In this document: piece after piece, positions 1-64,000 of the stretch
How the letters are laid out: every line of letters starts with the position of its first letter
How positions within the stretch are numbered: the first letter of the stretch is position 1
Assembly (NCBI RefSeq): GCF_013201935.1
Contig: NZ_CP053833.1
Span: 248,001 to 312,000 of the forward strand
Source of the DNA: Arcobacter cloacae
GTDB lineage: Bacteria > Campylobacterota > Campylobacteria > Campylobacterales > Arcobacteraceae
Direction of reading: 5' to 3'
Length of the DNA stretch: 64,000 bases
The notes under the pieces: generated by a model
What the model saw: only the letters and a program-made list of their open reading frames with translations
Database searches by the model: none
What the model was told of the DNA's origin: nothing
Program-made: the position numbers and the translations under genes

Positions 1-906
1 AGGAGGTTTATTTTCAATAACATAATCTAATTTTTCAATTCTATCTTTAAAGAATTTTATTAAAGTATCAAATATAAAGTTATTGTATTCTTTAGAATCA
101 ATTCCATCTTTTAAATTTACATCACCTGTAAAACTATATTTATCATTTTTATGCTCTTCAGGATTCAGTTTTTTTAATTCTTCAAGTTTTACTCCAAAAT
201 CATCAAGCAATTCTTGGAAACTTGATGGCACTCCTTTATTTCCAGGATAGCCATCAAAAATTGAACGTACTAAATCAGTAGCATCGCCGACACTTAAATT
301 ATCAAGAGTTTTCATTACAGCATTTTTTAATGGTTCATTATTTATTAAATGAAAACCATGTTGTTTAATATCTCCATAAGGTAATTTTTCATCTATTTGC
401 CAAACTTTTTGTTTTCCATAATCCAATAATCCTGCTCTTGCATAAGTAGTAGCTCTTACTAAAGCATGTTCTTCACTTTCACCTTTAGCCATCCATTTTT
501 TCACAAAAGCTTCAAACTCAGGAGCATCTTCATATTTATTCCCATTTGTTGCTTTCATCATTTGAGTTTGCCATTCGTAACCAATTGGGTCATAAGATTG
601 TGAATTTTTATATCCTTCGTAAGCTCCTGGATCATAGTCATATTTATTCATAGTAGGATAAAGTAATTGATCTTCCCATTTAACTGATGTTGGTTTTTCA
701 TAAGTTACACTTGAAGTTGATGGAATATTGGAACTTTCATAATATGCAGCTGATGTTTTTACATTATCTGTATTATTTGTATTTGCTTTATCTATTAATC
801 TTTCAAATGTATTTAGTATTCCACCACTATTTACTTCATCAACTTTTTTTGTTGATGAAGTTTTTGATTGATATGAATTTTGTGAATATGAGTTATTTAT
901 TTCCAT
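1..906 (-). CDS. Hypothetical protein, downstream copy of a tandem pair (3' end cut by window)
   Basis: The gene runs off the left edge; 302 codons are visible. I do not recognise the family. The ATG at 906 is preceded by GGAG and begins MEINNSYSQNSY, exactly like its upstream neighbour. An in-frame ATG at 918 is also possible but lacks a better ribosome site. There is no signal peptide or membrane segment. The first ~70 residues are rich in Ser, Asn and Thr. Then come a Tyr-rich stretch (YDPGAYEGY, YDPIGYEW) and conserved blocks FEAFVKKWMAKGES and YARAGLLDYGKQ. It lacks its own visible promoter and its start lies inside the end of the upstream copy, so it is probably translationally coupled. 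Function unknown; a cytoplasmic protein or a substrate of a leaderless export route are both possible. Confidence 0.75.
   Translation of the reverse strand, partial: MEINNSYSQNSYQSKTSSTKKVDEVNSGGILNTFERLIDKANTNNTDNVKTSAAYYESSNIPSTSSVTYEKPTSVKWEDQLLYPTMNKYDYDPGAYEGYKNSQSYDPIGYEWQTQMMKATNGNKYEDAPEFEAFVKKWMAKGESEEHALVRATTYARAGLLDYGKQKVWQIDEKLPYGDIKQHGFHLINNEPLKNAVMKTLDNLSVGDATDLVRSIFDGYPGNKGVPSSFQELLDDFGVKLEELKKLNPEEHKNDKYSFTGDVNLKDGIDSKEYNNFIFDTLIKFFKDRIEKLDYVIENKPP
833..861 (-). other. Intragenic hairpin near the 5' end of the downstream copy
   Basis: A perfect 11-bp inverted repeat (ACTTCATCAAC / GTTGATGAAGT on the coding strand) encloses a 7-nt A-rich loop, about 45 nt inside the gene. There is no U tract after it, so it is not a terminator. 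The same structure occurs in the paralogue at 1830-1858. Confidence 0.5.
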
Positions 907-1903
907 TGTTTTCTCCATTATAACCATCTACTTCTTTTTTAAAGTTATCTATCAAAGAATTTAAACCATCTCTTACTTCATGATAATCAGGAGTATCTTC
1001 AGGAGGTTTATTTGCAACATAGTAATCAAATTTTTCAATTCTATCTTCAAAGAATTTTATTAAAGTATCAAATATAAAGTTGTTGTATTCTTTAGAATCA
1101 GTTCCATCTTTTAAATTTACATCACCTGTAAAACTATATTTATCATTTTTATGCTCTTCAGGATTCAGTTTTTTTAATTCTTCTAGTTTAATTCCAAAGT
1201 TATCAAGTAATTCTTGGAAACTAGAAGGTACTCCTTTATTTTCAGGATAGCCATCAAAAATTGAACGTACTAAATCATAAGCATCTTCATAATTTAAACT
1301 ATCAAGAGTTTTCATTACAGCATTTTTTAATGGTTCATTATTTATTAAATGAAAACCATGTTGTTTAATATCTCCATAAGGTAATTTTTCATCTATTTGA
1401 TGAGCTCTTTGTTTACCATAATCTAATAATCCTGCTCTTGCATAAAGTGTTGCTCTTCCTAAAGCTCGGTCTTCACTTTCACCTTTAGCCATCCATTTTT
1501 TTATAAAAGCTTCAAACTCAGGAGCATCTTCATATTTATTCCCATTTGTTGCAGTTCTTAATTGAGTTATCCATTCATAACCAATAGGATCATAAGATTG
1601 TGAATTTTCATATGCTTCATATGCTCCTGGATCAAATTCATACTTCATATTAGGATAAAGTAATTGTTCTTCCCATTTAACTGATGTTGGTTTTTCATAG
1701 GTTACACTTGAAGTTGATGGAATATTGGAACTTTCATAATATGCAGCTGATGTTTTTACATTATCTGTATTATTTGTATTTGCTTTATCTATTAATCTTT
1801 CAAATGTATTTAGTATTCCACCACTATTTACTTCATCAACTTTTTTTGTTGATGAAGTTTGTGATTGATATGAATTTTGTGAATATGAGTTATTTATTTC
1901 CAT
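893..1903 (-). CDS. Hypothetical protein, upstream copy of a tandem pair
   Basis: This is a 336-residue protein of unrecognised family. I chose the ATG at 1903 because AAGGA lies 6 nt upstream and the paralogue starts at the same residue; the frame stays open to 1951, but that region holds the promoter. The layout is a Ser/Asn/Thr-rich N-terminus, a Tyr-rich segment near residues 75-105, then a mostly helical, Lys/Glu-rich body ending in NGENNGNK. No signal peptide, membrane helix or catalytic motif is evident. The final codons overlap the start of the downstream copy by 14 bp in another frame. The promoter carries the direct repeat that also precedes the response regulator at 6467, so this pair is a likely target of that regulator (inference). 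Confidence 0.8.
   Translation of the reverse strand: MEINNSYSQNSYQSQTSSTKKVDEVNSGGILNTFERLIDKANTNNTDNVKTSAAYYESSNIPSTSSVTYEKPTSVKWEEQLLYPNMKYEFDPGAYEAYENSQSYDPIGYEWITQLRTATNGNKYEDAPEFEAFIKKWMAKGESEDRALGRATLYARAGLLDYGKQRAHQIDEKLPYGDIKQHGFHLINNEPLKNAVMKTLDSLNYEDAYDLVRSIFDGYPENKGVPSSFQELLDNFGIKLEELKKLNPEEHKNDKYSFTGDVNLKDGTDSKEYNNFIFDTLIKFFEDRIEKFDYYVANKPPEDTPDYHEVRDGLNSLIDNFKKEVDGYNGENNGNK
1830..1858 (-). other. Intragenic hairpin near the 5' end of the upstream copy
   Basis: This is the same perfect 11-bp stem and 7-nt loop as at 833-861, at the same distance from the start codon. It could shape mRNA stability or early translation, or simply reflect the codons used (TSSTKKVDEV); the sequence alone cannot decide. 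Confidence 0.5.
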
Positions 1904-1930
1904 TTGCATTCCTTGAATATTAATAAGATA

Positions 1931-1962
1931 AGTATATAATTTATCCGTCACATTCTCGTCAC
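1931..1962 (-). promoter_or_regulatory. Promoter of the tandem unknown genes with OmpR-type direct repeat
   Basis: Read on the minus strand, GTGACG-AGAAT-GTGACG (1962-1946) is followed after 9 nt by TATACT (1936-1931), a good -10 box. The start codon lies 42 nt beyond the repeat. Direct 6-bp repeats with 11-bp periodicity overlapping the -35 position are typical of OmpR/PhoB-type activators. The identical 17-bp repeat with the same 9-nt spacing to a -10 box precedes the response regulator at 6467. Confidence 0.7.
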
Positions 1963-2037
1963 AAAATCAAAGATATAATTATTTTTATATAAATTTAAAT
2001 ATACTTCTTTGCTTTAAAACTAAAATGTAGGATTGAT

Positions 2038-3375
2038 TTGAAAAAACTTTTAATTGTTTTAATAATTTTTATCTCTAATTTATTTGGAAATATAATAGAA
2101 CTAAATTCAAATAATTTAGAAATATTATCTCAATCAAAAATTTACATAGATAATACAAGAAAACTAAATATTGATGAAATCATAAAAAATGATAAGAATT
2201 TTGTAAATGTAAATAGTTCTATAAAAAATTATGGTTATTCACCCAAGTTTGATGTTTGGATTAAATTTACATTACATAATAAAAAAGATGAACCTATTAC
2301 AAAAATTTTAGAGTTTTCAAATTCTTTAGTGACAAATATCTCTTTTTATGAAGATACTAATCTTATAAAAAATGAAGGTTTACTAAATAAAGATATTAAT
2401 AGAAAGAGCGTTAATCCTACTTTTGTAATCAATCTTGATAAAAATGAAACAAAAACTTTTTATCTAAAAGTCTTTTCAAAAAAGACTGCACTTACATTAA
2501 ATTTAAATCTTTATTCAAATGATGAATTTTATTCAAAAGAGATATTTCATCAGGTTATTTTAGCTTTATTTTTTGGAGCGATGATAATATTGGCTTTATA
2601 TAACTTTGCCATTTTTTTAATGATTAAGGATATTAGTTATTTATATTATGTTGGATATATAACTACTTTAGTATTTCATCATCTGCTTTATGTTGGTTTT
2701 GCTAATTTATATTTTGTTGATGATAGATTTATGAAAATCATTGTTGATTATGCAGCTTTATTTATCGCTCTTCCTGTTTTGTTTTTGGCTTTTTTCTCTA
2801 AATCATTTTTAGAAATAAAACAATATCCAAAAATAAATATGATTTTAAATATCTTAATGTTAGTGATGATTATTTCTGTGATTTACTTTAGCTTTTTTAA
2901 TTATCTTTTGAAATATAGAAATATAGTACCAATTTTACTTATGAGTTATCTATTTGGAATTACTTTGTATGCATTTATTAAAAAGAATGCTCAAGCAAAA
3001 CTAATTTTATTTGGTTGGGCTGCGATACTTATTGCAGGTTTAATAATGTATTTATCAAGTGTAGGGATTTTTAATGTTGATTTAACATCATATTATGTGG
3101 TTGAAATTTCATTTATTTTAGAGGTGTTAGTATTTTCAATTGCCTTATCAAATAGAATAAAAAGACTTCAAGAAGAGAAAAACAAAATTCAAATTAAGCT
3201 TATAGAAGAACAAAAAGATAATGAAGAAAAATTAAATAAGCTAGTAATTCAAAAAACTGATAAATTAAACAAAGCTCTTGAAGAAAAAGATATATTACTC
3301 AAAGAGTTAAACCATCGTGTAAAAAATAATATGCAAACTATAATCTCATTAATTAGATTACAAAATGATGAAATA
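2038..3375 (+). pseudogene. Sensor histidine kinase, 5' part, interrupted by IS21-family element
   Basis: This is the N-terminal 446 codons of a 7TMR-DISM sensor kinase. TTG start with AGGA upstream, signal peptide at residues 1-17, periplasmic DISMED2-like domain (~25-155), seven membrane helices (~170-375), a coiled coil, then a HisKA_2 box ELNHRVKNNMQTIISLIRLQ with phospho-acceptor His426. The insertion element begins exactly after codon 446 and its first three bases, TGA, act as the stop. The missing half lies at 5917-6405. Removing the element and one AAATA copy gives an in-frame 608-residue kinase reading LQNDEIDDITINTLL across the joint. The truncated protein keeps sensor, membrane part and His but has no ATP-binding domain, so it should not autophosphorylate. 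The intact partner regulator follows at 6467. Confidence 0.9.
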
Positions 3376-3500
3376 TGAATTTTTTGACTGAAAATTGACC
3401 CACTATTTTGAAAACTTTTGACCCACCTGTAAACTAAAAAAACATACTCTTTTCTCATAAAAATAATAATTATGAAGAAAGGTAAAAGGAGATGATTAGT

Positions 3501-5003
3501 ATGGAGGATTGGGTAACTATTCGTAATCTAAAAAAGAAAGATCCAAACTTAGGAACTAGAACAATTGCTTTAATGTTAGGTATTAGTAGAAATACTGTAA
3601 AAAAAGCATTATTAAATGATGAATTACCTTTATATAACAGAGGTGAGAAAAAAATAAATGAAGCAGTTGAACCATTTATTGATTTTATCAAAGAGTCATT
3701 TTTAAAGAAAAATTTAAAAGCTAGTAGAATTTTAAAAGATATAAAATCAAAAGGATATAGAGGAAGTCAATATGCTTTATATGCTTACATAAGAGAAATT
3801 TTAAAACCAATAGCAAACGATGTAAGTAAAAATTCACCTCATGCTTACATGAGATATGAAACAAAACCAGCTGAACAGATGCAATATGATTGGAGTCCAT
3901 ATACAGTTACTATTGGTGAAAATCTTGTAAAAATAAATATACATCAAACAATCTTAGGATTTAGTAGATATAAATTTTATGATGTAAGTTTAAATGTATC
4001 AGGAAGTGATGTATATACAGCATTAGAAGAGAGTTTTATCTTCTTTGGAGGAGTTTGTGAAAGAATACAAGTTGATAATGCAACAGTATTTATAACAAAT
4101 GCTTCTAAAGATAATCTTATTTGGAATCCAAGATTTTTATCATTGTGTGGATTGTATGGAATAAAACCAACAAGAAGTATGCCATCACATCCATGGAGTA
4201 AAGGTAAAGTTGAATCACCTTTTAGTTATCTTGAAACACATTTTATTAGTGGTAATGAATTTAAAAGCTTTGAAGATTTAAGAGAACGATTAAAACAATT
4301 TCAAGATGAGCATAATTTAGAGATTCATGGCACAACTAAACAAATTTCAAAAATACTCTTTGAAAAAGAGGAACAAAGTTTTTTAAAACCACTACCAATA
4401 AATCCAATAACTGGGGAATTAAAACGATATGTTGGATTTAAAGAAGAGTTTAGAAAGGCAAATTCTGAATGTTTAGTCTCTTACAAAGGTAATAAATATT
4501 CAGTTCCACATTACTTTGCAAGTAAAGAGGTTTGGTTAAGAGTATTATATGGAACAACTTTGCAAATATACTCAAGTAAAAATAAACTAATAGCAACTCA
4601 TACAATTAGCCTTAAAAAAGGTGAAGTCCTTGTTAATAAAGAGCATTTCAATGGATATAGAAAAGAAAATCAGTTTGATTCAATTGCAATTTCAATATCA
4701 AGACTTATAAAAAGATTTGCTAACTACATAAATATTCATAAATTCATTGAAAATATTAAAGTTCAAAAAAGAATTAGCCCAGCTTATCACCTTTATAAAA
4801 TAGCAAACTTGTTTGAATACTACGATGAGGCTGATTGTATTATGGCAATGGAAGAAGCAATTAGTTTAAATATTTATAGCTTCTCTTTTATCAAAGGAAC
4901 AATTACACATCAAACCAAGCCAAAAAATGAACAGTTAAATCTGTTTAATATCAAATTACCCCAAGCAAATATAAAAAGAGATTTAGGAGATTATAAAATA
5001 TGA
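3501..5003 (+). CDS. istA: IS21-family transposase IstA
   Basis: DDE transposase that cuts and joins the element's ends. The ATG at 3501 is favoured because AAAGGAG lies ~8 nt upstream; an ATG at 3492 abuts that ribosome site. Length is 500 residues, normal for IstA. There is an N-terminal helix-turn-helix (~10-40, GTRTIALMLGISRNTVKKAL) and an rve integrase core with acidic residues in MQYDWSPY, IQVDNATVF and WSKGKVESPF. The C-terminal region is the usual Mu-transposase-like part. Its stop overlaps the istB start by 4 bp, the normal coupling in this family. No frameshift is visible. Confidence 0.95.
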   Translation: MEDWVTIRNLKKKDPNLGTRTIALMLGISRNTVKKALLNDELPLYNRGEKKINEAVEPFIDFIKESFLKKNLKASRILKDIKSKGYRGSQYALYAYIREILKPIANDVSKNSPHAYMRYETKPAEQMQYDWSPYTVTIGENLVKINIHQTILGFSRYKFYDVSLNVSGSDVYTALEESFIFFGGVCERIQVDNATVFITNASKDNLIWNPRFLSLCGLYGIKPTRSMPSHPWSKGKVESPFSYLETHFISGNEFKSFEDLRERLKQFQDEHNLEIHGTTKQISKILFEKEEQSFLKPLPINPITGELKRYVGFKEEFRKANSECLVSYKGNKYSVPHYFASKEVWLRVLYGTTLQIYSSKNKLIATHTISLKKGEVLVNKEHFNGYRKENQFDSIAISISRLIKRFANYINIHKFIENIKVQKRISPAYHLYKIANLFEYYDEADCIMAMEEAISLNIYSFSFIKGTITHQTKPKNEQLNLFNIKLPQANIKRDLGDYKI

Positions 5004-5839
5004 GAAATAAAAATACTACAAACTTAAGAAACAGTGGACCAGTTAATTTAGAGAATGGTTCACTAAAAGCAAATATAGAGAGTTATTGTAAACTTTTATC
5101 TCTTTCATCAGTGGCAGATAATTATGAAAGTGCAGCACTTGATGCTGCTAAAGCAAAACTATCATATCAAGATTATCTGTATAAACTATTGCAACAACAA
5201 ATAGTTGATAGAGTAGATAGAAGTGTAAATGCTAGAATTAAAAAAGCAGGATTCAAATATATGGCAACTTTGGATGAGTTTGATTTTAGCTTTCAACCTC
5301 AAATAGATGAAAAACTAATACGAGAATTAGCAACTCTAAGCTTTTTAGATAGTGCTACAAATGTACTTTTAGTTGGTGCTCCAGGAGTTGGAAAAACTCA
5401 TCTTTCAATAGCATTAGGACTTGAAGCCACCAAACAAAGAAGAAGAGTAAAATTTATAAGTGCTGAAGATTTAACCAATGAACTAATAGCTGCAAATCAC
5501 TCTAATACTATAACAGATTATCTTGAAAGTATGAGTAGAATAGAGTTACTAATAATTGATGAAATTGGATACTTAGACCTTTCAAGAGAAGTAGCATCAC
5601 TTTTTTTTAGACTTATTTCAAAGAGATATGAAAAATCTTCAACAATAATTACATCAAATAAAGAATTTCAAGAATGGGGACAGATATTTAATGATGATGT
5701 GATAGCAACAGCAATACTAGATAGACTTTTACATCATTCACATCCATTTTTAATAAATGGTCCAAGTTATAGAATGAAAGATTTATTGCCAAAAAGTAAA
5801 AAGAAACAAAATTTAGAGAATAAAAATAACGAAATTTAA
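5000..5839 (+). CDS. istB: IS21-family helper ATPase IstB
   Basis: DnaC/DnaA-like AAA+ ATPase that assists IstA in target selection. It has 279 residues, slightly longer than usual because of an N-terminal extension (RNSGPVNLENGS) before the first conserved helix. Walker A is GAPGVGKTHLS (~residues 126-136) and Walker B LLIIDEIGYLD, followed by the sensor-type TSNKEFQEWG motif and a C-terminal HHSHPFLINGPSYR segment characteristic of IstB. It starts inside the istA stop codon (ATGA) and ends 72 bp before the right end of the element. Confidence 0.95.
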   Translation: MRNKNTTNLRNSGPVNLENGSLKANIESYCKLLSLSSVADNYESAALDAAKAKLSYQDYLYKLLQQQIVDRVDRSVNARIKKAGFKYMATLDEFDFSFQPQIDEKLIRELATLSFLDSATNVLLVGAPGVGKTHLSIALGLEATKQRRRVKFISAEDLTNELIAANHSNTITDYLESMSRIELLIIDEIGYLDLSREVASLFFRLISKRYEKSSTIITSNKEFQEWGQIFNDDVIATAILDRLLHHSHPFLINGPSYRMKDLLPKSKKKQNLENKNNEI

Positions 5840-5916
5840 TGTTATAATTTCAATCTGCAGGTGGGTCATTTTTAATCAAAAAAGTGGGTCAAATTTCAAT
5901 CAAAATTTTCAAAATA

Positions 5917-6405
5917 GATGATATTACTATAAATACTCTTCTTACAACTATTCAAAATAGAATTAGTGCAATGAGTCACTTACATGAACTTCTATATCAA
6001 AAAGATGCTATTACTTTTATAGATGCAAATGAGTATTTTGAAAAAATTATATTTGAAGTGGAACAAAGTTTTGATAAAAATGTAAAAATAAAATATGAAA
6101 TCAATTCTACTATTAGTTCTGAATCTGCTATTTATTGTGGATTAATAATCAATGAACTTGTAACAAACAGTTTTAAACATGCTTTTATAAACAAAAAAGA
6201 TGGATTTATAAATATTACTTTTTATAGTAAAAATAATTCATACTATTTATACTACAGTGATAATGGTCAAGGTTATAATCAAATAGATAAAAAAGAGTCA
6301 TTAGGTTTAGTTTTAATAGAAACTCTTGCAAAAAAACAGTTAAAAGCTAGTTTGAAAATTGTATCAAATGATGGTGTTAAAATCGAAATAAAATGGAAAG
6401 AATAG
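5917..6405 (+). pseudogene. Sensor histidine kinase, 3' part (ATP-binding half)
   Basis: Continuation of the kinase at 2038-3375, in the frame that fits the restored gene. It encodes the rest of the HisKA_2 helix (TTIQNRISAMSHLHELLYQ) and the HATPase domain: N-box ELVTNSFKHAF, G1 box DNGQGY, and SLGLVLIETLAKKQLKA. The frame stays open upstream into the element to a GTG at 5884, so a short cytoplasmic fragment could be made by read-through from the IS, but no ribosome site of note precedes it. It ends 62 bp before the regulator gene. Confidence 0.88.
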
Positions 6406-6409
6406 TATT

Positions 6410-6441
6410 GTGACGAGAATGTGACGATAGTTTTGTATTAT
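6410..6441 (+). promoter_or_regulatory. Promoter of response regulator with OmpR-type direct repeat
   Basis: GTGACG-AGAAT-GTGACG (6410-6426) is followed after 9 nt by TATTAT (6436-6441). The first half-site covers the expected -35 position. Apart from the -10 box, the layout equals that of the promoter at 1931-1962. It gives the regulator its own promoter downstream of the broken kinase and suggests autoregulation. Confidence 0.7.
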
Positions 6442-6466
6442 AAAAAAAATAGAGGTAGATTTTATA

Positions 6467-7156
6467 ATGATAAAAATTTTAATAGTTGAAGATGAAACAA
6501 TTGTTGCTCTTGATACAAAAAGTACTTTAAAAAAATTAGGGTACGAAGTAACGGATATTGTAACAAATTATGAAGATACAATGAAATCAATTTTAGATAA
6601 TAAACCTGATATTATTTTGATGGATATATTTCTAAAAAATAGTATAAATGGTATTGAAATATCCAAGAAAATAAATGAAAAAGATAGTATTCCAATAATA
6701 TTTGTAAGTGCTTATTGTGATGATGAAACAGTAGCTAATGCTGTTGAAACAGAACCAGCTGGATATTTAGTTAAACCATTTAATCGTAATGATTTAAAAA
6801 CAACAATAAATTTAGTAGCTTATAAATTACAAAAAAATCTAAAAGAAAAAATTATAATTAATAGGCAAAAACTCTCTTCAAACTATTATTATAGTTTTGA
6901 AGAACATTTGAAAATTTATTATGAAACACAAGAAATATCTATCACAAAAAATGAAAGATTATTTTTAGAAGTTCTCATAAAAGCAAAAGGAACAACTGTT
7001 CCTTTTGAATCGATAGAACATTATATATGGGGAAATAACTCTATATCTGATAGTACATTAAGAACATTATTATATAGATTAAGAAGTAAATTCAATCATC
7101 AACTAATAGAAACAAGCCCATCACTTGGTTGTAGATTGAATTTTGAAGATGATTAA
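6467..7156 (+). CDS. OmpR-type response regulator
   Basis: 229-residue two-component regulator. Residues 1-~120 form a receiver domain with acidic pocket residues in VEDE, phospho-acceptor Asp53 (ILMDIFL), the conserved Ser in IIFVSAY and Lys in LVKPF. Residues ~140-229 form a winged-helix DNA-binding domain (ITKNERLFLEVLIK, STLRTLLYRLRSKF, GCRLNF). It lies directly after the 3' half of the DISM kinase, its presumed partner. Because an IS21 element breaks that kinase, the regulator now lacks its local phosphodonor; it could act unphosphorylated or be driven by another kinase. It has its own promoter with a direct repeat it may bind itself. Confidence 0.92.
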   Translation: MIKILIVEDETIVALDTKSTLKKLGYEVTDIVTNYEDTMKSILDNKPDIILMDIFLKNSINGIEISKKINEKDSIPIIFVSAYCDDETVANAVETEPAGYLVKPFNRNDLKTTINLVAYKLQKNLKEKIIINRQKLSSNYYYSFEEHLKIYYETQEISITKNERLFLEVLIKAKGTTVPFESIEHYIWGNNSISDSTLRTLLYRLRSKFNHQLIETSPSLGCRLNFEDD

Positions 7157-7219
7157 ATAAGAATTTTTAATTTGTTGATAATTATTAAAAGAAAAATCAG
7201 AAAAAATCATAACTTCTTT

Positions 7220-7389
7220 TGTAAACTAAAGTGTAAACAACTGTAAACTTTGGTGTAAATTATGAAATTTATTTTTTGTAAACTAATTGAGCTAAAAGCA
7301 TTTAATACCAATTGATTTCATATAGTTTAGTAAAAAAAGGAAACGGTAGAGTCTTTAAAATCTTCTTTTAGTAAAGTACTTAGTTTACA
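7220..7389 (+). repeat. Phased TGTAAAC repeat cluster
   Basis: Within the 571-bp gap 7157-7727, TGTAAAC occurs at 7220, 7232, 7242 and 7277, with a variant TGTAAAT at 7254 and an inverted copy (GTTTACA) at 7383-7389. The first starts are 12, 10, 12 and 23 bp apart, close to whole turns of the helix. This could be a regulator binding array or iterons of a mobile element. The rest of the gap shows only AT-rich DNA and one weak open frame. Confidence 0.45.
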
Positions 7390-7580
7390 ATTTAAAGGTT
7401 ACAATTTCTTTTTTATTTATTAGAAGTTTTACTTCAAAATTGTTTTCACTCAATTTCATAAAAGTGGCTTTAAATTTTAGTTATCTAGATTCTAATTTTT
7501 ATAGTAATTCTAAAAATCTAAGTGATGCTTATATGCAGTCAAGTTATCAGAACTTTGTAAAAACTGAAAAGTTTAGTTAA
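7359..7580 (+). pseudogene. Possible gene remnant without start codon
   Basis: A stretch of about 73 codons is open and ends at TAA 7578-7580. Its last third reads like real protein (FSYLDSNFYSNSKNLSDAYM). It has no ATG near its left end and no ribosome site; only TTG at 7440 or GTG at 7464 could start it. It may be the tail of a decayed gene, or chance. I recognise no family. Confidence 0.15.
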
Positions 7581-7727
7581 TACTTTAATTACTAGGGGTT
7601 ATTAGTCCTTTACTCTAATAATATTTGTTTGCTCTTTCAATGAAATTAAAAAAGAAGATAGACTCAACACATACCTGTAATTTAGAGACAGGATAGATTT
7701 ATAATTTAAAGATTTTATAGGATAAAT

Positions 7728-8660
7728 ATGAGAGGAAGTGTTTATTATCAAAGTGCAGAACTTTCAAAAGTTGTATTTAAAGAGGGTGCAAAAAAAGAGG
7801 ATAGAATAAATCCAAACCATGAACACTATAACTGTGTTGCTTCTTTTAATACAATGAAAGCATATAGAAATGTTTGGAATAATTTTTTTAACTATTTAAA
7901 AGAACATTTCAAATTAAAAAACTGTGAACTTATAACCGATGAACATGTTAAATATTACTTTGAATATAAAATTGAATATTACGCTTCAAAACAATATGCT
8001 GAAAAAATCTCTTCAGCTTTAGGTAAATTAGAATTTGCATTAAATAAATACTCAATTGAAAAATATGCTTTTACAAATAAAGAACCAATAAAATATGATT
8101 TTAAAATTAGACAAAATATTTTAGATAATGCAAGAAATCTTAATCTAATTGCAGATAACTATCATAATAGAACATACTCCTATCCAAAAAAGTTAATAAA
8201 AAATCTTCAAAATGAAAATCATAAAATTGCAGCATCAATACAACTTTTTGGAGGAGCAAGAGTTGAAGCAGTAACTTTAATTAAATATGAACAATTAAAA
8301 GGAACTAAAATTGATTCTGTTATAAATGAAGAAGTTGGAATTATTGAAACAAAAGAAAAAGGTGGAAAAGTTGGTGATGTATTAGTTCCTTTGGATATTT
8401 ATAAAAAACTTGAAAATTACCTAATTGAAAATGATAAATTTAAAATCATTTATCAACACTATCTAAATGATTTAAAACAAGCTTCAAAACTATCAAATCA
8501 AAAATATCACTCTAGTCATGGTTTAAGATGGACCTTTGCTCAAAATAGAGTAAGAGATTATCAACAAAAGGCTAATTACTCTTACTATGAAGCTATTCAA
8601 AAAGTTAGTTGGGAGATGAAACATTTTAGGGCTTCCATTACTGAGCATTATCTTTCATAG
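7728..8660 (+). CDS. Tyrosine recombinase / phage-integrase-like protein
   Basis: 310 residues, ATG with AGGA ~6 nt upstream. The N-terminal half is a helical SAM-like core-binding domain (FNTMKAYRNVWNNFFNYLKEH). The C-terminal half has a tyrosine-recombinase pattern: first Arg in LFGGARVEAVTLI, a Lys in TKEKGGKVG, HGLRW as the His-x-x-Arg box, KHFRASITEHYLS with a late His/Trp-position residue and the candidate nucleophile Tyr. It is shorter than a usual island integrase and has no arm-binding domain, resembling the recombinase-like proteins found singly in mobile regions. No attachment site is visible beside it. Site-specific recombinase is likely; its target is unknown. Confidence 0.75.
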   Translation: MRGSVYYQSAELSKVVFKEGAKKEDRINPNHEHYNCVASFNTMKAYRNVWNNFFNYLKEHFKLKNCELITDEHVKYYFEYKIEYYASKQYAEKISSALGKLEFALNKYSIEKYAFTNKEPIKYDFKIRQNILDNARNLNLIADNYHNRTYSYPKKLIKNLQNENHKIAASIQLFGGARVEAVTLIKYEQLKGTKIDSVINEEVGIIETKEKGGKVGDVLVPLDIYKKLENYLIENDKFKIIYQHYLNDLKQASKLSNQKYHSSHGLRWTFAQNRVRDYQQKANYSYYEAIQKVSWEMKHFRASITEHYLS

Positions 8661-8725
8661 GATTAATATAAGTCTAAAAGTATATAAATTATAGTATTAT
8701 AATCCATAAATTTAAAGGATTAAGA

Positions 8726-9940
8726 ATGTATATTCAAAGATTAATTTTAGAAGATATAAAAGAGTATCAAAAGTTTTTTCCCGTTTTACTTATAAGTGGT
8801 GCTAGACAAGTTGGAAAATCAACTTTAGCATTGCATCTAAATATAGACAATTATATAACTTTAGATGATATAAATATGTATGAAATGGCTAAAAATAATC
8901 CTAAAGGATTTATTGAATCATTGTCTAAGCCAGTTGTTATTGATGAAATTCAAAGATTACCCCAACTTCTTATATCTATAAAAGAGTATGTTGATATTGA
9001 TAGAATTAATGGAGAGTTTATTTTAACTGGTTCTGCTTCACTTCAAGGATTTAAAGAGATATCTGATTCACTAGCTGGAAGAATTGGAATAGTTGAACTT
9101 TATCCTTTTTCACTAAAAGAGAAAAATCAAAGCAGTGATAATATAATTGACATTTTTGCCAAAGATTTAAATAAATATCTTTTAACAAAATATGAAGATA
9201 TAAGTATTGAAAAAGATATTATTGATGGTGGTTATCCTGAAATTAGTAAAATTGATAGTTCAAAGAGTAAATATCTTTGGTTTAGCTCTTACATTAGAAC
9301 ATATATAGAATCAGATGCGAAAGAGTTAGCGAATATCAGAAATATGGATAAATTTATAAATATGTATAAACACTGTATGTTTAGAAGTGGAACTGTTTTT
9401 AATAAAAATGATATTCAAACACAAGTAGGTCTTGATGGAAAAACATTTGATAGTTACTTTAGTGTTTTAGAGCATACTTATCAAATCCAAAAACTGCAAC
9501 CATACTTTAATAATCAGCTAAAAAGATTAGCTAAAACTCCAAAGATATTTTCTATCGATACTGGAGTATTATGTCATTTATTACAAATTAATACAGAAGA
9601 TGAATTTAATAAATCACCACTAAAAGGTGAAATACTTGAAACATTTATCTTTAGTGAACTATTAAAAGCAAACTCTTATGCTCAAAGTAGAGCTAATCTG
9701 TATTATTATAGAACAACTGATAAAAAAGAGATTGATTTTATTTTAGAATATTCAAATAAAATTATTGCTCTTGAAATAAAAGCTTCAAAAACAGTAAAAA
9801 AAGATGATTTTAAACATATATACAAGTTAAAAGAAGAGATAAATAAAGCGTTTGACAAAGGAATTGTGCTTTATATGGGAGATACTTTTTTAGAAATTGA
9901 TGAAAATATGTATGCAGTGCCTATTGGATTTTTGAAATAA
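8726..9940 (+). CDS. AAA_14 / DUF4143 family ATPase
   Basis: 404 residues. N-terminal P-loop ATPase: Walker A SGARQVGKST (~residues 25-34), Walker B PVVIDEIQRLP, then FILTGSASLQ with the sensor residue, together typical of AAA_14. The C-terminal part matches DUF4143 in layout and ends with a nuclease-fold-like strand pair KEIDFILEY...IIALEIKAS. AAGGA precedes the ATG. These proteins are common in bacterial and archaeal accessory regions; their role is not well defined (possible DNA-related or toxin-antitoxin-like functions have been suggested). It is convergent with the next operon, sharing a palindromic terminator. Confidence 0.88.
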   Translation: MYIQRLILEDIKEYQKFFPVLLISGARQVGKSTLALHLNIDNYITLDDINMYEMAKNNPKGFIESLSKPVVIDEIQRLPQLLISIKEYVDIDRINGEFILTGSASLQGFKEISDSLAGRIGIVELYPFSLKEKNQSSDNIIDIFAKDLNKYLLTKYEDISIEKDIIDGGYPEISKIDSSKSKYLWFSSYIRTYIESDAKELANIRNMDKFINMYKHCMFRSGTVFNKNDIQTQVGLDGKTFDSYFSVLEHTYQIQKLQPYFNNQLKRLAKTPKIFSIDTGVLCHLLQINTEDEFNKSPLKGEILETFIFSELLKANSYAQSRANLYYYRTTDKKEIDFILEYSNKIIALEIKASKTVKKDDFKHIYKLKEEINKAFDKGIVLYMGDTFLEIDENMYAVPIGFLK

Positions 9941-9968
9941 AGATGAAGGATTAGGCTTCATCTTTATT
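9936..9968. terminator. Shared convergent hairpin
   Basis: Perfect 13-bp stem AATAAAGATGAAG / CTTCATCTTTATT with loop GATTAGG, spanning the stop codons of the genes at 8726 and 9951. No long T tract follows on either strand. Confidence 0.6.
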
Positions 9969-10343
9969 CTGTTTGGTATATTTTGCAGTTTTTCGATTAA
10001 CGATATTTAACAATTTATTATTCTCAATTTCAAGATCTCTAATCTTAGAAATCTCTGTTAGTAAAAAATCAAAAATCTTTTTATAATTTGACTCATTTTT
10101 AACTAAAAACTCCTGTGTATCAATGTATCGTAATGTTAAATTACGACTTATATTTTCAATTTCATCAATCTTTGTTTCTAAATTTTTAAGATTCTTTAGA
10201 ATTTCTTCTTTGTTTTTTAAAGAGTCTTTTCTATCAAGTTTCTTAAAAAAATAGTAACAAATAATAAAAAAGCTAAAGACTAATAAAATAAATAAAGCTA
10301 TAAAAAGCTCGATTAAATCTGTGTAATTAATTACATTAATCAT
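9951..10343 (-). CDS. Small membrane-anchored coiled-coil protein, unknown function
   Basis: 130 residues, unrecognised. One strong transmembrane helix (~10-33, IELFIALFILLVFSFFIICYY) is followed by basic KKLDRKD and a long charged coiled coil to the C-terminus, so it looks like a bitopic protein with a cytoplasmic helical rod. The start has GAGGAG 7 nt upstream. It overlaps the preceding gene by 8 bp, the last of four overlapping genes transcribed leftward from the control region near 11.7 kb. Such small anchored coiled coils occur in mobile-element operons, but no function can be assigned. Confidence 0.65.
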   Translation of the reverse strand: MINVINYTDLIELFIALFILLVFSFFIICYYFFKKLDRKDSLKNKEEILKNLKNLETKIDEIENISRNLTLRYIDTQEFLVKNESNYKKIFDFLLTEISKIRDLEIENNKLLNIVNRKTAKYTKQNKDEA

Positions 10344-10854
10344 TTATTTTCTCCTCATTTTTTTTAAAAATTGAAGGATATTTCTCTACTATTTGTCTGA
10401 TATATGCGTGAGAAATACTTGTTTTATATTGGTCTTTGATAAAAAGTGATATTTCACGATAGCTTTTATTTTCAAAAATTAGACCACAAATCATTGATGA
10501 TTTATCTAACAAAAAATTCTCTTTTTTAGAGGTTTTTTTTAAAGAAGTTGATGATTTTATTAAAAAATTTCCATATTTTTTTATTTCAGAAGTAGACATT
10601 GTTTTATTCTTTTTCATGGCTTTTTGACGTAAATTATAAAAAATCTGAATAGCATTATAAAATGCAGCTAACTCAAGTGCTGAAAAATTAGCACTTGGGT
10701 TTTCATTTTTTAATCTGAAAAACTCATTTCGTTTTTCAGTAAATATATCAATTTTTACTTCTAAATTCTGATTTCTAAAGAAATAATCTAGTTTTTTTAG
10801 AGTCAAAACTGAAATATTAGTATAAAGTAAAATCTTATCATTTGACATTTTCAT
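10336..10854 (-). CDS. Unknown protein with C-terminal helix-turn-helix-like region
   Basis: About 172 residues, unrecognised. The start is uncertain: TTG 10860, GTG 10857, ATG 10854 and ATG 10848 are all in frame inside the end of the upstream gene; I chose the first ATG. The middle is basic and helical (ALELAAFYNAIQIFYNLRQKAMKKNKT). The last ~60 residues (ENKSYREISLFIKDQYKTSISHAYIRQIVEKYP) read like a helix-turn-helix that recognises DNA, as in small mobilisation or partition accessory proteins. Coupled to its neighbours by overlaps on both sides. Confidence 0.65.
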   Translation of the reverse strand: MKMSNDKILLYTNISVLTLKKLDYFFRNQNLEVKIDIFTEKRNEFFRLKNENPSANFSALELAAFYNAIQIFYNLRQKAMKKNKTMSTSEIKKYGNFLIKSSTSLKKTSKKENFLLDKSSMICGLIFENKSYREISLFIKDQYKTSISHAYIRQIVEKYPSIFKKNEEKIND

Positions 10855-11485
10855 CACCAAAAATATCTTTATATATCATGCTTTTTTTAATTTCAAAATT
10901 ATTAAATGTTTTATATTTTCTACCTTTGGGATAATTAAGTACATTCTTAAAATTGTGATAATTACTTTTTACCAGAGACAAAAACTTAATTAGAATTTCA
11001 TTATTATTCTCTAATAATTTTTTGATTTCTTCAAAATCTAAAGCTAATCCATCGAAATTAAGGATATATAAATCTTCATTTGTATATCTGTAAAGTGAGT
11101 ATTTTGTCGAAAATTTTTTGTGTAAGTTAAAGTAAATAAGTTTTTTCTTTCCAAGACTTGAAAATAAGTTTATTTCGTAATCTATTTTATTATTAATGAA
11201 TGATTGTATGATATGATTGTGAAAACTATTTATTTGATTCTTTAGAAAATTAACAAAAGATATAGAAATAATATTATAATCAATCAATAAATAAGTACTG
11301 ATTCCAAGTTTATTTTTTTGCAAAAATATAAAATCAAATTCTCTATTTGATTCTTGATGCAAATTATTACAAGTTCTTATTAACTCTGAGATAAATCTAA
11401 TCGTAAAAGCTTTATCTCTAAAAAAATAATCAAAATTTGGAGTAAATTTTGATTCACAAAATTCTTCAATTATTTTTCCATCCAT
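10838..11485 (-). CDS. Unknown protein of the island operon
   Basis: 215 residues, unrecognised. It has the best ribosome site in the operon, AGGAGG 7 nt before ATG. Rich in Phe, Asn, Lys and Ile, no signal peptide or membrane helix, alternating strand and helix stretches (EFDFIFLQKNKLGISTYLLIDY). The C-terminal KYKTFNNFEIKKSMIYKDIFG is basic. It overlaps the gene before by 16 bp and the gene after by about 17 bp. Its place second in the operon after a small DNA-binding protein fits an element-specific function; nothing more specific can be said. Confidence 0.65.
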   Translation of the reverse strand: MDGKIIEEFCESKFTPNFDYFFRDKAFTIRFISELIRTCNNLHQESNREFDFIFLQKNKLGISTYLLIDYNIISISFVNFLKNQINSFHNHIIQSFINNKIDYEINLFSSLGKKKLIYFNLHKKFSTKYSLYRYTNEDLYILNFDGLALDFEEIKKLLENNNEILIKFLSLVKSNYHNFKNVLNYPKGRKYKTFNNFEIKKSMIYKDIFGDENVK

Positions 11486-11670
11486 TTTTTTACCTCCTCG
11501 ATTTTAAACATTCTCTTTTTCCCATTTTTTGAATGAATTTTTGGGATTAATCCAATTTCTTCAGCTTTTTCATCCCCAATTTTTGCAAGGATTTTTGAAA
11601 CTTTTGAATAACTATATCTGCCATCTATATCTAAGACTTCTTTAAGACCTATTTTGTCTTTATGTATCAT
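11470..11670 (-). CDS. Small DNA-binding protein, excisionase/MerR-like
   Basis: 66 residues starting at ATG 11670, chosen because AAAGGA lies 8 nt upstream; the frame extends to 11706 without a ribosome site. It reads as a winged or MerR-type helix-turn-helix: KIGLKEVLDIDGRYSYSKVSKILAKIG, then KNGKKRMFKIEEVKKWMEK, the pattern of HTH_17/excisionase-like proteins whose end recognises the 'FK.EEV..W' motif. First gene of a four-gene operon facing a region with four AAGTTTTGCA-type sites, which it could bind as repressor or directionality factor (inference). Confidence 0.6.
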   Translation of the reverse strand: MIHKDKIGLKEVLDIDGRYSYSKVSKILAKIGDEKAEEIGLIPKIHSKNGKKRMFKIEEVKKWMEK

Positions 11671-11701
11671 AATTAGAGTCCTTTCTATTGAAAAATTGTT
11701 T

Positions 11702-12038
11702 TGCAAAACTTATGAAATTTTATATGAATGTTTGCATCTTGTAAAATGCAAAACTTTTAATCCTTTTTTCAAGTTTTGCATTTGACTTTTATAAATTTTT
11801 ATGTTACGGGTGAGCTGATAATTCCCATAATATAATTCTATACATGTATTTTATGAATCTTATTGCATTTTTTTTGTTTTAATTTTCTAAAACTTTTTAT
11901 GCAACAAATACAATTAACACATTAGGGTATATAATATTCTAATTTATGATAGCTGGATTTAATTTTTAAGTATGTTTTTAGATCATAAAAGATACTTTTA
12001 TTAAGTTTTGCATTTGATTTTTTTCAATTTTTATGTTA
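11702..12038. promoter_or_regulatory. Divergent control region with four AAGTTTTGCA sites
   Basis: The ~400 bp between the leftward operon and the rightward gene at 12070 hold the motif AAGTTTTGCA four times: inverted at 11702-11711 and 11746-11756, forward at 11771-11781 and 12003-12013. The middle two form a perfect 11-bp inverted repeat (ATGCAAAACTT / AAGTTTTGCAT, 14-bp spacer). A longer direct repeat starting at the last two sites (11771-11806 and 12003-12038) matches at 33 of 36 positions. This fits operators at both promoters; replication iterons are an alternative. Confidence 0.55.
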
Positions 12039-12069
12039 GAAATTTGTAAAAATAAATTAGGGGCGAAAC

Positions 12070-13107
12070 ATGGAATATGATGCACTTTATAAAAATAATG
12101 CATATGCTAAATATTTAGAAAACAAAATTTCAAATGAGGAAATAATTGAAAAATATAATTTAGATGATGCAAATATTTCATTATTAAATGAATATGTAAG
12201 TCTTAAATTGAAAATTGCATATTTTAACTTACTAAATTTACAGTTGGAGATTGATAAGTTAAAAAAAGAAAGGGAGTTTAGTGATTATAACAGATATTTT
12301 TTTACTAATTTTGAAATATTAAAAATATATTTTGATACATTATCTGATATAAATTTATCTGAGAAATATTTTATTACTAGTGATTTTAATGCACTCCAAG
12401 ATACAAGTTTACTGAATTTAGGTTTTTTACAACAATATTCAGAAACTCATAGAGAGCACATTAAAAAGTTCTTTGTTAGAGACAATAAGCAAGTAGATAA
12501 AAATGATATTTTAGATAATAGTATTTATTTCATAAAAGAATATGTATTAAATAATAAAATTAAATCATCAATTAATGAAAAACTAAGATATAAACTTGTG
12601 GAAGATCCAATACTTTTTAATGATGATTTTAGAGATTTAATTTTTCAAAAATTAGAGAGTTTAGAAATAGATTATATAAATAATGATCTGAAAAGATTTA
12701 CTTTTTTAGAGTATATTGTATTATTGCCACTCTATTTACTTGATATAAAAAAAGATATATCTAAATTTGATTGTATACTCAATTCAATTAATTCATATAA
12801 TATAAATAATAATTCTAAATTTAAATTATTAGAGAATGATATAGAAATACTAAAAGGATTAGGAGAGAATCAATTACTTGCGTATTGTGCTAGTTTAATT
12901 TCTAAAGTATTTTATCTTGAATATAAGGAATTACGAGAATTATATCTTTCTTTTTACTCAGCATCTTGCTTTTCTGATTCTTATTCTAGTAGTTTTTCTA
13001 AAAATACAAATTTTTTAAAAAAGGAAAAACTATTTTTTGAAGTTGATGATTCCAAACATGAAATTAATATTCTTTTTCCATTGTTTCATATATTTTTCGA
13101 TAAATGA
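12070..13107 (+). CDS. Unknown protein, divergent from the island operon
   Basis: 345 residues, unrecognised. ATG preceded by AGGGG at ~6 nt. Predicted as largely helical and cytoplasmic, rich in Asn, Tyr, Leu and Lys, with a helix-turn-helix-like opening (LENKISNEEIIEKYNLDD) and a coiled coil near residues 60-85 (LNLQLEIDKLKKEREF). The Ser-rich patch near residue 310 (SASCFSDSYSSSFSKN) looks disordered. It sits between the AAGTTTTGCA control region and the island integrase, so it belongs to the mobile element. No catalytic motif is visible. Confidence 0.65.
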   Translation: MEYDALYKNNAYAKYLENKISNEEIIEKYNLDDANISLLNEYVSLKLKIAYFNLLNLQLEIDKLKKEREFSDYNRYFFTNFEILKIYFDTLSDINLSEKYFITSDFNALQDTSLLNLGFLQQYSETHREHIKKFFVRDNKQVDKNDILDNSIYFIKEYVLNNKIKSSINEKLRYKLVEDPILFNDDFRDLIFQKLESLEIDYINNDLKRFTFLEYIVLLPLYLLDIKKDISKFDCILNSINSYNINNNSKFKLLENDIEILKGLGENQLLAYCASLISKVFYLEYKELRELYLSFYSASCFSDSYSSSFSKNTNFLKKEKLFFEVDDSKHEINILFPLFHIFFDK

Positions 13108-13164
13108 ATATGTTTTTAGCAAAAAAAGCAATTATATATCATTAGTTTAAAGATCAATATTGTT

Positions 13165-14313
13165 TTAGATTATTAAATTTTCAGTAATCTCATGTCTAAT
13201 ATTTGGTATTAAATGAGCATATCTCATAGTCATTTCAATATTTCTATGACCAAGTTGTTCTTTTATTTGTAAAATATCCAGTCCTGCTTCTGCAAGCCAA
13301 CTTGCATGAGTATGGCGAAGAGAATGAGCAGTAATTTTATATTTTGAGGTTTGAGATTTATTTCCTGGTATTACTTTTTCAACAGCATTTTTAAAATAAT
13401 CAGGCATTCTTAAAATTGTTCCACCAGCACTATTATTGATTACATTATTATTCGTTTTATTATCATAGAGTGTTTTTAAAGTTTCAAGTAAAATACTATT
13501 TATTGCAATATACCTTTCGTTTCCATCTTTAGTTTTTTTGAAGTAAATAGTATTTGTATTAAAGTTTACATCATCCCATCTAAGTGCTGTGTTTTCCTTA
13601 GATTTATTCTTTTTTGATGCAGCACCAGTAACTTCACTAAATCTTGCCCCTGTGAAAAGTAAAATTACAGTTAGATGATAAGTTAACTCATGAGTAGATT
13701 TTAATATTTCAAGAAGTTTTTTTGCTTGTTCTTTTGATAAAAAAGATACCCTTTTGTTATCAATAGAAGGCATCTTAACTTTTCCATTAGCTAATGGATT
13801 TACATAATTATTTAAAATATCATGTTTAATAGCATAATTTATAATAGTTCTAATAAGTGTTAATTGATGTTTTACAGTTTGAGCTTCTAATGGTTTATTA
13901 AAAAGTGTTTGTTTAAAATTTTCAAAATCTAAGGATTTAAGATTTTTCACATTTTTATTTCCAAAAATTGGTTTTATATGTTTATTATAATTTAATTCGT
14001 CCATAAAATATGATTTCTTATTTACTTTGGCATATTTTAGAAATTCTTCCCAGATATCATTTAATTTAATTTTAGAACTCTTTCCAGTTTTAATAGTAGG
14101 TAATTCTTCATGTTGTAATTTATATTTTATTTCAATTAATTTTGAATATGCATCTTTAATTGTGAAATCATTAATTTTTGTCTTTTTACCTACTTGTAAT
14201 TTTACAGGTCTCCCATTTTCATCTCTATAATTTACATAGTAAGATACATCTCCATTTTTTAACTTATTAGTCCACACTCCTTCATATTTTCCACCTACAG
14301 GTTCCAAAGCCAT
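13165..14313 (-). CDS. int: Island integrase, tyrosine recombinase
   Basis: 382 residues, ATG preceded by AAGGA. Domains: N-terminal arm-binding-like segment (~1-75), core-binding domain (~85-170), and catalytic domain with LFTGARFSEV (Arg), a Lys in the following hairpin, AHSLRHTHASWL (His-x-x-Arg), LGHRNIEMTMRYAHL (His and nucleophile Tyr). All catalytic residues seem present. The gene faces away from a tRNA-Leu 3' fragment 210 bp upstream of its start, the usual position of an integrase beside its attachment site. Repeats of TTTTTACTACA lie between and may be arm sites. It probably inserted the island that fills at least the left part of the window. Confidence 0.93.
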   Translation of the reverse strand: MALEPVGGKYEGVWTNKLKNGDVSYYVNYRDENGRPVKLQVGKKTKINDFTIKDAYSKLIEIKYKLQHEELPTIKTGKSSKIKLNDIWEEFLKYAKVNKKSYFMDELNYNKHIKPIFGNKNVKNLKSLDFENFKQTLFNKPLEAQTVKHQLTLIRTIINYAIKHDILNNYVNPLANGKVKMPSIDNKRVSFLSKEQAKKLLEILKSTHELTYHLTVILLFTGARFSEVTGAASKKNKSKENTALRWDDVNFNTNTIYFKKTKDGNERYIAINSILLETLKTLYDNKTNNNVINNSAGGTILRMPDYFKNAVEKVIPGNKSQTSKYKITAHSLRHTHASWLAEAGLDILQIKEQLGHRNIEMTMRYAHLIPNIRHEITENLII

Positions 14314-14377
14314 ATCTAATTTTCCTTCTAATTATTTGTTTTAGTATAACTAAAATAATATTTCATTTATATAATAT

Positions 14378-14457
14378 TTTTTACTACAGTTTTTACTACA
14401 AAATATGAAAAATAAAGAAAAATATAGAAAATAAATGAAAAATACTTTTTGACTACA
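14378..14457 (+). repeat. Candidate integrase arm sites
   Basis: TTTTTACTACA occurs exactly at 14378-14388 and 14390-14400, with a variant TTTTTGACTACA at 14446-14457, all between the integrase start and the tRNA-Leu fragment. Short repeated sites beside a crossover core are typical of integrase arm binding. Confidence 0.4.
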
Positions 14458-14525
14458 ATGCCTATTAAATCGATGTTTTGAAAGATATTGAAAAGGAATG
14501 AAACTTATTGAAAATGGTTTAGAAT

Positions 14526-14581
14526 AGACTTAGGATCTGGTGCCTCACGGTGTGGAAGTTCGAGTCTTCTCATCCGCACCA
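14526..14581 (+). other. 3' fragment of tRNA-Leu(UAG): putative island attachment site (attR)
   Basis: From AGACTTAGGATCTGG onward the sequence is the 3' part of a tRNA-Leu: anticodon loop CTTAGGA (anticodon UAG), long variable arm TGCCTCACGGTGT, T arm GGAAG-TTCGAGT-CTTCT, acceptor strand CATCCGC, A, CCA. The bases before it do not form the D arm, 5' acceptor strand or 5' anticodon stem, so the gene is not complete. The break in the anticodon loop is a known crossover point for tyrosine integrases. Confidence 0.8.
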
Positions 14582-14590
14582 CCATATGAA

Positions 14591-14667
14591 GCGGGAGTAG
14601 CTCAGTTGGCTAGAGCTTCTGCCTTCCAAGCAGACTGTCGCGAGTTCGAGTCTCGTCTCCCGCTCCA
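14591..14667 (+). tRNA. tRNA-Gly(UCC)
   Basis: 77 nt including encoded CCA. Acceptor GCGGGAG pairs with CTCCCGC; anticodon stem TCTGC/GCAGA with loop CTTCCAA gives anticodon UCC; T loop TTCGAGT. Identical to the copy at 14818. Confidence 0.96.
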
Positions 14668-14674
14668 TTTTTAT

Positions 14675-14721
14675 AAAGCCTTATATAAGAAGTAATTAAC
14701 TTTTTGTGTAAGGCTTTTTTT
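14675..14721 (+). terminator. Possible terminator between tRNA genes
   Basis: AAAGCCTTA (14675-14683) pairs with TAAGGCTTT (14709-14717), followed by a T run. The 25-nt loop is long, so it may be a weak terminator or a processing hairpin. Confidence 0.4.
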
Positions 14722-14736
14722 AACCTTATTTTTAAT

Positions 14737-14813
<77 letters not shown>

Positions 14814-14817
14814 CTAA

Positions 14818-14894
14818 GCGGGAGTAGCTCAGTTGGCTAGAGCTTCTGCCTTCCAAGCAGACTGTCGCGAGTTCGAGTCTCGTCTCCCGCTCCA
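14818..14894 (+). tRNA. tRNA-Gly(UCC), second copy
   Basis: Base-for-base the same as the tRNA-Gly at 14591-14667, including CCA. It follows tRNA-Arg after 4 nt, so both are probably cut from one transcript. The 164 bp after it hold only the terminator of the oad operon. Confidence 0.96.
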
Positions 14895-15004
14895 CTTTAA
14901 ACTTTTAAACACAAACTTTACTTTAATATCATTTTAATAGCAGAACTTTTATTTAATAATTCTAGATAATTTATAATCATTTTTAAGATTTTAAGAGCAT
15001 AAAA

Positions 15005-15036
15005 AAAGCTCTTATAACTTGAGTTATAAGAGCTTT
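15005..15036 (-). terminator. Terminator of the oad operon
   Basis: Perfect 15-bp stem AAAGCTCTTATAACT / AGTTATAAGAGCTTT. On the minus strand it is followed by seven T residues, a strong intrinsic terminator just after oadB. It may also stop transcripts from the tRNA genes. Confidence 0.85.
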
Positions 15037-15058
15037 AAAAGTATATTCGAATATATAT

Positions 15059-16381
15059 TTATTTAAATATCGATAAAAGAACACCAGCAGCTACTGCTGA
15101 ACCAATAACACCAGCAACATTAGGACCCATCGCATGCATTAATAATACATTCGATTTATCATAAAGTTGACCTTCTTTACTAACAACCCTTGCTGCCATT
15201 GGTACAGCTGATACTCCGGCTGCTCCAATCAAAGGATTTATCTGATTATCTTTTGAACTAACTAAATTCATTAATTTAGCCATTATAACACCCATAGCTG
15301 TTCCCGCTGCAAATGCTAAAAGACCTATTGCCATAATTCCCATTGTCTCTGCTACTAGGAACTCTTCTGCTGCTAGTTTTGAACCAACACCTAATCCTAA
15401 GAAGATAGTCACAATATTAATTAATGCATTTTGCATTGTATCAGAAAGTCTATCAATAACTCCTGATTCTTTTGCAAAATTTCCAAAACAAAATGCTCCA
15501 ATTAATGGTGCAGCATCTGGTAAAATTAACAATGTTAAGCATAAAACAACTATTGGAAATACAATTTTCTCTATTTTTGACACTTTTCTTAATGTCGACA
15601 TTTTTATTTTTCTCTCATTAACTGTTGTTAATGCTCTCATAATTGGAGGTTGAATTACAGGTACTAATGCCATATATGAATATGCAGCAACTGCTATTGC
15701 TCCGAGTAATTCAGGTGCTAATGCTGAAGCTATAAAAATAGATGTTGGTCCATCAGCTCCTCCAATAATAGAAATAGCTGCAGCTTGTTCTAGTGTAAAA
15801 TTAATTCCTGGAACATATTGTGATAATACAACAGCACCTACAAGTGAACCAAAAATACCAAATTGTGCAGCTCCACCTAAAAGGGCTGTTTTTGGATTAG
15901 CCAATAATGGACCAAAGTCTGTCATAGCTCCAACACCCATAAATATTAGAAGTGGGAAAAATTGATTTGTAATACCCATATTATAAATAATTCCCAACAT
16001 CCCATCAGGTCCTGCCATATTTGCTATTGGAATATTTGCTAATAATCCACCAAATCCAATTGGAATTAAAAGTAATGGTTCAAATCCTTTTTTAATTGCT
16101 AAATAAAACAGTAAAAAACAGATTAAAATCATTATAATTCTTCCATAACCTTGAGCAAACAAACTCATATCTTTCCCATGAGCATCTTTTACTCCCTCTT
16201 TTGGTTCAAATAGTGCTTTTATACCTGTAGTTGCATAAAAAGTTTGAACTAACTCACCCATTGTTTTTGAGTGATATGGTTCTTTCTCTTGTTGTTCTAC
16301 TACAACTGTATTTGAAGCTAAGCTATTTGAAGAAAAGATTGTAAAGCAAAGAAAAAAAGCTATAAAAATATTTTTTATCAT
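15059..16381 (-). CDS. oadB: Oxaloacetate decarboxylase, Na+-pumping, beta subunit
   Basis: 440 residues. Membrane subunit that decarboxylates carboxybiotin and couples this to Na+ export. The N-terminus is a signal-peptide-like helix ([21 protein letters not shown]) followed by a soluble stretch that many OadB proteins lack. Then come about ten membrane helices with family motifs: [45 protein letters not shown]. It is last in the order gamma-alpha-beta, 20 bp after oadA, and is followed by a strong terminator. In this group of bacteria the complex probably works between oxaloacetate and pyruvate pools or in organic-acid use (inference). Confidence 0.95.
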
Positions 16382-16401
16382 TTACGACCTTTTAATAAAC
16401 A

Positions 16402-18213
16402 TTAACCAATAATGGCTAATGTTTGTCCTTCATCTACTGCTTGTGCAGGATTTACTAATATTTTTGTAATAACACCTGAAACAGGAGCTGTTATATCAAT
16501 TTCCATTTTCATAGCTTCAAGGATAATAATTTGTTGATCTTTTTCAACTCTATCACCTTCTTTTACAAGTATTTTCCAAACAGCACCATTTACAGCAGCT
16601 GGAACTTCAGTACCACCTGTTGAAATAGGTGCAGAAGTTGAAGTTGTTGTATTTGAGTTAGCAACAGGAGTTACTTGAATATCTGCGTTACCTTCTGCGA
16701 TACTTACATTAAATCTTTGACCATCTACTACAACTGTATAGTTTCCACTTGCATTTGCCATTTTATTCTCTCCTAATTTACAATCTTTATCATTTTCACA
16801 AACAGAATCATTTTTTCTAACATTTAATGGTGATTCACCTTTTAAGAATGCTATTCCTTTTTCATCACAAGCAGCTGCAATAAAAATATTCTCTTCAGTT
16901 GTTTCTATACCTTCTATTTCTAATCTTTGTTTCCATACTGATACTCTTTTTTTCTCATCAGCATCAGCTATATCTAAAGGATTTAAAGTAGTTGGTTCTA
17001 GTTTTAGTTTTTCACTTGCTAGTTTTACAATTTCAGGATCTGCTGGAACTGGTGTTTTACCGAAGTAACCTAAAACCATTTTTCCATAACCAGGAGCTAT
17101 TTGTTTCCAAGGACCAAACATTACATTTGCGTAAGCTTGTTGCCAATAAAATTGAGAAACTGGAGTTACAGATGTTCCATATCCACCACGTTCTACTACT
17201 TCTTGCATAGCTTTTATAACTTCAGGAAATTTATCTAAAGTTCCATTATCTCTCATCATTTGAGTATTAGCAGTTAATGCACCACCTGGCATTGGAGAGA
17301 ATGGAATTAAAGGCGATACTTGAGTAGCTTCTGGTGGAATAAAGTAATCTTTTAAGCAATCTTTTAAAACTTCTTCATATTTTAAAATTTTATCTATTTC
17401 TAAACCACCCAAATCAAAGTTTTTACCTTTTACAGCATGAAGCATTGTAAGAATATCAGGTTGAGAAGTTCCACCTGAAACTGGTGATGCAGCTAAATCA
17501 ATACCATCAGCTCCTGCTTCTAAAGCAGCCAAGTAACATGATACAGAAACACCAGCTGTTTCATGGGTATGAAGACGAATGTGAGTATTATTTCCCACTA
17601 ATCTTCTTGCCATTTGTATTGTTTCATAGATTTTTTGAGGAGATGAAGTCCCTGATGCATCTTTAAAGCAGATTGAGTCATAAGGCAATCCACTATCAAG
17701 GATATTTCTTAATGTTTTTTCATAAAAAGCAACATCATGAGCTCCAAAACATCCTGGAGGTAAATCCATAAGTGTAACAACCACTTCATGGTTTAGACCA
17801 TATTTTTTAATACATTCAGCACTATATTCAAGATTTTGAACATCATTTAATGCATCAAAGTTTCTAATTGTTGTTGTTCCATGTTTTGCAAAGAGTTTTG
17901 CATGTAAGTCGATTAATTCTCTTGAACCCGTATCAAGCATAACTGTATTTATACCACGAGCTAAGGTTTGTAAGTTTGCATCTGGACCTACGATTTGTCT
18001 AAATCTATCCATCATATCAAATGCGTTTTCTTGTAGATAGAAGAACAATGATTGGAATCTTGCTCCTCCTCCAAATTCAAAGTGATTTATTCCAGCATCT
18101 TTTGCAGCTTCTACAGCTGGAAAAAAATCATTCATTAAAACTCTTCCTCCAAAGACAGATTGGAATCCATCTCTAAAGGTTGTATCCATAATATCTATGT
18201 ACTTTTTAGACAT
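16402..18213 (-). CDS. oadA: Oxaloacetate decarboxylase alpha subunit (carboxyltransferase, biotin carrier)
   Basis: 603 residues. Transfers the carboxyl group of oxaloacetate to biotin. N-terminal HMGL-like TIM barrel opens with IMDTTFRDGFQSVFGGR (metal-binding Asp and Arg), with conserved CFKDASGTSSPQKIYE and HTHETAGVS metal-site histidines. A PYC_OADA region follows, then an Asn/Ser/Thr linker (~515-530) and a biotinyl domain with EAMKMEI, biotin on Lys569. A Cys-rich patch VCENDKDCKLGENK sits before the carrier domain and is unusual. The start follows the oadG stop by 1 nt; its ribosome site AAAGGG lies within the oadG tail. Confidence 0.96.
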   Translation of the reverse strand: MSKKYIDIMDTTFRDGFQSVFGGRVLMNDFFPAVEAAKDAGINHFEFGGGARFQSLFFYLQENAFDMMDRFRQIVGPDANLQTLARGINTVMLDTGSRELIDLHAKLFAKHGTTTIRNFDALNDVQNLEYSAECIKKYGLNHEVVVTLMDLPPGCFGAHDVAFYEKTLRNILDSGLPYDSICFKDASGTSSPQKIYETIQMARRLVGNNTHIRLHTHETAGVSVSCYLAALEAGADGIDLAASPVSGGTSQPDILTMLHAVKGKNFDLGGLEIDKILKYEEVLKDCLKDYFIPPEATQVSPLIPFSPMPGGALTANTQMMRDNGTLDKFPEVIKAMQEVVERGGYGTSVTPVSQFYWQQAYANVMFGPWKQIAPGYGKMVLGYFGKTPVPADPEIVKLASEKLKLEPTTLNPLDIADADEKKRVSVWKQRLEIEGIETTEENIFIAAACDEKGIAFLKGESPLNVRKNDSVCENDKDCKLGENKMANASGNYTVVVDGQRFNVSIAEGNADIQVTPVANSNTTTSTSAPISTGGTEVPAAVNGAVWKILVKEGDRVEKDQQIIILEAMKMEIDITAPVSGVITKILVNPAQAVDEGQTLAIIG

Positions 18214-18214
18214 T

Positions 18215-18472
18215 TTAACCCTTTAGATTTTTATGATGTTGCACTGTGGCAACTATTGCAGCTATTTTTGCAGACTCTGATTTTACGTTATGGTTATGAT
18301 TACTCATTGGAGGTACATTTACAACTTTTTTCTCTTCTTGTGGAAAAATCTTTGTTAATATTATTCCTTGAGCTTTTAGGATTAGTATCATTATTGCTAA
18401 AAATGCAAATACTACTCCCATCCCCAAAAACATAAACTTTATTGACTCTTCTATTAAGTTTATCTCTTCCAT
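18215..18472 (-). CDS. oadG: Oxaloacetate decarboxylase gamma subunit
   Basis: 85 residues from ATG 18472, chosen because AAAGGA lies 7 nt upstream; the frame extends upstream but the earlier start has no ribosome site. One membrane helix (FMFLGMGVVFAFLAIMILIL) then a soluble, His-rich tail (SNHNHNV, HHKNLKG), matching small OadG subunits that join alpha to beta and may bind Zn. First gene of the oad operon. Confidence 0.88.
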   Translation of the reverse strand: MEEINLIEESIKFMFLGMGVVFAFLAIMILILKAQGIILTKIFPQEEKKVVNVPPMSNHNHNVKSESAKIAAIVATVQHHKNLKG

Positions 18473-18607
18473 AAAGAAATCCTTTATTTTTAATAAATCA
18501 CCAAGATGATTCAAACGGCGTAATTTTAGAGAAATTTGACAAAATCTTCTTCTTATTTAGTGCAATAAAAATTGTTTTATAGTGCTTATTTTATAGTTTA
18601 TATTTGC

Positions 18608-18613
18608 TATAAT
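18608..18613 (+). promoter_or_regulatory. Consensus -10 box directly before the AraC-type regulator
   Basis: A perfect TATAAT ends 6 nt before the ATG at 18620. Initiation about 7 nt downstream would fall on the start codon itself, so the mRNA may be leaderless. No Shine-Dalgarno sequence is present. Confidence 0.5.
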
Positions 18614-18619
18614 GTGCTT

Positions 18620-19495
18620 ATGAAAAAAGAAACACTACAAAAACGAACAAAAATAGCAAATGATATTATGTATTATATTTATACCCATATCGAAACACAT
18701 ATAGATATAGAAGAATTAAGTATTGATTTAGGGGTAAGTAAATTTCATATGCATAGAATTTTTAAAGAAGCATTTGGAAAAAATATTTATGAAAGTATAA
18801 AATCAATACGACTTCAAAAGGCTTCAAATTTACTTTTAACGAATAAATATTCAACTATTTCAAACATAGTAAATCAGTGTGGATATTCATCTTTATCCTC
18901 TTTTATTAAAATATTTAAAGAGAGATTTGAAATGAGTCCAAAAGAGTGGAAAAATGGTGGATATAAAGAGTATTCACATAAAATATTATTACAATCACAA
19001 AATGCAGTACAATCAACGGCAAAATTTGATTCAATTACACCAACGATTGTGAAAATGCCAGCAATAGAGAGTTTTTATATTAGAAATAAAGGTTATAACG
19101 AAAATATAAAAGAGACTTGGCAAAAACTTCAAACTTGGGTTCTTACAAATAATATTAATTCATATAAAAAAATAGCCCTTTTTCATGATAATCCAACTAT
19201 CACACCTTTAAATGAGTGTCAATATATTGGATGTATAAAAGTAAATGATACAAAAGAGATAAAAAGTGATAGATTACCAAATTTCAAAATTGCTGAGGGT
19301 GTTTATGCAAAATTTGATTTAAAAGGAAAAACAGGAGATGTTTTACCTTTTATTCATTGGGTTTATCACGAATGGCTTCCAAAAAGTGAGTATGAAACAA
19401 CTACAAAGCCATCTTATGCAATTTATGAAAAATTAGATTTTTTAGATGAAAATGCAGAATTTGAACTTAGTTTTTATGTTTCTATAAATTTTTAA
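18620..19495 (+). CDS. AraC-family regulator with GyrI-like effector domain
   Basis: 291 residues from ATG 18620. The frame stays open to a TTG at 18572, but that stretch contains the TATAAT box, so I reject it. Residues ~10-110 form two AraC helix-turn-helices (IEELSIDLGVSKFHMHRIFKE; ISNIVNQCGYSSLSSFIKIFKERF followed by MSPKEWK). Residues ~130-291 form a GyrI/SOUL-type small-molecule-binding domain (ESFYIRNKGYNENIKETWQKL; ending ELSFYVSI), as in Rob/MarA-related and BmrR-like regulators. It diverges from oadG, so oad could be a target, or the antiporter that follows; both are guesses. Confidence 0.9.
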   Translation: MKKETLQKRTKIANDIMYYIYTHIETHIDIEELSIDLGVSKFHMHRIFKEAFGKNIYESIKSIRLQKASNLLLTNKYSTISNIVNQCGYSSLSSFIKIFKERFEMSPKEWKNGGYKEYSHKILLQSQNAVQSTAKFDSITPTIVKMPAIESFYIRNKGYNENIKETWQKLQTWVLTNNINSYKKIALFHDNPTITPLNECQYIGCIKVNDTKEIKSDRLPNFKIAEGVYAKFDLKGKTGDVLPFIHWVYHEWLPKSEYETTTKPSYAIYEKLDFLDENAEFELSFYVSINF

Positions 19496-19542
19496 AAAAA
19501 ACTACTATAATTACAAAAAATTTATAAGTAAAAAGGTCAAAA

Positions 19543-20523
19543 ATGTTTTTATTTCTAGGAGCAATTGTTGCAGGTTTTGCAATTCTTGTTTGGAGTGCAG
19601 ATAAGTTTGTAGAGGGAGCTGCTTCAACAGCAAAACATCTTGGAATGCCAAGTTTGTTGATAGGTATTTTAATTGTTGGATTTGGTACGAGTGCACCTGA
19701 AATGGTGGTTTCAGCAATAGCAGCAATGGAAGGAAATCCTGGACTTGCACTTGGAAATGCAATAGGTTCAAATATTGTAAATATTGCTTTAATTTTAGGA
19801 GTTACTGCAATTGTTGCACCTATTACTGTAAATTCAAAAATAGTTAGAAAAGAGATACCTCTTTTATTATTAATCGTTTTATTTTCAGGATATTTACTTT
19901 TTGATAATACTTTAACATTTGTTGAAGGAGTTGTTCTTTTAGTTGGTTTCTTTAGTTTAATTGCTTGGTCTATTTATGCTGCAATTAAAGGTAAAGGTGA
20001 TGCTTTAGAATCTGAAATGGATGATGAATTACTAGAACATGAAATGAGTTTAAAAGCTGGAGTTCTTTGGTTAATTATTGGGCTGGTTTTATTAATAGCA
20101 AGTTCTAGACTTCTTGTTTGGGGAGCTGTTGGAGTGGCTACTGAATTTGGAGTAAGTGATTTGATAATTGGTCTTACAATTGTAGCTCTTGGTACTTCTT
20201 TACCTGAATTAGCAGCTTCAGTTATAGCTGCAAGAAAAGGTGAGCATGATATTGCTATTGGAAATGTTGTTGGTTCTAATATGTTTAATATTCTAGCAGT
20301 TATAGGAATTGCAGTTGTAATTGCTCCTATGAATAATATCCCATTTGAAGTTTTACAAAGAGATTGGATAATAATGTTACTTTTAACAATAGCTCTTTTA
20401 TTTATGGCTTATGGATTTAGAAATAAAGAGGGAAAAATTACAAGATTAGAAGGATTTATTCTTGTTATTTGTTATGTAGCATATAATACTTATTTAGGAA
20501 TGACACTTACTGGAAATATATAA
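19543..20523 (+). CDS. Calcium/sodium antiporter, CaCA (YrbG-like) family
   Basis: 326 residues, AAAAGG upstream of ATG. Two homologous halves each with an alpha-repeat: GFGTSAPEMVVSAIAAMEGNPGLALGNAIGSN and ALGTSLPELAASVIAARKGEHDIAIGNVVGSNMFN (motifs GTSxPE and GN.xGSN, with the ion-binding Glu). About ten membrane helices, with an acidic loop (ESEMDDELLEHE) between halves. Exports Ca2+ in exchange for Na+ or H+. It lies 47 bp after the AraC regulator on the same strand and could be co-transcribed. Confidence 0.93.
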   Translation: MFLFLGAIVAGFAILVWSADKFVEGAASTAKHLGMPSLLIGILIVGFGTSAPEMVVSAIAAMEGNPGLALGNAIGSNIVNIALILGVTAIVAPITVNSKIVRKEIPLLLLIVLFSGYLLFDNTLTFVEGVVLLVGFFSLIAWSIYAAIKGKGDALESEMDDELLEHEMSLKAGVLWLIIGLVLLIASSRLLVWGAVGVATEFGVSDLIIGLTIVALGTSLPELAASVIAARKGEHDIAIGNVVGSNMFNILAVIGIAVVIAPMNNIPFEVLQRDWIIMLLLTIALLFMAYGFRNKEGKITRLEGFILVICYVAYNTYLGMTLTGNI

Positions 20524-20548
20524 AATAAGGCTTTAAAGCCTTATTTTA
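20521..20548. terminator. Bidirectional terminator between convergent genes
   Basis: A perfect 28-nt palindrome (TAAAATAAGGCTTT and its complement) that includes the stop codons of both the antiporter and the chemoreceptor. Its AT-rich outer arms supply T-rich ends in each direction. Confidence 0.8.
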
Positions 20549-22585
20549 AAAAGATTCCCATTCATCTTCGTTTTTTTGTGTAGGTTTTTTCTCTACTACT
20601 TTTTTTATTTCAGGTTTTACTGTTTTTTTTGGTTCAACAAATGAATGTTCAATAGTTTGTTTATTCTCTTTTTTTAAAGTTTTATTTGTTACTTCATTTT
20701 TCCCCGTAAACTCTTTTTTCATTGCATCTGCAACAATCTCTTTTGCAATAGTGTCTGTTTCTAAAGCTATCTCTTTTGTTTGTGAAGCAATTTGTGCATT
20801 TTGTTGAGTTTGTCTATCAAGTCCTGTTACAGCATCATTAATTTGTGTAATCCCTGCTTCTTGCTCTTTTGAAGCTCTTGCTATCTCTTCAATTGTTTGA
20901 GTAGTTTTTGTGATATTTTCAAGTAATTCTTCATAGCCTTGAATCATTTCATAACTAATTGATTTACCATGTTTAGCTTTATTAGTTGCATTTTCAACAA
21001 TTGTTTTTATCTCTTTTGCCGCTTCTGCACTTCTACTTGCTAAATTTCTAACTTCTTGTGCAACAACAGCAAAACCTTTTCCAGCTTCTCCAGCAGTTGC
21101 TGCTTCAACAGCTGCATTTAATGAAAGAATATTTGTTTGGAATGCTATTTGATCAATTACACTTATTGCTTCGTTTATTAGATTAACTTGATTTGTAATA
21201 TCATCCATTGCAGTTGTTGTACTTCTTGCTAATTCTTGACCTTTTTTAGCAGATGAGCTAACTTGTTCTGAATATTTAGCCATTTGAGCAACATTTGTTG
21301 CATTACTAATTACTGTTGAAGTTATCTCTTCTAATGCAGCTGCCGTTTCTTCAAGAGATGCTGCTGCTTGATTTGAACTAGTGTTTAATATCTCAACATT
21401 TTTAAGAAGTTTATCAGAACCATTATCTAAAGTTAGACCAATACTCAAAGATTGTTTTAGTAAATTAGAAATAACATCTCCTAAATCATTTATGATAATC
21501 GCAACTTTTGCATAAGGTTCTGGGAATCTTGCTGTAAAATCCTCTTTTTTAAATCTTTCAAGAACAGAAATTAATGTATTTAAGTCTCTTGCTATAGTGT
21601 GTTCTAAATAGTCTTGTAATTTATCAAGTAGAACTTTTAACTCTTTTAAACTTGGATTATCAGAATCTTTTTCTAATTTTGCAAGCATATTTCCTTTACT
21701 TAGTTCATTTACAAATCTTGTAACATCATTTACAAAATCATTATCTTTTTTAATTGAAGCTTCAGTTTTCACAATATTATCATTTATTATTTGTGCCATT
21801 TGACCAAATTCATCATTAGATGAGATTTCAATAATCGATGATTTTTTTGTTTCATTATTTATAAATGAGAAAAATCCAGTAATTCCATTTTTAACTTTTT
21901 CTAAAGAACTTATAATTAAATTTATTGAAAAAATTGTAAAAACTAATCCTATAGATGCAATTACTAAAAATACAACAATAGTTATAATAACAGATCTATC
22001 AGCAATTATAATAGAATCATTCATCATATCAAGTGAAAATTTAACTGTTCTATCTTTTTGTTCAGTCATTAATTTCCCAAATTCATTTGAAATAGGAACC
22101 ATTTTATCAACTGTATTTTTGTATTGTAAAAGTAGATTTTTTTGAGTTTCTATATCTTGAGTAGTTTTTAATTTTGAAATTAATCCATCAAGTTCAATAT
22201 AAATCTCTCTCCAGCTTTTATACGTATTACTTATTTTTTGTGCAGCTTTTTTACCTGCTTCTGTATTTCTAGGAATTGAACTGAAACTTTTCCAGTTTTC
22301 ATCAATAATTTTCCAACTCTCTTCTCTTTGAGTAGATATTCTTGTAAGAGCATCTTTTAGGTTTGAATTTTCATCTAAAGTTAAAACTTCAAGAGTTTGA
22401 GCTCTAATAGCCATTCTTTCAGTGTTTAGATTTCCTAAACTTAAAAGTGCGGGAACTCTTTCTTCTCCAACTTTGTGCATATCATTAGACCAAGTTTTAG
22501 CATTGTCAAACGCAATAAATCCAATAACTGCTAAACCAAAAAGTAAAATACCAGACAAAAGACGCAATCTATTTTTTACAGACAC
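20546..22585 (-). CDS. Methyl-accepting chemotaxis protein with C-terminal pentapeptide
   Basis: 679 residues, GTG start with AAGGGG 5-6 nt upstream. Membrane helix ~9-28, periplasmic four-helix-bundle sensor ~30-190, second helix ~195-218, HAMP and a second helical linker, then a long signalling coiled coil with the conserved tip [20 protein letters not shown]. Methylation helices carry Gln/Glu pairs ([26 protein letters not shown]). A basic, flexible tail ends in EWESF, which fits the xWE(S/T)F tether that docks CheR/CheB in other bacteria. A stand-alone CheB-CheR fusion lies at 58608. Ligand unknown. Confidence 0.94.
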
Positions 22586-22704
22586 AGTAACCCCTTTTTT
22601 ATAAAAAATTGTATTATTATATGATTAAATCCCTTAAAATGGTAATATTTATTATATTTTAGAATATATTTAATATAATAATTTTTTACTAAAAGGAATA
22701 ATTT

Positions 22705-25485
22705 TTGAATAACTTAATTTCAAATACAAATGTAGATAATTTTTATAATCATCTCATAAATTCACTTTTAAAATCTAAGTCATTTATTTTTAATGTGGCT
22801 TTTATAAATTTTTCAGGAATTCAACTTTTATTGGAAGTTTTTTCAAAATTAGAAAATAAAAATATAAAAGGAAAAATTTTAACTTCCACATATTTAAATT
22901 TTACTCAAATAAAAGCCCTTGAAAAACTAAAAGAATTTTCAAATATAGAGCTAAAAATTTATGATTGTAATCAAACAAATATAGGCTTTCATCCTAAATC
23001 TTATATTTTTGAATTTGATGATTTTTATGAAGTAATGGTTGGTTCTTCAAATATTACAGCAAGTGCTTTTAAAACAAATATAGAATGGAATGTAAAAACA
23101 ACTTTGAAAAAAGATGATGAATATTTAATAAATATTTTAAATGAATTTAATAATTTATGGAAAGAGTCATTTGAAGCAGATGAAGATTTTTTAGAAAAAT
23201 ATTCAAAATTCATAGAAAATCAAAAAAAAGAGTTTTCCCACACTTTTTTGTATAAACAAAATATAAAAACAAATTTTATGCAAAAAAATGCCTTAGAAAA
23301 ACTAGAAATTTTAAGGCAAAAAAATCAAACAAAAGCTTTGATAATTGCAGCAACAGGAAGTGGAAAAACATATCTTAGTGCTTTTGATGTAAAAAACTTC
23401 AAAGCAAAAAAAATGCTTTTTTTGGTTCATAGGGAAAATATTTTAATAAGTGCAAAACAGAGTTTTGAAAATATTATAGAAAACAGAACTTTTGGATTAT
23501 TTACAGGAAATAAAAAAGAGAAAAGTAAAGATTATATTTTTTCAACTATTCAAACAATGAGTTTGTATTTTGAAGAGTTTAAAAAAGATGAGTTTGAATA
23601 TATCATCATTGATGAAGCCCATCACTCTACAAGTCCTACTTACAAAAAAGTGATAGATTATTTTAAACCAAAATTTTTATTAGGATTAACAGCCACATCA
23701 AATAGAATGGATGGAAACTCTATTTATGAAATTTTTGATGAAAATATTGCTTGTGATATAAGACTAAATGATGCTTTAGAACATAATTTGATAGCTCCTT
23801 TTCACTATTTTGGAATAAGTGATATAAAATCTATTGATTATGAAAATGTTGATTTAACTAAAATTGATGTTTTAGCCAAACTTTTAAGTGTAAATAAAAG
23901 AGTAGATTACATAATAGAACAGATGAATTTTTACTCTTTTACAGGCGTTAAAAGAAAAGCCATTGGATTTTGTGTTTCAAAAGAACATGGAAGTTATATG
24001 AGTGAAGAATTCAATAAAAGAGGCATAAACTCAGCTTTTTTATCAAGTGAAGATAGTGTTGCTACTAGAATTAAATTAATAGAAAAGCTAGAAGATTATA
24101 ATGATACTTTAGAAGTGATTTTTACTGTTGATATTTTTAATGAAGGAGTTGATATTCCCTCAATTAATACAGTTTTGTTTTTACGACCTACAAATTCACC
24201 AATAGTTTTTATTCAACAACTTGGACGTGGTCTGCGAAAACATAAAAACAAAGAGTTTTTAACAGTTCTTGATTTTATAGGAAATTATAAAAAAGCCTAT
24301 TTGATAGCTCTTGCACTTGCTGGAAATAAAGCCATAGATAAAGATAGTTTAAAACTTTTCTTATCAAACAACTTTGCAAATTTTAAAAATGCACATATTT
24401 GTATGGATGAAATCTCAAAACAAAGAATTTTGGAGCAAATAGAAAAAGAGAATTTTAATAGTTTAAAATATCTAAAAGAGCAATATTTTGAATTTAAAGC
24501 ATTATTAAACAATAAAATCCCAAAACTGGTCGATTTTTTACAGTTTAATGATGTGATAAATCCAATAAAATTTATAGATGAGAGTTATTCTTATATTGAG
24601 TTTTTGGCAAAAACTGAAAATAAAAGTGAATTAAAAGAGTTGATTTTAAATCAAGAATTTATAAAAGCTATAAGATTTATAGAAAATTTACTTCCAATAA
24701 AAAGAGTTTATGAATTTGTGATTTTAAAATATCTTTTAGAGAATGATTTTTGTGATGAAAATATTGCTTTTATAATTTTAGATAAATATTTGAATAGAGT
24801 TGATAAAGATACAATAAATCATAGTTTTTCTTTTTTGAATCAGGATTTTTTGGATTCAGGACAAACAAGTAGATATTTAAAATTAGTTGATTTTGATGGG
24901 AAAAAAATAATAAAAACCCAAAAGTTTTCGAAGCTTTTAAAAAACGAAAAATATAAAGAGATTTTTGAAGATAGCTTAAATTATGGAATTTATCTTTATG
25001 AAGAAGAGTTTGGAAGTTTTGATTTTGGAAAACCATTTTTAAAACTTTATGGAAAATATAATATGTTAAATATCGCACAACTATGTAATTTTCCAAAAAT
25101 TCATAGTTCATTTAGAGGAAGTGGATTTTTAAAATATGAAAATGATTTCTTTTTATTTATAAATTTAGAAAAAGAGAAATTCTCAAAATCTGCAAATTAT
25201 TCTAATACCTTTTTATCAAAAGAAGTTTTTACATATCAAAGTAAACCAAGTCATACACAAATTAGCCAAGATGGAAAAAAGCTTTGTAAAAATAAAGATT
25301 TTGGCGTAAAACTTCATATTTTTATGAGAAAATTTACGCAAGTTGATAAAAAAACACAAGATTTTATATATTTAGGATTAGCTAATACGGTTTATTATGA
25401 GGGTAATAAGCCAATTAGTTTACATTTAAAGTTGGAAAAATCTTTAGATGATGAACTATATTTTGAATTTACAAAATTTGTATAA
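22705..25485 (+). CDS. PLD-nuclease / DEAD-box helicase fusion (DUF3427-type)
   Basis: 926 residues, TTG start with AAAGGA 8 nt upstream. Domains: N-terminal phospholipase-D-like domain (~1-160) with one catalytic-type motif GFHPKSYIFEF followed by GSSNITASAF; helicase ATPase with ATGSGKTYLS (Walker A), IIDEAHH (DEAH), GLTATSNR; helicase C-terminal part with DIFNEGVDIPSINTVLFLRPT and FIQQLGRGLRKH (arginine finger). The last ~380 residues match the DUF3427 layout. The PLD unit probably works as a dimer since it has one HxK motif. Such proteins act on DNA and turn up with defence genes; here it stands alone between a chemoreceptor and PsiE, so a defence role is only possible. Confidence 0.88.
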   Translation: MNNLISNTNVDNFYNHLINSLLKSKSFIFNVAFINFSGIQLLLEVFSKLENKNIKGKILTSTYLNFTQIKALEKLKEFSNIELKIYDCNQTNIGFHPKSYIFEFDDFYEVMVGSSNITASAFKTNIEWNVKTTLKKDDEYLINILNEFNNLWKESFEADEDFLEKYSKFIENQKKEFSHTFLYKQNIKTNFMQKNALEKLEILRQKNQTKALIIAATGSGKTYLSAFDVKNFKAKKMLFLVHRENILISAKQSFENIIENRTFGLFTGNKKEKSKDYIFSTIQTMSLYFEEFKKDEFEYIIIDEAHHSTSPTYKKVIDYFKPKFLLGLTATSNRMDGNSIYEIFDENIACDIRLNDALEHNLIAPFHYFGISDIKSIDYENVDLTKIDVLAKLLSVNKRVDYIIEQMNFYSFTGVKRKAIGFCVSKEHGSYMSEEFNKRGINSAFLSSEDSVATRIKLIEKLEDYNDTLEVIFTVDIFNEGVDIPSINTVLFLRPTNSPIVFIQQLGRGLRKHKNKEFLTVLDFIGNYKKAYLIALALAGNKAIDKDSLKLFLSNNFANFKNAHICMDEISKQRILEQIEKENFNSLKYLKEQYFEFKALLNNKIPKLVDFLQFNDVINPIKFIDESYSYIEFLAKTENKSELKELILNQEFIKAIRFIENLLPIKRVYEFVILKYLLENDFCDENIAFIILDKYLNRVDKDTINHSFSFLNQDFLDSGQTSRYLKLVDFDGKKIIKTQKFSKLLKNEKYKEIFEDSLNYGIYLYEEEFGSFDFGKPFLKLYGKYNMLNIAQLCNFPKIHSSFRGSGFLKYENDFFLFINLEKEKFSKSANYSNTFLSKEVFTYQSKPSHTQISQDGKKLCKNKDFGVKLHIFMRKFTQVDKKTQDFIYLGLANTVYYEGNKPISLHLKLEKSLDDELYFEFTKFV

Positions 25486-25555
25486 AATAATTTATCTCTA
25501 TTTTATTTAACTTCGATAATATTCGCAAAAAATTGCGTGTTATTAGGAAATGAAA

Positions 25556-26047
25556 GTGGAAAATGAGCATAAAAAGAGTTTTGTTGAAAAAACATTTTTA
25601 AAAGTAAGCAGTATAGATAGGGTTTTAGAAGATAGAATAGATTTTATTTTGTTAAGAATTATAACTATGCTTAAATATTTTTTTATTTTAGCAATGATTT
25701 TGTATTTAGCTATTTGTATAATGAGCCTTTCTCATAAAATAATCTCTTTTACTCTTGCTCAAGGTGCTTTGGATTTTGCTTCAATTAAAAATATATTGAC
25801 AGATGGTTTATTTACTTTAATTGTTATTGCCATTGTTAAAACACTTTTTATTAAAAATGGTTTTGATTATGCTTTAACTTTTTTAGAAATAGCATTTGTT
25901 GTAATTATTAGAAAACTTATTTTATTAGAAACAATTCCTTCCGAAACCGATTTATTGATTGCATTAGGAGTAACCTCTTCTTTGTTTTTTATATTAATAA
26001 TTTATATACATAATCTAAAAAGAAAATGGCTAAAAGAGGATAAATAA
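25556..26047 (+). CDS. PsiE-like membrane protein
   Basis: 163 residues from GTG 25556. I prefer this start over ATG 25550 because AGGA lies 7 nt before the GTG but only 1 nt before the ATG. Four membrane helices (FFILAMILYLAICIMSL, FTLIVIAIVKTLF, LTFLEIAFVVIIRKLIL, LLIALGVTSSLFFILIIYI) with the LEIAFVVIIRKLIL segment typical of the phosphate-starvation-inducible PsiE family. Function in the family is not established. It is convergent with the kinase that follows, with 3 bp between stops. Confidence 0.8.
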   Translation: MENEHKKSFVEKTFLKVSSIDRVLEDRIDFILLRIITMLKYFFILAMILYLAICIMSLSHKIISFTLAQGALDFASIKNILTDGLFTLIVIAIVKTLFIKNGFDYALTFLEIAFVVIIRKLILLETIPSETDLLIALGVTSSLFFILIIYIHNLKRKWLKEDK

Positions 26048-26050
26048 TAA

Positions 26051-28420
26051 TTACTGATTTAGAGGAATTATTATTTTAAACTCAGCTCCTTTGCATTTAT
26101 TATTGTTATAAATATACTCTTTATTAGAAACTAAAAGTTCCCCATGCATATGTTTTTTTATAATTTCTAAAGACATATAAAGTCCAATTCCTGTTCCTTG
26201 GCTTTTATGTTTAGTAGTAAAATAAGGCTCGAATATTCTATTTATTATCTCTTCTTTAATCCCACCTGCATTATCTTTTATGGTTAAAATTAGATTTTCA
26301 TTCTCTTTATAAGAGTTTATAAAAATGTATTTATCACTATCTTTTAAAGTTTCAAAAGCATCAATTGCATTGTTGATAATATTTAATATAACTTGAATAA
26401 ATTCGTTTTTAAGACCTAAAACAGTTATTTCATCTTTTGATTTAATAATTTGAATATCTCTATTTTTTAATTTACTAGTTACAAGACTTAATGCTTTATT
26501 TATTGCTTCATTTACATCAAAAGAGATAACTTCTTTATCGTTACTAAAAAAATTTCTGAAATCATCAATAGTATTTGATAAGTGTTGAGAAGAATTATTT
26601 ATGATTTCCATAGTTTCATAAAATTCACTATCACTTAGTAAGTTTAAATCTTTTTTTAATTTAGCTCCTGTTGCAACAGTTGAAATTACAGATAGTGGTT
26701 GTCTCCATTGATGAGCAATATTTTCAATCATCTCTCCCATAGCTGCCATTTTTGATTGTTGATTTAAAATAGTCTCTTTTTGGATTAATTCTCTAGTTTT
26801 TTTCTCAACTAAATTTTCAAGATTTTTATTCATTTCACTTAGTTGTTTAGTTTTCTCTTCTACTTTTATCTTTAGAGTTCGATTTAGATTTTTTAATGTA
26901 AAGTTTCTATATATAAAAGCTAATAAAATTATAAAAATAGCTAATGTTATTTTCCAAAAAACATCATAATCAAAACTAGTTTGAAATTGAACATTATTCC
27001 ATTTATTAATTATTGTATTTAACTCATTGTATGAAACAGATGATATAGCTTTATTTAGAATTGATTCTAAAATAGGGTAATCATCTCTTATCATAAATTT
27101 AAGACTAAAATTTAATCCTGTATTTCCTGAAACTTTTAAATCATCAAAGCCATATTTTAAAATATTATAAAGTAACACAGGTTGAATATCTATAAAAGCA
27201 TAAACCTTATTTTTAGAAACTAATTCTAAACCTTCCTTTACACTGTTAACTGGAATAAGAGTTATTTCAGGATGATTATTTTTTAGTATATTATGTGCAG
27301 TAAAATTATTTCCAATAGCAATCTTTTTATTTTTTATAAAAGAGATATTTTCTATAAAATTTTCATCTTTTTTTGTCACAATTGAAATAGGAAAATTTGC
27401 ATACTCTTTTGAAAAAATTGAAAACTCTTTTCTTTGAGGAGTATCTGCTGTACTATAAATTAAATCTGTCTCTTTATTTTTTATACTTTCAATTTGTTGA
27501 TTAAAAGTTTCAAAAAATATATTTTCTATTTGTAAATCTAATTTTTTAGAGATTAAATTCCAATATTCAGATGAAATTCCAATGGCTTCATTATTTTTTG
27601 ATTTAAAAGTAAATGGTTCCCAAGCATTTGAAATAGATACTTTTATTTTATTATTTTTAATAAATTCTATCTCTTCAGAAGTTAAGTTTATTTGGTATTT
27701 GAAGTTTTGGTAATAGTGTTCATTTTCGTTTAAAATCCATTTTTTCTCAACGCTTAAAAGTTCATTTATTGGAATCTTTAAAAATCCTTTACTAAAAATT
27801 TCAGCTTTTTCTTTACTTGAAGTTATTGCTTGTACTTTTGTTTTTTTAACTAATTTATTTAAAGGTTTTATTAGATGAAATTGATTATTTTGAACTGTAT
27901 AGTATTCAAAGCCAAGTTTGTCTTCATAGATTAAATCAATCTCTTGATTTTTTAAAGCTTCAATAATATCTTTATAATCTTCATAAACTTTCACAGTTGC
28001 TGTAGGTAAATTTTCTAAAATCAACTCTTTATAAGCATTACTAATTAATCCTATTTTTAAATTGGTAGTAAGTTCAAAAGGAGTGAGATTTTTAGTAAGC
28101 ACGAAAAAAGAACTGCTCGTTTCATAAAAAAAATCAGAATCAATCATCCAATTTTCATAAACATTTGTTCCTAAAAAAAAATCTACTTTTTCTTCTTTTG
28201 CTAAATTAATAGCTTCATCCCAAAGTTGTCCATCAACAAATTCGATTTTATAATTATTATATTTAGCCCAAAGTTTCCAAATATCAATATATAGCCCAGC
28301 CTCTTTTTCTTCTTGTTTATATGAAAAAGGAGCATAATTAGGATCATAAGAAACTTTAAAAATGGGCTCTTTTGTATGAGCATTAATAATTAGTAAAAAG
28401 AGAATAAAAAGTAGTTTCAT
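26051..28420 (-). CDS. Hybrid-sensor histidine kinase with two tandem solute-binding domains
   Basis: 789 residues. Signal peptide (LLFILFLLIINAHT), two periplasmic SBP_bac_3 domains in tandem (~20-230 with YAPFSYKQ...GLYIDIWKLW; ~250-475 with WEPFTFKSKNNEAIGISSEYW), a membrane helix (ITLAIFIILLAFIYRN, ~490), coiled coil, HisKA with MGEMIENIAHQWRQPLSVIS (phospho-His), and HATPase with NEFIQVILNIINNAIDAFE, DNAGGI, GTGIGLYMSLEII. The ligands are probably amino acids or related small acids, by family. It follows its response regulator after 78 bp, and the pair diverges from the type I secretion operon. Confidence 0.94.
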   Translation of the reverse strand: MKLLFILFLLIINAHTKEPIFKVSYDPNYAPFSYKQEEKEAGLYIDIWKLWAKYNNYKIEFVDGQLWDEAINLAKEEKVDFFLGTNVYENWMIDSDFFYETSSSFFVLTKNLTPFELTTNLKIGLISNAYKELILENLPTATVKVYEDYKDIIEALKNQEIDLIYEDKLGFEYYTVQNNQFHLIKPLNKLVKKTKVQAITSSKEKAEIFSKGFLKIPINELLSVEKKWILNENEHYYQNFKYQINLTSEEIEFIKNNKIKVSISNAWEPFTFKSKNNEAIGISSEYWNLISKKLDLQIENIFFETFNQQIESIKNKETDLIYSTADTPQRKEFSIFSKEYANFPISIVTKKDENFIENISFIKNKKIAIGNNFTAHNILKNNHPEITLIPVNSVKEGLELVSKNKVYAFIDIQPVLLYNILKYGFDDLKVSGNTGLNFSLKFMIRDDYPILESILNKAISSVSYNELNTIINKWNNVQFQTSFDYDVFWKITLAIFIILLAFIYRNFTLKNLNRTLKIKVEEKTKQLSEMNKNLENLVEKKTRELIQKETILNQQSKMAAMGEMIENIAHQWRQPLSVISTVATGAKLKKDLNLLSDSEFYETMEIINNSSQHLSNTIDDFRNFFSNDKEVISFDVNEAINKALSLVTSKLKNRDIQIIKSKDEITVLGLKNEFIQVILNIINNAIDAFETLKDSDKYIFINSYKENENLILTIKDNAGGIKEEIINRIFEPYFTTKHKSQGTGIGLYMSLEIIKKHMHGELLVSNKEYIYNNNKCKGAEFKIIIPLNQ

Positions 28421-28498
28421 TTTAGCCTAATAAAAAAATAATTTAAAATTATATTGAGAAATCATTATATCAAAGAATTATTAAATTTTATTAAGCTT

Positions 28499-29203
28499 TT
28501 AATAATCTAATCTATAACCAACCCCTGAAGTATTTATTATGGAATCTTTGCCTATTTTCTTTCTAAGTTTATTTAAAAGATTTTTCAAAGCAGAATCTGT
28601 AGCTTCAAATTCATCTTCCCATAAATAACCTTTTAATTCTTCACTTGAGACAATTCTATTACTGTTTTTTATTAAGAAATCTAAAAGAGTTAGCTCTTTT
28701 GAAGTTAAAGATAATTCTTCATTTTTTGTTGTATCTAGTAATTTTTTGTGAAGCACATTATAATTTATGTTATTTTTGAAAGAAATTATATATCTTGAGT
28801 TATCTAAAATTTCATCAACACATTTATTTAACGCTTGATGTAAACTTTTAAAATCAATAGGTTTTGTAAGATAGTCTATCAATTTTAATTTAGTTGCTTC
28901 AAGTAAAAAGTTTTTGTCAGTATAAGCACTAAGAATTATTACAGGAATTTTTTTGTCTATTTGTCTTATTTCTTTAATAAAATCTATTCCTGATTTATCA
29001 GGTAAATTAATATCTGATAATATAATATCAATTCTTTTTTCAAGTAATATTTTTTTTGCAGATACTATATCTTCCGCATCAAATATATTATCACTAAATA
29101 ACAATAGTGTTTTTTTTACATTTAATTTGATGTTTTCTTCATCTTCTATGTAAAGGATATTTAATTTTTTTAAAATATTTACGTATTGATTAGTAATTGA
29201 CAT
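28499..29203 (-). CDS. OmpR-type response regulator
   Basis: 234 residues. Receiver domain (~12-125) with YIEDEEN, phospho-Asp64 (IILSDINLPDKSG), VIILSAY and YLTKPID; winged helix at ~150-234 (LTSKELTLLDFLIKN, DSALKNLLNKLRKKIG, NTSGVGYRLDY). It is first in an operon with the tandem-SBP kinase at 26051, its likely partner. The 174-bp region between it and the outer-membrane secretion gene at 29378 holds divergent promoters, so the adhesin secretion operon is a plausible target. Confidence 0.94.
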   Translation of the reverse strand: MSITNQYVNILKKLNILYIEDEENIKLNVKKTLLLFSDNIFDAEDIVSAKKILLEKRIDIILSDINLPDKSGIDFIKEIRQIDKKIPVIILSAYTDKNFLLEATKLKLIDYLTKPIDFKSLHQALNKCVDEILDNSRYIISFKNNINYNVLHKKLLDTTKNEELSLTSKELTLLDFLIKNSNRIVSSEELKGYLWEDEFEATDSALKNLLNKLRKKIGKDSIINTSGVGYRLDY

Positions 29204-29377
29204 TAGGTAACTCTTGAATCAGATTTTTTTTATGATATAATAAATAAGCTTAGGATTTATTAATCAATTTAAAAATAATAAATAATGATATTTAATTTCA
29301 GATTAAGTAAAAGTTTTGTAAAGTAATGAATAAAATTATTTTAAATAGTCTTTAAAAATAAAATAAGTGGAGTTAAA

Positions 29378-31162
29378 ATGTATAAGACAAAAATATTAAA
29401 ATTTGCGTGTATTTCAGTATTGGCTAGTTCATTCTTGCATGCATCGAGTTTAAAAGAGAGTGTTGAAAAAGTACTATCTACTAATCCAGAAGTAATTTCA
29501 CAAAAAAGTAATCAAGAAGCTTTTAAAAAATATATAGATGAAAGAAAAGCAAATTACTTGCCTAGAATAGATATAGATGGAAGAATTGAAAAGAGTAATT
29601 CTGATAAAAAATATGATAGACAAACTCCACCTAGTATTGTAAATGGTTCAGATCAAGAAGATGGATATAATTTTGGAATTGCATTAAATCAAATGCTTTA
29701 TGATGGTGATTTAACTCCAAGTCAAGTAAGAGAAGCTAAACATAATGATTTAGCAAATAAGTTTAGAACTGAAAATATTATTGAAAATGTAGTTTATGAA
29801 ACAATTTTTGCATATCTTGGATTAGTTCAATATGATGAAACACTTGCTTTGACAGCTGATATGATTTCAACTAATGAAGAAAATTTACAAATTGCAAAAG
29901 AAAAAGAGTCTATAAGTGGTGAAGTTTTAGAAACTTATGAAGTTGATTCAAAATTGAGTTTCGTAAAAGAGAAATATTTAGAAGAAAAAGATTTAAAGAG
30001 TTCAAGAATCAGTACATTTAAAAGATATGTAGGAATTGAACCATCAGGAAATGAGTGTAGACCTAAAATGGATTTATCAAAAATTCCAGATAATTTACAA
30101 CAATTAATTGAGCTTGCAGTTTTAAGAAATAATGAAATTCAAGAACAAATTGAAAGAATAAAAGCACAAAGAGAGAAAATAGCTCAAGCTGATTCTAAAT
30201 TTTTACCAAATTTAAATTTAGAATTGAAAGCATTAACAGATAATGATTTAGCATTAAATGAAAATGGAAAAGAAAATCAAGTTTTTGGAAGAATAAATCT
30301 TGCTTGGAATTTATATAATGGTGGTGGAGATTATGCAGTTTCTCAACAAGAAGCACTATTTTTAAAAGAACAGAAAGAGAGACTAGATGCAATAACAAAT
30401 AAAGTTGTTGAGTCAATGAAAGTAAATTATCAAAGATTTCTGAAAAATCAGGAAAGAATAGATGTTCTTAAAAATTATGTTGTAGCAAATGAAAACATAG
30501 TTGAAGTATACAAAAGTGAATTTGAATCAGGAACTAGAACTTTTGTTGATATTTTAGATGCACAAACAGTTTTATATGAAGCTAAAAAAAGCTTAGTAAA
30601 TAGAGAATTTGAGTTGTATAGAAATTATTATGATATGTTACTGTCTTTATCTATGTTGTCTGATACAGTATTGGATCCTAAAAATGATGTTTGTTCTGAT
30701 AGTAAAGCTTTAGCAAGTGTTGTTTCAGAGCAAAAAGAGTATCAAAAAAGTGAAAATACTAGTGAATTGAAAGCTTTATTAGGGGATGAACCAACTCCTA
30801 TAAAAGAAGAGTTAAAAGAAGATTTGATTGTGGAGGAAAGAGAAGTTGTCTCTGTTCCAAAATCTGAATACAAATCATTTTTGGAAGCACCTGAAGGATA
30901 CTATACTATAAATATTACTACAACTGAAGGTTTAGATTCAGCAAAAAGATTTGTTAATATGAATTCTTTAAATTCAAATGATTCTTATGTATATCCTTTT
31001 GGTCCTGAAATGAAAAGTGCTAAGGTAATTTATGGTATATTCGAATCAGTAAAAGAGGCGTCTTTAGCTTTAGAAAACTTGCCAGCTTCTGTAAAAGCAA
31101 ATAAGCCTTATATAGATAACATATCAAAACATCAGAAGTTATATTCTAAGTATAATAAATAA
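29378..31162 (+). CDS. TolC-family outer membrane channel with C-terminal SPOR domain
   Basis: 594 residues. Signal peptide (FACISVLASSFLHAS), then a TolC/LapE-type outer-membrane efflux region (~20-430) with two OEP repeats, including WNLYNGGGDYAVSQQEALFL and SGTRTFVDILDAQTVLYEAKK. An acidic linker (~445-490) leads to a SPOR-like domain (~500-585: EGYYTINITTTEGLDSAKRFV, AKVIYGIFESVKEASLALENL). SPOR domains bind denuded peptidoglycan, so the channel may be anchored to the wall or placed at division sites or poles (inference). First gene of the type I secretion operon; 19 bp separate it from the ABC gene. Confidence 0.9.
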   Translation: MYKTKILKFACISVLASSFLHASSLKESVEKVLSTNPEVISQKSNQEAFKKYIDERKANYLPRIDIDGRIEKSNSDKKYDRQTPPSIVNGSDQEDGYNFGIALNQMLYDGDLTPSQVREAKHNDLANKFRTENIIENVVYETIFAYLGLVQYDETLALTADMISTNEENLQIAKEKESISGEVLETYEVDSKLSFVKEKYLEEKDLKSSRISTFKRYVGIEPSGNECRPKMDLSKIPDNLQQLIELAVLRNNEIQEQIERIKAQREKIAQADSKFLPNLNLELKALTDNDLALNENGKENQVFGRINLAWNLYNGGGDYAVSQQEALFLKEQKERLDAITNKVVESMKVNYQRFLKNQERIDVLKNYVVANENIVEVYKSEFESGTRTFVDILDAQTVLYEAKKSLVNREFELYRNYYDMLLSLSMLSDTVLDPKNDVCSDSKALASVVSEQKEYQKSENTSELKALLGDEPTPIKEELKEDLIVEEREVVSVPKSEYKSFLEAPEGYYTINITTTEGLDSAKRFVNMNSLNSNDSYVYPFGPEMKSAKVIYGIFESVKEASLALENLPASVKANKPYIDNISKHQKLYSKYNK

Positions 31163-31181
31163 GGTTTCAAAAAGGTAGATA

Positions 31182-33341
31182 TTGGAAAATAATGATTCTA
31201 ATTTAATAGAAAATGAAACGTTAGGTGACTTAAAAGATAGAAGAAAAGTAGATGACTTATTAGGTTGTCTACTTTTTTTATCAAAATATCACAATAGAGA
31301 AACGTCTGCTGAATCTCTTACTTTTGGCTTGCCAATACATAAAACATCAATGAACATATCAATGTTTCATCAAGCATCTTCAAGAATAGGATTAGTTACA
31401 AAAACTGTCAAAAGAGAGAAGATAAAAGATATAACTAAACTTGCGCTACCTTCTGTATTAATCTTAGATAAAAGAAGAGCTTGTGTATTACTAGATTATG
31501 ACCTAAAAAAAGGTATTGCACAAGTAATAATCCCTGGGTTGATTTCTGGTGAAACCATAATGACTATAGAGAAATTAGAGAGTGAATATACTGGTGAAGT
31601 AATAATAATTAAACCTGAATATAATTTTAATAATAGAATAGAAAAGGAAGTAGTAGTTGATAATCCAAAAGAGTGGTTTTGGGGGACATTAAAAAGAAAT
31701 GCAGGTATCTATAAACAAGTTGTAGTTGTTTCTTTATTTATAAATATTTTTATTTTAGCAACACCTTTATTTACTATGAATGTTTACGATAGAGTTTTAC
31801 CAAACAATGCAATAGAAACTTTATGGGCATTATTTATTGGAATTTCTATAGTTATGATATTTGATTTGTTATTAAAAGTATTACGTTCATATTTTTTAGG
31901 AATTGCGAGTAAAAGAGCTGATACGATAATGTCAAATAAAATATTTAATCATCTATTAAATATAAAACTTGAAGCTAAACCAGCTTCAACAGGACAATTT
32001 GTAAGTAGATTACAATCTTTTGAAAGTGTAAGAGAGTTTTTTACAGGTGCAACTATTGCAGCAATGGTTGATTTTCCATTTGTTATTATATTTATTATGG
32101 TTATATTTTTTATTGCTGGACCATTAGCTTATATAACTATTGCTACGGTGATTATATCTTTGTTAATATCTTGGTATTTACAAAGACCATTAAAAACGAT
32201 AATAGAAAAATCTGTAAAAGAAGAGCAGATAAAACAAACTACATTAATTGAGACAGTTTCTGGGTTAGAGATAATAAAAAGTGTAAAAGCACAAAATAGA
32301 ATGAAAACTCATTGGGACAACTCTGTAAATAAAACAGTTCATTTTGCAGATAAAGGTCACTTTTTATCTCAAAGTATTACTTATTTAACAGGATTTATAT
32401 CACAGTTTTCGAATATTGCTATTGTTGCTGCAGGTGTTTATTTAGCACAAGAAGGTGAAATAACAATGGGAGCAATTATTGCTGCAATGATTTTAAATGG
32501 AAGAGTAATAGCTCCTATTTCTCAACTTGTAGGAATGATAATTAAATTTGATAGAACAATGTTATCATTAAATAACCTCGATGAGGTAATGAAAATGCCT
32601 GTTGAAAAAGAGAATAAAACATATATTAGTCGTCCTAATTTAAAAGGTGATATTGAATTAAAAGATGTTCAATTTTCATATAAAGATCAAAACCATCAAA
32701 CATTAAAAGATATTAATTTAAAAATAAAACAAGGAGAAAAAGTTGCAATTTTGGGGAAAATTGGTTCAGGTAAATCTACTTTATTAAAGCTCATAATGAA
32801 TTTGTATGAACCAACTAAAGGGTCTGTTTTAATAGATGGATTAGATACAAGACAGATTGACCCAGTTGATTTAAGACATGCAATAGGAAGTGTACCTCAA
32901 GAACCGTTTTTGTTTATGGGTACAATTAAAGATAATCTCACAATAGGTGAGCAGTATGTTTCTGATGAAGAACTATTAAGAGTTTCTAAAATAGCAGGAC
33001 TTGATGATTTTTTAGGAAAACATGAAGCAGGGTATGATTTATTAGTGGGTGAAAGAGGAGATGGACTTTCTGGTGGTGAAAGACAATCTGTAACTCTTGC
33101 TCGTGCTTTAATTTCTGATCCAAATATTATAATGCTTGATGAACCAACAAATTCAATGGATAGACAATCTGAAAAAGCTTTTATAAATCGTTTACAAAAT
33201 ATTGTACAAGATAAAACTTTAATAGTTGTAACTCATAAGACTTCATTATTGCAATTAGTAGATAGAGTGATAATTATTGAAAATGGTAAAATAATTGTTG
33301 ATGGTCCTAAAGACGAAGTTTTTACAACTAAATTAGGATAA
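31182..33341 (+). CDS. Type I secretion ABC exporter (LapB-like)
   Basis: 719 residues, TTG start after AAAGG. Three parts: N-terminal C39-peptidase-like domain (~20-150; LLGCLLFLSKYH in place of the catalytic motif, so probably a non-cleaving, substrate-docking domain as in LapB/HlyB exporters), six membrane helices (~175-450), and a nucleotide-binding domain with Walker A GKIGSGKSTLL, signature LSGGERQ, Walker B IIMLDEPTNS and a switch His (VTHKTS). It moves the giant adhesin encoded at 34992 through the inner membrane, with the adaptor that begins 3 bp after its stop. Confidence 0.95.
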   Translation: MENNDSNLIENETLGDLKDRRKVDDLLGCLLFLSKYHNRETSAESLTFGLPIHKTSMNISMFHQASSRIGLVTKTVKREKIKDITKLALPSVLILDKRRACVLLDYDLKKGIAQVIIPGLISGETIMTIEKLESEYTGEVIIIKPEYNFNNRIEKEVVVDNPKEWFWGTLKRNAGIYKQVVVVSLFINIFILATPLFTMNVYDRVLPNNAIETLWALFIGISIVMIFDLLLKVLRSYFLGIASKRADTIMSNKIFNHLLNIKLEAKPASTGQFVSRLQSFESVREFFTGATIAAMVDFPFVIIFIMVIFFIAGPLAYITIATVIISLLISWYLQRPLKTIIEKSVKEEQIKQTTLIETVSGLEIIKSVKAQNRMKTHWDNSVNKTVHFADKGHFLSQSITYLTGFISQFSNIAIVAAGVYLAQEGEITMGAIIAAMILNGRVIAPISQLVGMIIKFDRTMLSLNNLDEVMKMPVEKENKTYISRPNLKGDIELKDVQFSYKDQNHQTLKDINLKIKQGEKVAILGKIGSGKSTLLKLIMNLYEPTKGSVLIDGLDTRQIDPVDLRHAIGSVPQEPFLFMGTIKDNLTIGEQYVSDEELLRVSKIAGLDDFLGKHEAGYDLLVGERGDGLSGGERQSVTLARALISDPNIIMLDEPTNSMDRQSEKAFINRLQNIVQDKTLIVVTHKTSLLQLVDRVIIIENGKIIVDGPKDEVFTTKLG

Positions 33342-33344
33342 ATT

Positions 33345-34859
33345 ATGAGTATTGAAAAAAGTATTATAGAAGAAGAAATTTTAGAAAAACCTGAACATTT
33401 AGTAGTTGTCGAAAAGAATAGTAAAAAAAATAGTGAGATAAAAACAAAAGAAAATAAGACAAAATCTTCATACAATATAATTAATAGCATAAAGAATTTA
33501 TATGGATTAGGAGAAGATAAAAAAGAAGAAGATATGAATTTTATCTATTCTTCTTATTCTAATTCAAATGAAAAGCCTAGTTCGGTAAGTAGAATTATAT
33601 TTATTTTGATAACAGGTATTTTTTTGATTTTATTACTTTGGGCTAGCTTAGCTGAAATAGATGAATTGGCAAGAGGTAATGGAAAAGTAATTCCAACTGA
33701 TAAAATACAAACTGTTCAATCTTTGGATGGTGGAATTATTTCAGAAATTTTTGTAAAAGAAGGTGATACAGTAAAATTTGATGATCCCTTGATGAAAATT
33801 GATACTACTAGATTTCAAGCAACGCTAGAAGAGAGTAGACAAGAATATTTATCTTTATTAGCATTAAAAACTAGATTGGAGATTGAATCTACAATTGATA
33901 TAGAAAAGCCGTTACCTGAATTGGAATTTGATGAAAAAGTTATGAATGATCCATCAAAATATTATATAAATGAAAAATTATTATTAGAAAATAGATTTAG
34001 AGAGTTAAAATCTTCTATAAATGTTCTTCAAAGTCAAGAAAGTCAAAAAATTCAAGAATTAAAAGAGATTGAAAGTACTATAAAGAAATTAAATGATAGT
34101 TTGGGATTTATTGAAGAGCAAAGAAAAACCATTAGAAAATTGGTAGAAAGAGGAATAAAATCAAATTTTGATTTATTAAATGTAGAAAAAGAATATAACC
34201 AAACAAAAGGTGATTTACAAACAGCTAAATTATCAATTTCAAGATCTAATTATGCAATTATTGAAGCTAGAAATAGAATTCAAGAAAGATTAAACACTTT
34301 TAAATCAGAGGCATCAAATGAATTGCAAAAAACAGTTAGTCAAATAAATAGATTTGAAGCAAGATTAATTGGAGATAAAGATAAGGTTGATAAAACAACA
34401 ATTACTTCACCTGTGGATGGAATTATTAAACAATTAAATTTCAATACTATAGGTGGAGTTGTTCAATCTGGGGTGGATTTAATTGAAATAGTTCCTTTAA
34501 GTGATGCATTAGTAGTTGAAGCAAAAATAGATCCAAAAGATATAGCTTTTATAAACCCAAGTCAAAAAGCTATTATCAAAATAACTGCTTATGATTTTTC
34601 TATTTATGGTGGATTAGATGGTAAAATTGTTGAAATATCAGCTGATACAATAGTTGATAAAGATTCAAAAGAGGGTAAAAGTTACTATAGAGTTTTAGTA
34701 AAAACAGATAAAAATTATTTGGAAAGAAAAGGAAAAAAACTTCCAATTATTCCTGGAATGGTAGCTACAGTAGATATAGTTACTGGTAAAAAAACAATTT
34801 TAGATTTTATTTTAAAACCTATTTTAAAAGTAAAACAAGAATCACTACATGAAAGATAA
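33345..34859 (+). CDS. HlyD-family membrane fusion protein (LapC-like)
   Basis: 504 residues. Charged N-terminal cytoplasmic tail of ~85 residues, longer than in HlyD, then one membrane helix (IIFILITGIFLILLLWASLAE, ~85-106), lipoyl/barrel half GKVIPTDKIQTVQSLDGGIISEI, a long coiled-coil hairpin (~150-340), and the return half TTITSPVDGIIKQLNFNTIGGVVQSG followed by a beta-barrel. It links the ABC exporter to the TolC-type channel. Its ribosome site AGGA lies in the last codons of the ABC gene, so expression is coupled. Confidence 0.95.
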   Translation: MSIEKSIIEEEILEKPEHLVVVEKNSKKNSEIKTKENKTKSSYNIINSIKNLYGLGEDKKEEDMNFIYSSYSNSNEKPSSVSRIIFILITGIFLILLLWASLAEIDELARGNGKVIPTDKIQTVQSLDGGIISEIFVKEGDTVKFDDPLMKIDTTRFQATLEESRQEYLSLLALKTRLEIESTIDIEKPLPELEFDEKVMNDPSKYYINEKLLLENRFRELKSSINVLQSQESQKIQELKEIESTIKKLNDSLGFIEEQRKTIRKLVERGIKSNFDLLNVEKEYNQTKGDLQTAKLSISRSNYAIIEARNRIQERLNTFKSEASNELQKTVSQINRFEARLIGDKDKVDKTTITSPVDGIIKQLNFNTIGGVVQSGVDLIEIVPLSDALVVEAKIDPKDIAFINPSQKAIIKITAYDFSIYGGLDGKIVEISADTIVDKDSKEGKSYYRVLVKTDKNYLERKGKKLPIIPGMVATVDIVTGKKTILDFILKPILKVKQESLHER

Positions 34860-34861
34860 AT

Positions 34862-34892
34862 AAAATAAGTTGATTTAAAATTAACTTATTTT
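34862..34892 (+). terminator. Weak hairpin after the secretion operon
   Basis: AAAATAAGTT (34862-34871) pairs with AACTTATTTT (34883-34892) across an 11-nt loop; only a short T run follows. It may partly separate the exporter operon from the adhesin gene. Confidence 0.5.
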
Positions 34893-34943
34893 GTTAAAAT
34901 AAACAAAAAAATAAACAAAAAAACTTTTTAGAGACTTTATTAT

Positions 34944-34949
34944 TATAAT
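34944..34949 (+). promoter_or_regulatory. Candidate -10 box of the adhesin gene
   Basis: A perfect TATAAT lies 42 nt before the adhesin start, after the weak hairpin. No clear -35 is seen, which is common in Campylobacterota. It suggests the adhesin has its own promoter. Confidence 0.4.
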
Positions 34950-34991
34950 ATACTAGAATAAAATAGTTAAAAATATTAATGGAGATATGAA

Positions 34992-37900
34992 ATGAAGTTA
35001 ACAATAAAATCAGACAATCAAGTTAAGATTATAGATCTAAACAAGGATTTAGAGTTAAGTGCTGTAAAAGGTGAGCAATATGTGTTTTCTAATGGATTCA
35101 CTAATTATACGCTTAATTTTAAAGACGATCAGCAGACGGTGTCTTTTCAATTTAATGTTGATGGAAAAGTAATAAAGATTGACTTAAAAGGAATAGTACC
35201 TTTTCTTCAAGAAAATTCTTCAGAAATTGAAAATCCTACAGCTATTATTATCAATAAAACTATTAATGAAAAAAATATTGAAAATATTTTACAAAATGAT
35301 GATTTTAATGGTAGTGAAATAATTGATAAATTAGAAGCGTTAATAACTAATCCTGCAAATTTGGGAAAAGATTTAACTTTAATATCAGATTTCCAAACTT
35401 TAATTGAGGCTTTAGATGCAGCAGCTGCTGGAGGAGAACAAGGTGGTAATAATACAAATGGTTCATCTTTTAATTCAATTTTTTCTCCATTAGAAGACTC
35501 ATTAAATGATATAGGTGAAACAGATATATGGGAAAATTTATCTGAATCTATATCAAGTATCCCTGTTGATACTGGTACTCCTGTTGGAACTGTAGCAGAA
35601 GTTACTACAATAGTAAATGTAAAATTGATTCCAGTAAAAACAGCAGTAACTGAGGGTGAAAGTGCAACATATAAAGTAACATTGACAGATGATGCAGGAA
35701 ACCCAGTAATAGCTGTAAAAGATATGGAAGTAACATTTACTTATACATATACAACAGCATCAGGTGATGATATCACAGAAACAGTAAGTGTAACTATCCC
35801 AGCAGGAAGCTCAGAAGCACCAGTAAGTGTAAAAACAATCGATGATGTGTACGCAGAGGGAACAGAAGAGTTTACAATAGAGATAAATACAGTTTCAAAT
35901 CAAGATCAGTTTGAAAATGTAACAGTAGATAAAACACCAGTAGTAACAACAATTACAGATGAGACAGACCCATATACACCAACAGATCCAGATCAACCAA
36001 ATGAAAAAGATAATGTAAATGTAAAACTAGTTGGAGTTGATACAGCAGTAACTGAGGGTGAAAGTGCAACATATAAAGTAACATTGACAGATGATGCAGG
36101 AAACCCAGTAATAGCTGTAAAAGATATGGAAGTAACATTTACTTATACATATACAACAGCATCAGGTGATGATATCACAGAAACAGTAAGTGTAACTATC
36201 CCAGCAGGAAGCTCAGAAGCACCAGTAAGTGTAAAAACAATCGATGATGTGTACGCAGAGGGAACAGAAGAGTTTACAATAGAGATAAATACAGTTTCAA
36301 ATCAAGATCAGTTTGAAAATGTAACAGTAGATAAAACACCAGTAGTAACAACAATTACAGATGAGACAGACCCATATACACCAACAGATCCAGATCAACC
36401 AAATGAAAAAGATAATGTAAATGTAAAACTAGTTGGAGTTGATACAGCAGTAACTGAGGGTGAAAGTGCAACATATAAAGTAACATTGACAGATGATGCA
36501 GGAAACCCAGTAATAGCTGTAAAAGATATGGAAGTAACATTTACTTATACATATACAACAGCATCAGGTGATGATATCACAGAAACAGTAAGTGTAACTA
36601 TCCCAGCAGGAAGCTCAGAAGCACCAGTAAGTGTAAAAACAATCGATGATGTGTACGCAGAGGGAACAGAAGAGTTTACAATAGAGATAAATACAGTTTC
36701 AAATCAAGATCAGTTTGAAAATGTAACAGTAGATAAAACACCAGTAGTAACAACAATTACAGATGAGACAGACCCATATACACCAACAGATCCAGATCAA
36801 CCAAATGAAAAAGATAATGTAAATGTAAAACTAGTTGGAGTTGATACAGCAGTAACTGAGGGTGAAAGTGCAACATATAAAGTAACATTGACAGATGATG
36901 CAGGAAACCCAGTAATAGCTGTAAAAGATATGGAAGTAACATTTACTTATACATATACAACAGCATCAGGTGATGATATCACAGAAACAGTAAGTGTAAC
37001 TATCCCAGCAGGAAGCTCAGAAGCACCAGTAAGTGTAAAAACAATCGATGATGTGTACGCAGAGGGAACAGAAGAGTTTACAATAGAGATAAATACAGTT
37101 TCAAATCAAGATCAGTTTGAAAATGTAACAGTAGATAAAACACCAGTAGTAACAACAATTACAGATGAGACAGACCCATATACACCAACAGATCCAGATC
37201 AACCAAATGAAAAAGATAATGTAAATGTAAAACTAGTTGGAGTTGATACAGCAGTAACTGAGGGTGAAAGTGCAACATATAAAGTAACATTGACAGATGA
37301 TGCAGGAAACCCAGTAATAGCTGTAAAAGATATGGAAGTAACATTTACTTATACATATACAACAGCATCAGGTGATGATATCACAGAAACAGTAAGTGTA
37401 ACTATCCCAGCAGGAAGCTCAGAAGCACCAGTAAGTGTAAAAACAATCGATGATGTGTACGCAGAGGGAACAGAAGAGTTTACAATAGAGATAAATACAG
37501 TTTCAAATCAAGATCAGTTTGAAAATGTAACAGTAGATAAAACACCAGTAGTAACAACAATTACAGATGAGACAGACCCATATACACCAACAGATCCAGA
37601 TCAACCAAATGAAAAAGATAATGTAAATGTAAAACTAGTTGGAGTTGATACAGCAGTAACTGAGGGTGAAAGTGCAACATATAAAGTAACATTGACAGAT
37701 GATGCAGGAAACCCAGTAATAGCTGTAAAAGATATGGAAGTAACATTTACTTATACATATACAACAGCATCAGGTGATGATATCACAGAAACAGTAAGTG
37801 TAACTATCCCAGCAGGAAGCTCAGAAGCACCAGTAAGTGTAAAAACAATCGATGATGTGTACGCAGAGGGAACAGAAGAGTTTACAATAGAGATAAATAC

Positions 37901-40900
37901 AGTTTCAAATCAAGATCAGTTTGAAAATGTAACAGTAGATAAAACACCAGTAGTAACAACAATTACAGATGAGACAGACCCATATACACCAACAGATCCA
38001 GATCAACCAAATGAAAAAGATAATGTAAATGTAAAACTAGTTGGAGTTGATACAGCAGTAACTGAGGGTGAAAGTGCAACATATAAAGTAACATTGACAG
38101 ATGATGCAGGAAACCCAGTAATAGCTGTAAAAGATATGGAAGTAACATTTACTTATACATATACAACAGCATCAGGTGATGATATCACAGAAACAGTAAG
38201 TGTAACTATCCCAGCAGGAAGCTCAGAAGCACCAGTAAGTGTAAAAACAATCGATGATGTGTACGCAGAGGGAACAGAAGAGTTTACAATAGAGATAAAT
38301 ACAGTTTCAAATCAAGATCAGTTTGAAAATGTAACAGTAGATAAAACACCAGTAGTAACAACAATTACAGATGAGACAGACCCATATACACCAACAGATC
38401 CAGATCAACCAAATGAAAAAGATAATGTAAATGTAAAACTAGTTGGAGTTGATACAGCAGTAACTGAGGGTGAAAGTGCAACATATAAAGTAACATTGAC
38501 AGATGATGCAGGAAACCCAGTAATAGCTGTAAAAGATATGGAAGTAACATTTACTTATACATATACAACAGCATCAGGTGATGATATCACAGAAACAGTA
38601 AGTGTAACTATCCCAGCAGGAAGCTCAGAAGCACCAGTAAGTGTAAAAACAATCGATGATGTGTACGCAGAGGGAACAGAAGAGTTTACAATAGAGATAA
38701 ATACAGTTTCAAATCAAGATCAGTTTGAAAATGTAACAGTAGATAAAACACCAGTAGTAACAACAATTACAGATGAGACAGACCCATATACACCAACAGA
38801 TCCAGATCAACCAAATGAAAAAGATAATGTAAATGTAAAACTAGTTGGAGTTGATACAGCAGTAACTGAGGGTGAAAGTGCAACATATAAAGTAACATTG
38901 ACAGATGATGCAGGAAACCCAGTAATAGCTGTAAAAGATATGGAAGTAACATTTACTTATACATATACAACAGCATCAGGTGATGATATCACAGAAACAG
39001 TAAGTGTAACTATCCCAGCAGGAAGCTCAGAAGCACCAGTAAGTGTAAAAACAATCGATGATGTGTACGCAGAGGGAACAGAAGAGTTTACAATAGAGAT
39101 AAATACAGTTTCAAATCAAGATCAGTTTGAAAATGTAACAGTAGATAAAACACCAGTAGTAACAACAATTACAGATGAGACAGACCCATATACACCAACA
39201 GATCCAGATCAACCAAATGAAAAAGATAATGTAAATGTAAAACTAGTTGGAGTTGATACAGCAGTAACTGAGGGTGAAAGTGCAACATATAAAGTAACAT
39301 TGACAGATGATGCAGGAAACCCAGTAATAGCTGTAAAAGATATGGAAGTAACATTTACTTATACATATACAACAGCATCAGGTGATGATATCACAGAAAC
39401 AGTAAGTGTAACTATCCCAGCAGGAAGCTCAGAAGCACCAGTAAGTGTAAAAACAATCGATGATGTGTACGCAGAGGGAACAGAAGAGTTTACAATAGAG
39501 ATAAATACAGTTTCAAATCAAGATCAGTTTGAAAATGTAACAGTAGATAAAACACCAGTAGTAACAACAATTACAGATGAGACAGACCCATATACACCAA
39601 CAGATCCAGATCAACCAAATGAAAAAGATAATGTAAATGTAAAACTAGTTGGAGTTGATACAGCAGTAACTGAGGGTGAAAGTGCAACATATAAAGTAAC
39701 ATTGACAGATGATGCAGGAAACCCAGTAATAGCTGTAAAAGATATGGAAGTAACATTTACTTATACATATACAACAGCATCAGGTGATGATATCACAGAA
39801 ACAGTAAGTGTAACTATCCCAGCAGGAAGCTCAGAAGCACCAGTAAGTGTAAAAACAATCGATGATGTGTACGCAGAGGGAACAGAAGAGTTTACAATAG
39901 AGATAAATACAGTTTCAAATCAAGATCAGTTTGAAAATGTAACAGTAGATAAAACACCAGTAGTAACAACAATTACAGATGAGACAGACCCATATACACC
40001 AACAGATCCAGATCAACCAAATGAAAAAGATAATGTAAATGTAAAACTAGTTGGAGTTGATACAGCAGTAACTGAGGGTGAAAGTGCAACATATAAAGTA
40101 ACATTGACAGATGATGCAGGAAACCCAGTAATAGCTGTAAAAGATATGGAAGTAACATTTACTTATACATATACAACAGCATCAGGTGATGATATCACAG
40201 AAACAGTAAGTGTAACTATCCCAGCAGGAAGCTCAGAAGCACCAGTAAGTGTAAAAACAATCGATGATGTGTACGCAGAGGGAACAGAAGAGTTTACAAT
40301 AGAGATAAATACAGTTTCAAATCAAGATCAGTTTGAAAATGTAACAGTAGATAAAACACCAGTAGTAACAACAATTACAGATGAGACAGACCCATATACA
40401 CCAACAGATCCAGATCAACCAAATGAAAAAGATAATGTAAATGTAAAACTAGTTGGAGTTGATACAGCAGTAACTGAGGGTGAAAGTGCAACATATAAAG
40501 TAACATTGACAGATGATGCAGGAAACCCAGTAATAGCTGTAAAAGATATGGAAGTAACATTTACTTATACATATACAACAGCATCAGGTGATGATATCAC
40601 AGAAACAGTAAGTGTAACTATCCCAGCAGGAAGCTCAGAAGCACCAGTAAGTGTAAAAACAATCGATGATGTGTACGCAGAGGGAACAGAAGAGTTTACA
40701 ATAGAGATAAATACAGTTTCAAATCAAGATCAGTTTGAAAATGTAACAGTAGATAAAACACCAGTAGTAACAACAATTACAGATGAGACAGACCCATATA
40801 CACCAACAGATCCAGATCAACCAAATGAAAAAGATAATGTAAATGTAAAACTAGTTGGAGTTGATACAGCAGTAACTGAGGGTGAAAGTGCAACATATAA

Positions 40901-43900
40901 AGTAACATTGACAGATGATGCAGGAAACCCAGTAATAGCTGTAAAAGATATGGAAGTAACATTTACTTATACATATACAACAGCATCAGGTGATGATATC
41001 ACAGAAACAGTAAGTGTAACTATCCCAGCAGGAAGCTCAGAAGCACCAGTAAGTGTAAAAACAATCGATGATGTGTACGCAGAGGGAACAGAAGAGTTTA
41101 CAATAGAGATAAATACAGTTTCAAATCAAGATCAGTTTGAAAATGTAACAGTAGATAAAACACCAGTAGTAACAACAATTACAGATGAGACAGACCCATA
41201 TACACCAACAGATCCAGATCAACCAAATGAAAAAGATAATGTAAATGTAAAACTAGTTGGAGTTGATACAGCAGTAACTGAGGGTGAAAGTGCAACATAT
41301 AAAGTAACATTGACAGATGATGCAGGAAACCCAGTAATAGCTGTAAAAGATATGGAAGTAACATTTACTTATACATATACAACAGCATCAGGTGATGATA
41401 TCACAGAAACAGTAAGTGTAACTATCCCAGCAGGAAGCTCAGAAGCACCAGTAAGTGTAAAAACAATCGATGATGTGTACGCAGAGGGAACAGAAGAGTT
41501 TACAATAGAGATAAATACAGTTTCAAATCAAGATCAGTTTGAAAATGTAACAGTAGATAAAACACCAGTAGTAACAACAATTACAGATGAGACAGACCCA
41601 TATACACCAACAGATCCAGATCAACCAAATGAAAAAGATAATGTAAATGTAAAACTAGTTGGAGTTGATACAGCAGTAACTGAGGGTGAAAGTGCAACAT
41701 ATAAAGTAACATTGACAGATGATGCAGGAAACCCAGTAATAGCTGTAAAAGATATGGAAGTAACATTTACTTATACATATACAACAGCATCAGGTGATGA
41801 TATCACAGAAACAGTAAGTGTAACTATCCCAGCAGGAAGCTCAGAAGCACCAGTAAGTGTAAAAACAATCGATGATGTGTACGCAGAGGGAACAGAAGAG
41901 TTTACAATAGAGATAAATACAGTTTCAAATCAAGATCAGTTTGAAAATGTAACAGTAGATAAAACACCAGTAGTAACAACAATTACAGATGAGACAGACC
42001 CATATACACCAACAGATCCAGATCAACCAAATGAAAAAGATAATGTAAATGTAAAACTAGTTGGAGTTGATACAGCAGTAACTGAGGGTGAAAGTGCAAC
42101 ATATAAAGTAACATTGACAGATGATGCAGGAAACCCAGTAATAGCTGTAAAAGATATGGAAGTAACATTTACTTATACATATACAACAGCATCAGGTGAT
42201 GATATCACAGAAACAGTAAGTGTAACTATCCCAGCAGGAAGCTCAGAAGCACCAGTAAGTGTAAAAACAATCGATGATGTGTACGCAGAGGGAACAGAAG
42301 AGTTTACAATAGAGATAAATACAGTTTCAAATCAAGATCAGTTTGAAAATGTAACAGTAGATAAAACACCAGTAGTAACAACAATTACAGATGAGACAGA
42401 CCCATATACACCAACAGATCCAGATCAACCAAATGAAAAAGATAATGTAAATGTAAAACTAGTTGGAGTTGATACAGCAGTAACTGAGGGTGAAAGTGCA
42501 ACATATAAAGTAACATTGACAGATGATGCAGGAAACCCAGTAATAGCTGTAAAAGATATGGAAGTAACATTTACTTATACATATACAACAGCATCAGGTG
42601 ATGATATCACAGAAACAGTAAGTGTAACTATCCCAGCAGGAAGCTCAGAAGCACCAGTAAGTGTAAAAACAATCGATGATGTGTACGCAGAGGGAACAGA
42701 AGAGTTTACAATAGAGATAAATACAGTTTCAAATCAAGATCAGTTTGAAAATGTAACAGTAGATAAAACACCAGTAGTAACAACAATTACAGATGAGACA
42801 GACCCATATACACCAACAGATCCAGATCAACCAAATGAAAAAGATAATGTAAATGTAAAACTAGTTGGAGTTGATACAGCAGTAACTGAGGGTGAAAGTG
42901 CAACATATAAAGTAACATTGACAGATGATGCAGGAAACCCAGTAATAGCTGTAAAAGATATGGAAGTAACATTTACTTATACATATACAACAGCATCAGG
43001 TGATGATATCACAGAAACAGTAAGTGTAACTATCCCAGCAGGAAGCTCAGAAGCACCAGTAAGTGTAAAAACAATCGATGATGTGTACGCAGAGGGAACA
43101 GAAGAGTTTACAATAGAGATAAATACAGTTTCAAATCAAGATCAGTTTGAAAATGTAACAGTAGATAAAACACCAGTAGTAACAACAATTACAGATGAGA
43201 CAGACCCATATACACCAACAGATCCAGATCAACCAAATGAAAAAGATAATGTAAATGTAAAACTAGTTGGAGTTGATACAGCAGTAACTGAGGGTGAAAG
43301 TGCAACATATAAAGTAACATTGACAGATGATGCAGGAAACCCAGTAATAGCTGTAAAAGATATGGAAGTAACATTTACTTATACATATACAACAGCATCA
43401 GGTGATGATATCACAGAAACAGTAAGTGTAACTATCCCAGCAGGAAGCTCAGAAGCACCAGTAAGTGTAAAAACAATCGATGATGTGTACGCAGAGGGAA
43501 CAGAAGAGTTTACAATAGAGATAAATACAGTTTCAAATCAAGATCAGTTTGAAAATGTAACAGTAGATAAAACACCAGTAGTAACAACAATTACAGATGA
43601 GACAGACCCATATACACCAACAGATCCAGATCAACCAAATGAAAAAGATAATGTAAATGTAAAACTAGTTGGAGTTGATACAGCAGTAACTGAGGGTGAA
43701 AGTGCAACATATAAAGTAACATTGACAGATGATGCAGGAAACCCAGTAATAGCTGTAAAAGATATGGAAGTAACATTTACTTATACATATACAACAGCAT
43801 CAGGTGATGATATCACAGAAACAGTAAGTGTAACTATCCCAGCAGGAAGCTCAGAAGCACCAGTAAGTGTAAAAACAATCGATGATAATATTTATGAAAT

Positions 43901-46900
43901 ATCAGAGGAGTTTAAAATAGCTATAAATACAGTTTCAAACCAAGATCAGTTTGAAAATGTAACAGTAGATAAAACACCAGTTCTAACTGTAATAAATGAT
44001 GAAGATGATAATAACCCAGATACTCCAGATGATAAAGATGGAGATAAACCAATACTTATAATAACTGGAAGTACAGTTACAGAAATAGATAGTGGAATTT
44101 CTACAGGTGAAAAAGTTATAGGTACTGTTGAAATTAGTATTACAAATGGAAAAGTTTTTGCTGATGATTTAAATATAACATTAAGTACAGGTCAAGTTGT
44201 AACTATTAAAGCAGGTGAAACAACAACTGGACCTATTTATGTTGAAACAAACAGGGTAGATGATTACTATAAACAAGGCACTACAACTTATGACGTATCT
44301 ATTCAAAGTGTGTCAAATCCTAAAATTGATATACCAGAAAAAGCCACAATAACTATAAACGATGATGAAGATCCAATAGGTATTGAAATTACAGCGGTTG
44401 CAACTGCTCCAAAGATTATTGATGTTAATACTGAATTTAATGAATTAACAGGAGTGAAAATTACTGCAACGGATACTGATGGTAATCCAAAAAATATATC
44501 GGTTGTTACAGGTACGAATCATGATGGATTTGGAGTAGAAGGTAAAACTACTGGAAGTGGAGCAAGTTCAGAATTAGGAAATCTTGGAAATGGGAAAAGT
44601 GAAAAATTAATTTTTGAATTTGATAAAGATATTAATTCTTTAGATGTTGCTTTTGCTTGGAGACATAATGGTGAAACAGCAAGAATTACATTTATAAATG
44701 ATGGTAGTATTATAGGGTACGCTGAAGTTAAAGGAGGAGGAACTAATACAAAAGCAAAAGTAAATTACTATACTACAGATGGTGAATTAATAAGAACTGT
44801 TGAAGCACAAGGAGGAACAGATAGAGTAGATTTATCTTATACTTTTGAGTTAGTAAATAATGATGGTAGTTTAGCATCTTTTGATCAAGTAGAGTTTACA
44901 GCACCAAATCATGATGATGATTATTTGATTAATAAAATTGCATATAAAGAAGTTTTAAATCCAGAAATAACAGATATCTCAGCTGATTCTGGAAGTGTAA
45001 CATTTGATATCCAACTTCAATATCCACCACAAGGAAATGCAACAGCTAAGATTGAAGTAAATGGAGTAGTCTATGATAATGTTATTATAAATGCAACAGG
45101 AAGAGCTACTTTAACAGTTGATGGAAATGATTTAGGTGATTTATCTAATGTGGTTATAAAAGTGTTGGAAATAAATGGTGGAAATTATGAAGAAGTAAAT
45201 CTTGTTGAAGAAACTTTTGACTTTACACCAATTCTAAAATCTTCTGATGATAGTATATCTACAAATGAAGATACAACTTATATCTTAAAAGTAAGTGATT
45301 TTGGAGATGTTTCTGTTAATACAAAAGAGTTTAAAATTACTGAGTTACCAGATGCTGAAAGTGGAAAACTTTATTTACTAGTTAAACAAGGTGAAACTAT
45401 AATAGATAAAGAAGGAAATACAAGTCAAGCAACACAAGATACAAAAGTTGAGATTTTTGAAAATCAAATTATAACATTAGCAAATGTTGGTGCGGGGAAA
45501 GTTATATTTGAACCAAAAGCTAATAGTGATATTGATGGAAACTTCAAATTTAAAGTTGGAGATGGAAAAGGTAAGTTTAGTGAAGAATATACAACAGTTA
45601 TTCAAGTAGTTGCAGTTGCTGATGCACCAGCTGCAAGTATTGATGTAACAAAAATTGCTTCTTCAACTACAGAATATAAAGTTGATATTAGTGCAGAATT
45701 AGCTGATAAAGATGGAAGTGAAACATTAAGTGTTAAAATAGCTGGAGTACCTAATGGAGTAACATTATCAAGTGATGTTTATACATTAGTAGATAATGGT
45801 GACAATACATGGACTGTAACAATTCCAGCTGGGATGAAAAGTATTTCAGATTCAATAACAATGAGTGTTCCAGAATCACATGCAACAAATATAATATTAG
45901 AGATAATAGCTAGAGCAACAGAAACTAATAATAATGCAGATGGACAAAATTTTGTAGAAGTTGTAGTAACTGATAAACAAGATGCACCAGTAATAGAAAG
46001 TATTACTGTTAATGTTTCAGAAGAAGGTTTATTAAATGGTATTAAAGATATAGATGGAATTGTAGATACAACAGATGAAACAAAAATAACTGGAACTATA
46101 AAAATTACTGATGCAAATAATGATATAACTAATGTAACATTAGCTGTTCCATCATCAGATTTAAAATCAAATGGTCAATTTATTGTATGGACTTTAAGTA
46201 ATACTGAAAAAGAATTAATTGGAAAAGTTGGAAATACAGAAGTAATTAAAGTTACAATAGATAATAATGGTAAATATTCAGTTGAATTATTAGCACCAGT
46301 TGATCATCCAGAAAATTCTGTAGAAGATATAGTATCACTTGATGTGGGTGTTAAAGTGATTGATTCTTTAGGTAATACTTCAAATGGTAAAATAGTTGTA
46401 AATATTGAAGATGATATGCCAAAAAGTTGTTCAGTAACAAATGAAATTGATATTCAAAAAGATGTAGTAGTTGTTAAAAATCTTCAAGCAGGATTTAAAG
46501 ATTCAGTTTATCATAATGGGACTTCTCAAGTTAAAAATACAAATAATGATAATGATAGTTTAATTGATAAAATTGAATGGGGAACACCAGCTAATTCTAC
46601 TAATGGTCAATCAGGGTATAGCTTAGTTGACAATAGTGCATATACAAATTCAATTGGTACACAAATAGATACAAATGGTGCATTTAAATTAGCAGATTTT
46701 ACTCATCAAAATTGGACAATTAATTCAGGTTCTTCAACTTTAGATAAAACTACAATAACTATGAAAATGGATGTAGTAATAAATGGAAAAGTTGTTAATA
46801 TTGAATTTGATGTATTACTTGACCATACAGAAACACCAAATACAAGTGATCCAATAGCTTCAAGAGATATTATTACATTACCTGAAAATGATATTACTAT

Positions 46901-49796
46901 TAATGTAGATGGGCAAAATTATACATTTACTGTAGAAGGATTCAGAAATTCAGCTGGTGAATATGTAAAAACTATCTATACTAATGAAACAGCAAATAAT
47001 AGTTTTGAAATTTTTGCAAGTATGAAAAAAGTTGCAGAATTACCAACTATTTCAGGAAATGTATGTGCAGATGCAGGAGCAGATGGATTAGCATCAGTTA
47101 CATGGGAAAATTTAAATAGTCAATATGGAACAATGAGTGTAGATGGAAATGGTGGATATGCATTTACTGTAAATCAAACTACAAGAGATAATTTACCAAT
47201 TGGAGAAACTTTAACTCAAGAATTTACTTATACAATTACAGATAAAGATGGAGATAAATCTACAAATACAGTTACAATCAAAATAAATGGAATTGCAGTA
47301 CCAAATGCAATACCAACTACAACAGATGATAGTATTAGTACTCTTGAAGATACAGAAAAAACACTTTATTTAGAAGACTTTGGTACATATAGTGATGCTG
47401 ATGCAGATAGTTTAACTTCAGTTAAAATAGTTACGCTTCCAGATAATGGTGTTTTAACATTAAATGGAGTGGCAATAGTTGCCGGAGTTGTTATAAATGC
47501 AAATGATATAAATAATGGTAAATTAAAATTCATTCCAAATTCAAATACAGATGAAGATAGTTCATTTACTTTCCAAGTTAGTGATGGAAAAGATTGGAGT
47601 TCAGTACATACAACAACAGTAGAAGTTATTGCTGTTGCTGATGCACCAACTGCAAGTATTGATGTAACAAAAGTAGTTTCTTCAACATCGGATATAATTG
47701 TTAAATTAGGAGATAGTACATACAATATTACAGAATTATTAGCTAATAAAAATGATTCAACACAATTTTTACAAAAGTCAAATGTTGGAAATAATTATGA
47801 TATGGATAATGATAATACAACAAAAATTACTGTAAATGGTGGATTAAATCAAAATGATATGGTTGGTGGAACTTTAAATAATGACATTATTATTATTAAT
47901 GGAGATGTAAAATCTGGTACAAATATAAATTCAACAGATGGTAATGATATTGTTGCAATTCTTGGAAATATATATGGTGGTTCATTTGCTGGTGATAATG
48001 GAACAGATTATTTATATTTAGGTAAAGCTATGGATAAATATGAAATTCTAAATTATAATGGATATGAACAAGGTCACCCTGATATGGATTTCCAATTAAA
48101 AGATAAAGATACAGGTGGTATTTTAGTTGTTAATAATATAGAGGGAATAATTTTTGCTGATGGAAATACACTTGGAAAAGTTAATATTGTTAAAGATTCA
48201 ACGGTTGAGTACACTGTTGATATTAGTGCAGCTTTAACTGATACAGATGGAAGTGAAACTTTAACTGCTATAATAACTGGAGTACCAGCAGGTGCTACTT
48301 TTGATTCACAATATGTAATAAATGATAATGGTGTTTGGAAAATAATAGTTCCTCAAAATGCTACATCAATAAATTATACGGATGTTAAAATGACTGTTCC
48401 TTTAAGTGTTGGAGCATTTACTTTAAAAATTGAAGCAACTGCAACAGAAAAAAGTAATAATCACTCGGTATCAGCATATGATAGCGATGCAATTGTGTAT
48501 GCTATAAATGAAACAAATACTTTAACATTTGGTAAAGCAACAACTAATTTATTGTTTACTTTTGATGTATCTGGTTCTATGGCAAATACAGTTAAAGATA
48601 GTAGTGGAAAAACTGTAAGTAGATTTGAAATTGCACAAAAATCAACTATAGCAACTATAGAAGCGTATAAGGCAAATGGTGAAACGAAAGTTAATTTAAC
48701 TCTATTTGGTTTGGGAGCGAAAAATATTGGTTGGATGAGTGCAGATGAGGCAATTGATTATTTAAGTAAACTAACTTTGACATCAAGTTCTATTAAATAT
48801 GATGGTAAATCAATAGATGGTGTAACTACAGGAGGAACAGATTATTATAGTGCGTTGGTTGAGACATCAAAAGTTAATTTTACAGGATATGATGCAGATA
48901 GTACGATAGCATATTTCTTATCAGATGGTGCACCTAATAGAAATACAGATAAAACTGATAGTGATAATGACCAAACTATAAAAGATTGGAAAAATTATGT
49001 AAATGCAAATATTGATACTTTAAATGTAATTGGTGTAGGTTCTGGTGCAAAAGTAGAACCATTAAAAATAATCCAAGTTCAAGATGGTGATAAAGTAATT
49101 ATGGCAACTGATGATGCATCATTAGGAAATATCCTTTTAGGAACAGTTACAGCATCTATTTCTGGTACAGTTGCAGATAATATTTTTGGTGGAGATGGTC
49201 TTAAAACTATAAGTAGTATTGTTGTTGATGGAAATGAATATACAAAAACTACTTTCCCAACAGATGGTGTTGCACTTGATGGTGATGGGAAATTGGTATT
49301 TAATTTTGATACAGGTGCTTATTCTTATACTGGAAAATCATCTGAATTTACATCTGATACAACAAAAACATTTAAAGTAAATGTTTCTGATGAAGATGGT
49401 GATAAAGCATCATTAGACGTAAATTTAAAAATTGATGTTACACCAAATGAGGCTATTACAACTCTGAATGTTTCTGATGTAGATACTATTGATTTAACTA
49501 GTTTAATCAATAATAACTATAAAAATGTTACAGATGTTATTGATATGACAAACAATAAAGTTCAAACATTAAAAATTGATATGAATGATGTTATTGATTT
49601 AGTTGATGCTGATAAACAGTTAGTTATAAAAGGTGATTATAAAGATATTGTTCAACTCGATACTCCAAGTGATTGGTCAAATGCAGGTAAAGAGCAGTTA
49701 GATGGAGTTAATTACAAAGTTTATACAGGAACAGGTGTTAATTCTACAATTAAATTATTAATTGAAGATGATATTGATATTACACCTGATATATAA
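34992..49796 (+). CDS. Giant LapA-like type I-secreted adhesin
   Basis: 4,934 residues, ATG with GGAG 7 nt upstream. Residues 1-~130 form a retention module like that which holds LapA-type adhesins in the outer-membrane pore. Ala143-Ala146 followed by Gly-Gly (DAAAAGGEQGG) fits the dialanine site cut by LapG-type proteases. Residues 208-3021 are 21 Ig-like (LapA/Calx-beta-type) units of 134 residues. Then follow a diverged unit, a beta-rich domain near 3140-3320, cadherin/tandem-95 and VCBS-like domains (DADSLTSVKIVTLPDNGVL; DKDGDKSTNTVTIKING), a degenerate RTX-like stretch (~4270-4350), and a von Willebrand A domain (~4518-4715) with MIDAS residues DVSGS at 4525, Thr4616 and Asp4645. The last ~100 residues are the likely secretion signal. 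It should be cell-bound and mediate attachment. No LapG or LapD gene is in the window. Confidence 0.95.
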   Translation: MKLTIKSDNQVKIIDLNKDLELSAVKGEQYVFSNGFTNYTLNFKDDQQTVSFQFNVDGKVIKIDLKGIVPFLQENSSEIENPTAIIINKTINEKNIENILQNDDFNGSEIIDKLEALITNPANLGKDLTLISDFQTLIEALDAAAAGGEQGGNNTNGSSFNSIFSPLEDSLNDIGETDIWENLSESISSIPVDTGTPVGTVAEVTTIVNVKLIPVKTAVTEGESATYKVTLTDDAGNPVIAVKDMEVTFTYTYTTASGDDITETVSVTIPAGSSEAPVSVKTIDDVYAEGTEEFTIEINTVSNQDQFENVTVDKTPVVTTITDETDPYTPTDPDQPNEKDNVNVKLVGVDTAVTEGESATYKVTLTDDAGNPVIAVKDMEVTFTYTYTTASGDDITETVSVTIPAGSSEAPVSVKTIDDVYAEGTEEFTIEINTVSNQDQFENVTVDKTPVVTTITDETDPYTPTDPDQPNEKDNVNVKLVGVDTAVTEGESATYKVTLTDDAGNPVIAVKDMEVTFTYTYTTASGDDITETVSVTIPAGSSEAPVSVKTIDDVYAEGTEEFTIEINTVSNQDQFENVTVDKTPVVTTITDETDPYTPTDPDQPNEKDNVNVKLVGVDTAVTEGESATYKVTLTDDAGNPVIAVKDMEVTFTYTYTTASGDDITETVSVTIPAGSSEAPVSVKTIDDVYAEGTEEFTIEINTVSNQDQFENVTVDKTPVVTTITDETDPYTPTDPDQPNEKDNVNVKLVGVDTAVTEGESATYKVTLTDDAGNPVIAVKDMEVTFTYTYTTASGDDITETVSVTIPAGSSEAPVSVKTIDDVYAEGTEEFTIEINTVSNQDQFENVTVDKTPVVTTITDETDPYTPTDPDQPNEKDNVNVKLVGVDTAVTEGESATYKVTLTDDAGNPVIAVKDMEVTFTYTYTTASGDDITETVSVTIPAGSSEAPVSVKTIDDVYAEGTEEFTIEINTVSNQDQFENVTVDKTPVVTTITDETDPYTPTDPDQPNEKDNVNVKLVGVDTAVTEGESATYKVTLTDDAGNPVIAVKDMEVTFTYTYTTASGDDITETVSVTIPAGSSEAPVSVKTIDDVYAEGTEEFTIEINTVSNQDQFENVTVDKTPVVTTITDETDPYTPTDPDQPNEKDNVNVKLVGVDTAVTEGESATYKVTLTDDAGNPVIAVKDMEVTFTYTYTTASGDDITETVSVTIPAGSSEAPVSVKTIDDVYAEGTEEFTIEINTVSNQDQFENVTVDKTPVVTTITDETDPYTPTDPDQPNEKDNVNVKLVGVDTAVTEGESATYKVTLTDDAGNPVIAVKDMEVTFTYTYTTASGDDITETVSVTIPAGSSEAPVSVKTIDDVYAEGTEEFTIEINTVSNQDQFENVTVDKTPVVTTITDETDPYTPTDPDQPNEKDNVNVKLVGVDTAVTEGESATYKVTLTDDAGNPVIAVKDMEVTFTYTYTTASGDDITETVSVTIPAGSSEAPVSVKTIDDVYAEGTEEFTIEINTVSNQDQFENVTVDKTPVVTTITDETDPYTPTDPDQPNEKDNVNVKLVGVDTAVTEGESATYKVTLTDDAGNPVIAVKDMEVTFTYTYTTASGDDITETVSVTIPAGSSEAPVSVKTIDDVYAEGTEEFTIEINTVSNQDQFENVTVDKTPVVTTITDETDPYTPTDPDQPNEKDNVNVKLVGVDTAVTEGESATYKVTLTDDAGNPVIAVKDMEVTFTYTYTTASGDDITETVSVTIPAGSSEAPVSVKTIDDVYAEGTEEFTIEINTVSNQDQFENVTVDKTPVVTTITDETDPYTPTDPDQPNEKDNVNVKLVGVDTAVTEGESATYKVTLTDDAGNPVIAVKDMEVTFTYTYTTASGDDITETVSVTIPAGSSEAPVSVKTIDDVYAEGTEEFTIEINTVSNQDQFENVTVDKTPVVTTITDETDPYTPTDPDQPNEKDNVNVKLVGVDTAVTEGESATYKVTLTDDAGNPVIAVKDMEVTFTYTYTTASGDDITETVSVTIPAGSSEAPVSVKTIDDVYAEGTEEFTIEINTVSNQDQFENVTVDKTPVVTTITDETDPYTPTDPDQPNEKDNVNVKLVGVDTAVTEGESATYKVTLTDDAGNPVIAVKDMEVTFTYTYTTASGDDITETVSVTIPAGSSEAPVSVKTIDDVYAEGTEEFTIEINTVSNQDQFENVTVDKTPVVTTITDETDPYTPTDPDQPNEKDNVNVKLVGVDTAVTEGESATYKVTLTDDAGNPVIAVKDMEVTFTYTYTTASGDDITETVSVTIPAGSSEAPVSVKTIDDVYAEGTEEFTIEINTVSNQDQFENVTVDKTPVVTTITDETDPYTPTDPDQPNEKDNVNVKLVGVDTAVTEGESATYKVTLTDDAGNPVIAVKDMEVTFTYTYTTASGDDITETVSVTIPAGSSEAPVSVKTIDDVYAEGTEEFTIEINTVSNQDQFENVTVDKTPVVTTITDETDPYTPTDPDQPNEKDNVNVKLVGVDTAVTEGESATYKVTLTDDAGNPVIAVKDMEVTFTYTYTTASGDDITETVSVTIPAGSSEAPVSVKTIDDVYAEGTEEFTIEINTVSNQDQFENVTVDKTPVVTTITDETDPYTPTDPDQPNEKDNVNVKLVGVDTAVTEGESATYKVTLTDDAGNPVIAVKDMEVTFTYTYTTASGDDITETVSVTIPAGSSEAPVSVKTIDDVYAEGTEEFTIEINTVSNQDQFENVTVDKTPVVTTITDETDPYTPTDPDQPNEKDNVNVKLVGVDTAVTEGESATYKVTLTDDAGNPVIAVKDMEVTFTYTYTTASGDDITETVSVTIPAGSSEAPVSVKTIDDVYAEGTEEFTIEINTVSNQDQFENVTVDKTPVVTTITDETDPYTPTDPDQPNEKDNVNVKLVGVDTAVTEGESATYKVTLTDDAGNPVIAVKDMEVTFTYTYTTASGDDITETVSVTIPAGSSEAPVSVKTIDDNIYEISEEFKIAINTVSNQDQFENVTVDKTPVLTVINDEDDNNPDTPDDKDGDKPILIITGSTVTEIDSGISTGEKVIGTVEISITNGKVFADDLNITLSTGQVVTIKAGETTTGPIYVETNRVDDYYKQGTTTYDVSIQSVSNPKIDIPEKATITINDDEDPIGIEITAVATAPKIIDVNTEFNELTGVKITATDTDGNPKNISVVTGTNHDGFGVEGKTTGSGASSELGNLGNGKSEKLIFEFDKDINSLDVAFAWRHNGETARITFINDGSIIGYAEVKGGGTNTKAKVNYYTTDGELIRTVEAQGGTDRVDLSYTFELVNNDGSLASFDQVEFTAPNHDDDYLINKIAYKEVLNPEITDISADSGSVTFDIQLQYPPQGNATAKIEVNGVVYDNVIINATGRATLTVDGNDLGDLSNVVIKVLEINGGNYEEVNLVEETFDFTPILKSSDDSISTNEDTTYILKVSDFGDVSVNTKEFKITELPDAESGKLYLLVKQGETIIDKEGNTSQATQDTKVEIFENQIITLANVGAGKVIFEPKANSDIDGNFKFKVGDGKGKFSEEYTTVIQVVAVADAPAASIDVTKIASSTTEYKVDISAELADKDGSETLSVKIAGVPNGVTLSSDVYTLVDNGDNTWTVTIPAGMKSISDSITMSVPESHATNIILEIIARATETNNNADGQNFVEVVVTDKQDAPVIESITVNVSEEGLLNGIKDIDGIVDTTDETKITGTIKITDANNDITNVTLAVPSSDLKSNGQFIVWTLSNTEKELIGKVGNTEVIKVTIDNNGKYSVELLAPVDHPENSVEDIVSLDVGVKVIDSLGNTSNGKIVVNIEDDMPKSCSVTNEIDIQKDVVVVKNLQAGFKDSVYHNGTSQVKNTNNDNDSLIDKIEWGTPANSTNGQSGYSLVDNSAYTNSIGTQIDTNGAFKLADFTHQNWTINSGSSTLDKTTITMKMDVVINGKVVNIEFDVLLDHTETPNTSDPIASRDIITLPENDITINVDGQNYTFTVEGFRNSAGEYVKTIYTNETANNSFEIFASMKKVAELPTISGNVCADAGADGLASVTWENLNSQYGTMSVDGNGGYAFTVNQTTRDNLPIGETLTQEFTYTITDKDGDKSTNTVTIKINGIAVPNAIPTTTDDSISTLEDTEKTLYLEDFGTYSDADADSLTSVKIVTLPDNGVLTLNGVAIVAGVVINANDINNGKLKFIPNSNTDEDSSFTFQVSDGKDWSSVHTTTVEVIAVADAPTASIDVTKVVSSTSDIIVKLGDSTYNITELLANKNDSTQFLQKSNVGNNYDMDNDNTTKITVNGGLNQNDMVGGTLNNDIIIINGDVKSGTNINSTDGNDIVAILGNIYGGSFAGDNGTDYLYLGKAMDKYEILNYNGYEQGHPDMDFQLKDKDTGGILVVNNIEGIIFADGNTLGKVNIVKDSTVEYTVDISAALTDTDGSETLTAIITGVPAGATFDSQYVINDNGVWKIIVPQNATSINYTDVKMTVPLSVGAFTLKIEATATEKSNNHSVSAYDSDAIVYAINETNTLTFGKATTNLLFTFDVSGSMANTVKDSSGKTVSRFEIAQKSTIATIEAYKANGETKVNLTLFGLGAKNIGWMSADEAIDYLSKLTLTSSSIKYDGKSIDGVTTGGTDYYSALVETSKVNFTGYDADSTIAYFLSDGAPNRNTDKTDSDNDQTIKDWKNYVNANIDTLNVIGVGSGAKVEPLKIIQVQDGDKVIMATDDASLGNILLGTVTASISGTVADNIFGGDGLKTISSIVVDGNEYTKTTFPTDGVALDGDGKLVFNFDTGAYSYTGKSSEFTSDTTKTFKVNVSDEDGDKASLDVNLKIDVTPNEAITTLNVSDVDTIDLTSLINNNYKNVTDVIDMTNNKVQTLKIDMNDVIDLVDADKQLVIKGDYKDIVQLDTPSDWSNAGKEQLDGVNYKVYTGTGVNSTIKLLIEDDIDITPDI
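35613..44054 (+). repeat. 21 tandem 402-bp repeats within the adhesin gene
   Basis: The period is exactly 402 bp (134 codons). Unit 1 differs only in its first ~27 bases (LIPVKT instead of LVGVDT) and unit 21 only in its last third (DDNIYEISEEFKIAI, then VLTVINDEDD). Between about 35640 and 43886 I saw no substitution at all by eye, including silent sites. The frame is kept throughout. Copy number in an assembly could be wrong if reads did not span the array. Confidence 0.95.
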
Positions 49797-49820
49797 ATAG
49801 GAGTTTTTACTCCTATTTAT
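49793..49820 (+). terminator. Terminator of the adhesin gene
   Basis: ATAAATAGGAG pairs with CTCCTATTTAT across loop TTTTTA, followed by a T run. It includes the adhesin stop codon. Confidence 0.8.
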
Positions 49821-49855
49821 TTTTTAAATTGCAAAAAATTGGATAAATTTTTAAA

Positions 49856-50656
49856 ATGAGACAAACAAAAATAGATGAATTTTTAGAACTTGAACATCAT
49901 AATAAAGAACTTGAAAAAAGAATACAAGAAGAAGTTGCAAAAAATAGAGAAAAAGATAAGTTGATGTTTCAACAAGCAAAACTAGCATCATTAGGTGAAA
50001 TGTTAGGAAATATATCTCATCAATGGAGACAACCTCTTATGGAAATAAATTCTTTATTTTTACCAATTGAAGCAAAACTCTCTCTAACAGATACTTTGGA
50101 TAAAGAAGAAGTTTTAGAAGCTATACAAAAATTAAATCATATTACACGATATATGTCAAATACAATTGATGATTTTACAGATTTTTTCTCAATAGATAAA
50201 GAGAAAATAAAATTTAAACTTTTGGAGCAAATAAATTCAACAATAAATATTATAAGCGGTGGACTAAAAGCTCATAATATAAAACTTGATATTATAATCC
50301 AGAAAAATCCCGAATTAATAGGATATAAAAATGATTATTCTCAAGTTTTAATAAATATCATTGGTAATGCAAAAGATATTCTAGTTCAAAGAAAAATAGA
50401 AAACCCATATATTAAAATCTCTATATTTGAAGAGAATGAAAATATTATAACAACTGTAGAAGATAATGCAGGAGGAGTAAAAGTAACTCCTATTGAAAAA
50501 ATATTTGAACCTTTTTTTACGTATCAAAAAACAAATGGTTCTGGACTTGGTTTATTTATGTCAAAGTTAATTATTGAAAAAAATTTAAGTGGAAGATTAG
50601 AAGTAAATAACTCTTTAAAAGGTGCTTTTTTTAAGATAACAATTCCAAAAAACTAA
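49856..50656 (+). CDS. Short cytoplasmic histidine kinase, no sensor domain
   Basis: 266 residues. A short coiled coil (HHNKELEKRIQEEVAKNREKD) leads straight into a HisKA region LASLGEMLGNISHQWRQPLMEIN (phospho-His) and HATPase (YSQVLINIIGNAKDILV as N box, DNAGGVK, GSGLGLFMSKLIIEK). No membrane helix or sensor domain is present, so it must sense through a partner or act constitutively. Closely related in motif style to the kinase at 26051. The ribosome site is poor (GGA 14 nt upstream). No response regulator is adjacent. It follows the adhesin after a terminator, so any link to adhesion is only positional. Confidence 0.9.
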   Translation: MRQTKIDEFLELEHHNKELEKRIQEEVAKNREKDKLMFQQAKLASLGEMLGNISHQWRQPLMEINSLFLPIEAKLSLTDTLDKEEVLEAIQKLNHITRYMSNTIDDFTDFFSIDKEKIKFKLLEQINSTINIISGGLKAHNIKLDIIIQKNPELIGYKNDYSQVLINIIGNAKDILVQRKIENPYIKISIFEENENIITTVEDNAGGVKVTPIEKIFEPFFTYQKTNGSGLGLFMSKLIIEKNLSGRLEVNNSLKGAFFKITIPKN

Positions 50657-50737
50657 ATTTAACTTCATTTTGTATTCAAACTAATTTAGATATAATCCTG
50701 AAAAATTAGAAAACTTCACTCAATAAATAGGATAATT

Positions 50738-52654
50738 ATGTCAAAACAATTACTTCAAAAACAAGCAGATACAATCAGATTTTTAGCAGCTGATATGGTA
50801 CAACAAGCAAACTCAGGACATCCAGGTGCGCCTATGGGACTTGCAGATATTGCAACGGTATTAAGTAAACACTTAAATGTAAATCCAGCTGATGAAAAAT
50901 GGCTAAACAGAGATAGATTAGTTTTTTCAGGTGGACACGCTACGGGATTAGTTTATTCACTATTACATCTTTGGGGATTTAATGTATCAATTAATGATAT
51001 GAAAAACTTCAGACAAACACACTCAAAAACTCCTGGACATCCAGAATATGGTCATACACATGGTATTGAAATTACAACTGGACCATTAGGTCAAGGTATT
51101 GCAAATGCGGTTGGTTTTTCAATGGCTGCAAAATATGCTCAAAATCTTCTTGGACGTGATGTTATTAATCATAAAGTTTATTGTTTGTGTGGAGATGGAG
51201 ATTTACAAGAAGGAATCTCGTATGAAGCATGCGCAACAGCAGGTCATTTAAAACTTGATAATCTTGTAATTATTTATGATTCAAATAATATTACAATCGA
51301 AGGTGATACTTCTTTATCTTGGAGTGAAAATGTTAAAAAGAGATTCCAAGCTATTGATTTTGAGGTTATTGAAATAGATGGACATAATTTTGAACAAATT
51401 GATAAGGCATTAATTACTGCTAAATCATCTACACTTCCTGTATTAATTATTGCAAAAACAGCGATTGCTAAAGGTGCTGTAACAATGGAAGGAAGTCATC
51501 ATTCTCATGGAGCACCATTAGGTGAAGATGAAATTGCTAAATCAAAAGAGAAAGCTGGATTTGATCCAAAAGAGAAGTTTTTTGTACCTGCTGATGTAAA
51601 AGGTGCTTTTGATAAATTAATAGTTGGTTCTACCGCTCAAAATATTTGGAGTGAGTCATTATCAGAAGAAGCAAAAACTAAAATAGCTCAACTTCAAAAC
51701 CCAAATTTTGATACTATTGAATATCCAACATTTGAAGCTGATAGTAGTGTTGCTACAAGAGATTCAAACCATAAAATTTTAAATGCTATTGCAAAAGCAA
51801 TTCCAGGATTTTTAGGTGGAAGTGCTGATTTAGGACCTTCAAATAAAACAGAATTAAAAGATATGGGAGATTTCCCAAATGGAAGAAATATCCATTTTGG
51901 TATCAAAGAACACGCAATGGCTGCTATGTGTAATGCTATGAATTTATATGGATTATTCAAAGTTTATAGTGCAACATTTTTTGTTTTTTCAGATTATTTA
52001 AAACCAAGTGCAAGAATTGCAGCACTAGCAGGAATTCCTCAACACTTTATTTGGACACATGATTCTATTGGAGTTGGGGAAGATGGACCAACACATCAAC
52101 CAATTGAGCATTTAACACAATTTAGAGCATTACCTAATTTTTATACATTCAGACCTGCTGATGCAAGCGAAAATGTTGAATCTTGGAAAGTGGCTTTAAA
52201 AATGAATGCTCCAACAGCGTTTGTTTGTTCACGTCAAGGTTTAAGAGTTTTAAAAGATGAAAAAGCATTTGGAAGTGTAGCAAATGGAGCATATTTACTT
52301 AAAAAAAGAGATAATGCAAATATTACTATTATGGCTTCTGGAAGTGAGTTGATGTTGGCACTTCAAACAGCTTGTAAATTAGAAGAAGAGGGAATTTTTG
52401 CAAATGTTGTTTCTGTTCCTTGTTATGATTTATTTGTTGAACAAGAGCAATCTTATATAGATCAAGTAATTGACAAAAATACAAAAGTTTTTGCTGTTGA
52501 AGCGGCTAGAGGTTTAGAGTATTATAAATTTGCTGATTTTGTATATGGAATGGATACATTTGGAGCATCTGGTCCTGCAAATGATTTATTTGAAGAGTTT
52601 GGATTTACTATAGATAAATTAAAAGCTAAAATCGTAGCAGACTTCAAAAAATAA
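50738..52654 (+). CDS. tkt: Transketolase
   Basis: 638 residues. Thiamine-diphosphate enzyme that moves two-carbon units between sugar phosphates in the non-oxidative pentose phosphate pathway. Thiamine-binding motif GDGDLQEGISYEA...DSNNITIEG, N-terminal substrate residues (NSGHPGAPMG, SGGHATGLVYSLLHLWG), pyrimidine domain with FGIKEHAMAAMCNAM and HDSIGVGEDGPTHQPIEHL, and C-terminal domain from ~510. Length is normal for the family. It is transcribed alone, ending at a terminator. Confidence 0.97.
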   Translation: MSKQLLQKQADTIRFLAADMVQQANSGHPGAPMGLADIATVLSKHLNVNPADEKWLNRDRLVFSGGHATGLVYSLLHLWGFNVSINDMKNFRQTHSKTPGHPEYGHTHGIEITTGPLGQGIANAVGFSMAAKYAQNLLGRDVINHKVYCLCGDGDLQEGISYEACATAGHLKLDNLVIIYDSNNITIEGDTSLSWSENVKKRFQAIDFEVIEIDGHNFEQIDKALITAKSSTLPVLIIAKTAIAKGAVTMEGSHHSHGAPLGEDEIAKSKEKAGFDPKEKFFVPADVKGAFDKLIVGSTAQNIWSESLSEEAKTKIAQLQNPNFDTIEYPTFEADSSVATRDSNHKILNAIAKAIPGFLGGSADLGPSNKTELKDMGDFPNGRNIHFGIKEHAMAAMCNAMNLYGLFKVYSATFFVFSDYLKPSARIAALAGIPQHFIWTHDSIGVGEDGPTHQPIEHLTQFRALPNFYTFRPADASENVESWKVALKMNAPTAFVCSRQGLRVLKDEKAFGSVANGAYLLKKRDNANITIMASGSELMLALQTACKLEEEGIFANVVSVPCYDLFVEQEQSYIDQVIDKNTKVFAVEAARGLEYYKFADFVYGMDTFGASGPANDLFEEFGFTIDKLKAKIVADFKK

Positions 52655-52661
52655 CTTTTAA

Positions 52662-52686
52662 AATAGATGAGTTTTTCTCATCTATT
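52662..52686 (+). terminator. Terminator after tkt
   Basis: Stem AATAGATGAG / CTCATCTATT with loop TTTTT, followed by a T-rich stretch. Confidence 0.75.
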
Positions 52687-52767
52687 AACTTTTTAATTAA
52701 TTTTCAAATATCATCTTTTTTTTATGTTATTTTTCTATAATGTAGTTATTAATCTAAGGAGAAATTT

Positions 52768-53610
52768 ATGTCAATAGGATTTATAGGGCTTGGAAATTTA
52801 GGACAAGCTATTTGCAAAAGATTGAGTGATATTGGTGAAAACTTAGTTGTTTACAATAGAAATAAAGAAAAAATAAAAAATCTACCTTATGAAAAAGTAG
52901 AAATTCCAAATGAAATATTTAAAAAATGTGATGTTGTATTTATTTGCTTATTTGATAGCATTGGAGTAGATGAAATATTAAACAAATTTACAAGTGATGA
53001 TATTAAAGGTAAAACAATTATTGATTTAACAACAAATCATTATGAAGATGTTTTAAAATTTCATGAAGATGTGAATTCAAAGGGAGGAAATTATCTTGAG
53101 AATCCTGTTTTTGGTTCAGTTGCACCTGCATTAAAAGGTGAACTAACGGTTGTAAATTCTGGGAAAAAAGAGGTTTTTGAAGCTGTAAAACCTATTTTAG
53201 AAAAAATAGCGAAAGAGATTTTTCATCTTCCTACACCATCAAGTGCTACAAAAATGAAACTAATAAATAATTTGTGTTTAGGTTCATTTATGGCTACAAT
53301 TGCTGAGTGTACAGCTATGGCTGAAAGTTGTGAAATTCCTAAAGAAAAAGCTTTAGAAATTTTAGGAGTTGGTGGTGGTCAATCACTTGTTTTAAAGGCA
53401 AAAACACAAAAATTAATAGATGAAGATTTTTCTGCACATTTTTCAAATAATGCAATAAATAAAGATTTACATTTATTACAAAATTTAGCCTATGAATTAA
53501 AAAAACCACTTTATAGTGCTGCTATTCCAAAAGAGTTATTTTCAAAAATGAAGAGTTTAGGAAAAGGGGAAGAAGATTTTTCTTCAATTTATCAATTATT
53601 TAAAAACTAA
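52768..53610 (+). CDS. NAD(P)-dependent beta-hydroxyacid-dehydrogenase-like oxidoreductase
   Basis: 280 residues. Rossmann start IGFIGLGNLGQAICKRL (GxGxxG), LVVYNRNKEK for cofactor choice (an Arg after Asn favours NADP-type, inference), substrate-site ENPVFGSVAPALKGELTVVNSG, and the catalytic Lys in ATKMKLINNLCLG. These features place it with 3-hydroxyisobutyrate dehydrogenase and succinic-semialdehyde reductase-like enzymes; the substrate is not clear. ATG preceded by AAGGAG. First of six closely spaced genes to 55783. Confidence 0.9.
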   Translation: MSIGFIGLGNLGQAICKRLSDIGENLVVYNRNKEKIKNLPYEKVEIPNEIFKKCDVVFICLFDSIGVDEILNKFTSDDIKGKTIIDLTTNHYEDVLKFHEDVNSKGGNYLENPVFGSVAPALKGELTVVNSGKKEVFEAVKPILEKIAKEIFHLPTPSSATKMKLINNLCLGSFMATIAECTAMAESCEIPKEKALEILGVGGGQSLVLKAKTQKLIDEDFSAHFSNNAINKDLHLLQNLAYELKKPLYSAAIPKELFSKMKSLGKGEEDFSSIYQLFKN

Positions 53611-53625
53611 AAGGAAACCAAACAA

Positions 53626-54018
53626 ATGCCACATTTACAATTTGAGATAAACAAAAAAGTATCAAATGATACTAAAGAAGAGTTTGTAAAAGAGATTAGA
53701 AATGCATTTAGTCAAATCATGGATACAGGAACAGACCATATTGCTATTAGTTTAAGAGAGTATGATAAATATAGTTTAACAATTGGAAGAGCTTTGCCAA
53801 CTGATGATATTTGTTTAATGAATTTAGATATTAGAGAAGGGCGAACAATTGAAAAAAGAAGAGAGTTGGCTTTAAAATTTATGGATGTTATAAAAGAGAA
53901 TTTTGGTATAAATCCTAAAAATCAATATATAACATTTACAGAACATAAGGGTGAAGATTTTCATTTAGTGGAGAAATATTTAGCTACTTGGACATCTGGA
54001 GAAGATCCACTTGCATAA
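53626..54018 (+). CDS. Tautomerase-superfamily protein
   Basis: 130 residues starting MPHLQFEINKKV, so Pro is exposed after Met removal, as required for the catalytic Pro1 of the 4-oxalocrotonate tautomerase/MIF superfamily. Length is that of the two-beta-alpha-beta (CHMI/MIF-like) members. Motifs LNLDIREGRTIEKRRELALKF-like mid region and HKGEDFHLVE near the end. The substrate is unknown. It starts 16 bp after the dehydrogenase with AAGGAA upstream. Confidence 0.85.
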   Translation: MPHLQFEINKKVSNDTKEEFVKEIRNAFSQIMDTGTDHIAISLREYDKYSLTIGRALPTDDICLMNLDIREGRTIEKRRELALKFMDVIKENFGINPKNQYITFTEHKGEDFHLVEKYLATWTSGEDPLA

Positions 54019-54027
54019 GGAAAAGGT

Positions 54028-54375
54028 TTGTTAAAAGGTATTATAGTTTTATTAGTTTTTCAATTTATAGGTGAATGTATAGCTAAATTATTTGAGTTAT
54101 TAGTTCCAGGTCCTGTTATTGGGATGGTTTTGCTTTTGATTTATCTACTTATAAAAAAAGGAAGTTTTCCTAGTTTAGATAATGCAGTAGCACTTCATCT
54201 AAGATATCTTCCTTTACTTTTTATTCCAGCAGCAATGGGAATAATCACACAAATTGATATTATAAGTAAAGAGTTTTGGGCGATAAGTATAGCTTTGTTT
54301 TTTGGTACATTAATTGCACTTGTTTTTGCAGCAAAATTTATGGATTTTTTAACTTCGAAGGCAGATGAAAAATGA
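54028..54375 (+). CDS. LrgA/CidA-family membrane protein
   Basis: 115 residues, TTG start after AAGGAAAAGG. Four membrane helices; family hallmark FQFIGECIAKLFELLVPGPVIGMVLLL, and the LRYLPLLFIPAAMGII segment. LrgA/CidA proteins are holin-like or act as small-metabolite (pyruvate) transport partners of LrgB. It overlaps the LrgB-type gene by 4 bp (ATGA), so the two are translated together. Confidence 0.92.
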   Translation: MLKGIIVLLVFQFIGECIAKLFELLVPGPVIGMVLLLIYLLIKKGSFPSLDNAVALHLRYLPLLFIPAAMGIITQIDIISKEFWAISIALFFGTLIALVFAAKFMDFLTSKADEK

Positions 54376-55085
54376 ATTTTGAAGCATTAACAAATTATAT
54401 AAATTCAACGCCACTTACTTGGCTTATTATTACTTTAGCAGCTTTTAAATTAGGAATTATTATTTATGAAAAATTTAATAAGCATACACTTTTACAACCA
54501 ATAATCATAGCTTATGTGATTATTTTATCTTTGATTGTTTTTACAAATACTTCTTTTGAAAAGTATTTTAAAAGTGTTGAGATAATTCATTTCTTTTTAG
54601 GCCCTGCAACTGTTGCTTTAGCACTTCCTTTATATAGAAATTTAAAATATATAAAATCACTTTTTTTACCTATAGTTTTAACTCTATTTATAGCAGGATT
54701 TTTTTCAGTAGCAATTGCGATTGGGTTTTTATATATTTTTGATGCACAACTTCCAACTATTTTATCAATGACTACAAAATCAATCACAGCTCCAATTGCA
54801 ATAATCACATCAGAACAAATAGGTGCAATTCCCTCTTTAGCTGTTGGATTTGTACTTATAACTGGAATTATTGGAGCTTTATTTGGAACAATTGTTTTTA
54901 AAATTTTTAAAGTAAAACACGATACTTCAAAGGGGTTTGCTCTTGGACTTGTATCTCATGGAATTGGAACTGCAAGAGCTATTGAGATAAGTGAAAAAGC
55001 AGCAGCTTTTGGAGCATTGGCTATGGGACTTAGTGGAATATTTACAGCAGTTTTTCTTCCAATTATAATTAGTTTTTTTAAATAA
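54372..55085 (+). CDS. LrgB/CidB-family membrane protein
   Basis: 237 residues. About eight membrane helices with family motifs FLGPATVALALPLYRN, SMTTKSITAPIAI and GFALGLVSHGIGTARAIE. Pairs with the preceding LrgA-like protein; in other bacteria such pairs modulate murein hydrolase release or carry pyruvate/glycolate. Here the neighbours are metabolic and detoxification genes, so transport is as likely as cell lysis. Confidence 0.93.
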   Translation: MNFEALTNYINSTPLTWLIITLAAFKLGIIIYEKFNKHTLLQPIIIAYVIILSLIVFTNTSFEKYFKSVEIIHFFLGPATVALALPLYRNLKYIKSLFLPIVLTLFIAGFFSVAIAIGFLYIFDAQLPTILSMTTKSITAPIAIITSEQIGAIPSLAVGFVLITGIIGALFGTIVFKIFKVKHDTSKGFALGLVSHGIGTARAIEISEKAAAFGALAMGLSGIFTAVFLPIIISFFK

Positions 55086-55094
55086 GGAAAAGAT

Positions 55095-55454
55095 TTGAAA
55101 GAGACACTTTTTGTGTATGGAACTTTGATGCCAAACTGTCCAAATGGACATATTTTAGAAAATATTGTAGGGAAATTTGTTCCTGCAACTGTAAAAGGAA
55201 AACTAATAGATGCTGGATGGAGCGCTAGTATGGGTTATCCTGGAATTAAACTAAATGAAAATGGTGATACAGTTCATGGATTTTTGTTTTATTCTGATAA
55301 TTTAATAAATCATTGGGATTTTTTAGATGAGTTTGAAGGAGATGAGTTTGAAAGAGTTTCTGTTAGAGTTGAAAGATATGATGAACTAGAAGTTGATACA
55401 TTTATTTATGTTTTAAAAGCTAGTGAGGAAGAGTTAAAAGAAGAGATTTTATGA
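55095..55454 (+). CDS. Gamma-glutamylcyclotransferase-like protein
   Basis: 119 residues, TTG start after AAGGAAAAG. Opens with LFVYGTLMPNCPNG (the YGxL substrate loop), and has the catalytic-type Glu in WDFLDEFEGDEFERV. This fits the GGCT/AIG2 family; members cleave gamma-glutamyl amines or peptides, but exact substrates vary. Overlaps the next gene by 4 bp. Confidence 0.9.
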   Translation: MKETLFVYGTLMPNCPNGHILENIVGKFVPATVKGKLIDAGWSASMGYPGIKLNENGDTVHGFLFYSDNLINHWDFLDEFEGDEFERVSVRVERYDELEVDTFIYVLKASEEELKEEIL

Positions 55455-55783
55455 TAGGAAATCTTGGAATATTTTTTCTTGCAGCCTTTTTTGAAATATT
55501 TGGCTGTTTTGCTTTTTGGTTATATTTTAGACTTGAAAGAACTCCTTTATGGTTAGCTTTGGGAGTTATCTCTTTAGTTCTTTTTGCTTATGTTTTAACA
55601 AAAATTGATGTGGAAAATGCAGGAAGAGTTTATGCAATTTATGGTGGGATTTATATAGCTGCTTCTTTATTGTGGTTGGTTTTTGTTGAGAAAGAGAATT
55701 TTAATCGCTGGGATATTATAGGTGCAAGTATTTGTATATTGGGTGCTAGTGTGATATTTTTGGGGAATCAGAAAGTTGGATAA
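55451..55783 (+). CDS. YnfA/UPF0060 small membrane protein
   Basis: 110 residues, four membrane helices. Family motifs FEIFGCFAFWLYFRLER and GRVYAIYGGIYIAASLLWLVFVE. Related to small multidrug-resistance-like transporters; function not firmly known. ATG lies in the stop of the preceding gene. Last gene of the operon. Confidence 0.92.
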   Translation: MIGNLGIFFLAAFFEIFGCFAFWLYFRLERTPLWLALGVISLVLFAYVLTKIDVENAGRVYAIYGGIYIAASLLWLVFVEKENFNRWDIIGASICILGASVIFLGNQKVG

Positions 55784-55791
55784 CCATAAAA

Positions 55792-55817
55792 TCAATGAGT
55801 TATTAATAACTCATTGA
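55792..55817. terminator. Palindrome between convergent genes
   Basis: Perfect 26-nt palindrome TCAATGAGTTATT and complement, overlapping the stop of the DUF350 gene on the minus strand. No long T tract on either side. Confidence 0.55.
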
Positions 55818-56207
55818 CCCTGCGTTTAATAATCCAATTGAGATTGATAAAAATGCCATTAAAATTCCAACTGGAATAACACCTTGAGATATTTTTGCTT
55901 CAAGTGAATATTTTCCACTAATTCTTGTAACAATAAATGCAAAAATTAGTTGAATTAATATTGCAATTGCTCCCCAAATTAAAAAATCCACATAAGAAAC
56001 AGAGTTTACTAAAGCACTATAAAGAGGAATAGAAACTCCAATAATAGCTCCTCCAAAACCTAAAGCTGCTGCTATATTATTATCTTCAAAGATAAGTTTA
56101 TAGTCATCATAAGGTGTAACGATTGCATATAAGTAAAGAAAAACAACAACCAAAACTATTGCTGTGAAAAAGAAACTGATGAATCCTAAAAATAATCCTA
56201 TTTCCAT
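55803..56207 (-). CDS. DUF350-family membrane protein
   Basis: 134 residues, four membrane helices arranged as two similar halves (FFFTAIVLVVVFLYLYAIVTPYDDYKLI with FGGAIIGVSIPLYSALV; then AIAILIQLIFAFIVTRI with GVIPVGILMAFLSISIGLLNAGSM). The N-A-A-A-x-G-F-G-G-A pattern is typical of DUF350. Function unknown. ATG preceded by AAAGGA. Monocistronic, convergent with the preceding operon. Confidence 0.85.
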   Translation of the reverse strand: MEIGLFLGFISFFFTAIVLVVVFLYLYAIVTPYDDYKLIFEDNNIAAALGFGGAIIGVSIPLYSALVNSVSYVDFLIWGAIAILIQLIFAFIVTRISGKYSLEAKISQGVIPVGILMAFLSISIGLLNAGSMSY

Positions 56208-56296
56208 TTTAATCCTTTTTTTCTTTGAATCTTAGCTAAAAGTAGCTATATGCCTTATTATGATAAAATATTTTTCAGAAAAAATAGGAGTTTTAT

Positions 56297-56926
56297 ATGT
56301 TAATTTGTCCACTTTGCAAAGATATTTCAACACCATTTTATAAAGATGAGTTTTATGAATGTGTTTGTTGTGGTGGAATATTTAGACCAAAAGAGAAATT
56401 ACTTGATAATGAAAAAGAGAAACAAAGATACGAAAGCCATACAAATAATAGTGATGATTTAGGGTATCAAAATTTTGTTTCACCTATTACAAATGCGGTT
56501 TTGAAAGAGTATAAAAAAGATAATTTAGGTCTTGATTTTGGATGTGGAAAAGATTCACCTATTGTTAAGATTTTAAGAGCCAACGATTATAAAATATTTG
56601 AGTATGACCCGTATTTTTTTGATGATAAAAATCTAATAGAGCAAAAGTATGATTATATTGCTTGTTGTGAAGTTATTGAGCATTTTTACAATCCAAAAAA
56701 AGAGTTTGAACTTTTAAAATCTTTGTTAAAAGAAAATGCAACTTTGTATTTGATGACGGGAATTTATAAAGATAGTATTGATTTTTCAAAGTGGTGGTAC
56801 AAAAATGATTTAACTCACGTTTTTATCTATAGGGAAAAAACTTTTGAGTGGATAAAAAAAGAGTTTGGTTTTGAAAATATGAGTATAGAAAAGAATTTTA
56901 TAAAGTTTAAAAAAGCAGAAGATTAA
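56297..56926 (+). CDS. Class I SAM-dependent methyltransferase with N-terminal zinc-ribbon-like Cys cluster
   Basis: 209 residues. N-terminal knuckle with Cys4, Cys7, Cys22, Cys24 and Cys25 (CPLC...CVCCGGIF), probably metal-binding. Residues ~70-200: LGLDFGCGKDSPI (SAM motif I), IFEYDPYFF (acidic end of strand 2), YDYIACCEVIEHFYNP (motif IV), as in UbiG/COQ5-like methyltransferases. Substrate unknown. RBS AGGAG upstream. Stands alone; shares a terminator with the SulP gene. Confidence 0.88.
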   Translation: MLICPLCKDISTPFYKDEFYECVCCGGIFRPKEKLLDNEKEKQRYESHTNNSDDLGYQNFVSPITNAVLKEYKKDNLGLDFGCGKDSPIVKILRANDYKIFEYDPYFFDDKNLIEQKYDYIACCEVIEHFYNPKKEFELLKSLLKENATLYLMTGIYKDSIDFSKWWYKNDLTHVFIYREKTFEWIKKEFGFENMSIEKNFIKFKKAED

Positions 56927-56933
56927 ATCTTCT
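56917..56933. terminator. Terminator between convergent genes
   Basis: AGAAGATT / AATCTTCT with a 1-nt centre. On the minus strand it is followed by GCTTTTTT, so it works best for the SulP gene. Confidence 0.6.
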
Positions 56934-56938
56934 ACTTA

Positions 56939-58429
56939 TTAATGTCCACCCATAACTTTTTCTATTTCATCTGGTTTATCATGTATTCCAAATCTATCAA
57001 TTATTGTTTTACTAGCTTCATTTTGTCCAATAACTTCTACAATTTTTCCCTCTTTTTTTAGTTTTATAACAGATTTATCCAAGGCATAAACCGCTGTAAC
57101 ATCCCAAAAATGAGCTCTAGAAACATCTATTATTACTTTTTCTAAAACCTCTTTAAAATCAATAGTTTCATAAAATTTATCGGCACTATTAAAAAAAACT
57201 TGCCCTACAAATTTATATGTTTTAATACTTTTATCTTCATTGTAATTTATATCACAATACATAAAATGTGAAATTTTATTTGCAAAAAATAGTGATGCAA
57301 ATAAAACTCCTGTTATTACTCCAAGGGCTAAATTGTGGGTATAAACAGTAACTACAACAGTTGAAAGCATCACGATATTTGTAGAAAGAGGTAGGGCTTT
57401 TAGATTTTTAATAGAACTCCAGTCAAATGTTCCAATAGAAACCATAATCATAACAGCAACTAATGCAGCCATTGGAATAATAGAGATAATATCAGATAAA
57501 AATACCACCATAATTAAAAGTAAAAATCCAGCTATAAAAGTAGATAATCTTCCCCTTCCTCCTGATTTTATATTTATAATTGATTGTCCAATCATAGCAC
57601 ATCCAGCCATTCCCCCAATACATCCTGAAGCTATATTTGCAATTCCTTGACCTCTTGCTTCAATTTTTTTATCACTTTTTGTATCTGTTAAATCATCAAT
57701 TATCGTGGCTGTCATAAACGATTCTAAAAGTCCAACAATTGCTAGTGCAAAAGAGTAAGGAAAAATTATGCTTAATGTCTCAAAATTTAGAGGAATTTGG
57801 GGCAATAAAAATATAGGTAAAGTATCAGGAAGTTCTCCCATATCCCCAACATTTCTTACATCCCAACCTACAAAATATACAAAAATAGTTAAAACAACAA
57901 TTGTAACAAGTGGTGAAGGAAGTAGTTTTCCAATTTTAGGAATATAAGGGAAAAGATAAATGATTCCAAGTCCAACGGCTGTTAGTGCATAAACATGCCA
58001 AGTTACATTTGTAAGTTCTGGAAGTTGAGCCATAAAAATCAAAATTGCCAAAGCATTTACAAATCCAATTACAACAGCTCGTGCCACAAAACTCATAAGT
58101 TTTGCAATACCCAAATAAGCTAAAATTATTTGAATAATTCCTGTTAAAATAGTAGCAGCTAATAAATATTGAAGTCCATGTTCTTTTACAAGTGTAACCA
58201 TAACCAAAGCCATAGCTCCAGTTGCAGCACTTATCATTCCACTTCTTCCACCAACAAAAGCAATAACAACTGCTATACAAAAAGAAGCATAAAGTCCAAC
58301 CTTTGGGTCAACTCCTGCGATAATTGAAAAAGCTATTGCTTCAGGAATAAGTGCAAGGGCTACCACAAGACCTGAAAGGGTATCTGCTTTTATATTTGAA
58401 AACCACTCTTTTTTTATGGTTTGATACAT
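56939..58429 (-). CDS. SulP-family anion transporter with STAS domain
   Basis: 496 residues. Inner-membrane SLC26/SulP transporter (sulfate or bicarbonate class). N-terminal [33 protein letters not shown] is the family signature, about ten to twelve membrane helices reach ~385, and a STAS domain occupies ~390-490 ([21 protein letters not shown]). [12 protein letters not shown] matches the bicarbonate-type (BicA-like) branch somewhat more than sulfate permeases; substrate is a guess. AAGGAT precedes the start region. Divergent from the CheB-CheR fusion. Confidence 0.93.
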
Positions 58430-58607
58430 TAAAATCCTTATTTTTATAAATTTTTTGATTATTTATTTGGAAAGAGTTTCGATTATATCTAAAAAAACTT
58501 AGAAATTTATAAGGATAATTTTTATTATTTAATATTGGTTTTATAAATTTTTATGATATTATAGCTAATTATAAATAGTTGAAATGCATCTTAGAGGAGT
58601 GTAATAT

Positions 58608-61600
58608 ATGCCAACAAAAGATTTAGTTGTTGTGGGAATTGGTTCAAGTGCTGGAGGTCTTGAAGCTTTACAAGTTATGTTGTCAAAACTCTCTGATAAT
58701 CTTAATTGTTCATATATTATTGCTCAGCATTTAAGCCCAACCCATAGGTCTATGATGGTGGAATTATTAAGTAGAATTACAAATATTCCAGTTATTGAAG
58801 TGCAAAATGGAATGGTAATAAAAGCAAAAACTATTTACATGACACCTGAAAACACAGATATTTTTGTATCAAATGGAAGAATTTATTTAAAATCTATTGA
58901 ACACACTTATGGACCAAAACCTTCGGTTAATTATTTTTTCAACTCTTTAGCTCAAACTTATGGCTCTAAATCAATAGGTGTTATTTTAAGTGGAACAGGA
59001 AGTGATGGTGCTTTTGGAATTAGAGCTATAAAAGCAGCAGGTGGAATCACTATAGCTCAATCTCCTCAAAGTGCAAAATATGATGGAATGCCAATATCTG
59101 CAATAAATACTGGAAAAGTTGATATTGTTGCGCCAATTGAAAATATTTCAAATGAGATAGCAAGAATTGTTGATAATCTTGGAAAAAATGTAGCAGATAG
59201 CATAAATAGCAGTATTATTTCTCAAATTTATAGAATCATTTTTGAAGAAAAAGGTGTTGATTTTTCACAATACAAAAAAAATACTCTTACAAGAAGAATT
59301 GAGCGAAGATTAGCAGCTTTAAAAATAGAGACTCTAAATGATTATGTTGATTATTTAAAAATGAATATTGATGAAGTTACAAATCTTTATAATGATATTT
59401 TAATAGGTGTAACAGAGTTTTTTAGAGACCCTGAAGTTTTTGAAGAGATAAAAGAGCAAATTGCACTTTTATTAGAAAAAAAAGAGCAGGGTGAAGAGAT
59501 AAGATTTTGGTCAATTGGTTGCTCAACAGGTGAAGAAGCTTATACTTTAGCCATAATTCTAAGCGAAATTTTACAAGAAAAGATTACAAAATATAAAGTA
59601 AAAATTTTTGCAACAGATATTGATGATGAGTCATTAAAAATTGCTCGAGCTGGTATTTATGCAGAAACAAGCTTAACAAATGTAAATAAAAATTTAGTAA
59701 ATAAATATTTTAGTATTCACAAAAATCAGTTTGAAATCAAAAAAAGTATTAGAGAGTTAGTTGTTTTCTCAAAACATAATATCATAAGTGATTCTCCATT
59801 TTTAAGAGCTGATTTAATCTCTTGTAGAAATATGCTGATATATTTTAATAATACTTTACAAAGTAGATTTTTCCCAATCGTTCATTATGCATTAAAAGAC
59901 AGTGGAATTTTACTTTTAGGAAAATCAGAAAGTATCTCAGAATATCATGATTTATTTGTTACTGTAAATAAAACACTAAAAATTTTTAAATCACAATATA
60001 CAGGATTAAAAGAGTTACCAAAACTTTATAATTATAGTGGAGTAAATAAAAATTATGAAGAACCAAAAGCAGTATCATTTAAAAATGAAGAGGAACTTTT
60101 AGAGGAAAAAATTGTTGAAGCTACTTCAAAATTTATTTTAAATCAATGTGTTTTAATAAACAGTTCAAATGACATAGTTTATATAAAAGGTGAAAATCCT
60201 TTTATTAGTTTTTCACAAGGAAGAGCAACTACAAATATTTTTAAATGCTTAAAAGAAGAGATAACTTTAGATGTAAGAAGTGTTTTAAATGAAGTTCAAA
60301 AAGATAAAAAACATAGGGCTACACAGTTTAGGTCTGTTACTTTGTTTGATAATTATTTAAAATATGTAAGAGTTATAATTGTTCCTATTCAAAATGAAAA
60401 AAATGATGATTGGTTTTATGCTTTATATTTTCAAAGTGAGGATATTCAAAACTTAAAAGGATATATCACTCAAAATGAAAATGATAATGAAACAATAGCA
60501 AGTTTAACAAATGAGCTTGAAAGAACAAAATCACATCTGCAAAATGTAATAGAAGAACTTGAGACATCTTATGAAGAGATGCAAAGCTTAAATGAAGAGT
60601 TAAGTTCTTCAAACGAGGAACTTCAAAGTTCAAATGAAGAACTAGAAACTACAAATGAAGAGTTACAAAGTACAAACGAGGAACTTCAAACAGCTTATAG
60701 TGAACTAAAAGTTTTATATGATGATAAAGAGTATAGAACAAAACAACTTGAAGATATGACTTCAAAATTAAAATTTCAAACAGAAGATTTAAGAAAACAA
60801 AAAGAGTTAACCGAAGCTATTATAAACACTACACCAATTGCAATAATTATGACTGATACAATAGGTAAAATAAATTTTGCAAATACAAATGCTCAGAATC
60901 TTTTTAAACTTACAAAAAAAGAGATATTAAATAGATACATAGATGGGACTAGCTGGAATATTTTAGATATAAATGGTGAAAAATTATATAGTGAAAATAT
61001 GATAGTAAATATGATAAAAAAGAGTTATGAGACTGTTAGAAATATGAAATATTCTATGGAAACAGGTGAAAAATATAGAATATTAGTCTCTATGAATGGT
61101 TCTCCTATTTTTGATATAAAAGGTGAATTTGTTGGAATTGTATTTAGTATAGAAGATATAACTCAAAAACAGTTGATGCAAGAGGAGATAAATAAATATA
61201 AACAAAATAGTTCTATTGGAGAAAAAATAGAACAATCCTTTGAAAAAATTAGAGTTTCAGGTATATTAAACTCTTCAATAGACCAATTTAATCTTCTTCA
61301 AATTGCTATGCTTGATATCTCAACAAATCTTAAAAATATGATTTCAGAAGCATCTCTTTTAGGATTAAACATTTCAAATAATGAAGATGTGAAAATAAAT
61401 AAAGAGTTAGCTTCTCAATTAAATAATCTTTTGTTAAATATGAATACATTTATAAATGGAAATTTAGTTTATTATAATGATATGTATATTCATAAAAAAC
61501 TTGATTTTTTTAAGTTATTGAAAAAAAGTATTAATCTTTTTGCTTATTCTTTTGAACAAGAAGATATAAAATTAGAAATATTAGTTCCTGAAGATATAAC

Positions 61601-61835
61601 TCTTATGGTAAATTCAAAAGAGGCTGTTTTATTTATAATAAGATTTATTGAAGCCATCATATCAACAGAAGCAAAAAATATACAATTAACATTAATTGAC
61701 AAAAAACTAATATTAAATATAAAACAAAAAAAGTACAATAAAAATAATATCAATATTTTTATAGAACATTATAATAGTAAAATATTAGAGGAATTATTTG
61801 ATAATCAAATAACAAAAATTGAAATAAAGAGTTAA
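58608..61835 (+). CDS. CheB-CheR-PAS fusion signalling protein
   Basis: 1,075 residues, ATG with GAGGAG upstream. CheB methylesterase (~5-190) with Ser in GIGSSAGGLEA, His in AQHLSPTHRS and Asp in GTGSDGAFG; no receiver domain. CheR methyltransferase (~210-470) with FRDPEVF, WSIGCSTGEEAYTLA, IFATDID and SCRNMLIYF. A long Glu/Gln/Ser coiled coil (~635-735) of repeated 'SNEELQ' units, a PAS domain (~765-880), and a C-terminal part resembling a histidine kinase that lacks clear H, N and G boxes. It may both methylate and demethylate receptors or sense through PAS. The next gene starts 1 bp after its stop. Confidence 0.93.
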   Translation: MPTKDLVVVGIGSSAGGLEALQVMLSKLSDNLNCSYIIAQHLSPTHRSMMVELLSRITNIPVIEVQNGMVIKAKTIYMTPENTDIFVSNGRIYLKSIEHTYGPKPSVNYFFNSLAQTYGSKSIGVILSGTGSDGAFGIRAIKAAGGITIAQSPQSAKYDGMPISAINTGKVDIVAPIENISNEIARIVDNLGKNVADSINSSIISQIYRIIFEEKGVDFSQYKKNTLTRRIERRLAALKIETLNDYVDYLKMNIDEVTNLYNDILIGVTEFFRDPEVFEEIKEQIALLLEKKEQGEEIRFWSIGCSTGEEAYTLAIILSEILQEKITKYKVKIFATDIDDESLKIARAGIYAETSLTNVNKNLVNKYFSIHKNQFEIKKSIRELVVFSKHNIISDSPFLRADLISCRNMLIYFNNTLQSRFFPIVHYALKDSGILLLGKSESISEYHDLFVTVNKTLKIFKSQYTGLKELPKLYNYSGVNKNYEEPKAVSFKNEEELLEEKIVEATSKFILNQCVLINSSNDIVYIKGENPFISFSQGRATTNIFKCLKEEITLDVRSVLNEVQKDKKHRATQFRSVTLFDNYLKYVRVIIVPIQNEKNDDWFYALYFQSEDIQNLKGYITQNENDNETIASLTNELERTKSHLQNVIEELETSYEEMQSLNEELSSSNEELQSSNEELETTNEELQSTNEELQTAYSELKVLYDDKEYRTKQLEDMTSKLKFQTEDLRKQKELTEAIINTTPIAIIMTDTIGKINFANTNAQNLFKLTKKEILNRYIDGTSWNILDINGEKLYSENMIVNMIKKSYETVRNMKYSMETGEKYRILVSMNGSPIFDIKGEFVGIVFSIEDITQKQLMQEEINKYKQNSSIGEKIEQSFEKIRVSGILNSSIDQFNLLQIAMLDISTNLKNMISEASLLGLNISNNEDVKINKELASQLNNLLLNMNTFINGNLVYYNDMYIHKKLDFFKLLKKSINLFAYSFEQEDIKLEILVPEDITLMVNSKEAVLFIIRFIEAIISTEAKNIQLTLIDKKLILNIKQKKYNKNNINIFIEHYNSKILEELFDNQITKIEIKS

Positions 61836-61836
61836 T

Positions 61837-64000
61837 ATGCCAAAGCCAAAGTTTTTGATAGTATCAGAACAACAAAGTGTATTTAAACTTTATGAGCTAC
61901 TTTTTAAAGACTATTTTAGTGATGTTAAAAATTTATTAATAGAAGATTATGATTTTATTGAAACTATTGATTTTAATCAGTTTAATATAGTTTTGATTGA
62001 TTTAAGTGGAAAAAAATATATTTCAAGTTTGAACGAACTTACAAAAAAGAATACTAAAAATAGTAAAATAATTTTAGTTACTCCTTATGATTTAAACTAT
62101 TTTTCTTTAACTTTAGATGATACACTCTTTTTTAATTTAGTTTTATCAAAACCTGTAGATGTTCAAAAATTAAAGAATTTTATAAAAAATGAGAGTGAAA
62201 AGTTAGAAAAAAGAAATATTCTTGAAAAAAAGAATAATATTTTGGCAAAAGTTGTTGATTTACATCCTGCAAAAATAGCGGTTTATGATATGAATGGAGT
62301 TTTATTTTATGCAAATAGTAATTATTTGGAATCTAATAATTTAACTTTACATCATATAGATAAACTAACTTTTGATGAGATAAGTCAATGTAATATTGGT
62401 TTTAAAAATATAAAAGAAAAACTTCAAATAACAAATAGTTTTATAAATCAAAGAGAAGAGAATAATCGTTGGTTTGAATCAACTTTCTATATTATTTCAA
62501 ATGAGTTTATAATTCATAACTGCATAGATATAACTACTCAAAAACAAAAAGAGTTACAACTAGAACAATCAGCAATATTTTTTGAAAATAGTAATGAAGG
62601 GATAATTATTACTGATTCAAAAGGTAAAATTGTATCTATAAATAAATCTTTCTCAAAAATTACAGGATATAGAAAAGATGAAGTTATAGGAAAAAGTCCT
62701 TCTATTTTAAATTCTGGAATTCACGATAAGCAGTTTTATGAAGGTATGTGGGAGAGTTTGAAAAATAATTCAGCTTGGCAAGGTGAAATTTGGAATAAAA
62801 GAAAAAATGGAGAGATATATCCAGAGTGGTTAAGTATAGCAAAAGCTGTAAATCCAAAGTATAATGAAGAGTTTTATATAGCAATTTTCACAGATATTAC
62901 CTCTTTAAAAGAAGCAGATAGAAAATTACATTTTTATGCAAATCACGATATCTTAACAAAATTAGCAAATAGAGTTCAGTTTGAATCACACTTAAAAAGC
63001 ACTATTGAATCGTGTAAAAGAAGAAATTCAAAAATTGCTTTGTTTTTTGTAGATTTAGATAAGTTCAAAGATGTAAATGATACTTATGGGCATACAGTTG
63101 GTGATGAGATGTTAAAAACTGTTGCAAAAAGATTAGAACAAAGTATTAGAAAAGAGGATTTTATAGCAAGACTTGGTGGTGATGAGTTTGTTTTGATTAT
63201 CAAAGATGTGAAAAACGATGAAGATATGTTAAATCTTGCACATAAAATAAATGAAAATATAAAAGAACCAATTGTAATAACAGATAAAGTATTTTTTATG
63301 TCTTTATCTATTGGAATTTCAATTTTTCCAGACCATGGAAAAGATAGTGAAGATTTAATCAAACACTCAGATGCTGCTATGTATGAAGTTAAAGAAAATG
63401 GAAGAAATGGTTATAGATTATATAATCAAAACATGACAGATAAAATCTCTTTAAAAGTAACAGTTCAAAATGAGTTAAAAATGGCTATTGCTAAAGATGA
63501 ATTTGAGATGTATTATCAAGCTGTTGTTGATGTTCAAACAAAAAAGATAGTTGGAGCTGAAGCACTTGTTAGATGGAATCATAAAAAAAGAGGAATTTTA
63601 ACTCCTATTCATTTTATAGATTTTATAGATGAGGGTGGAATGAGTGTTGAATTTGGTGAATTAGTTTTTAGAAAAGTTCTAAATGATATGCAAATTATAA
63701 ATTCAAAATTAAAACAACAAAATTTTAAAATCTCTATAAATATCTCTCCTGAACACTTTTTTAAATATACTTTTGTGGAAGATATAGAGAGCTTTTGTAA
63801 TGATTTTTCAATAGATTCAAAACAAATAGAACTTGAAATGCTTGAAACAAATATTATGAAAAATTCAGAGATATCTCAAAAGAAAATAGCACTTTTAAAT
63901 GAAAAAGGTTTTAATATAGCTTTAGATGATTTTGGAACAGGATATTCATCTTTGAGTTACCTAAAAAATTTTAAAGTAAATAAACTAAAGATAGACCAAT
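61837..64000 (+). CDS. PAS-GGDEF-EAL cyclic-di-GMP protein (3' end cut by window)
   Basis: At least 721 residues; the frame is open to the window end. ATG lies 1 bp after the CheB-CheR stop, so the two are co-translated. N-terminal ~120 residues look like a degenerate receiver (IVLIDLSGKKYISSL), then two PAS domains (~145-235 and ~240-360, the second with EGIIITDSKGKIVSINKSFSKITGY), GGDEF (~370-530) with intact RLGGDEF and an inhibitory RKED site five residues before it, and EAL (~545 on) with GAEALVRWNH and LDDFGTGYSSLSYLK. Both cyclase and phosphodiesterase motifs look intact. A local c-di-GMP input could affect the LapA-like adhesin if a LapD/LapG pair exists elsewhere. Confidence 0.94.
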   Translation, partial: MPKPKFLIVSEQQSVFKLYELLFKDYFSDVKNLLIEDYDFIETIDFNQFNIVLIDLSGKKYISSLNELTKKNTKNSKIILVTPYDLNYFSLTLDDTLFFNLVLSKPVDVQKLKNFIKNESEKLEKRNILEKKNNILAKVVDLHPAKIAVYDMNGVLFYANSNYLESNNLTLHHIDKLTFDEISQCNIGFKNIKEKLQITNSFINQREENNRWFESTFYIISNEFIIHNCIDITTQKQKELQLEQSAIFFENSNEGIIITDSKGKIVSINKSFSKITGYRKDEVIGKSPSILNSGIHDKQFYEGMWESLKNNSAWQGEIWNKRKNGEIYPEWLSIAKAVNPKYNEEFYIAIFTDITSLKEADRKLHFYANHDILTKLANRVQFESHLKSTIESCKRRNSKIALFFVDLDKFKDVNDTYGHTVGDEMLKTVAKRLEQSIRKEDFIARLGGDEFVLIIKDVKNDEDMLNLAHKINENIKEPIVITDKVFFMSLSIGISIFPDHGKDSEDLIKHSDAAMYEVKENGRNGYRLYNQNMTDKISLKVTVQNELKMAIAKDEFEMYYQAVVDVQTKKIVGAEALVRWNHKKRGILTPIHFIDFIDEGGMSVEFGELVFRKVLNDMQIINSKLKQQNFKISINISPEHFFKYTFVEDIESFCNDFSIDSKQIELEMLETNIMKNSEISQKKIALLNEKGFNIALDDFGTGYSSLSYLKNFKVNKLKIDQ

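What the first reader, a model, noticed from the sequence alone, without database searches (positions are those of the whole stretch)
1..1903. Tandem duplicate of an unrecognised gene with mosaic identity
The two copies are about 997 bp apart. Over the first ~236 bp from the start codon I count only three differences, whereas the middle (for example 381-480 against its counterpart) has many, including clustered amino-acid changes. Such a step in identity points to gene conversion or selection for divergence in the body. The family shows no known motif, and it seems to be the output of a sensory circuit, making it the main candidate for an undescribed function.
Basis: partly seen in the sequence, partly recalled or inferred. 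Interest (0 to 1): 0.62.

Follow-up and report, generated by a model that had tools for sequence, protein, structure and literature searches.

The report
Kinase-controlled tandem array of orphan proteins
The bacterium carries five copies (three in a row here, two elsewhere) of a gene of unknown function found only in the family Arcobacteraceae, apparently switched on by its own dedicated sensor system and kept alike at the front ends by copying between neighbours; the arrangement is real, but what the protein does is still unknown.

Summary
Confirmed: the window begins inside a tandem array of a gene of unknown family. There are three copies, not two (the third lies just left of the window), 997 and 1000 bp apart, plus two more copies in a 4.8-kb duplicate of the whole module elsewhere. 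The identity step at codon ~79 is significant. Synonymous divergence also collapses there (dS 0.02-0.06 against 0.2-0.6), so it reflects gene conversion, not protein constraint.

The 'output of a sensory circuit' guess is strongly supported at sequence level. TGTGAC-n5-TGTGAC followed by 10 bp and a -10 hexamer lies before the array and before the response-regulator gene, with only four near-exact copies of the 19-mer in the genome. Equivalent boxes precede the family operon in two other species; in one, that operon also contains the kinase and regulator. The kinase copy in the window is broken by an IS21-type element; the second locus has an intact one. Related regulators with the same box sit beside lipoprotein and FeeM (N-acyl amino acid synthase) genes elsewhere.

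No Pfam, NCBIfam, PADLOC or PDB match. The family is patchy (14 of 104 Arcobacteraceae genomes). Biochemical role unknown; best guess: an envelope or exported protein working with a secreted Fib_succ_major-like partner.

The parts
893..1903 (-). copy A1 of the orphan family (336 aa, MEINNSYSQNSYQ...), first gene of the array
   Evidence: ORF list; five near-identical genomic copies; no family match
1..906 (-). copy B1 (3' end outside the window; whole gene about genome C1:247893-248906); start codon overlaps the end of A1 by 14 nt; copy C1 follows outside the window
893..906 (-). overlap of the A1 stop with the B1 start (ATGGAAATAAATAA), suggesting translational coupling
   Evidence: junction sequence
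1946..1964 (-). regulator box TTGTGACGAGAATGTGACG (GTGAC direct repeat, 11-bp period), upstream of the array
   Evidence: 0 expected by chance in window; 4 copies in genome, control 0
1931..1936 (-). putative -10 (TATACT), 10 bp downstream of the box
2038..3378 (+). 5' part of the 7TMR-DISM / HisKA_2 histidine kinase, truncated by the insertion
   Evidence: Pfam 7TMR-DISM_7TM, 7TMR-DISMED2 and first part of HisKA_2; intact 608-aa copy at L013:7664-9490
3492..5839 (+). IS21-type insertion (IstA-like transposase and IstB genes) inside the kinase gene
   Evidence: Pfam Mu-transpos_C_2, rve and IstB_IS21
5884..6405 (+). 3' part of the kinase (HisKA_2 remainder and ATPase domain)
6408..6426 (+). 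second identical regulator box, upstream of the response-regulator gene; -10 TATTAT at 6436-6441
6467..7156 (+). OmpR-type response regulator (receiver + Trans_reg_C)
   Evidence: Pfam; essentially identical second copy

Best explanation
This is a self-contained, duplicated output module. A 7TMR-DISM sensor kinase and its OmpR-type response regulator act through a TGTGAC-n5-TGTGAC direct repeat ending 10 bp before a -10 element. They switch on a translationally coupled tandem array of a lineage-restricted protein, and the regulator gene itself. The array arose by tandem duplication. Its first ~80 codons are homogenised by gene conversion between neighbours; the bodies diverge under ordinary, relaxed purifying selection. 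In this strain the kinase copy in the window is broken by an IS21-type element, so this array would depend on the intact kinase of the second locus, whose regulator is essentially identical. The protein is acidic, Cys-free in all five copies, without a hydrophobic signal or membrane helix, with a predicted disordered Ser/Asn-rich N-terminus and a helical C-terminal domain. I infer, without proof, that it acts in the envelope or is exported by a non-Sec route, together with the secreted Fib_succ_major-like protein encoded just upstream of it in four relatives. Shown at sequence level: array, conversion pattern, boxes, linkage. Inferred: binding and activation, cross-talk between loci, location and role. 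My separate confidences: regulated, gene-converting array about 0.85; envelope or exported role about 0.35.
For: Five copies and module duplication (regulator-side stretch 99.4% identical, array-on-array alignments 88-95%). Gene conversion: between neighbours dS 0.02-0.06 in nt 1-237 against 0.30-0.64 in nt 238-420; breakpoint p = 0.005 to 0.0005; locus-specific sites only in the first 240 nt. Dedicated regulation: 19-bp box only 4 times in 2.8 Mb with up to 3 mismatches, control 0, all at the two module loci. GTGAC repeats followed by 10 bp and a -10 precede the family operon in G417 (order Fib_succ-family-family-kinase-regulator) and G011; chance expectation 0.15 boxes per 346 kb. Of the 16 genomes compared, four have no box at all and none of these four has a close regulator hit. 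The four best matches of the Fib_succ_major-like protein all lie directly upstream of a family gene or its remnant. Cys 0, pI 4.7-4.9, maximum 19-residue hydropathy 0.6; disordered N-terminus and helical domain.
Against: No expression or binding data. The structure model is poor (mean pLDDT 53, five sequences) and Foldseek found nothing. Family genes in G014, G023, G013, G412 and G032 show no such box in the stretches examined, so the regulatory link is not universal. The own genome has no Fib_succ_major-like protein of this type. The absence of Cys does not hold in distant members. Export is inferred only from composition and neighbours.
Confidence: 0.6

Rival explanations
1. The conserved first 80 codons reflect purifying selection on an N-terminal targeting signal, not gene conversion; the body diverges because it is the effector part.
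For: The first residues (MEIN..S..Q..Y) are recognisable across orthologues and even in unrelated neighbouring proteins of G023 (MQIQNNQN...).
Against: Synonymous differences between neighbours are as depleted as amino-acid changes in this stretch (dS 0.02-0.06), and locus-specific substitutions are shared within each array. Protein-level constraint does not do this. A targeting role may still exist in addition.
Confidence: 0.12
2. The family is a divergent branch of DUF4885 (PF16226), with which it shares N-terminal style, tandem arrangement and a short F..LL..Y.I......FTF motif.
For: The profile comparison of the whole family aligns exactly this motif (single-comparison E 0.005, probability 7%). 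A DUF4885 gene lies next to the family gene in G014.
Against: Pfam scans find no DUF4885 in any family member tested. The aligned stretch is only 46 columns at low probability.
Confidence: 0.1
3. The array is a decaying remnant: the kinase is broken by the insertion, copies are drifting, and the boxes survive by recent duplication only.
For: IS21-type element in the kinase; dN/dS about 0.5 in most comparisons; broken family copy in G383 and damaged partner gene in G011.
Against: All five copies are full-length open frames. The second locus has an intact kinase. C1/C2 dN/dS is 0.21 overall and A1/A2 is 0.05 in nt 421-750. The box is present before family operons in two other species.
Confidence: 0.15
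4. The proteins are flagellar type III export substrates: secreted, Cys-poor, with a disordered Ser/Asn-rich N-terminus. (This overlaps the best explanation and names one export route.)
For: Composition of residues 1-100 (36-39% S/T/N/Q against 17-20% in the rest), no hydrophobic signal; similar starts in neighbouring unrelated genes of G023.
Against: No export test possible; no flagellar gene was noticed at the loci, and the promoter looks sigma-70-like with a regulator box.
Confidence: 0.2

Closest known systems
PceS/PceP two-component system of Sulfurospirillum (PMC7755780)
   Same: Periplasmic sensor domain + seven-transmembrane kinase and an OmpR-family regulator; in the pceAB promoter CTATA recurs with six-nucleotide gaps over the -35 box, i.e. 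the same 11-nt step as here. The paper reports the nearest relative outside its genus in an Arcobacter (46% regulator identity).
   Different: PceS/PceP controls tetrachloroethene respiration and its consensus is CTATW-N17-CTATW; here the repeat is TGTGAC and the output is an orphan protein array. No direct comparison with the PceP sequence was made here.
DUF4885 (PF16226) proteins of Arcobacteraceae
   Same: Similar size, Ser/Asn-rich N-terminus, tandem copies, patchy distribution
   Different: No significant profile match; only a 46-column motif at 7% probability
Arcobacteraceae regulators linked to FeeM-type N-acyl amino acid synthases and lipoprotein operons (L070-L072, L150, L152)
   Same: Same kinase/regulator family, same box and 10-bp spacing
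   Different: Targets there are FeeM and lipoproteins; the window's genome has no FeeM

Membership tests
7TMR-DISM two-component system (PceS/PceP-like) | 7TMR-DISM_7TM + extracellular domain + HisKA_2/HATPase kinase | tested here: met
   Intact copy L013:7664-9490; the window copy is split by an insertion
7TMR-DISM two-component system (PceS/PceP-like) | OmpR-type regulator with receiver and winged-helix domains | tested here: met
   Response_reg and Trans_reg_C above Pfam cut-off
7TMR-DISM two-component system (PceS/PceP-like) | Regulator binds a direct repeat at the -35 region | tested here: inconclusive
   Boxes with constant 10-bp spacing to the -10; binding itself cannot be tested here
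DUF4885 (PF16226) | Match above Pfam's gathering score | tested here: not met
   No hit in any family member tested; none in own genome
Flagellar type III export substrates | Export dependent on the flagellar gate | not testable with these tools
   Only composition is suggestive
Anti-phage defence proteins | Match to a PADLOC model | tested here: not met
   No hit among 8 members
Phage or plasmid cargo | Relatives in phage or plasmid records | tested here: not met
   No match in phages, plasmids or IMG/VR

The most novel reading that the evidence does not exclude
A family-restricted class of non-Sec exported proteins, encoded in gene-converting tandem arrays and induced by a dedicated seven-transmembrane sensor system whose close relatives sit with N-acyl amino acid synthase genes; array and partner surface protein together form an undescribed extracellular response.
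Probability: 0.2. Interest if true: 0.65.

Novelty: new variant of a known kind. Interest (0 to 1): 0.42.

Why it matters
It gives a precise, testable regulatory code (TGTGAC-n5/6-TGTGAC + 10 bp + -10) for a widespread but little-studied group of seven-transmembrane sensor systems in Arcobacteraceae. It shows the same code placed before different outputs in different species. It also turns an anonymous gene family into the main predicted output of one sensor, so that function can be approached by activating one regulator.

Tried and rejected
Pfam, NCBIfam, PHROGs, PADLOC and PDB sequence searches: nothing convincing. AF2 model too weak for fold assignment; Foldseek against PDB gave no hit below E 1.5. 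DUF4885 homology: considered, not met. EF-hand in the FTGDVNLKDG stretch: considered by eye, but the spacing is not canonical and it is not kept in distant members. Viral, phage or plasmid origin: no relatives found. Mobile-element origin of the duplicated 4.8-kb module: I saw no terminal repeats by eye at the boundaries. Order-level hit G219 (E 7e-4) is a chance match in another protein's frame. Two literature searches for the family found nothing relevant, and no paper in the library mentions DUF4885.

Full report
Observation. The window's first two kilobases hold copy A1 (893-1903, minus strand) and most of copy B1 (from 906 leftwards) of one gene, 997 bp apart. Searching the genome shows a third tandem copy C1 immediately beyond the window's edge and two copies, A2 and C2, at C1:1481624-1483604, plus one distant paralogue at C1:1006694. 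In 60-bp blocks A1 and B1 differ by 1, 0, 0 and 2 in the first 240 bp and then by up to 11. A breakpoint scan on codons places the step at codon 78 with permutation p = 0.005; A1/C1, B1/C1 and A2/C2 give codons 78-80.

Cause of the step. In nt 1-237 dS is 0.02-0.06 between neighbours; in nt 238-420 it is 0.30-0.64. Low synonymous divergence cannot come from protein constraint, so conversion between neighbours is the natural reading. Sites that separate the two loci as groups occur only in the first 240 bp, while after that sites group genes by position (A1 with A2, C1 with C2). Further mosaic tracts show in A1/A2: A2 equals B1 at 241-300 and carries C-type states at 721-780. Overall dN/dS is 0.21-0.58, so strong positive selection on the body is not needed.

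Module. The 4.8-kb unit regulator-kinase-A-C exists twice. The regulator-side stretch is 99.4% identical, while alignments of array genes with each other range from 88 to 95%. At the window locus the unit differs by one more gene copy (B1) and by an IS21-type insertion that splits the kinase. The second locus carries an intact 7TMR-DISM/HisKA_2 kinase of 608 aa. Because the regulators are essentially identical, the intact kinase could serve both loci (inference). A1's stop overlaps B1's start by 14 nt.

Regulation. TTGTGACGAGAATGTGACG occurs at 1946-1964 (-) before A1 and at 6408-6426 (+) before the regulator gene; none is expected by chance in the window. Genome-wide, with three mismatches allowed, there are four copies, all at the two module loci, and none of the reversed control. 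Allowing the looser TGTGAC-n5/6-TGTGAC adds two places inside two similar mobilisation-gene regions, which I regard as probably unrelated. In 346 kb of loci, strict GTGAC repeats occur only at these loci or beside related regulators or family operons, with 0.15 expected by chance. All are followed by 10 bp and a -10-like hexamer, the match being weak (3 of 6) at the two FeeM promoters. G417, of another genus, has on one strand a Fib_succ_major-like gene, two family genes, kinase and regulator, with a box (12-bp period) in front. G011 has a box before its Fib_succ_major-like and family genes. In other relatives the box sits before lipoprotein operons and FeeM-type N-acyl amino acid synthase genes. 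The window's genome has no FeeM. The closest studied system I found is PceS/PceP of Sulfurospirillum, also a seven-transmembrane kinase with an OmpR-type regulator and direct repeats over the -35 region (PMC7755780).

The protein. There is no match in Pfam, NCBIfam, PADLOC or PDB sequences, and PHROG matches only at E 0.006 or worse. It is found in 14 of 104 Arcobacteraceae genomes and, apart from one chance hit, not elsewhere in the order sample of 399. Viral, phage and plasmid collections have none. The sequence is acidic, lacks Cys in all five copies, and has no hydrophobic stretch; residues 1-100 are 36-39% Ser/Thr/Asn/Gln. AlphaFold gives very low confidence for residues 1-122 and helices after, and Foldseek finds no relative. 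A secreted Fib_succ_major-like protein is encoded directly upstream in G417, G383, G023 and G011, and these are its four best relatives in the family. This is the strongest lead to function. Envelope or exported location is an inference.

Verdict.

Noticed in passing
L070:5018, L071:9580 and 13215, L072:7097 and 10731, L150, L152, L153: The same TGTGAC box family precedes FeeM-type N-acyl amino acid synthase genes and small lipoprotein operons beside related kinase/regulator genes, in two genomes on a small second contig.
   Followed up: partly
window 3492-5839: IS21-type element splits the kinase gene; an intact kinase exists in the second copy of the module.
   Followed up: yes
L074:10988-11758 and 12412-13296: Two unrelated genes near the family gene in G023 begin with MQIQNNQ..., like the family gene's MEIQNNQ..., hinting at a shared N-terminal signal.
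   Followed up: no
L043:9779-10798, L011:1396-2190, L016:1435-2331, L044:9524-10726 and L044:8695-9438: Several family members, and one unrelated neighbour, end in a TKN motif ([YL]TKN.[RK]); possible C-terminal signal. The window's copies lack it.
   Followed up: no
L085, L086, L095, L096, L089, L097: DUF4885 genes also form tandem pairs in Arcobacteraceae (G029, G021, G023).
   Followed up: partly
window 34992-49796: A 4934-aa LapA-type repetitive adhesin (Pfam LapA, 21 stretches).
   Followed up: no
genome C1:1916187 and C1:1991791 (L148, L149): Two TGTGAC repeats (12-bp period) in similar mobilisation-gene regions of this genome; relation to the regulator unclear.
   Followed up: partly
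L015 (G383) and L042:9440 (G011): The family gene of G383 and the Fib_succ_major-like gene of G011 are interrupted by stops or frameshifts.
   Followed up: no
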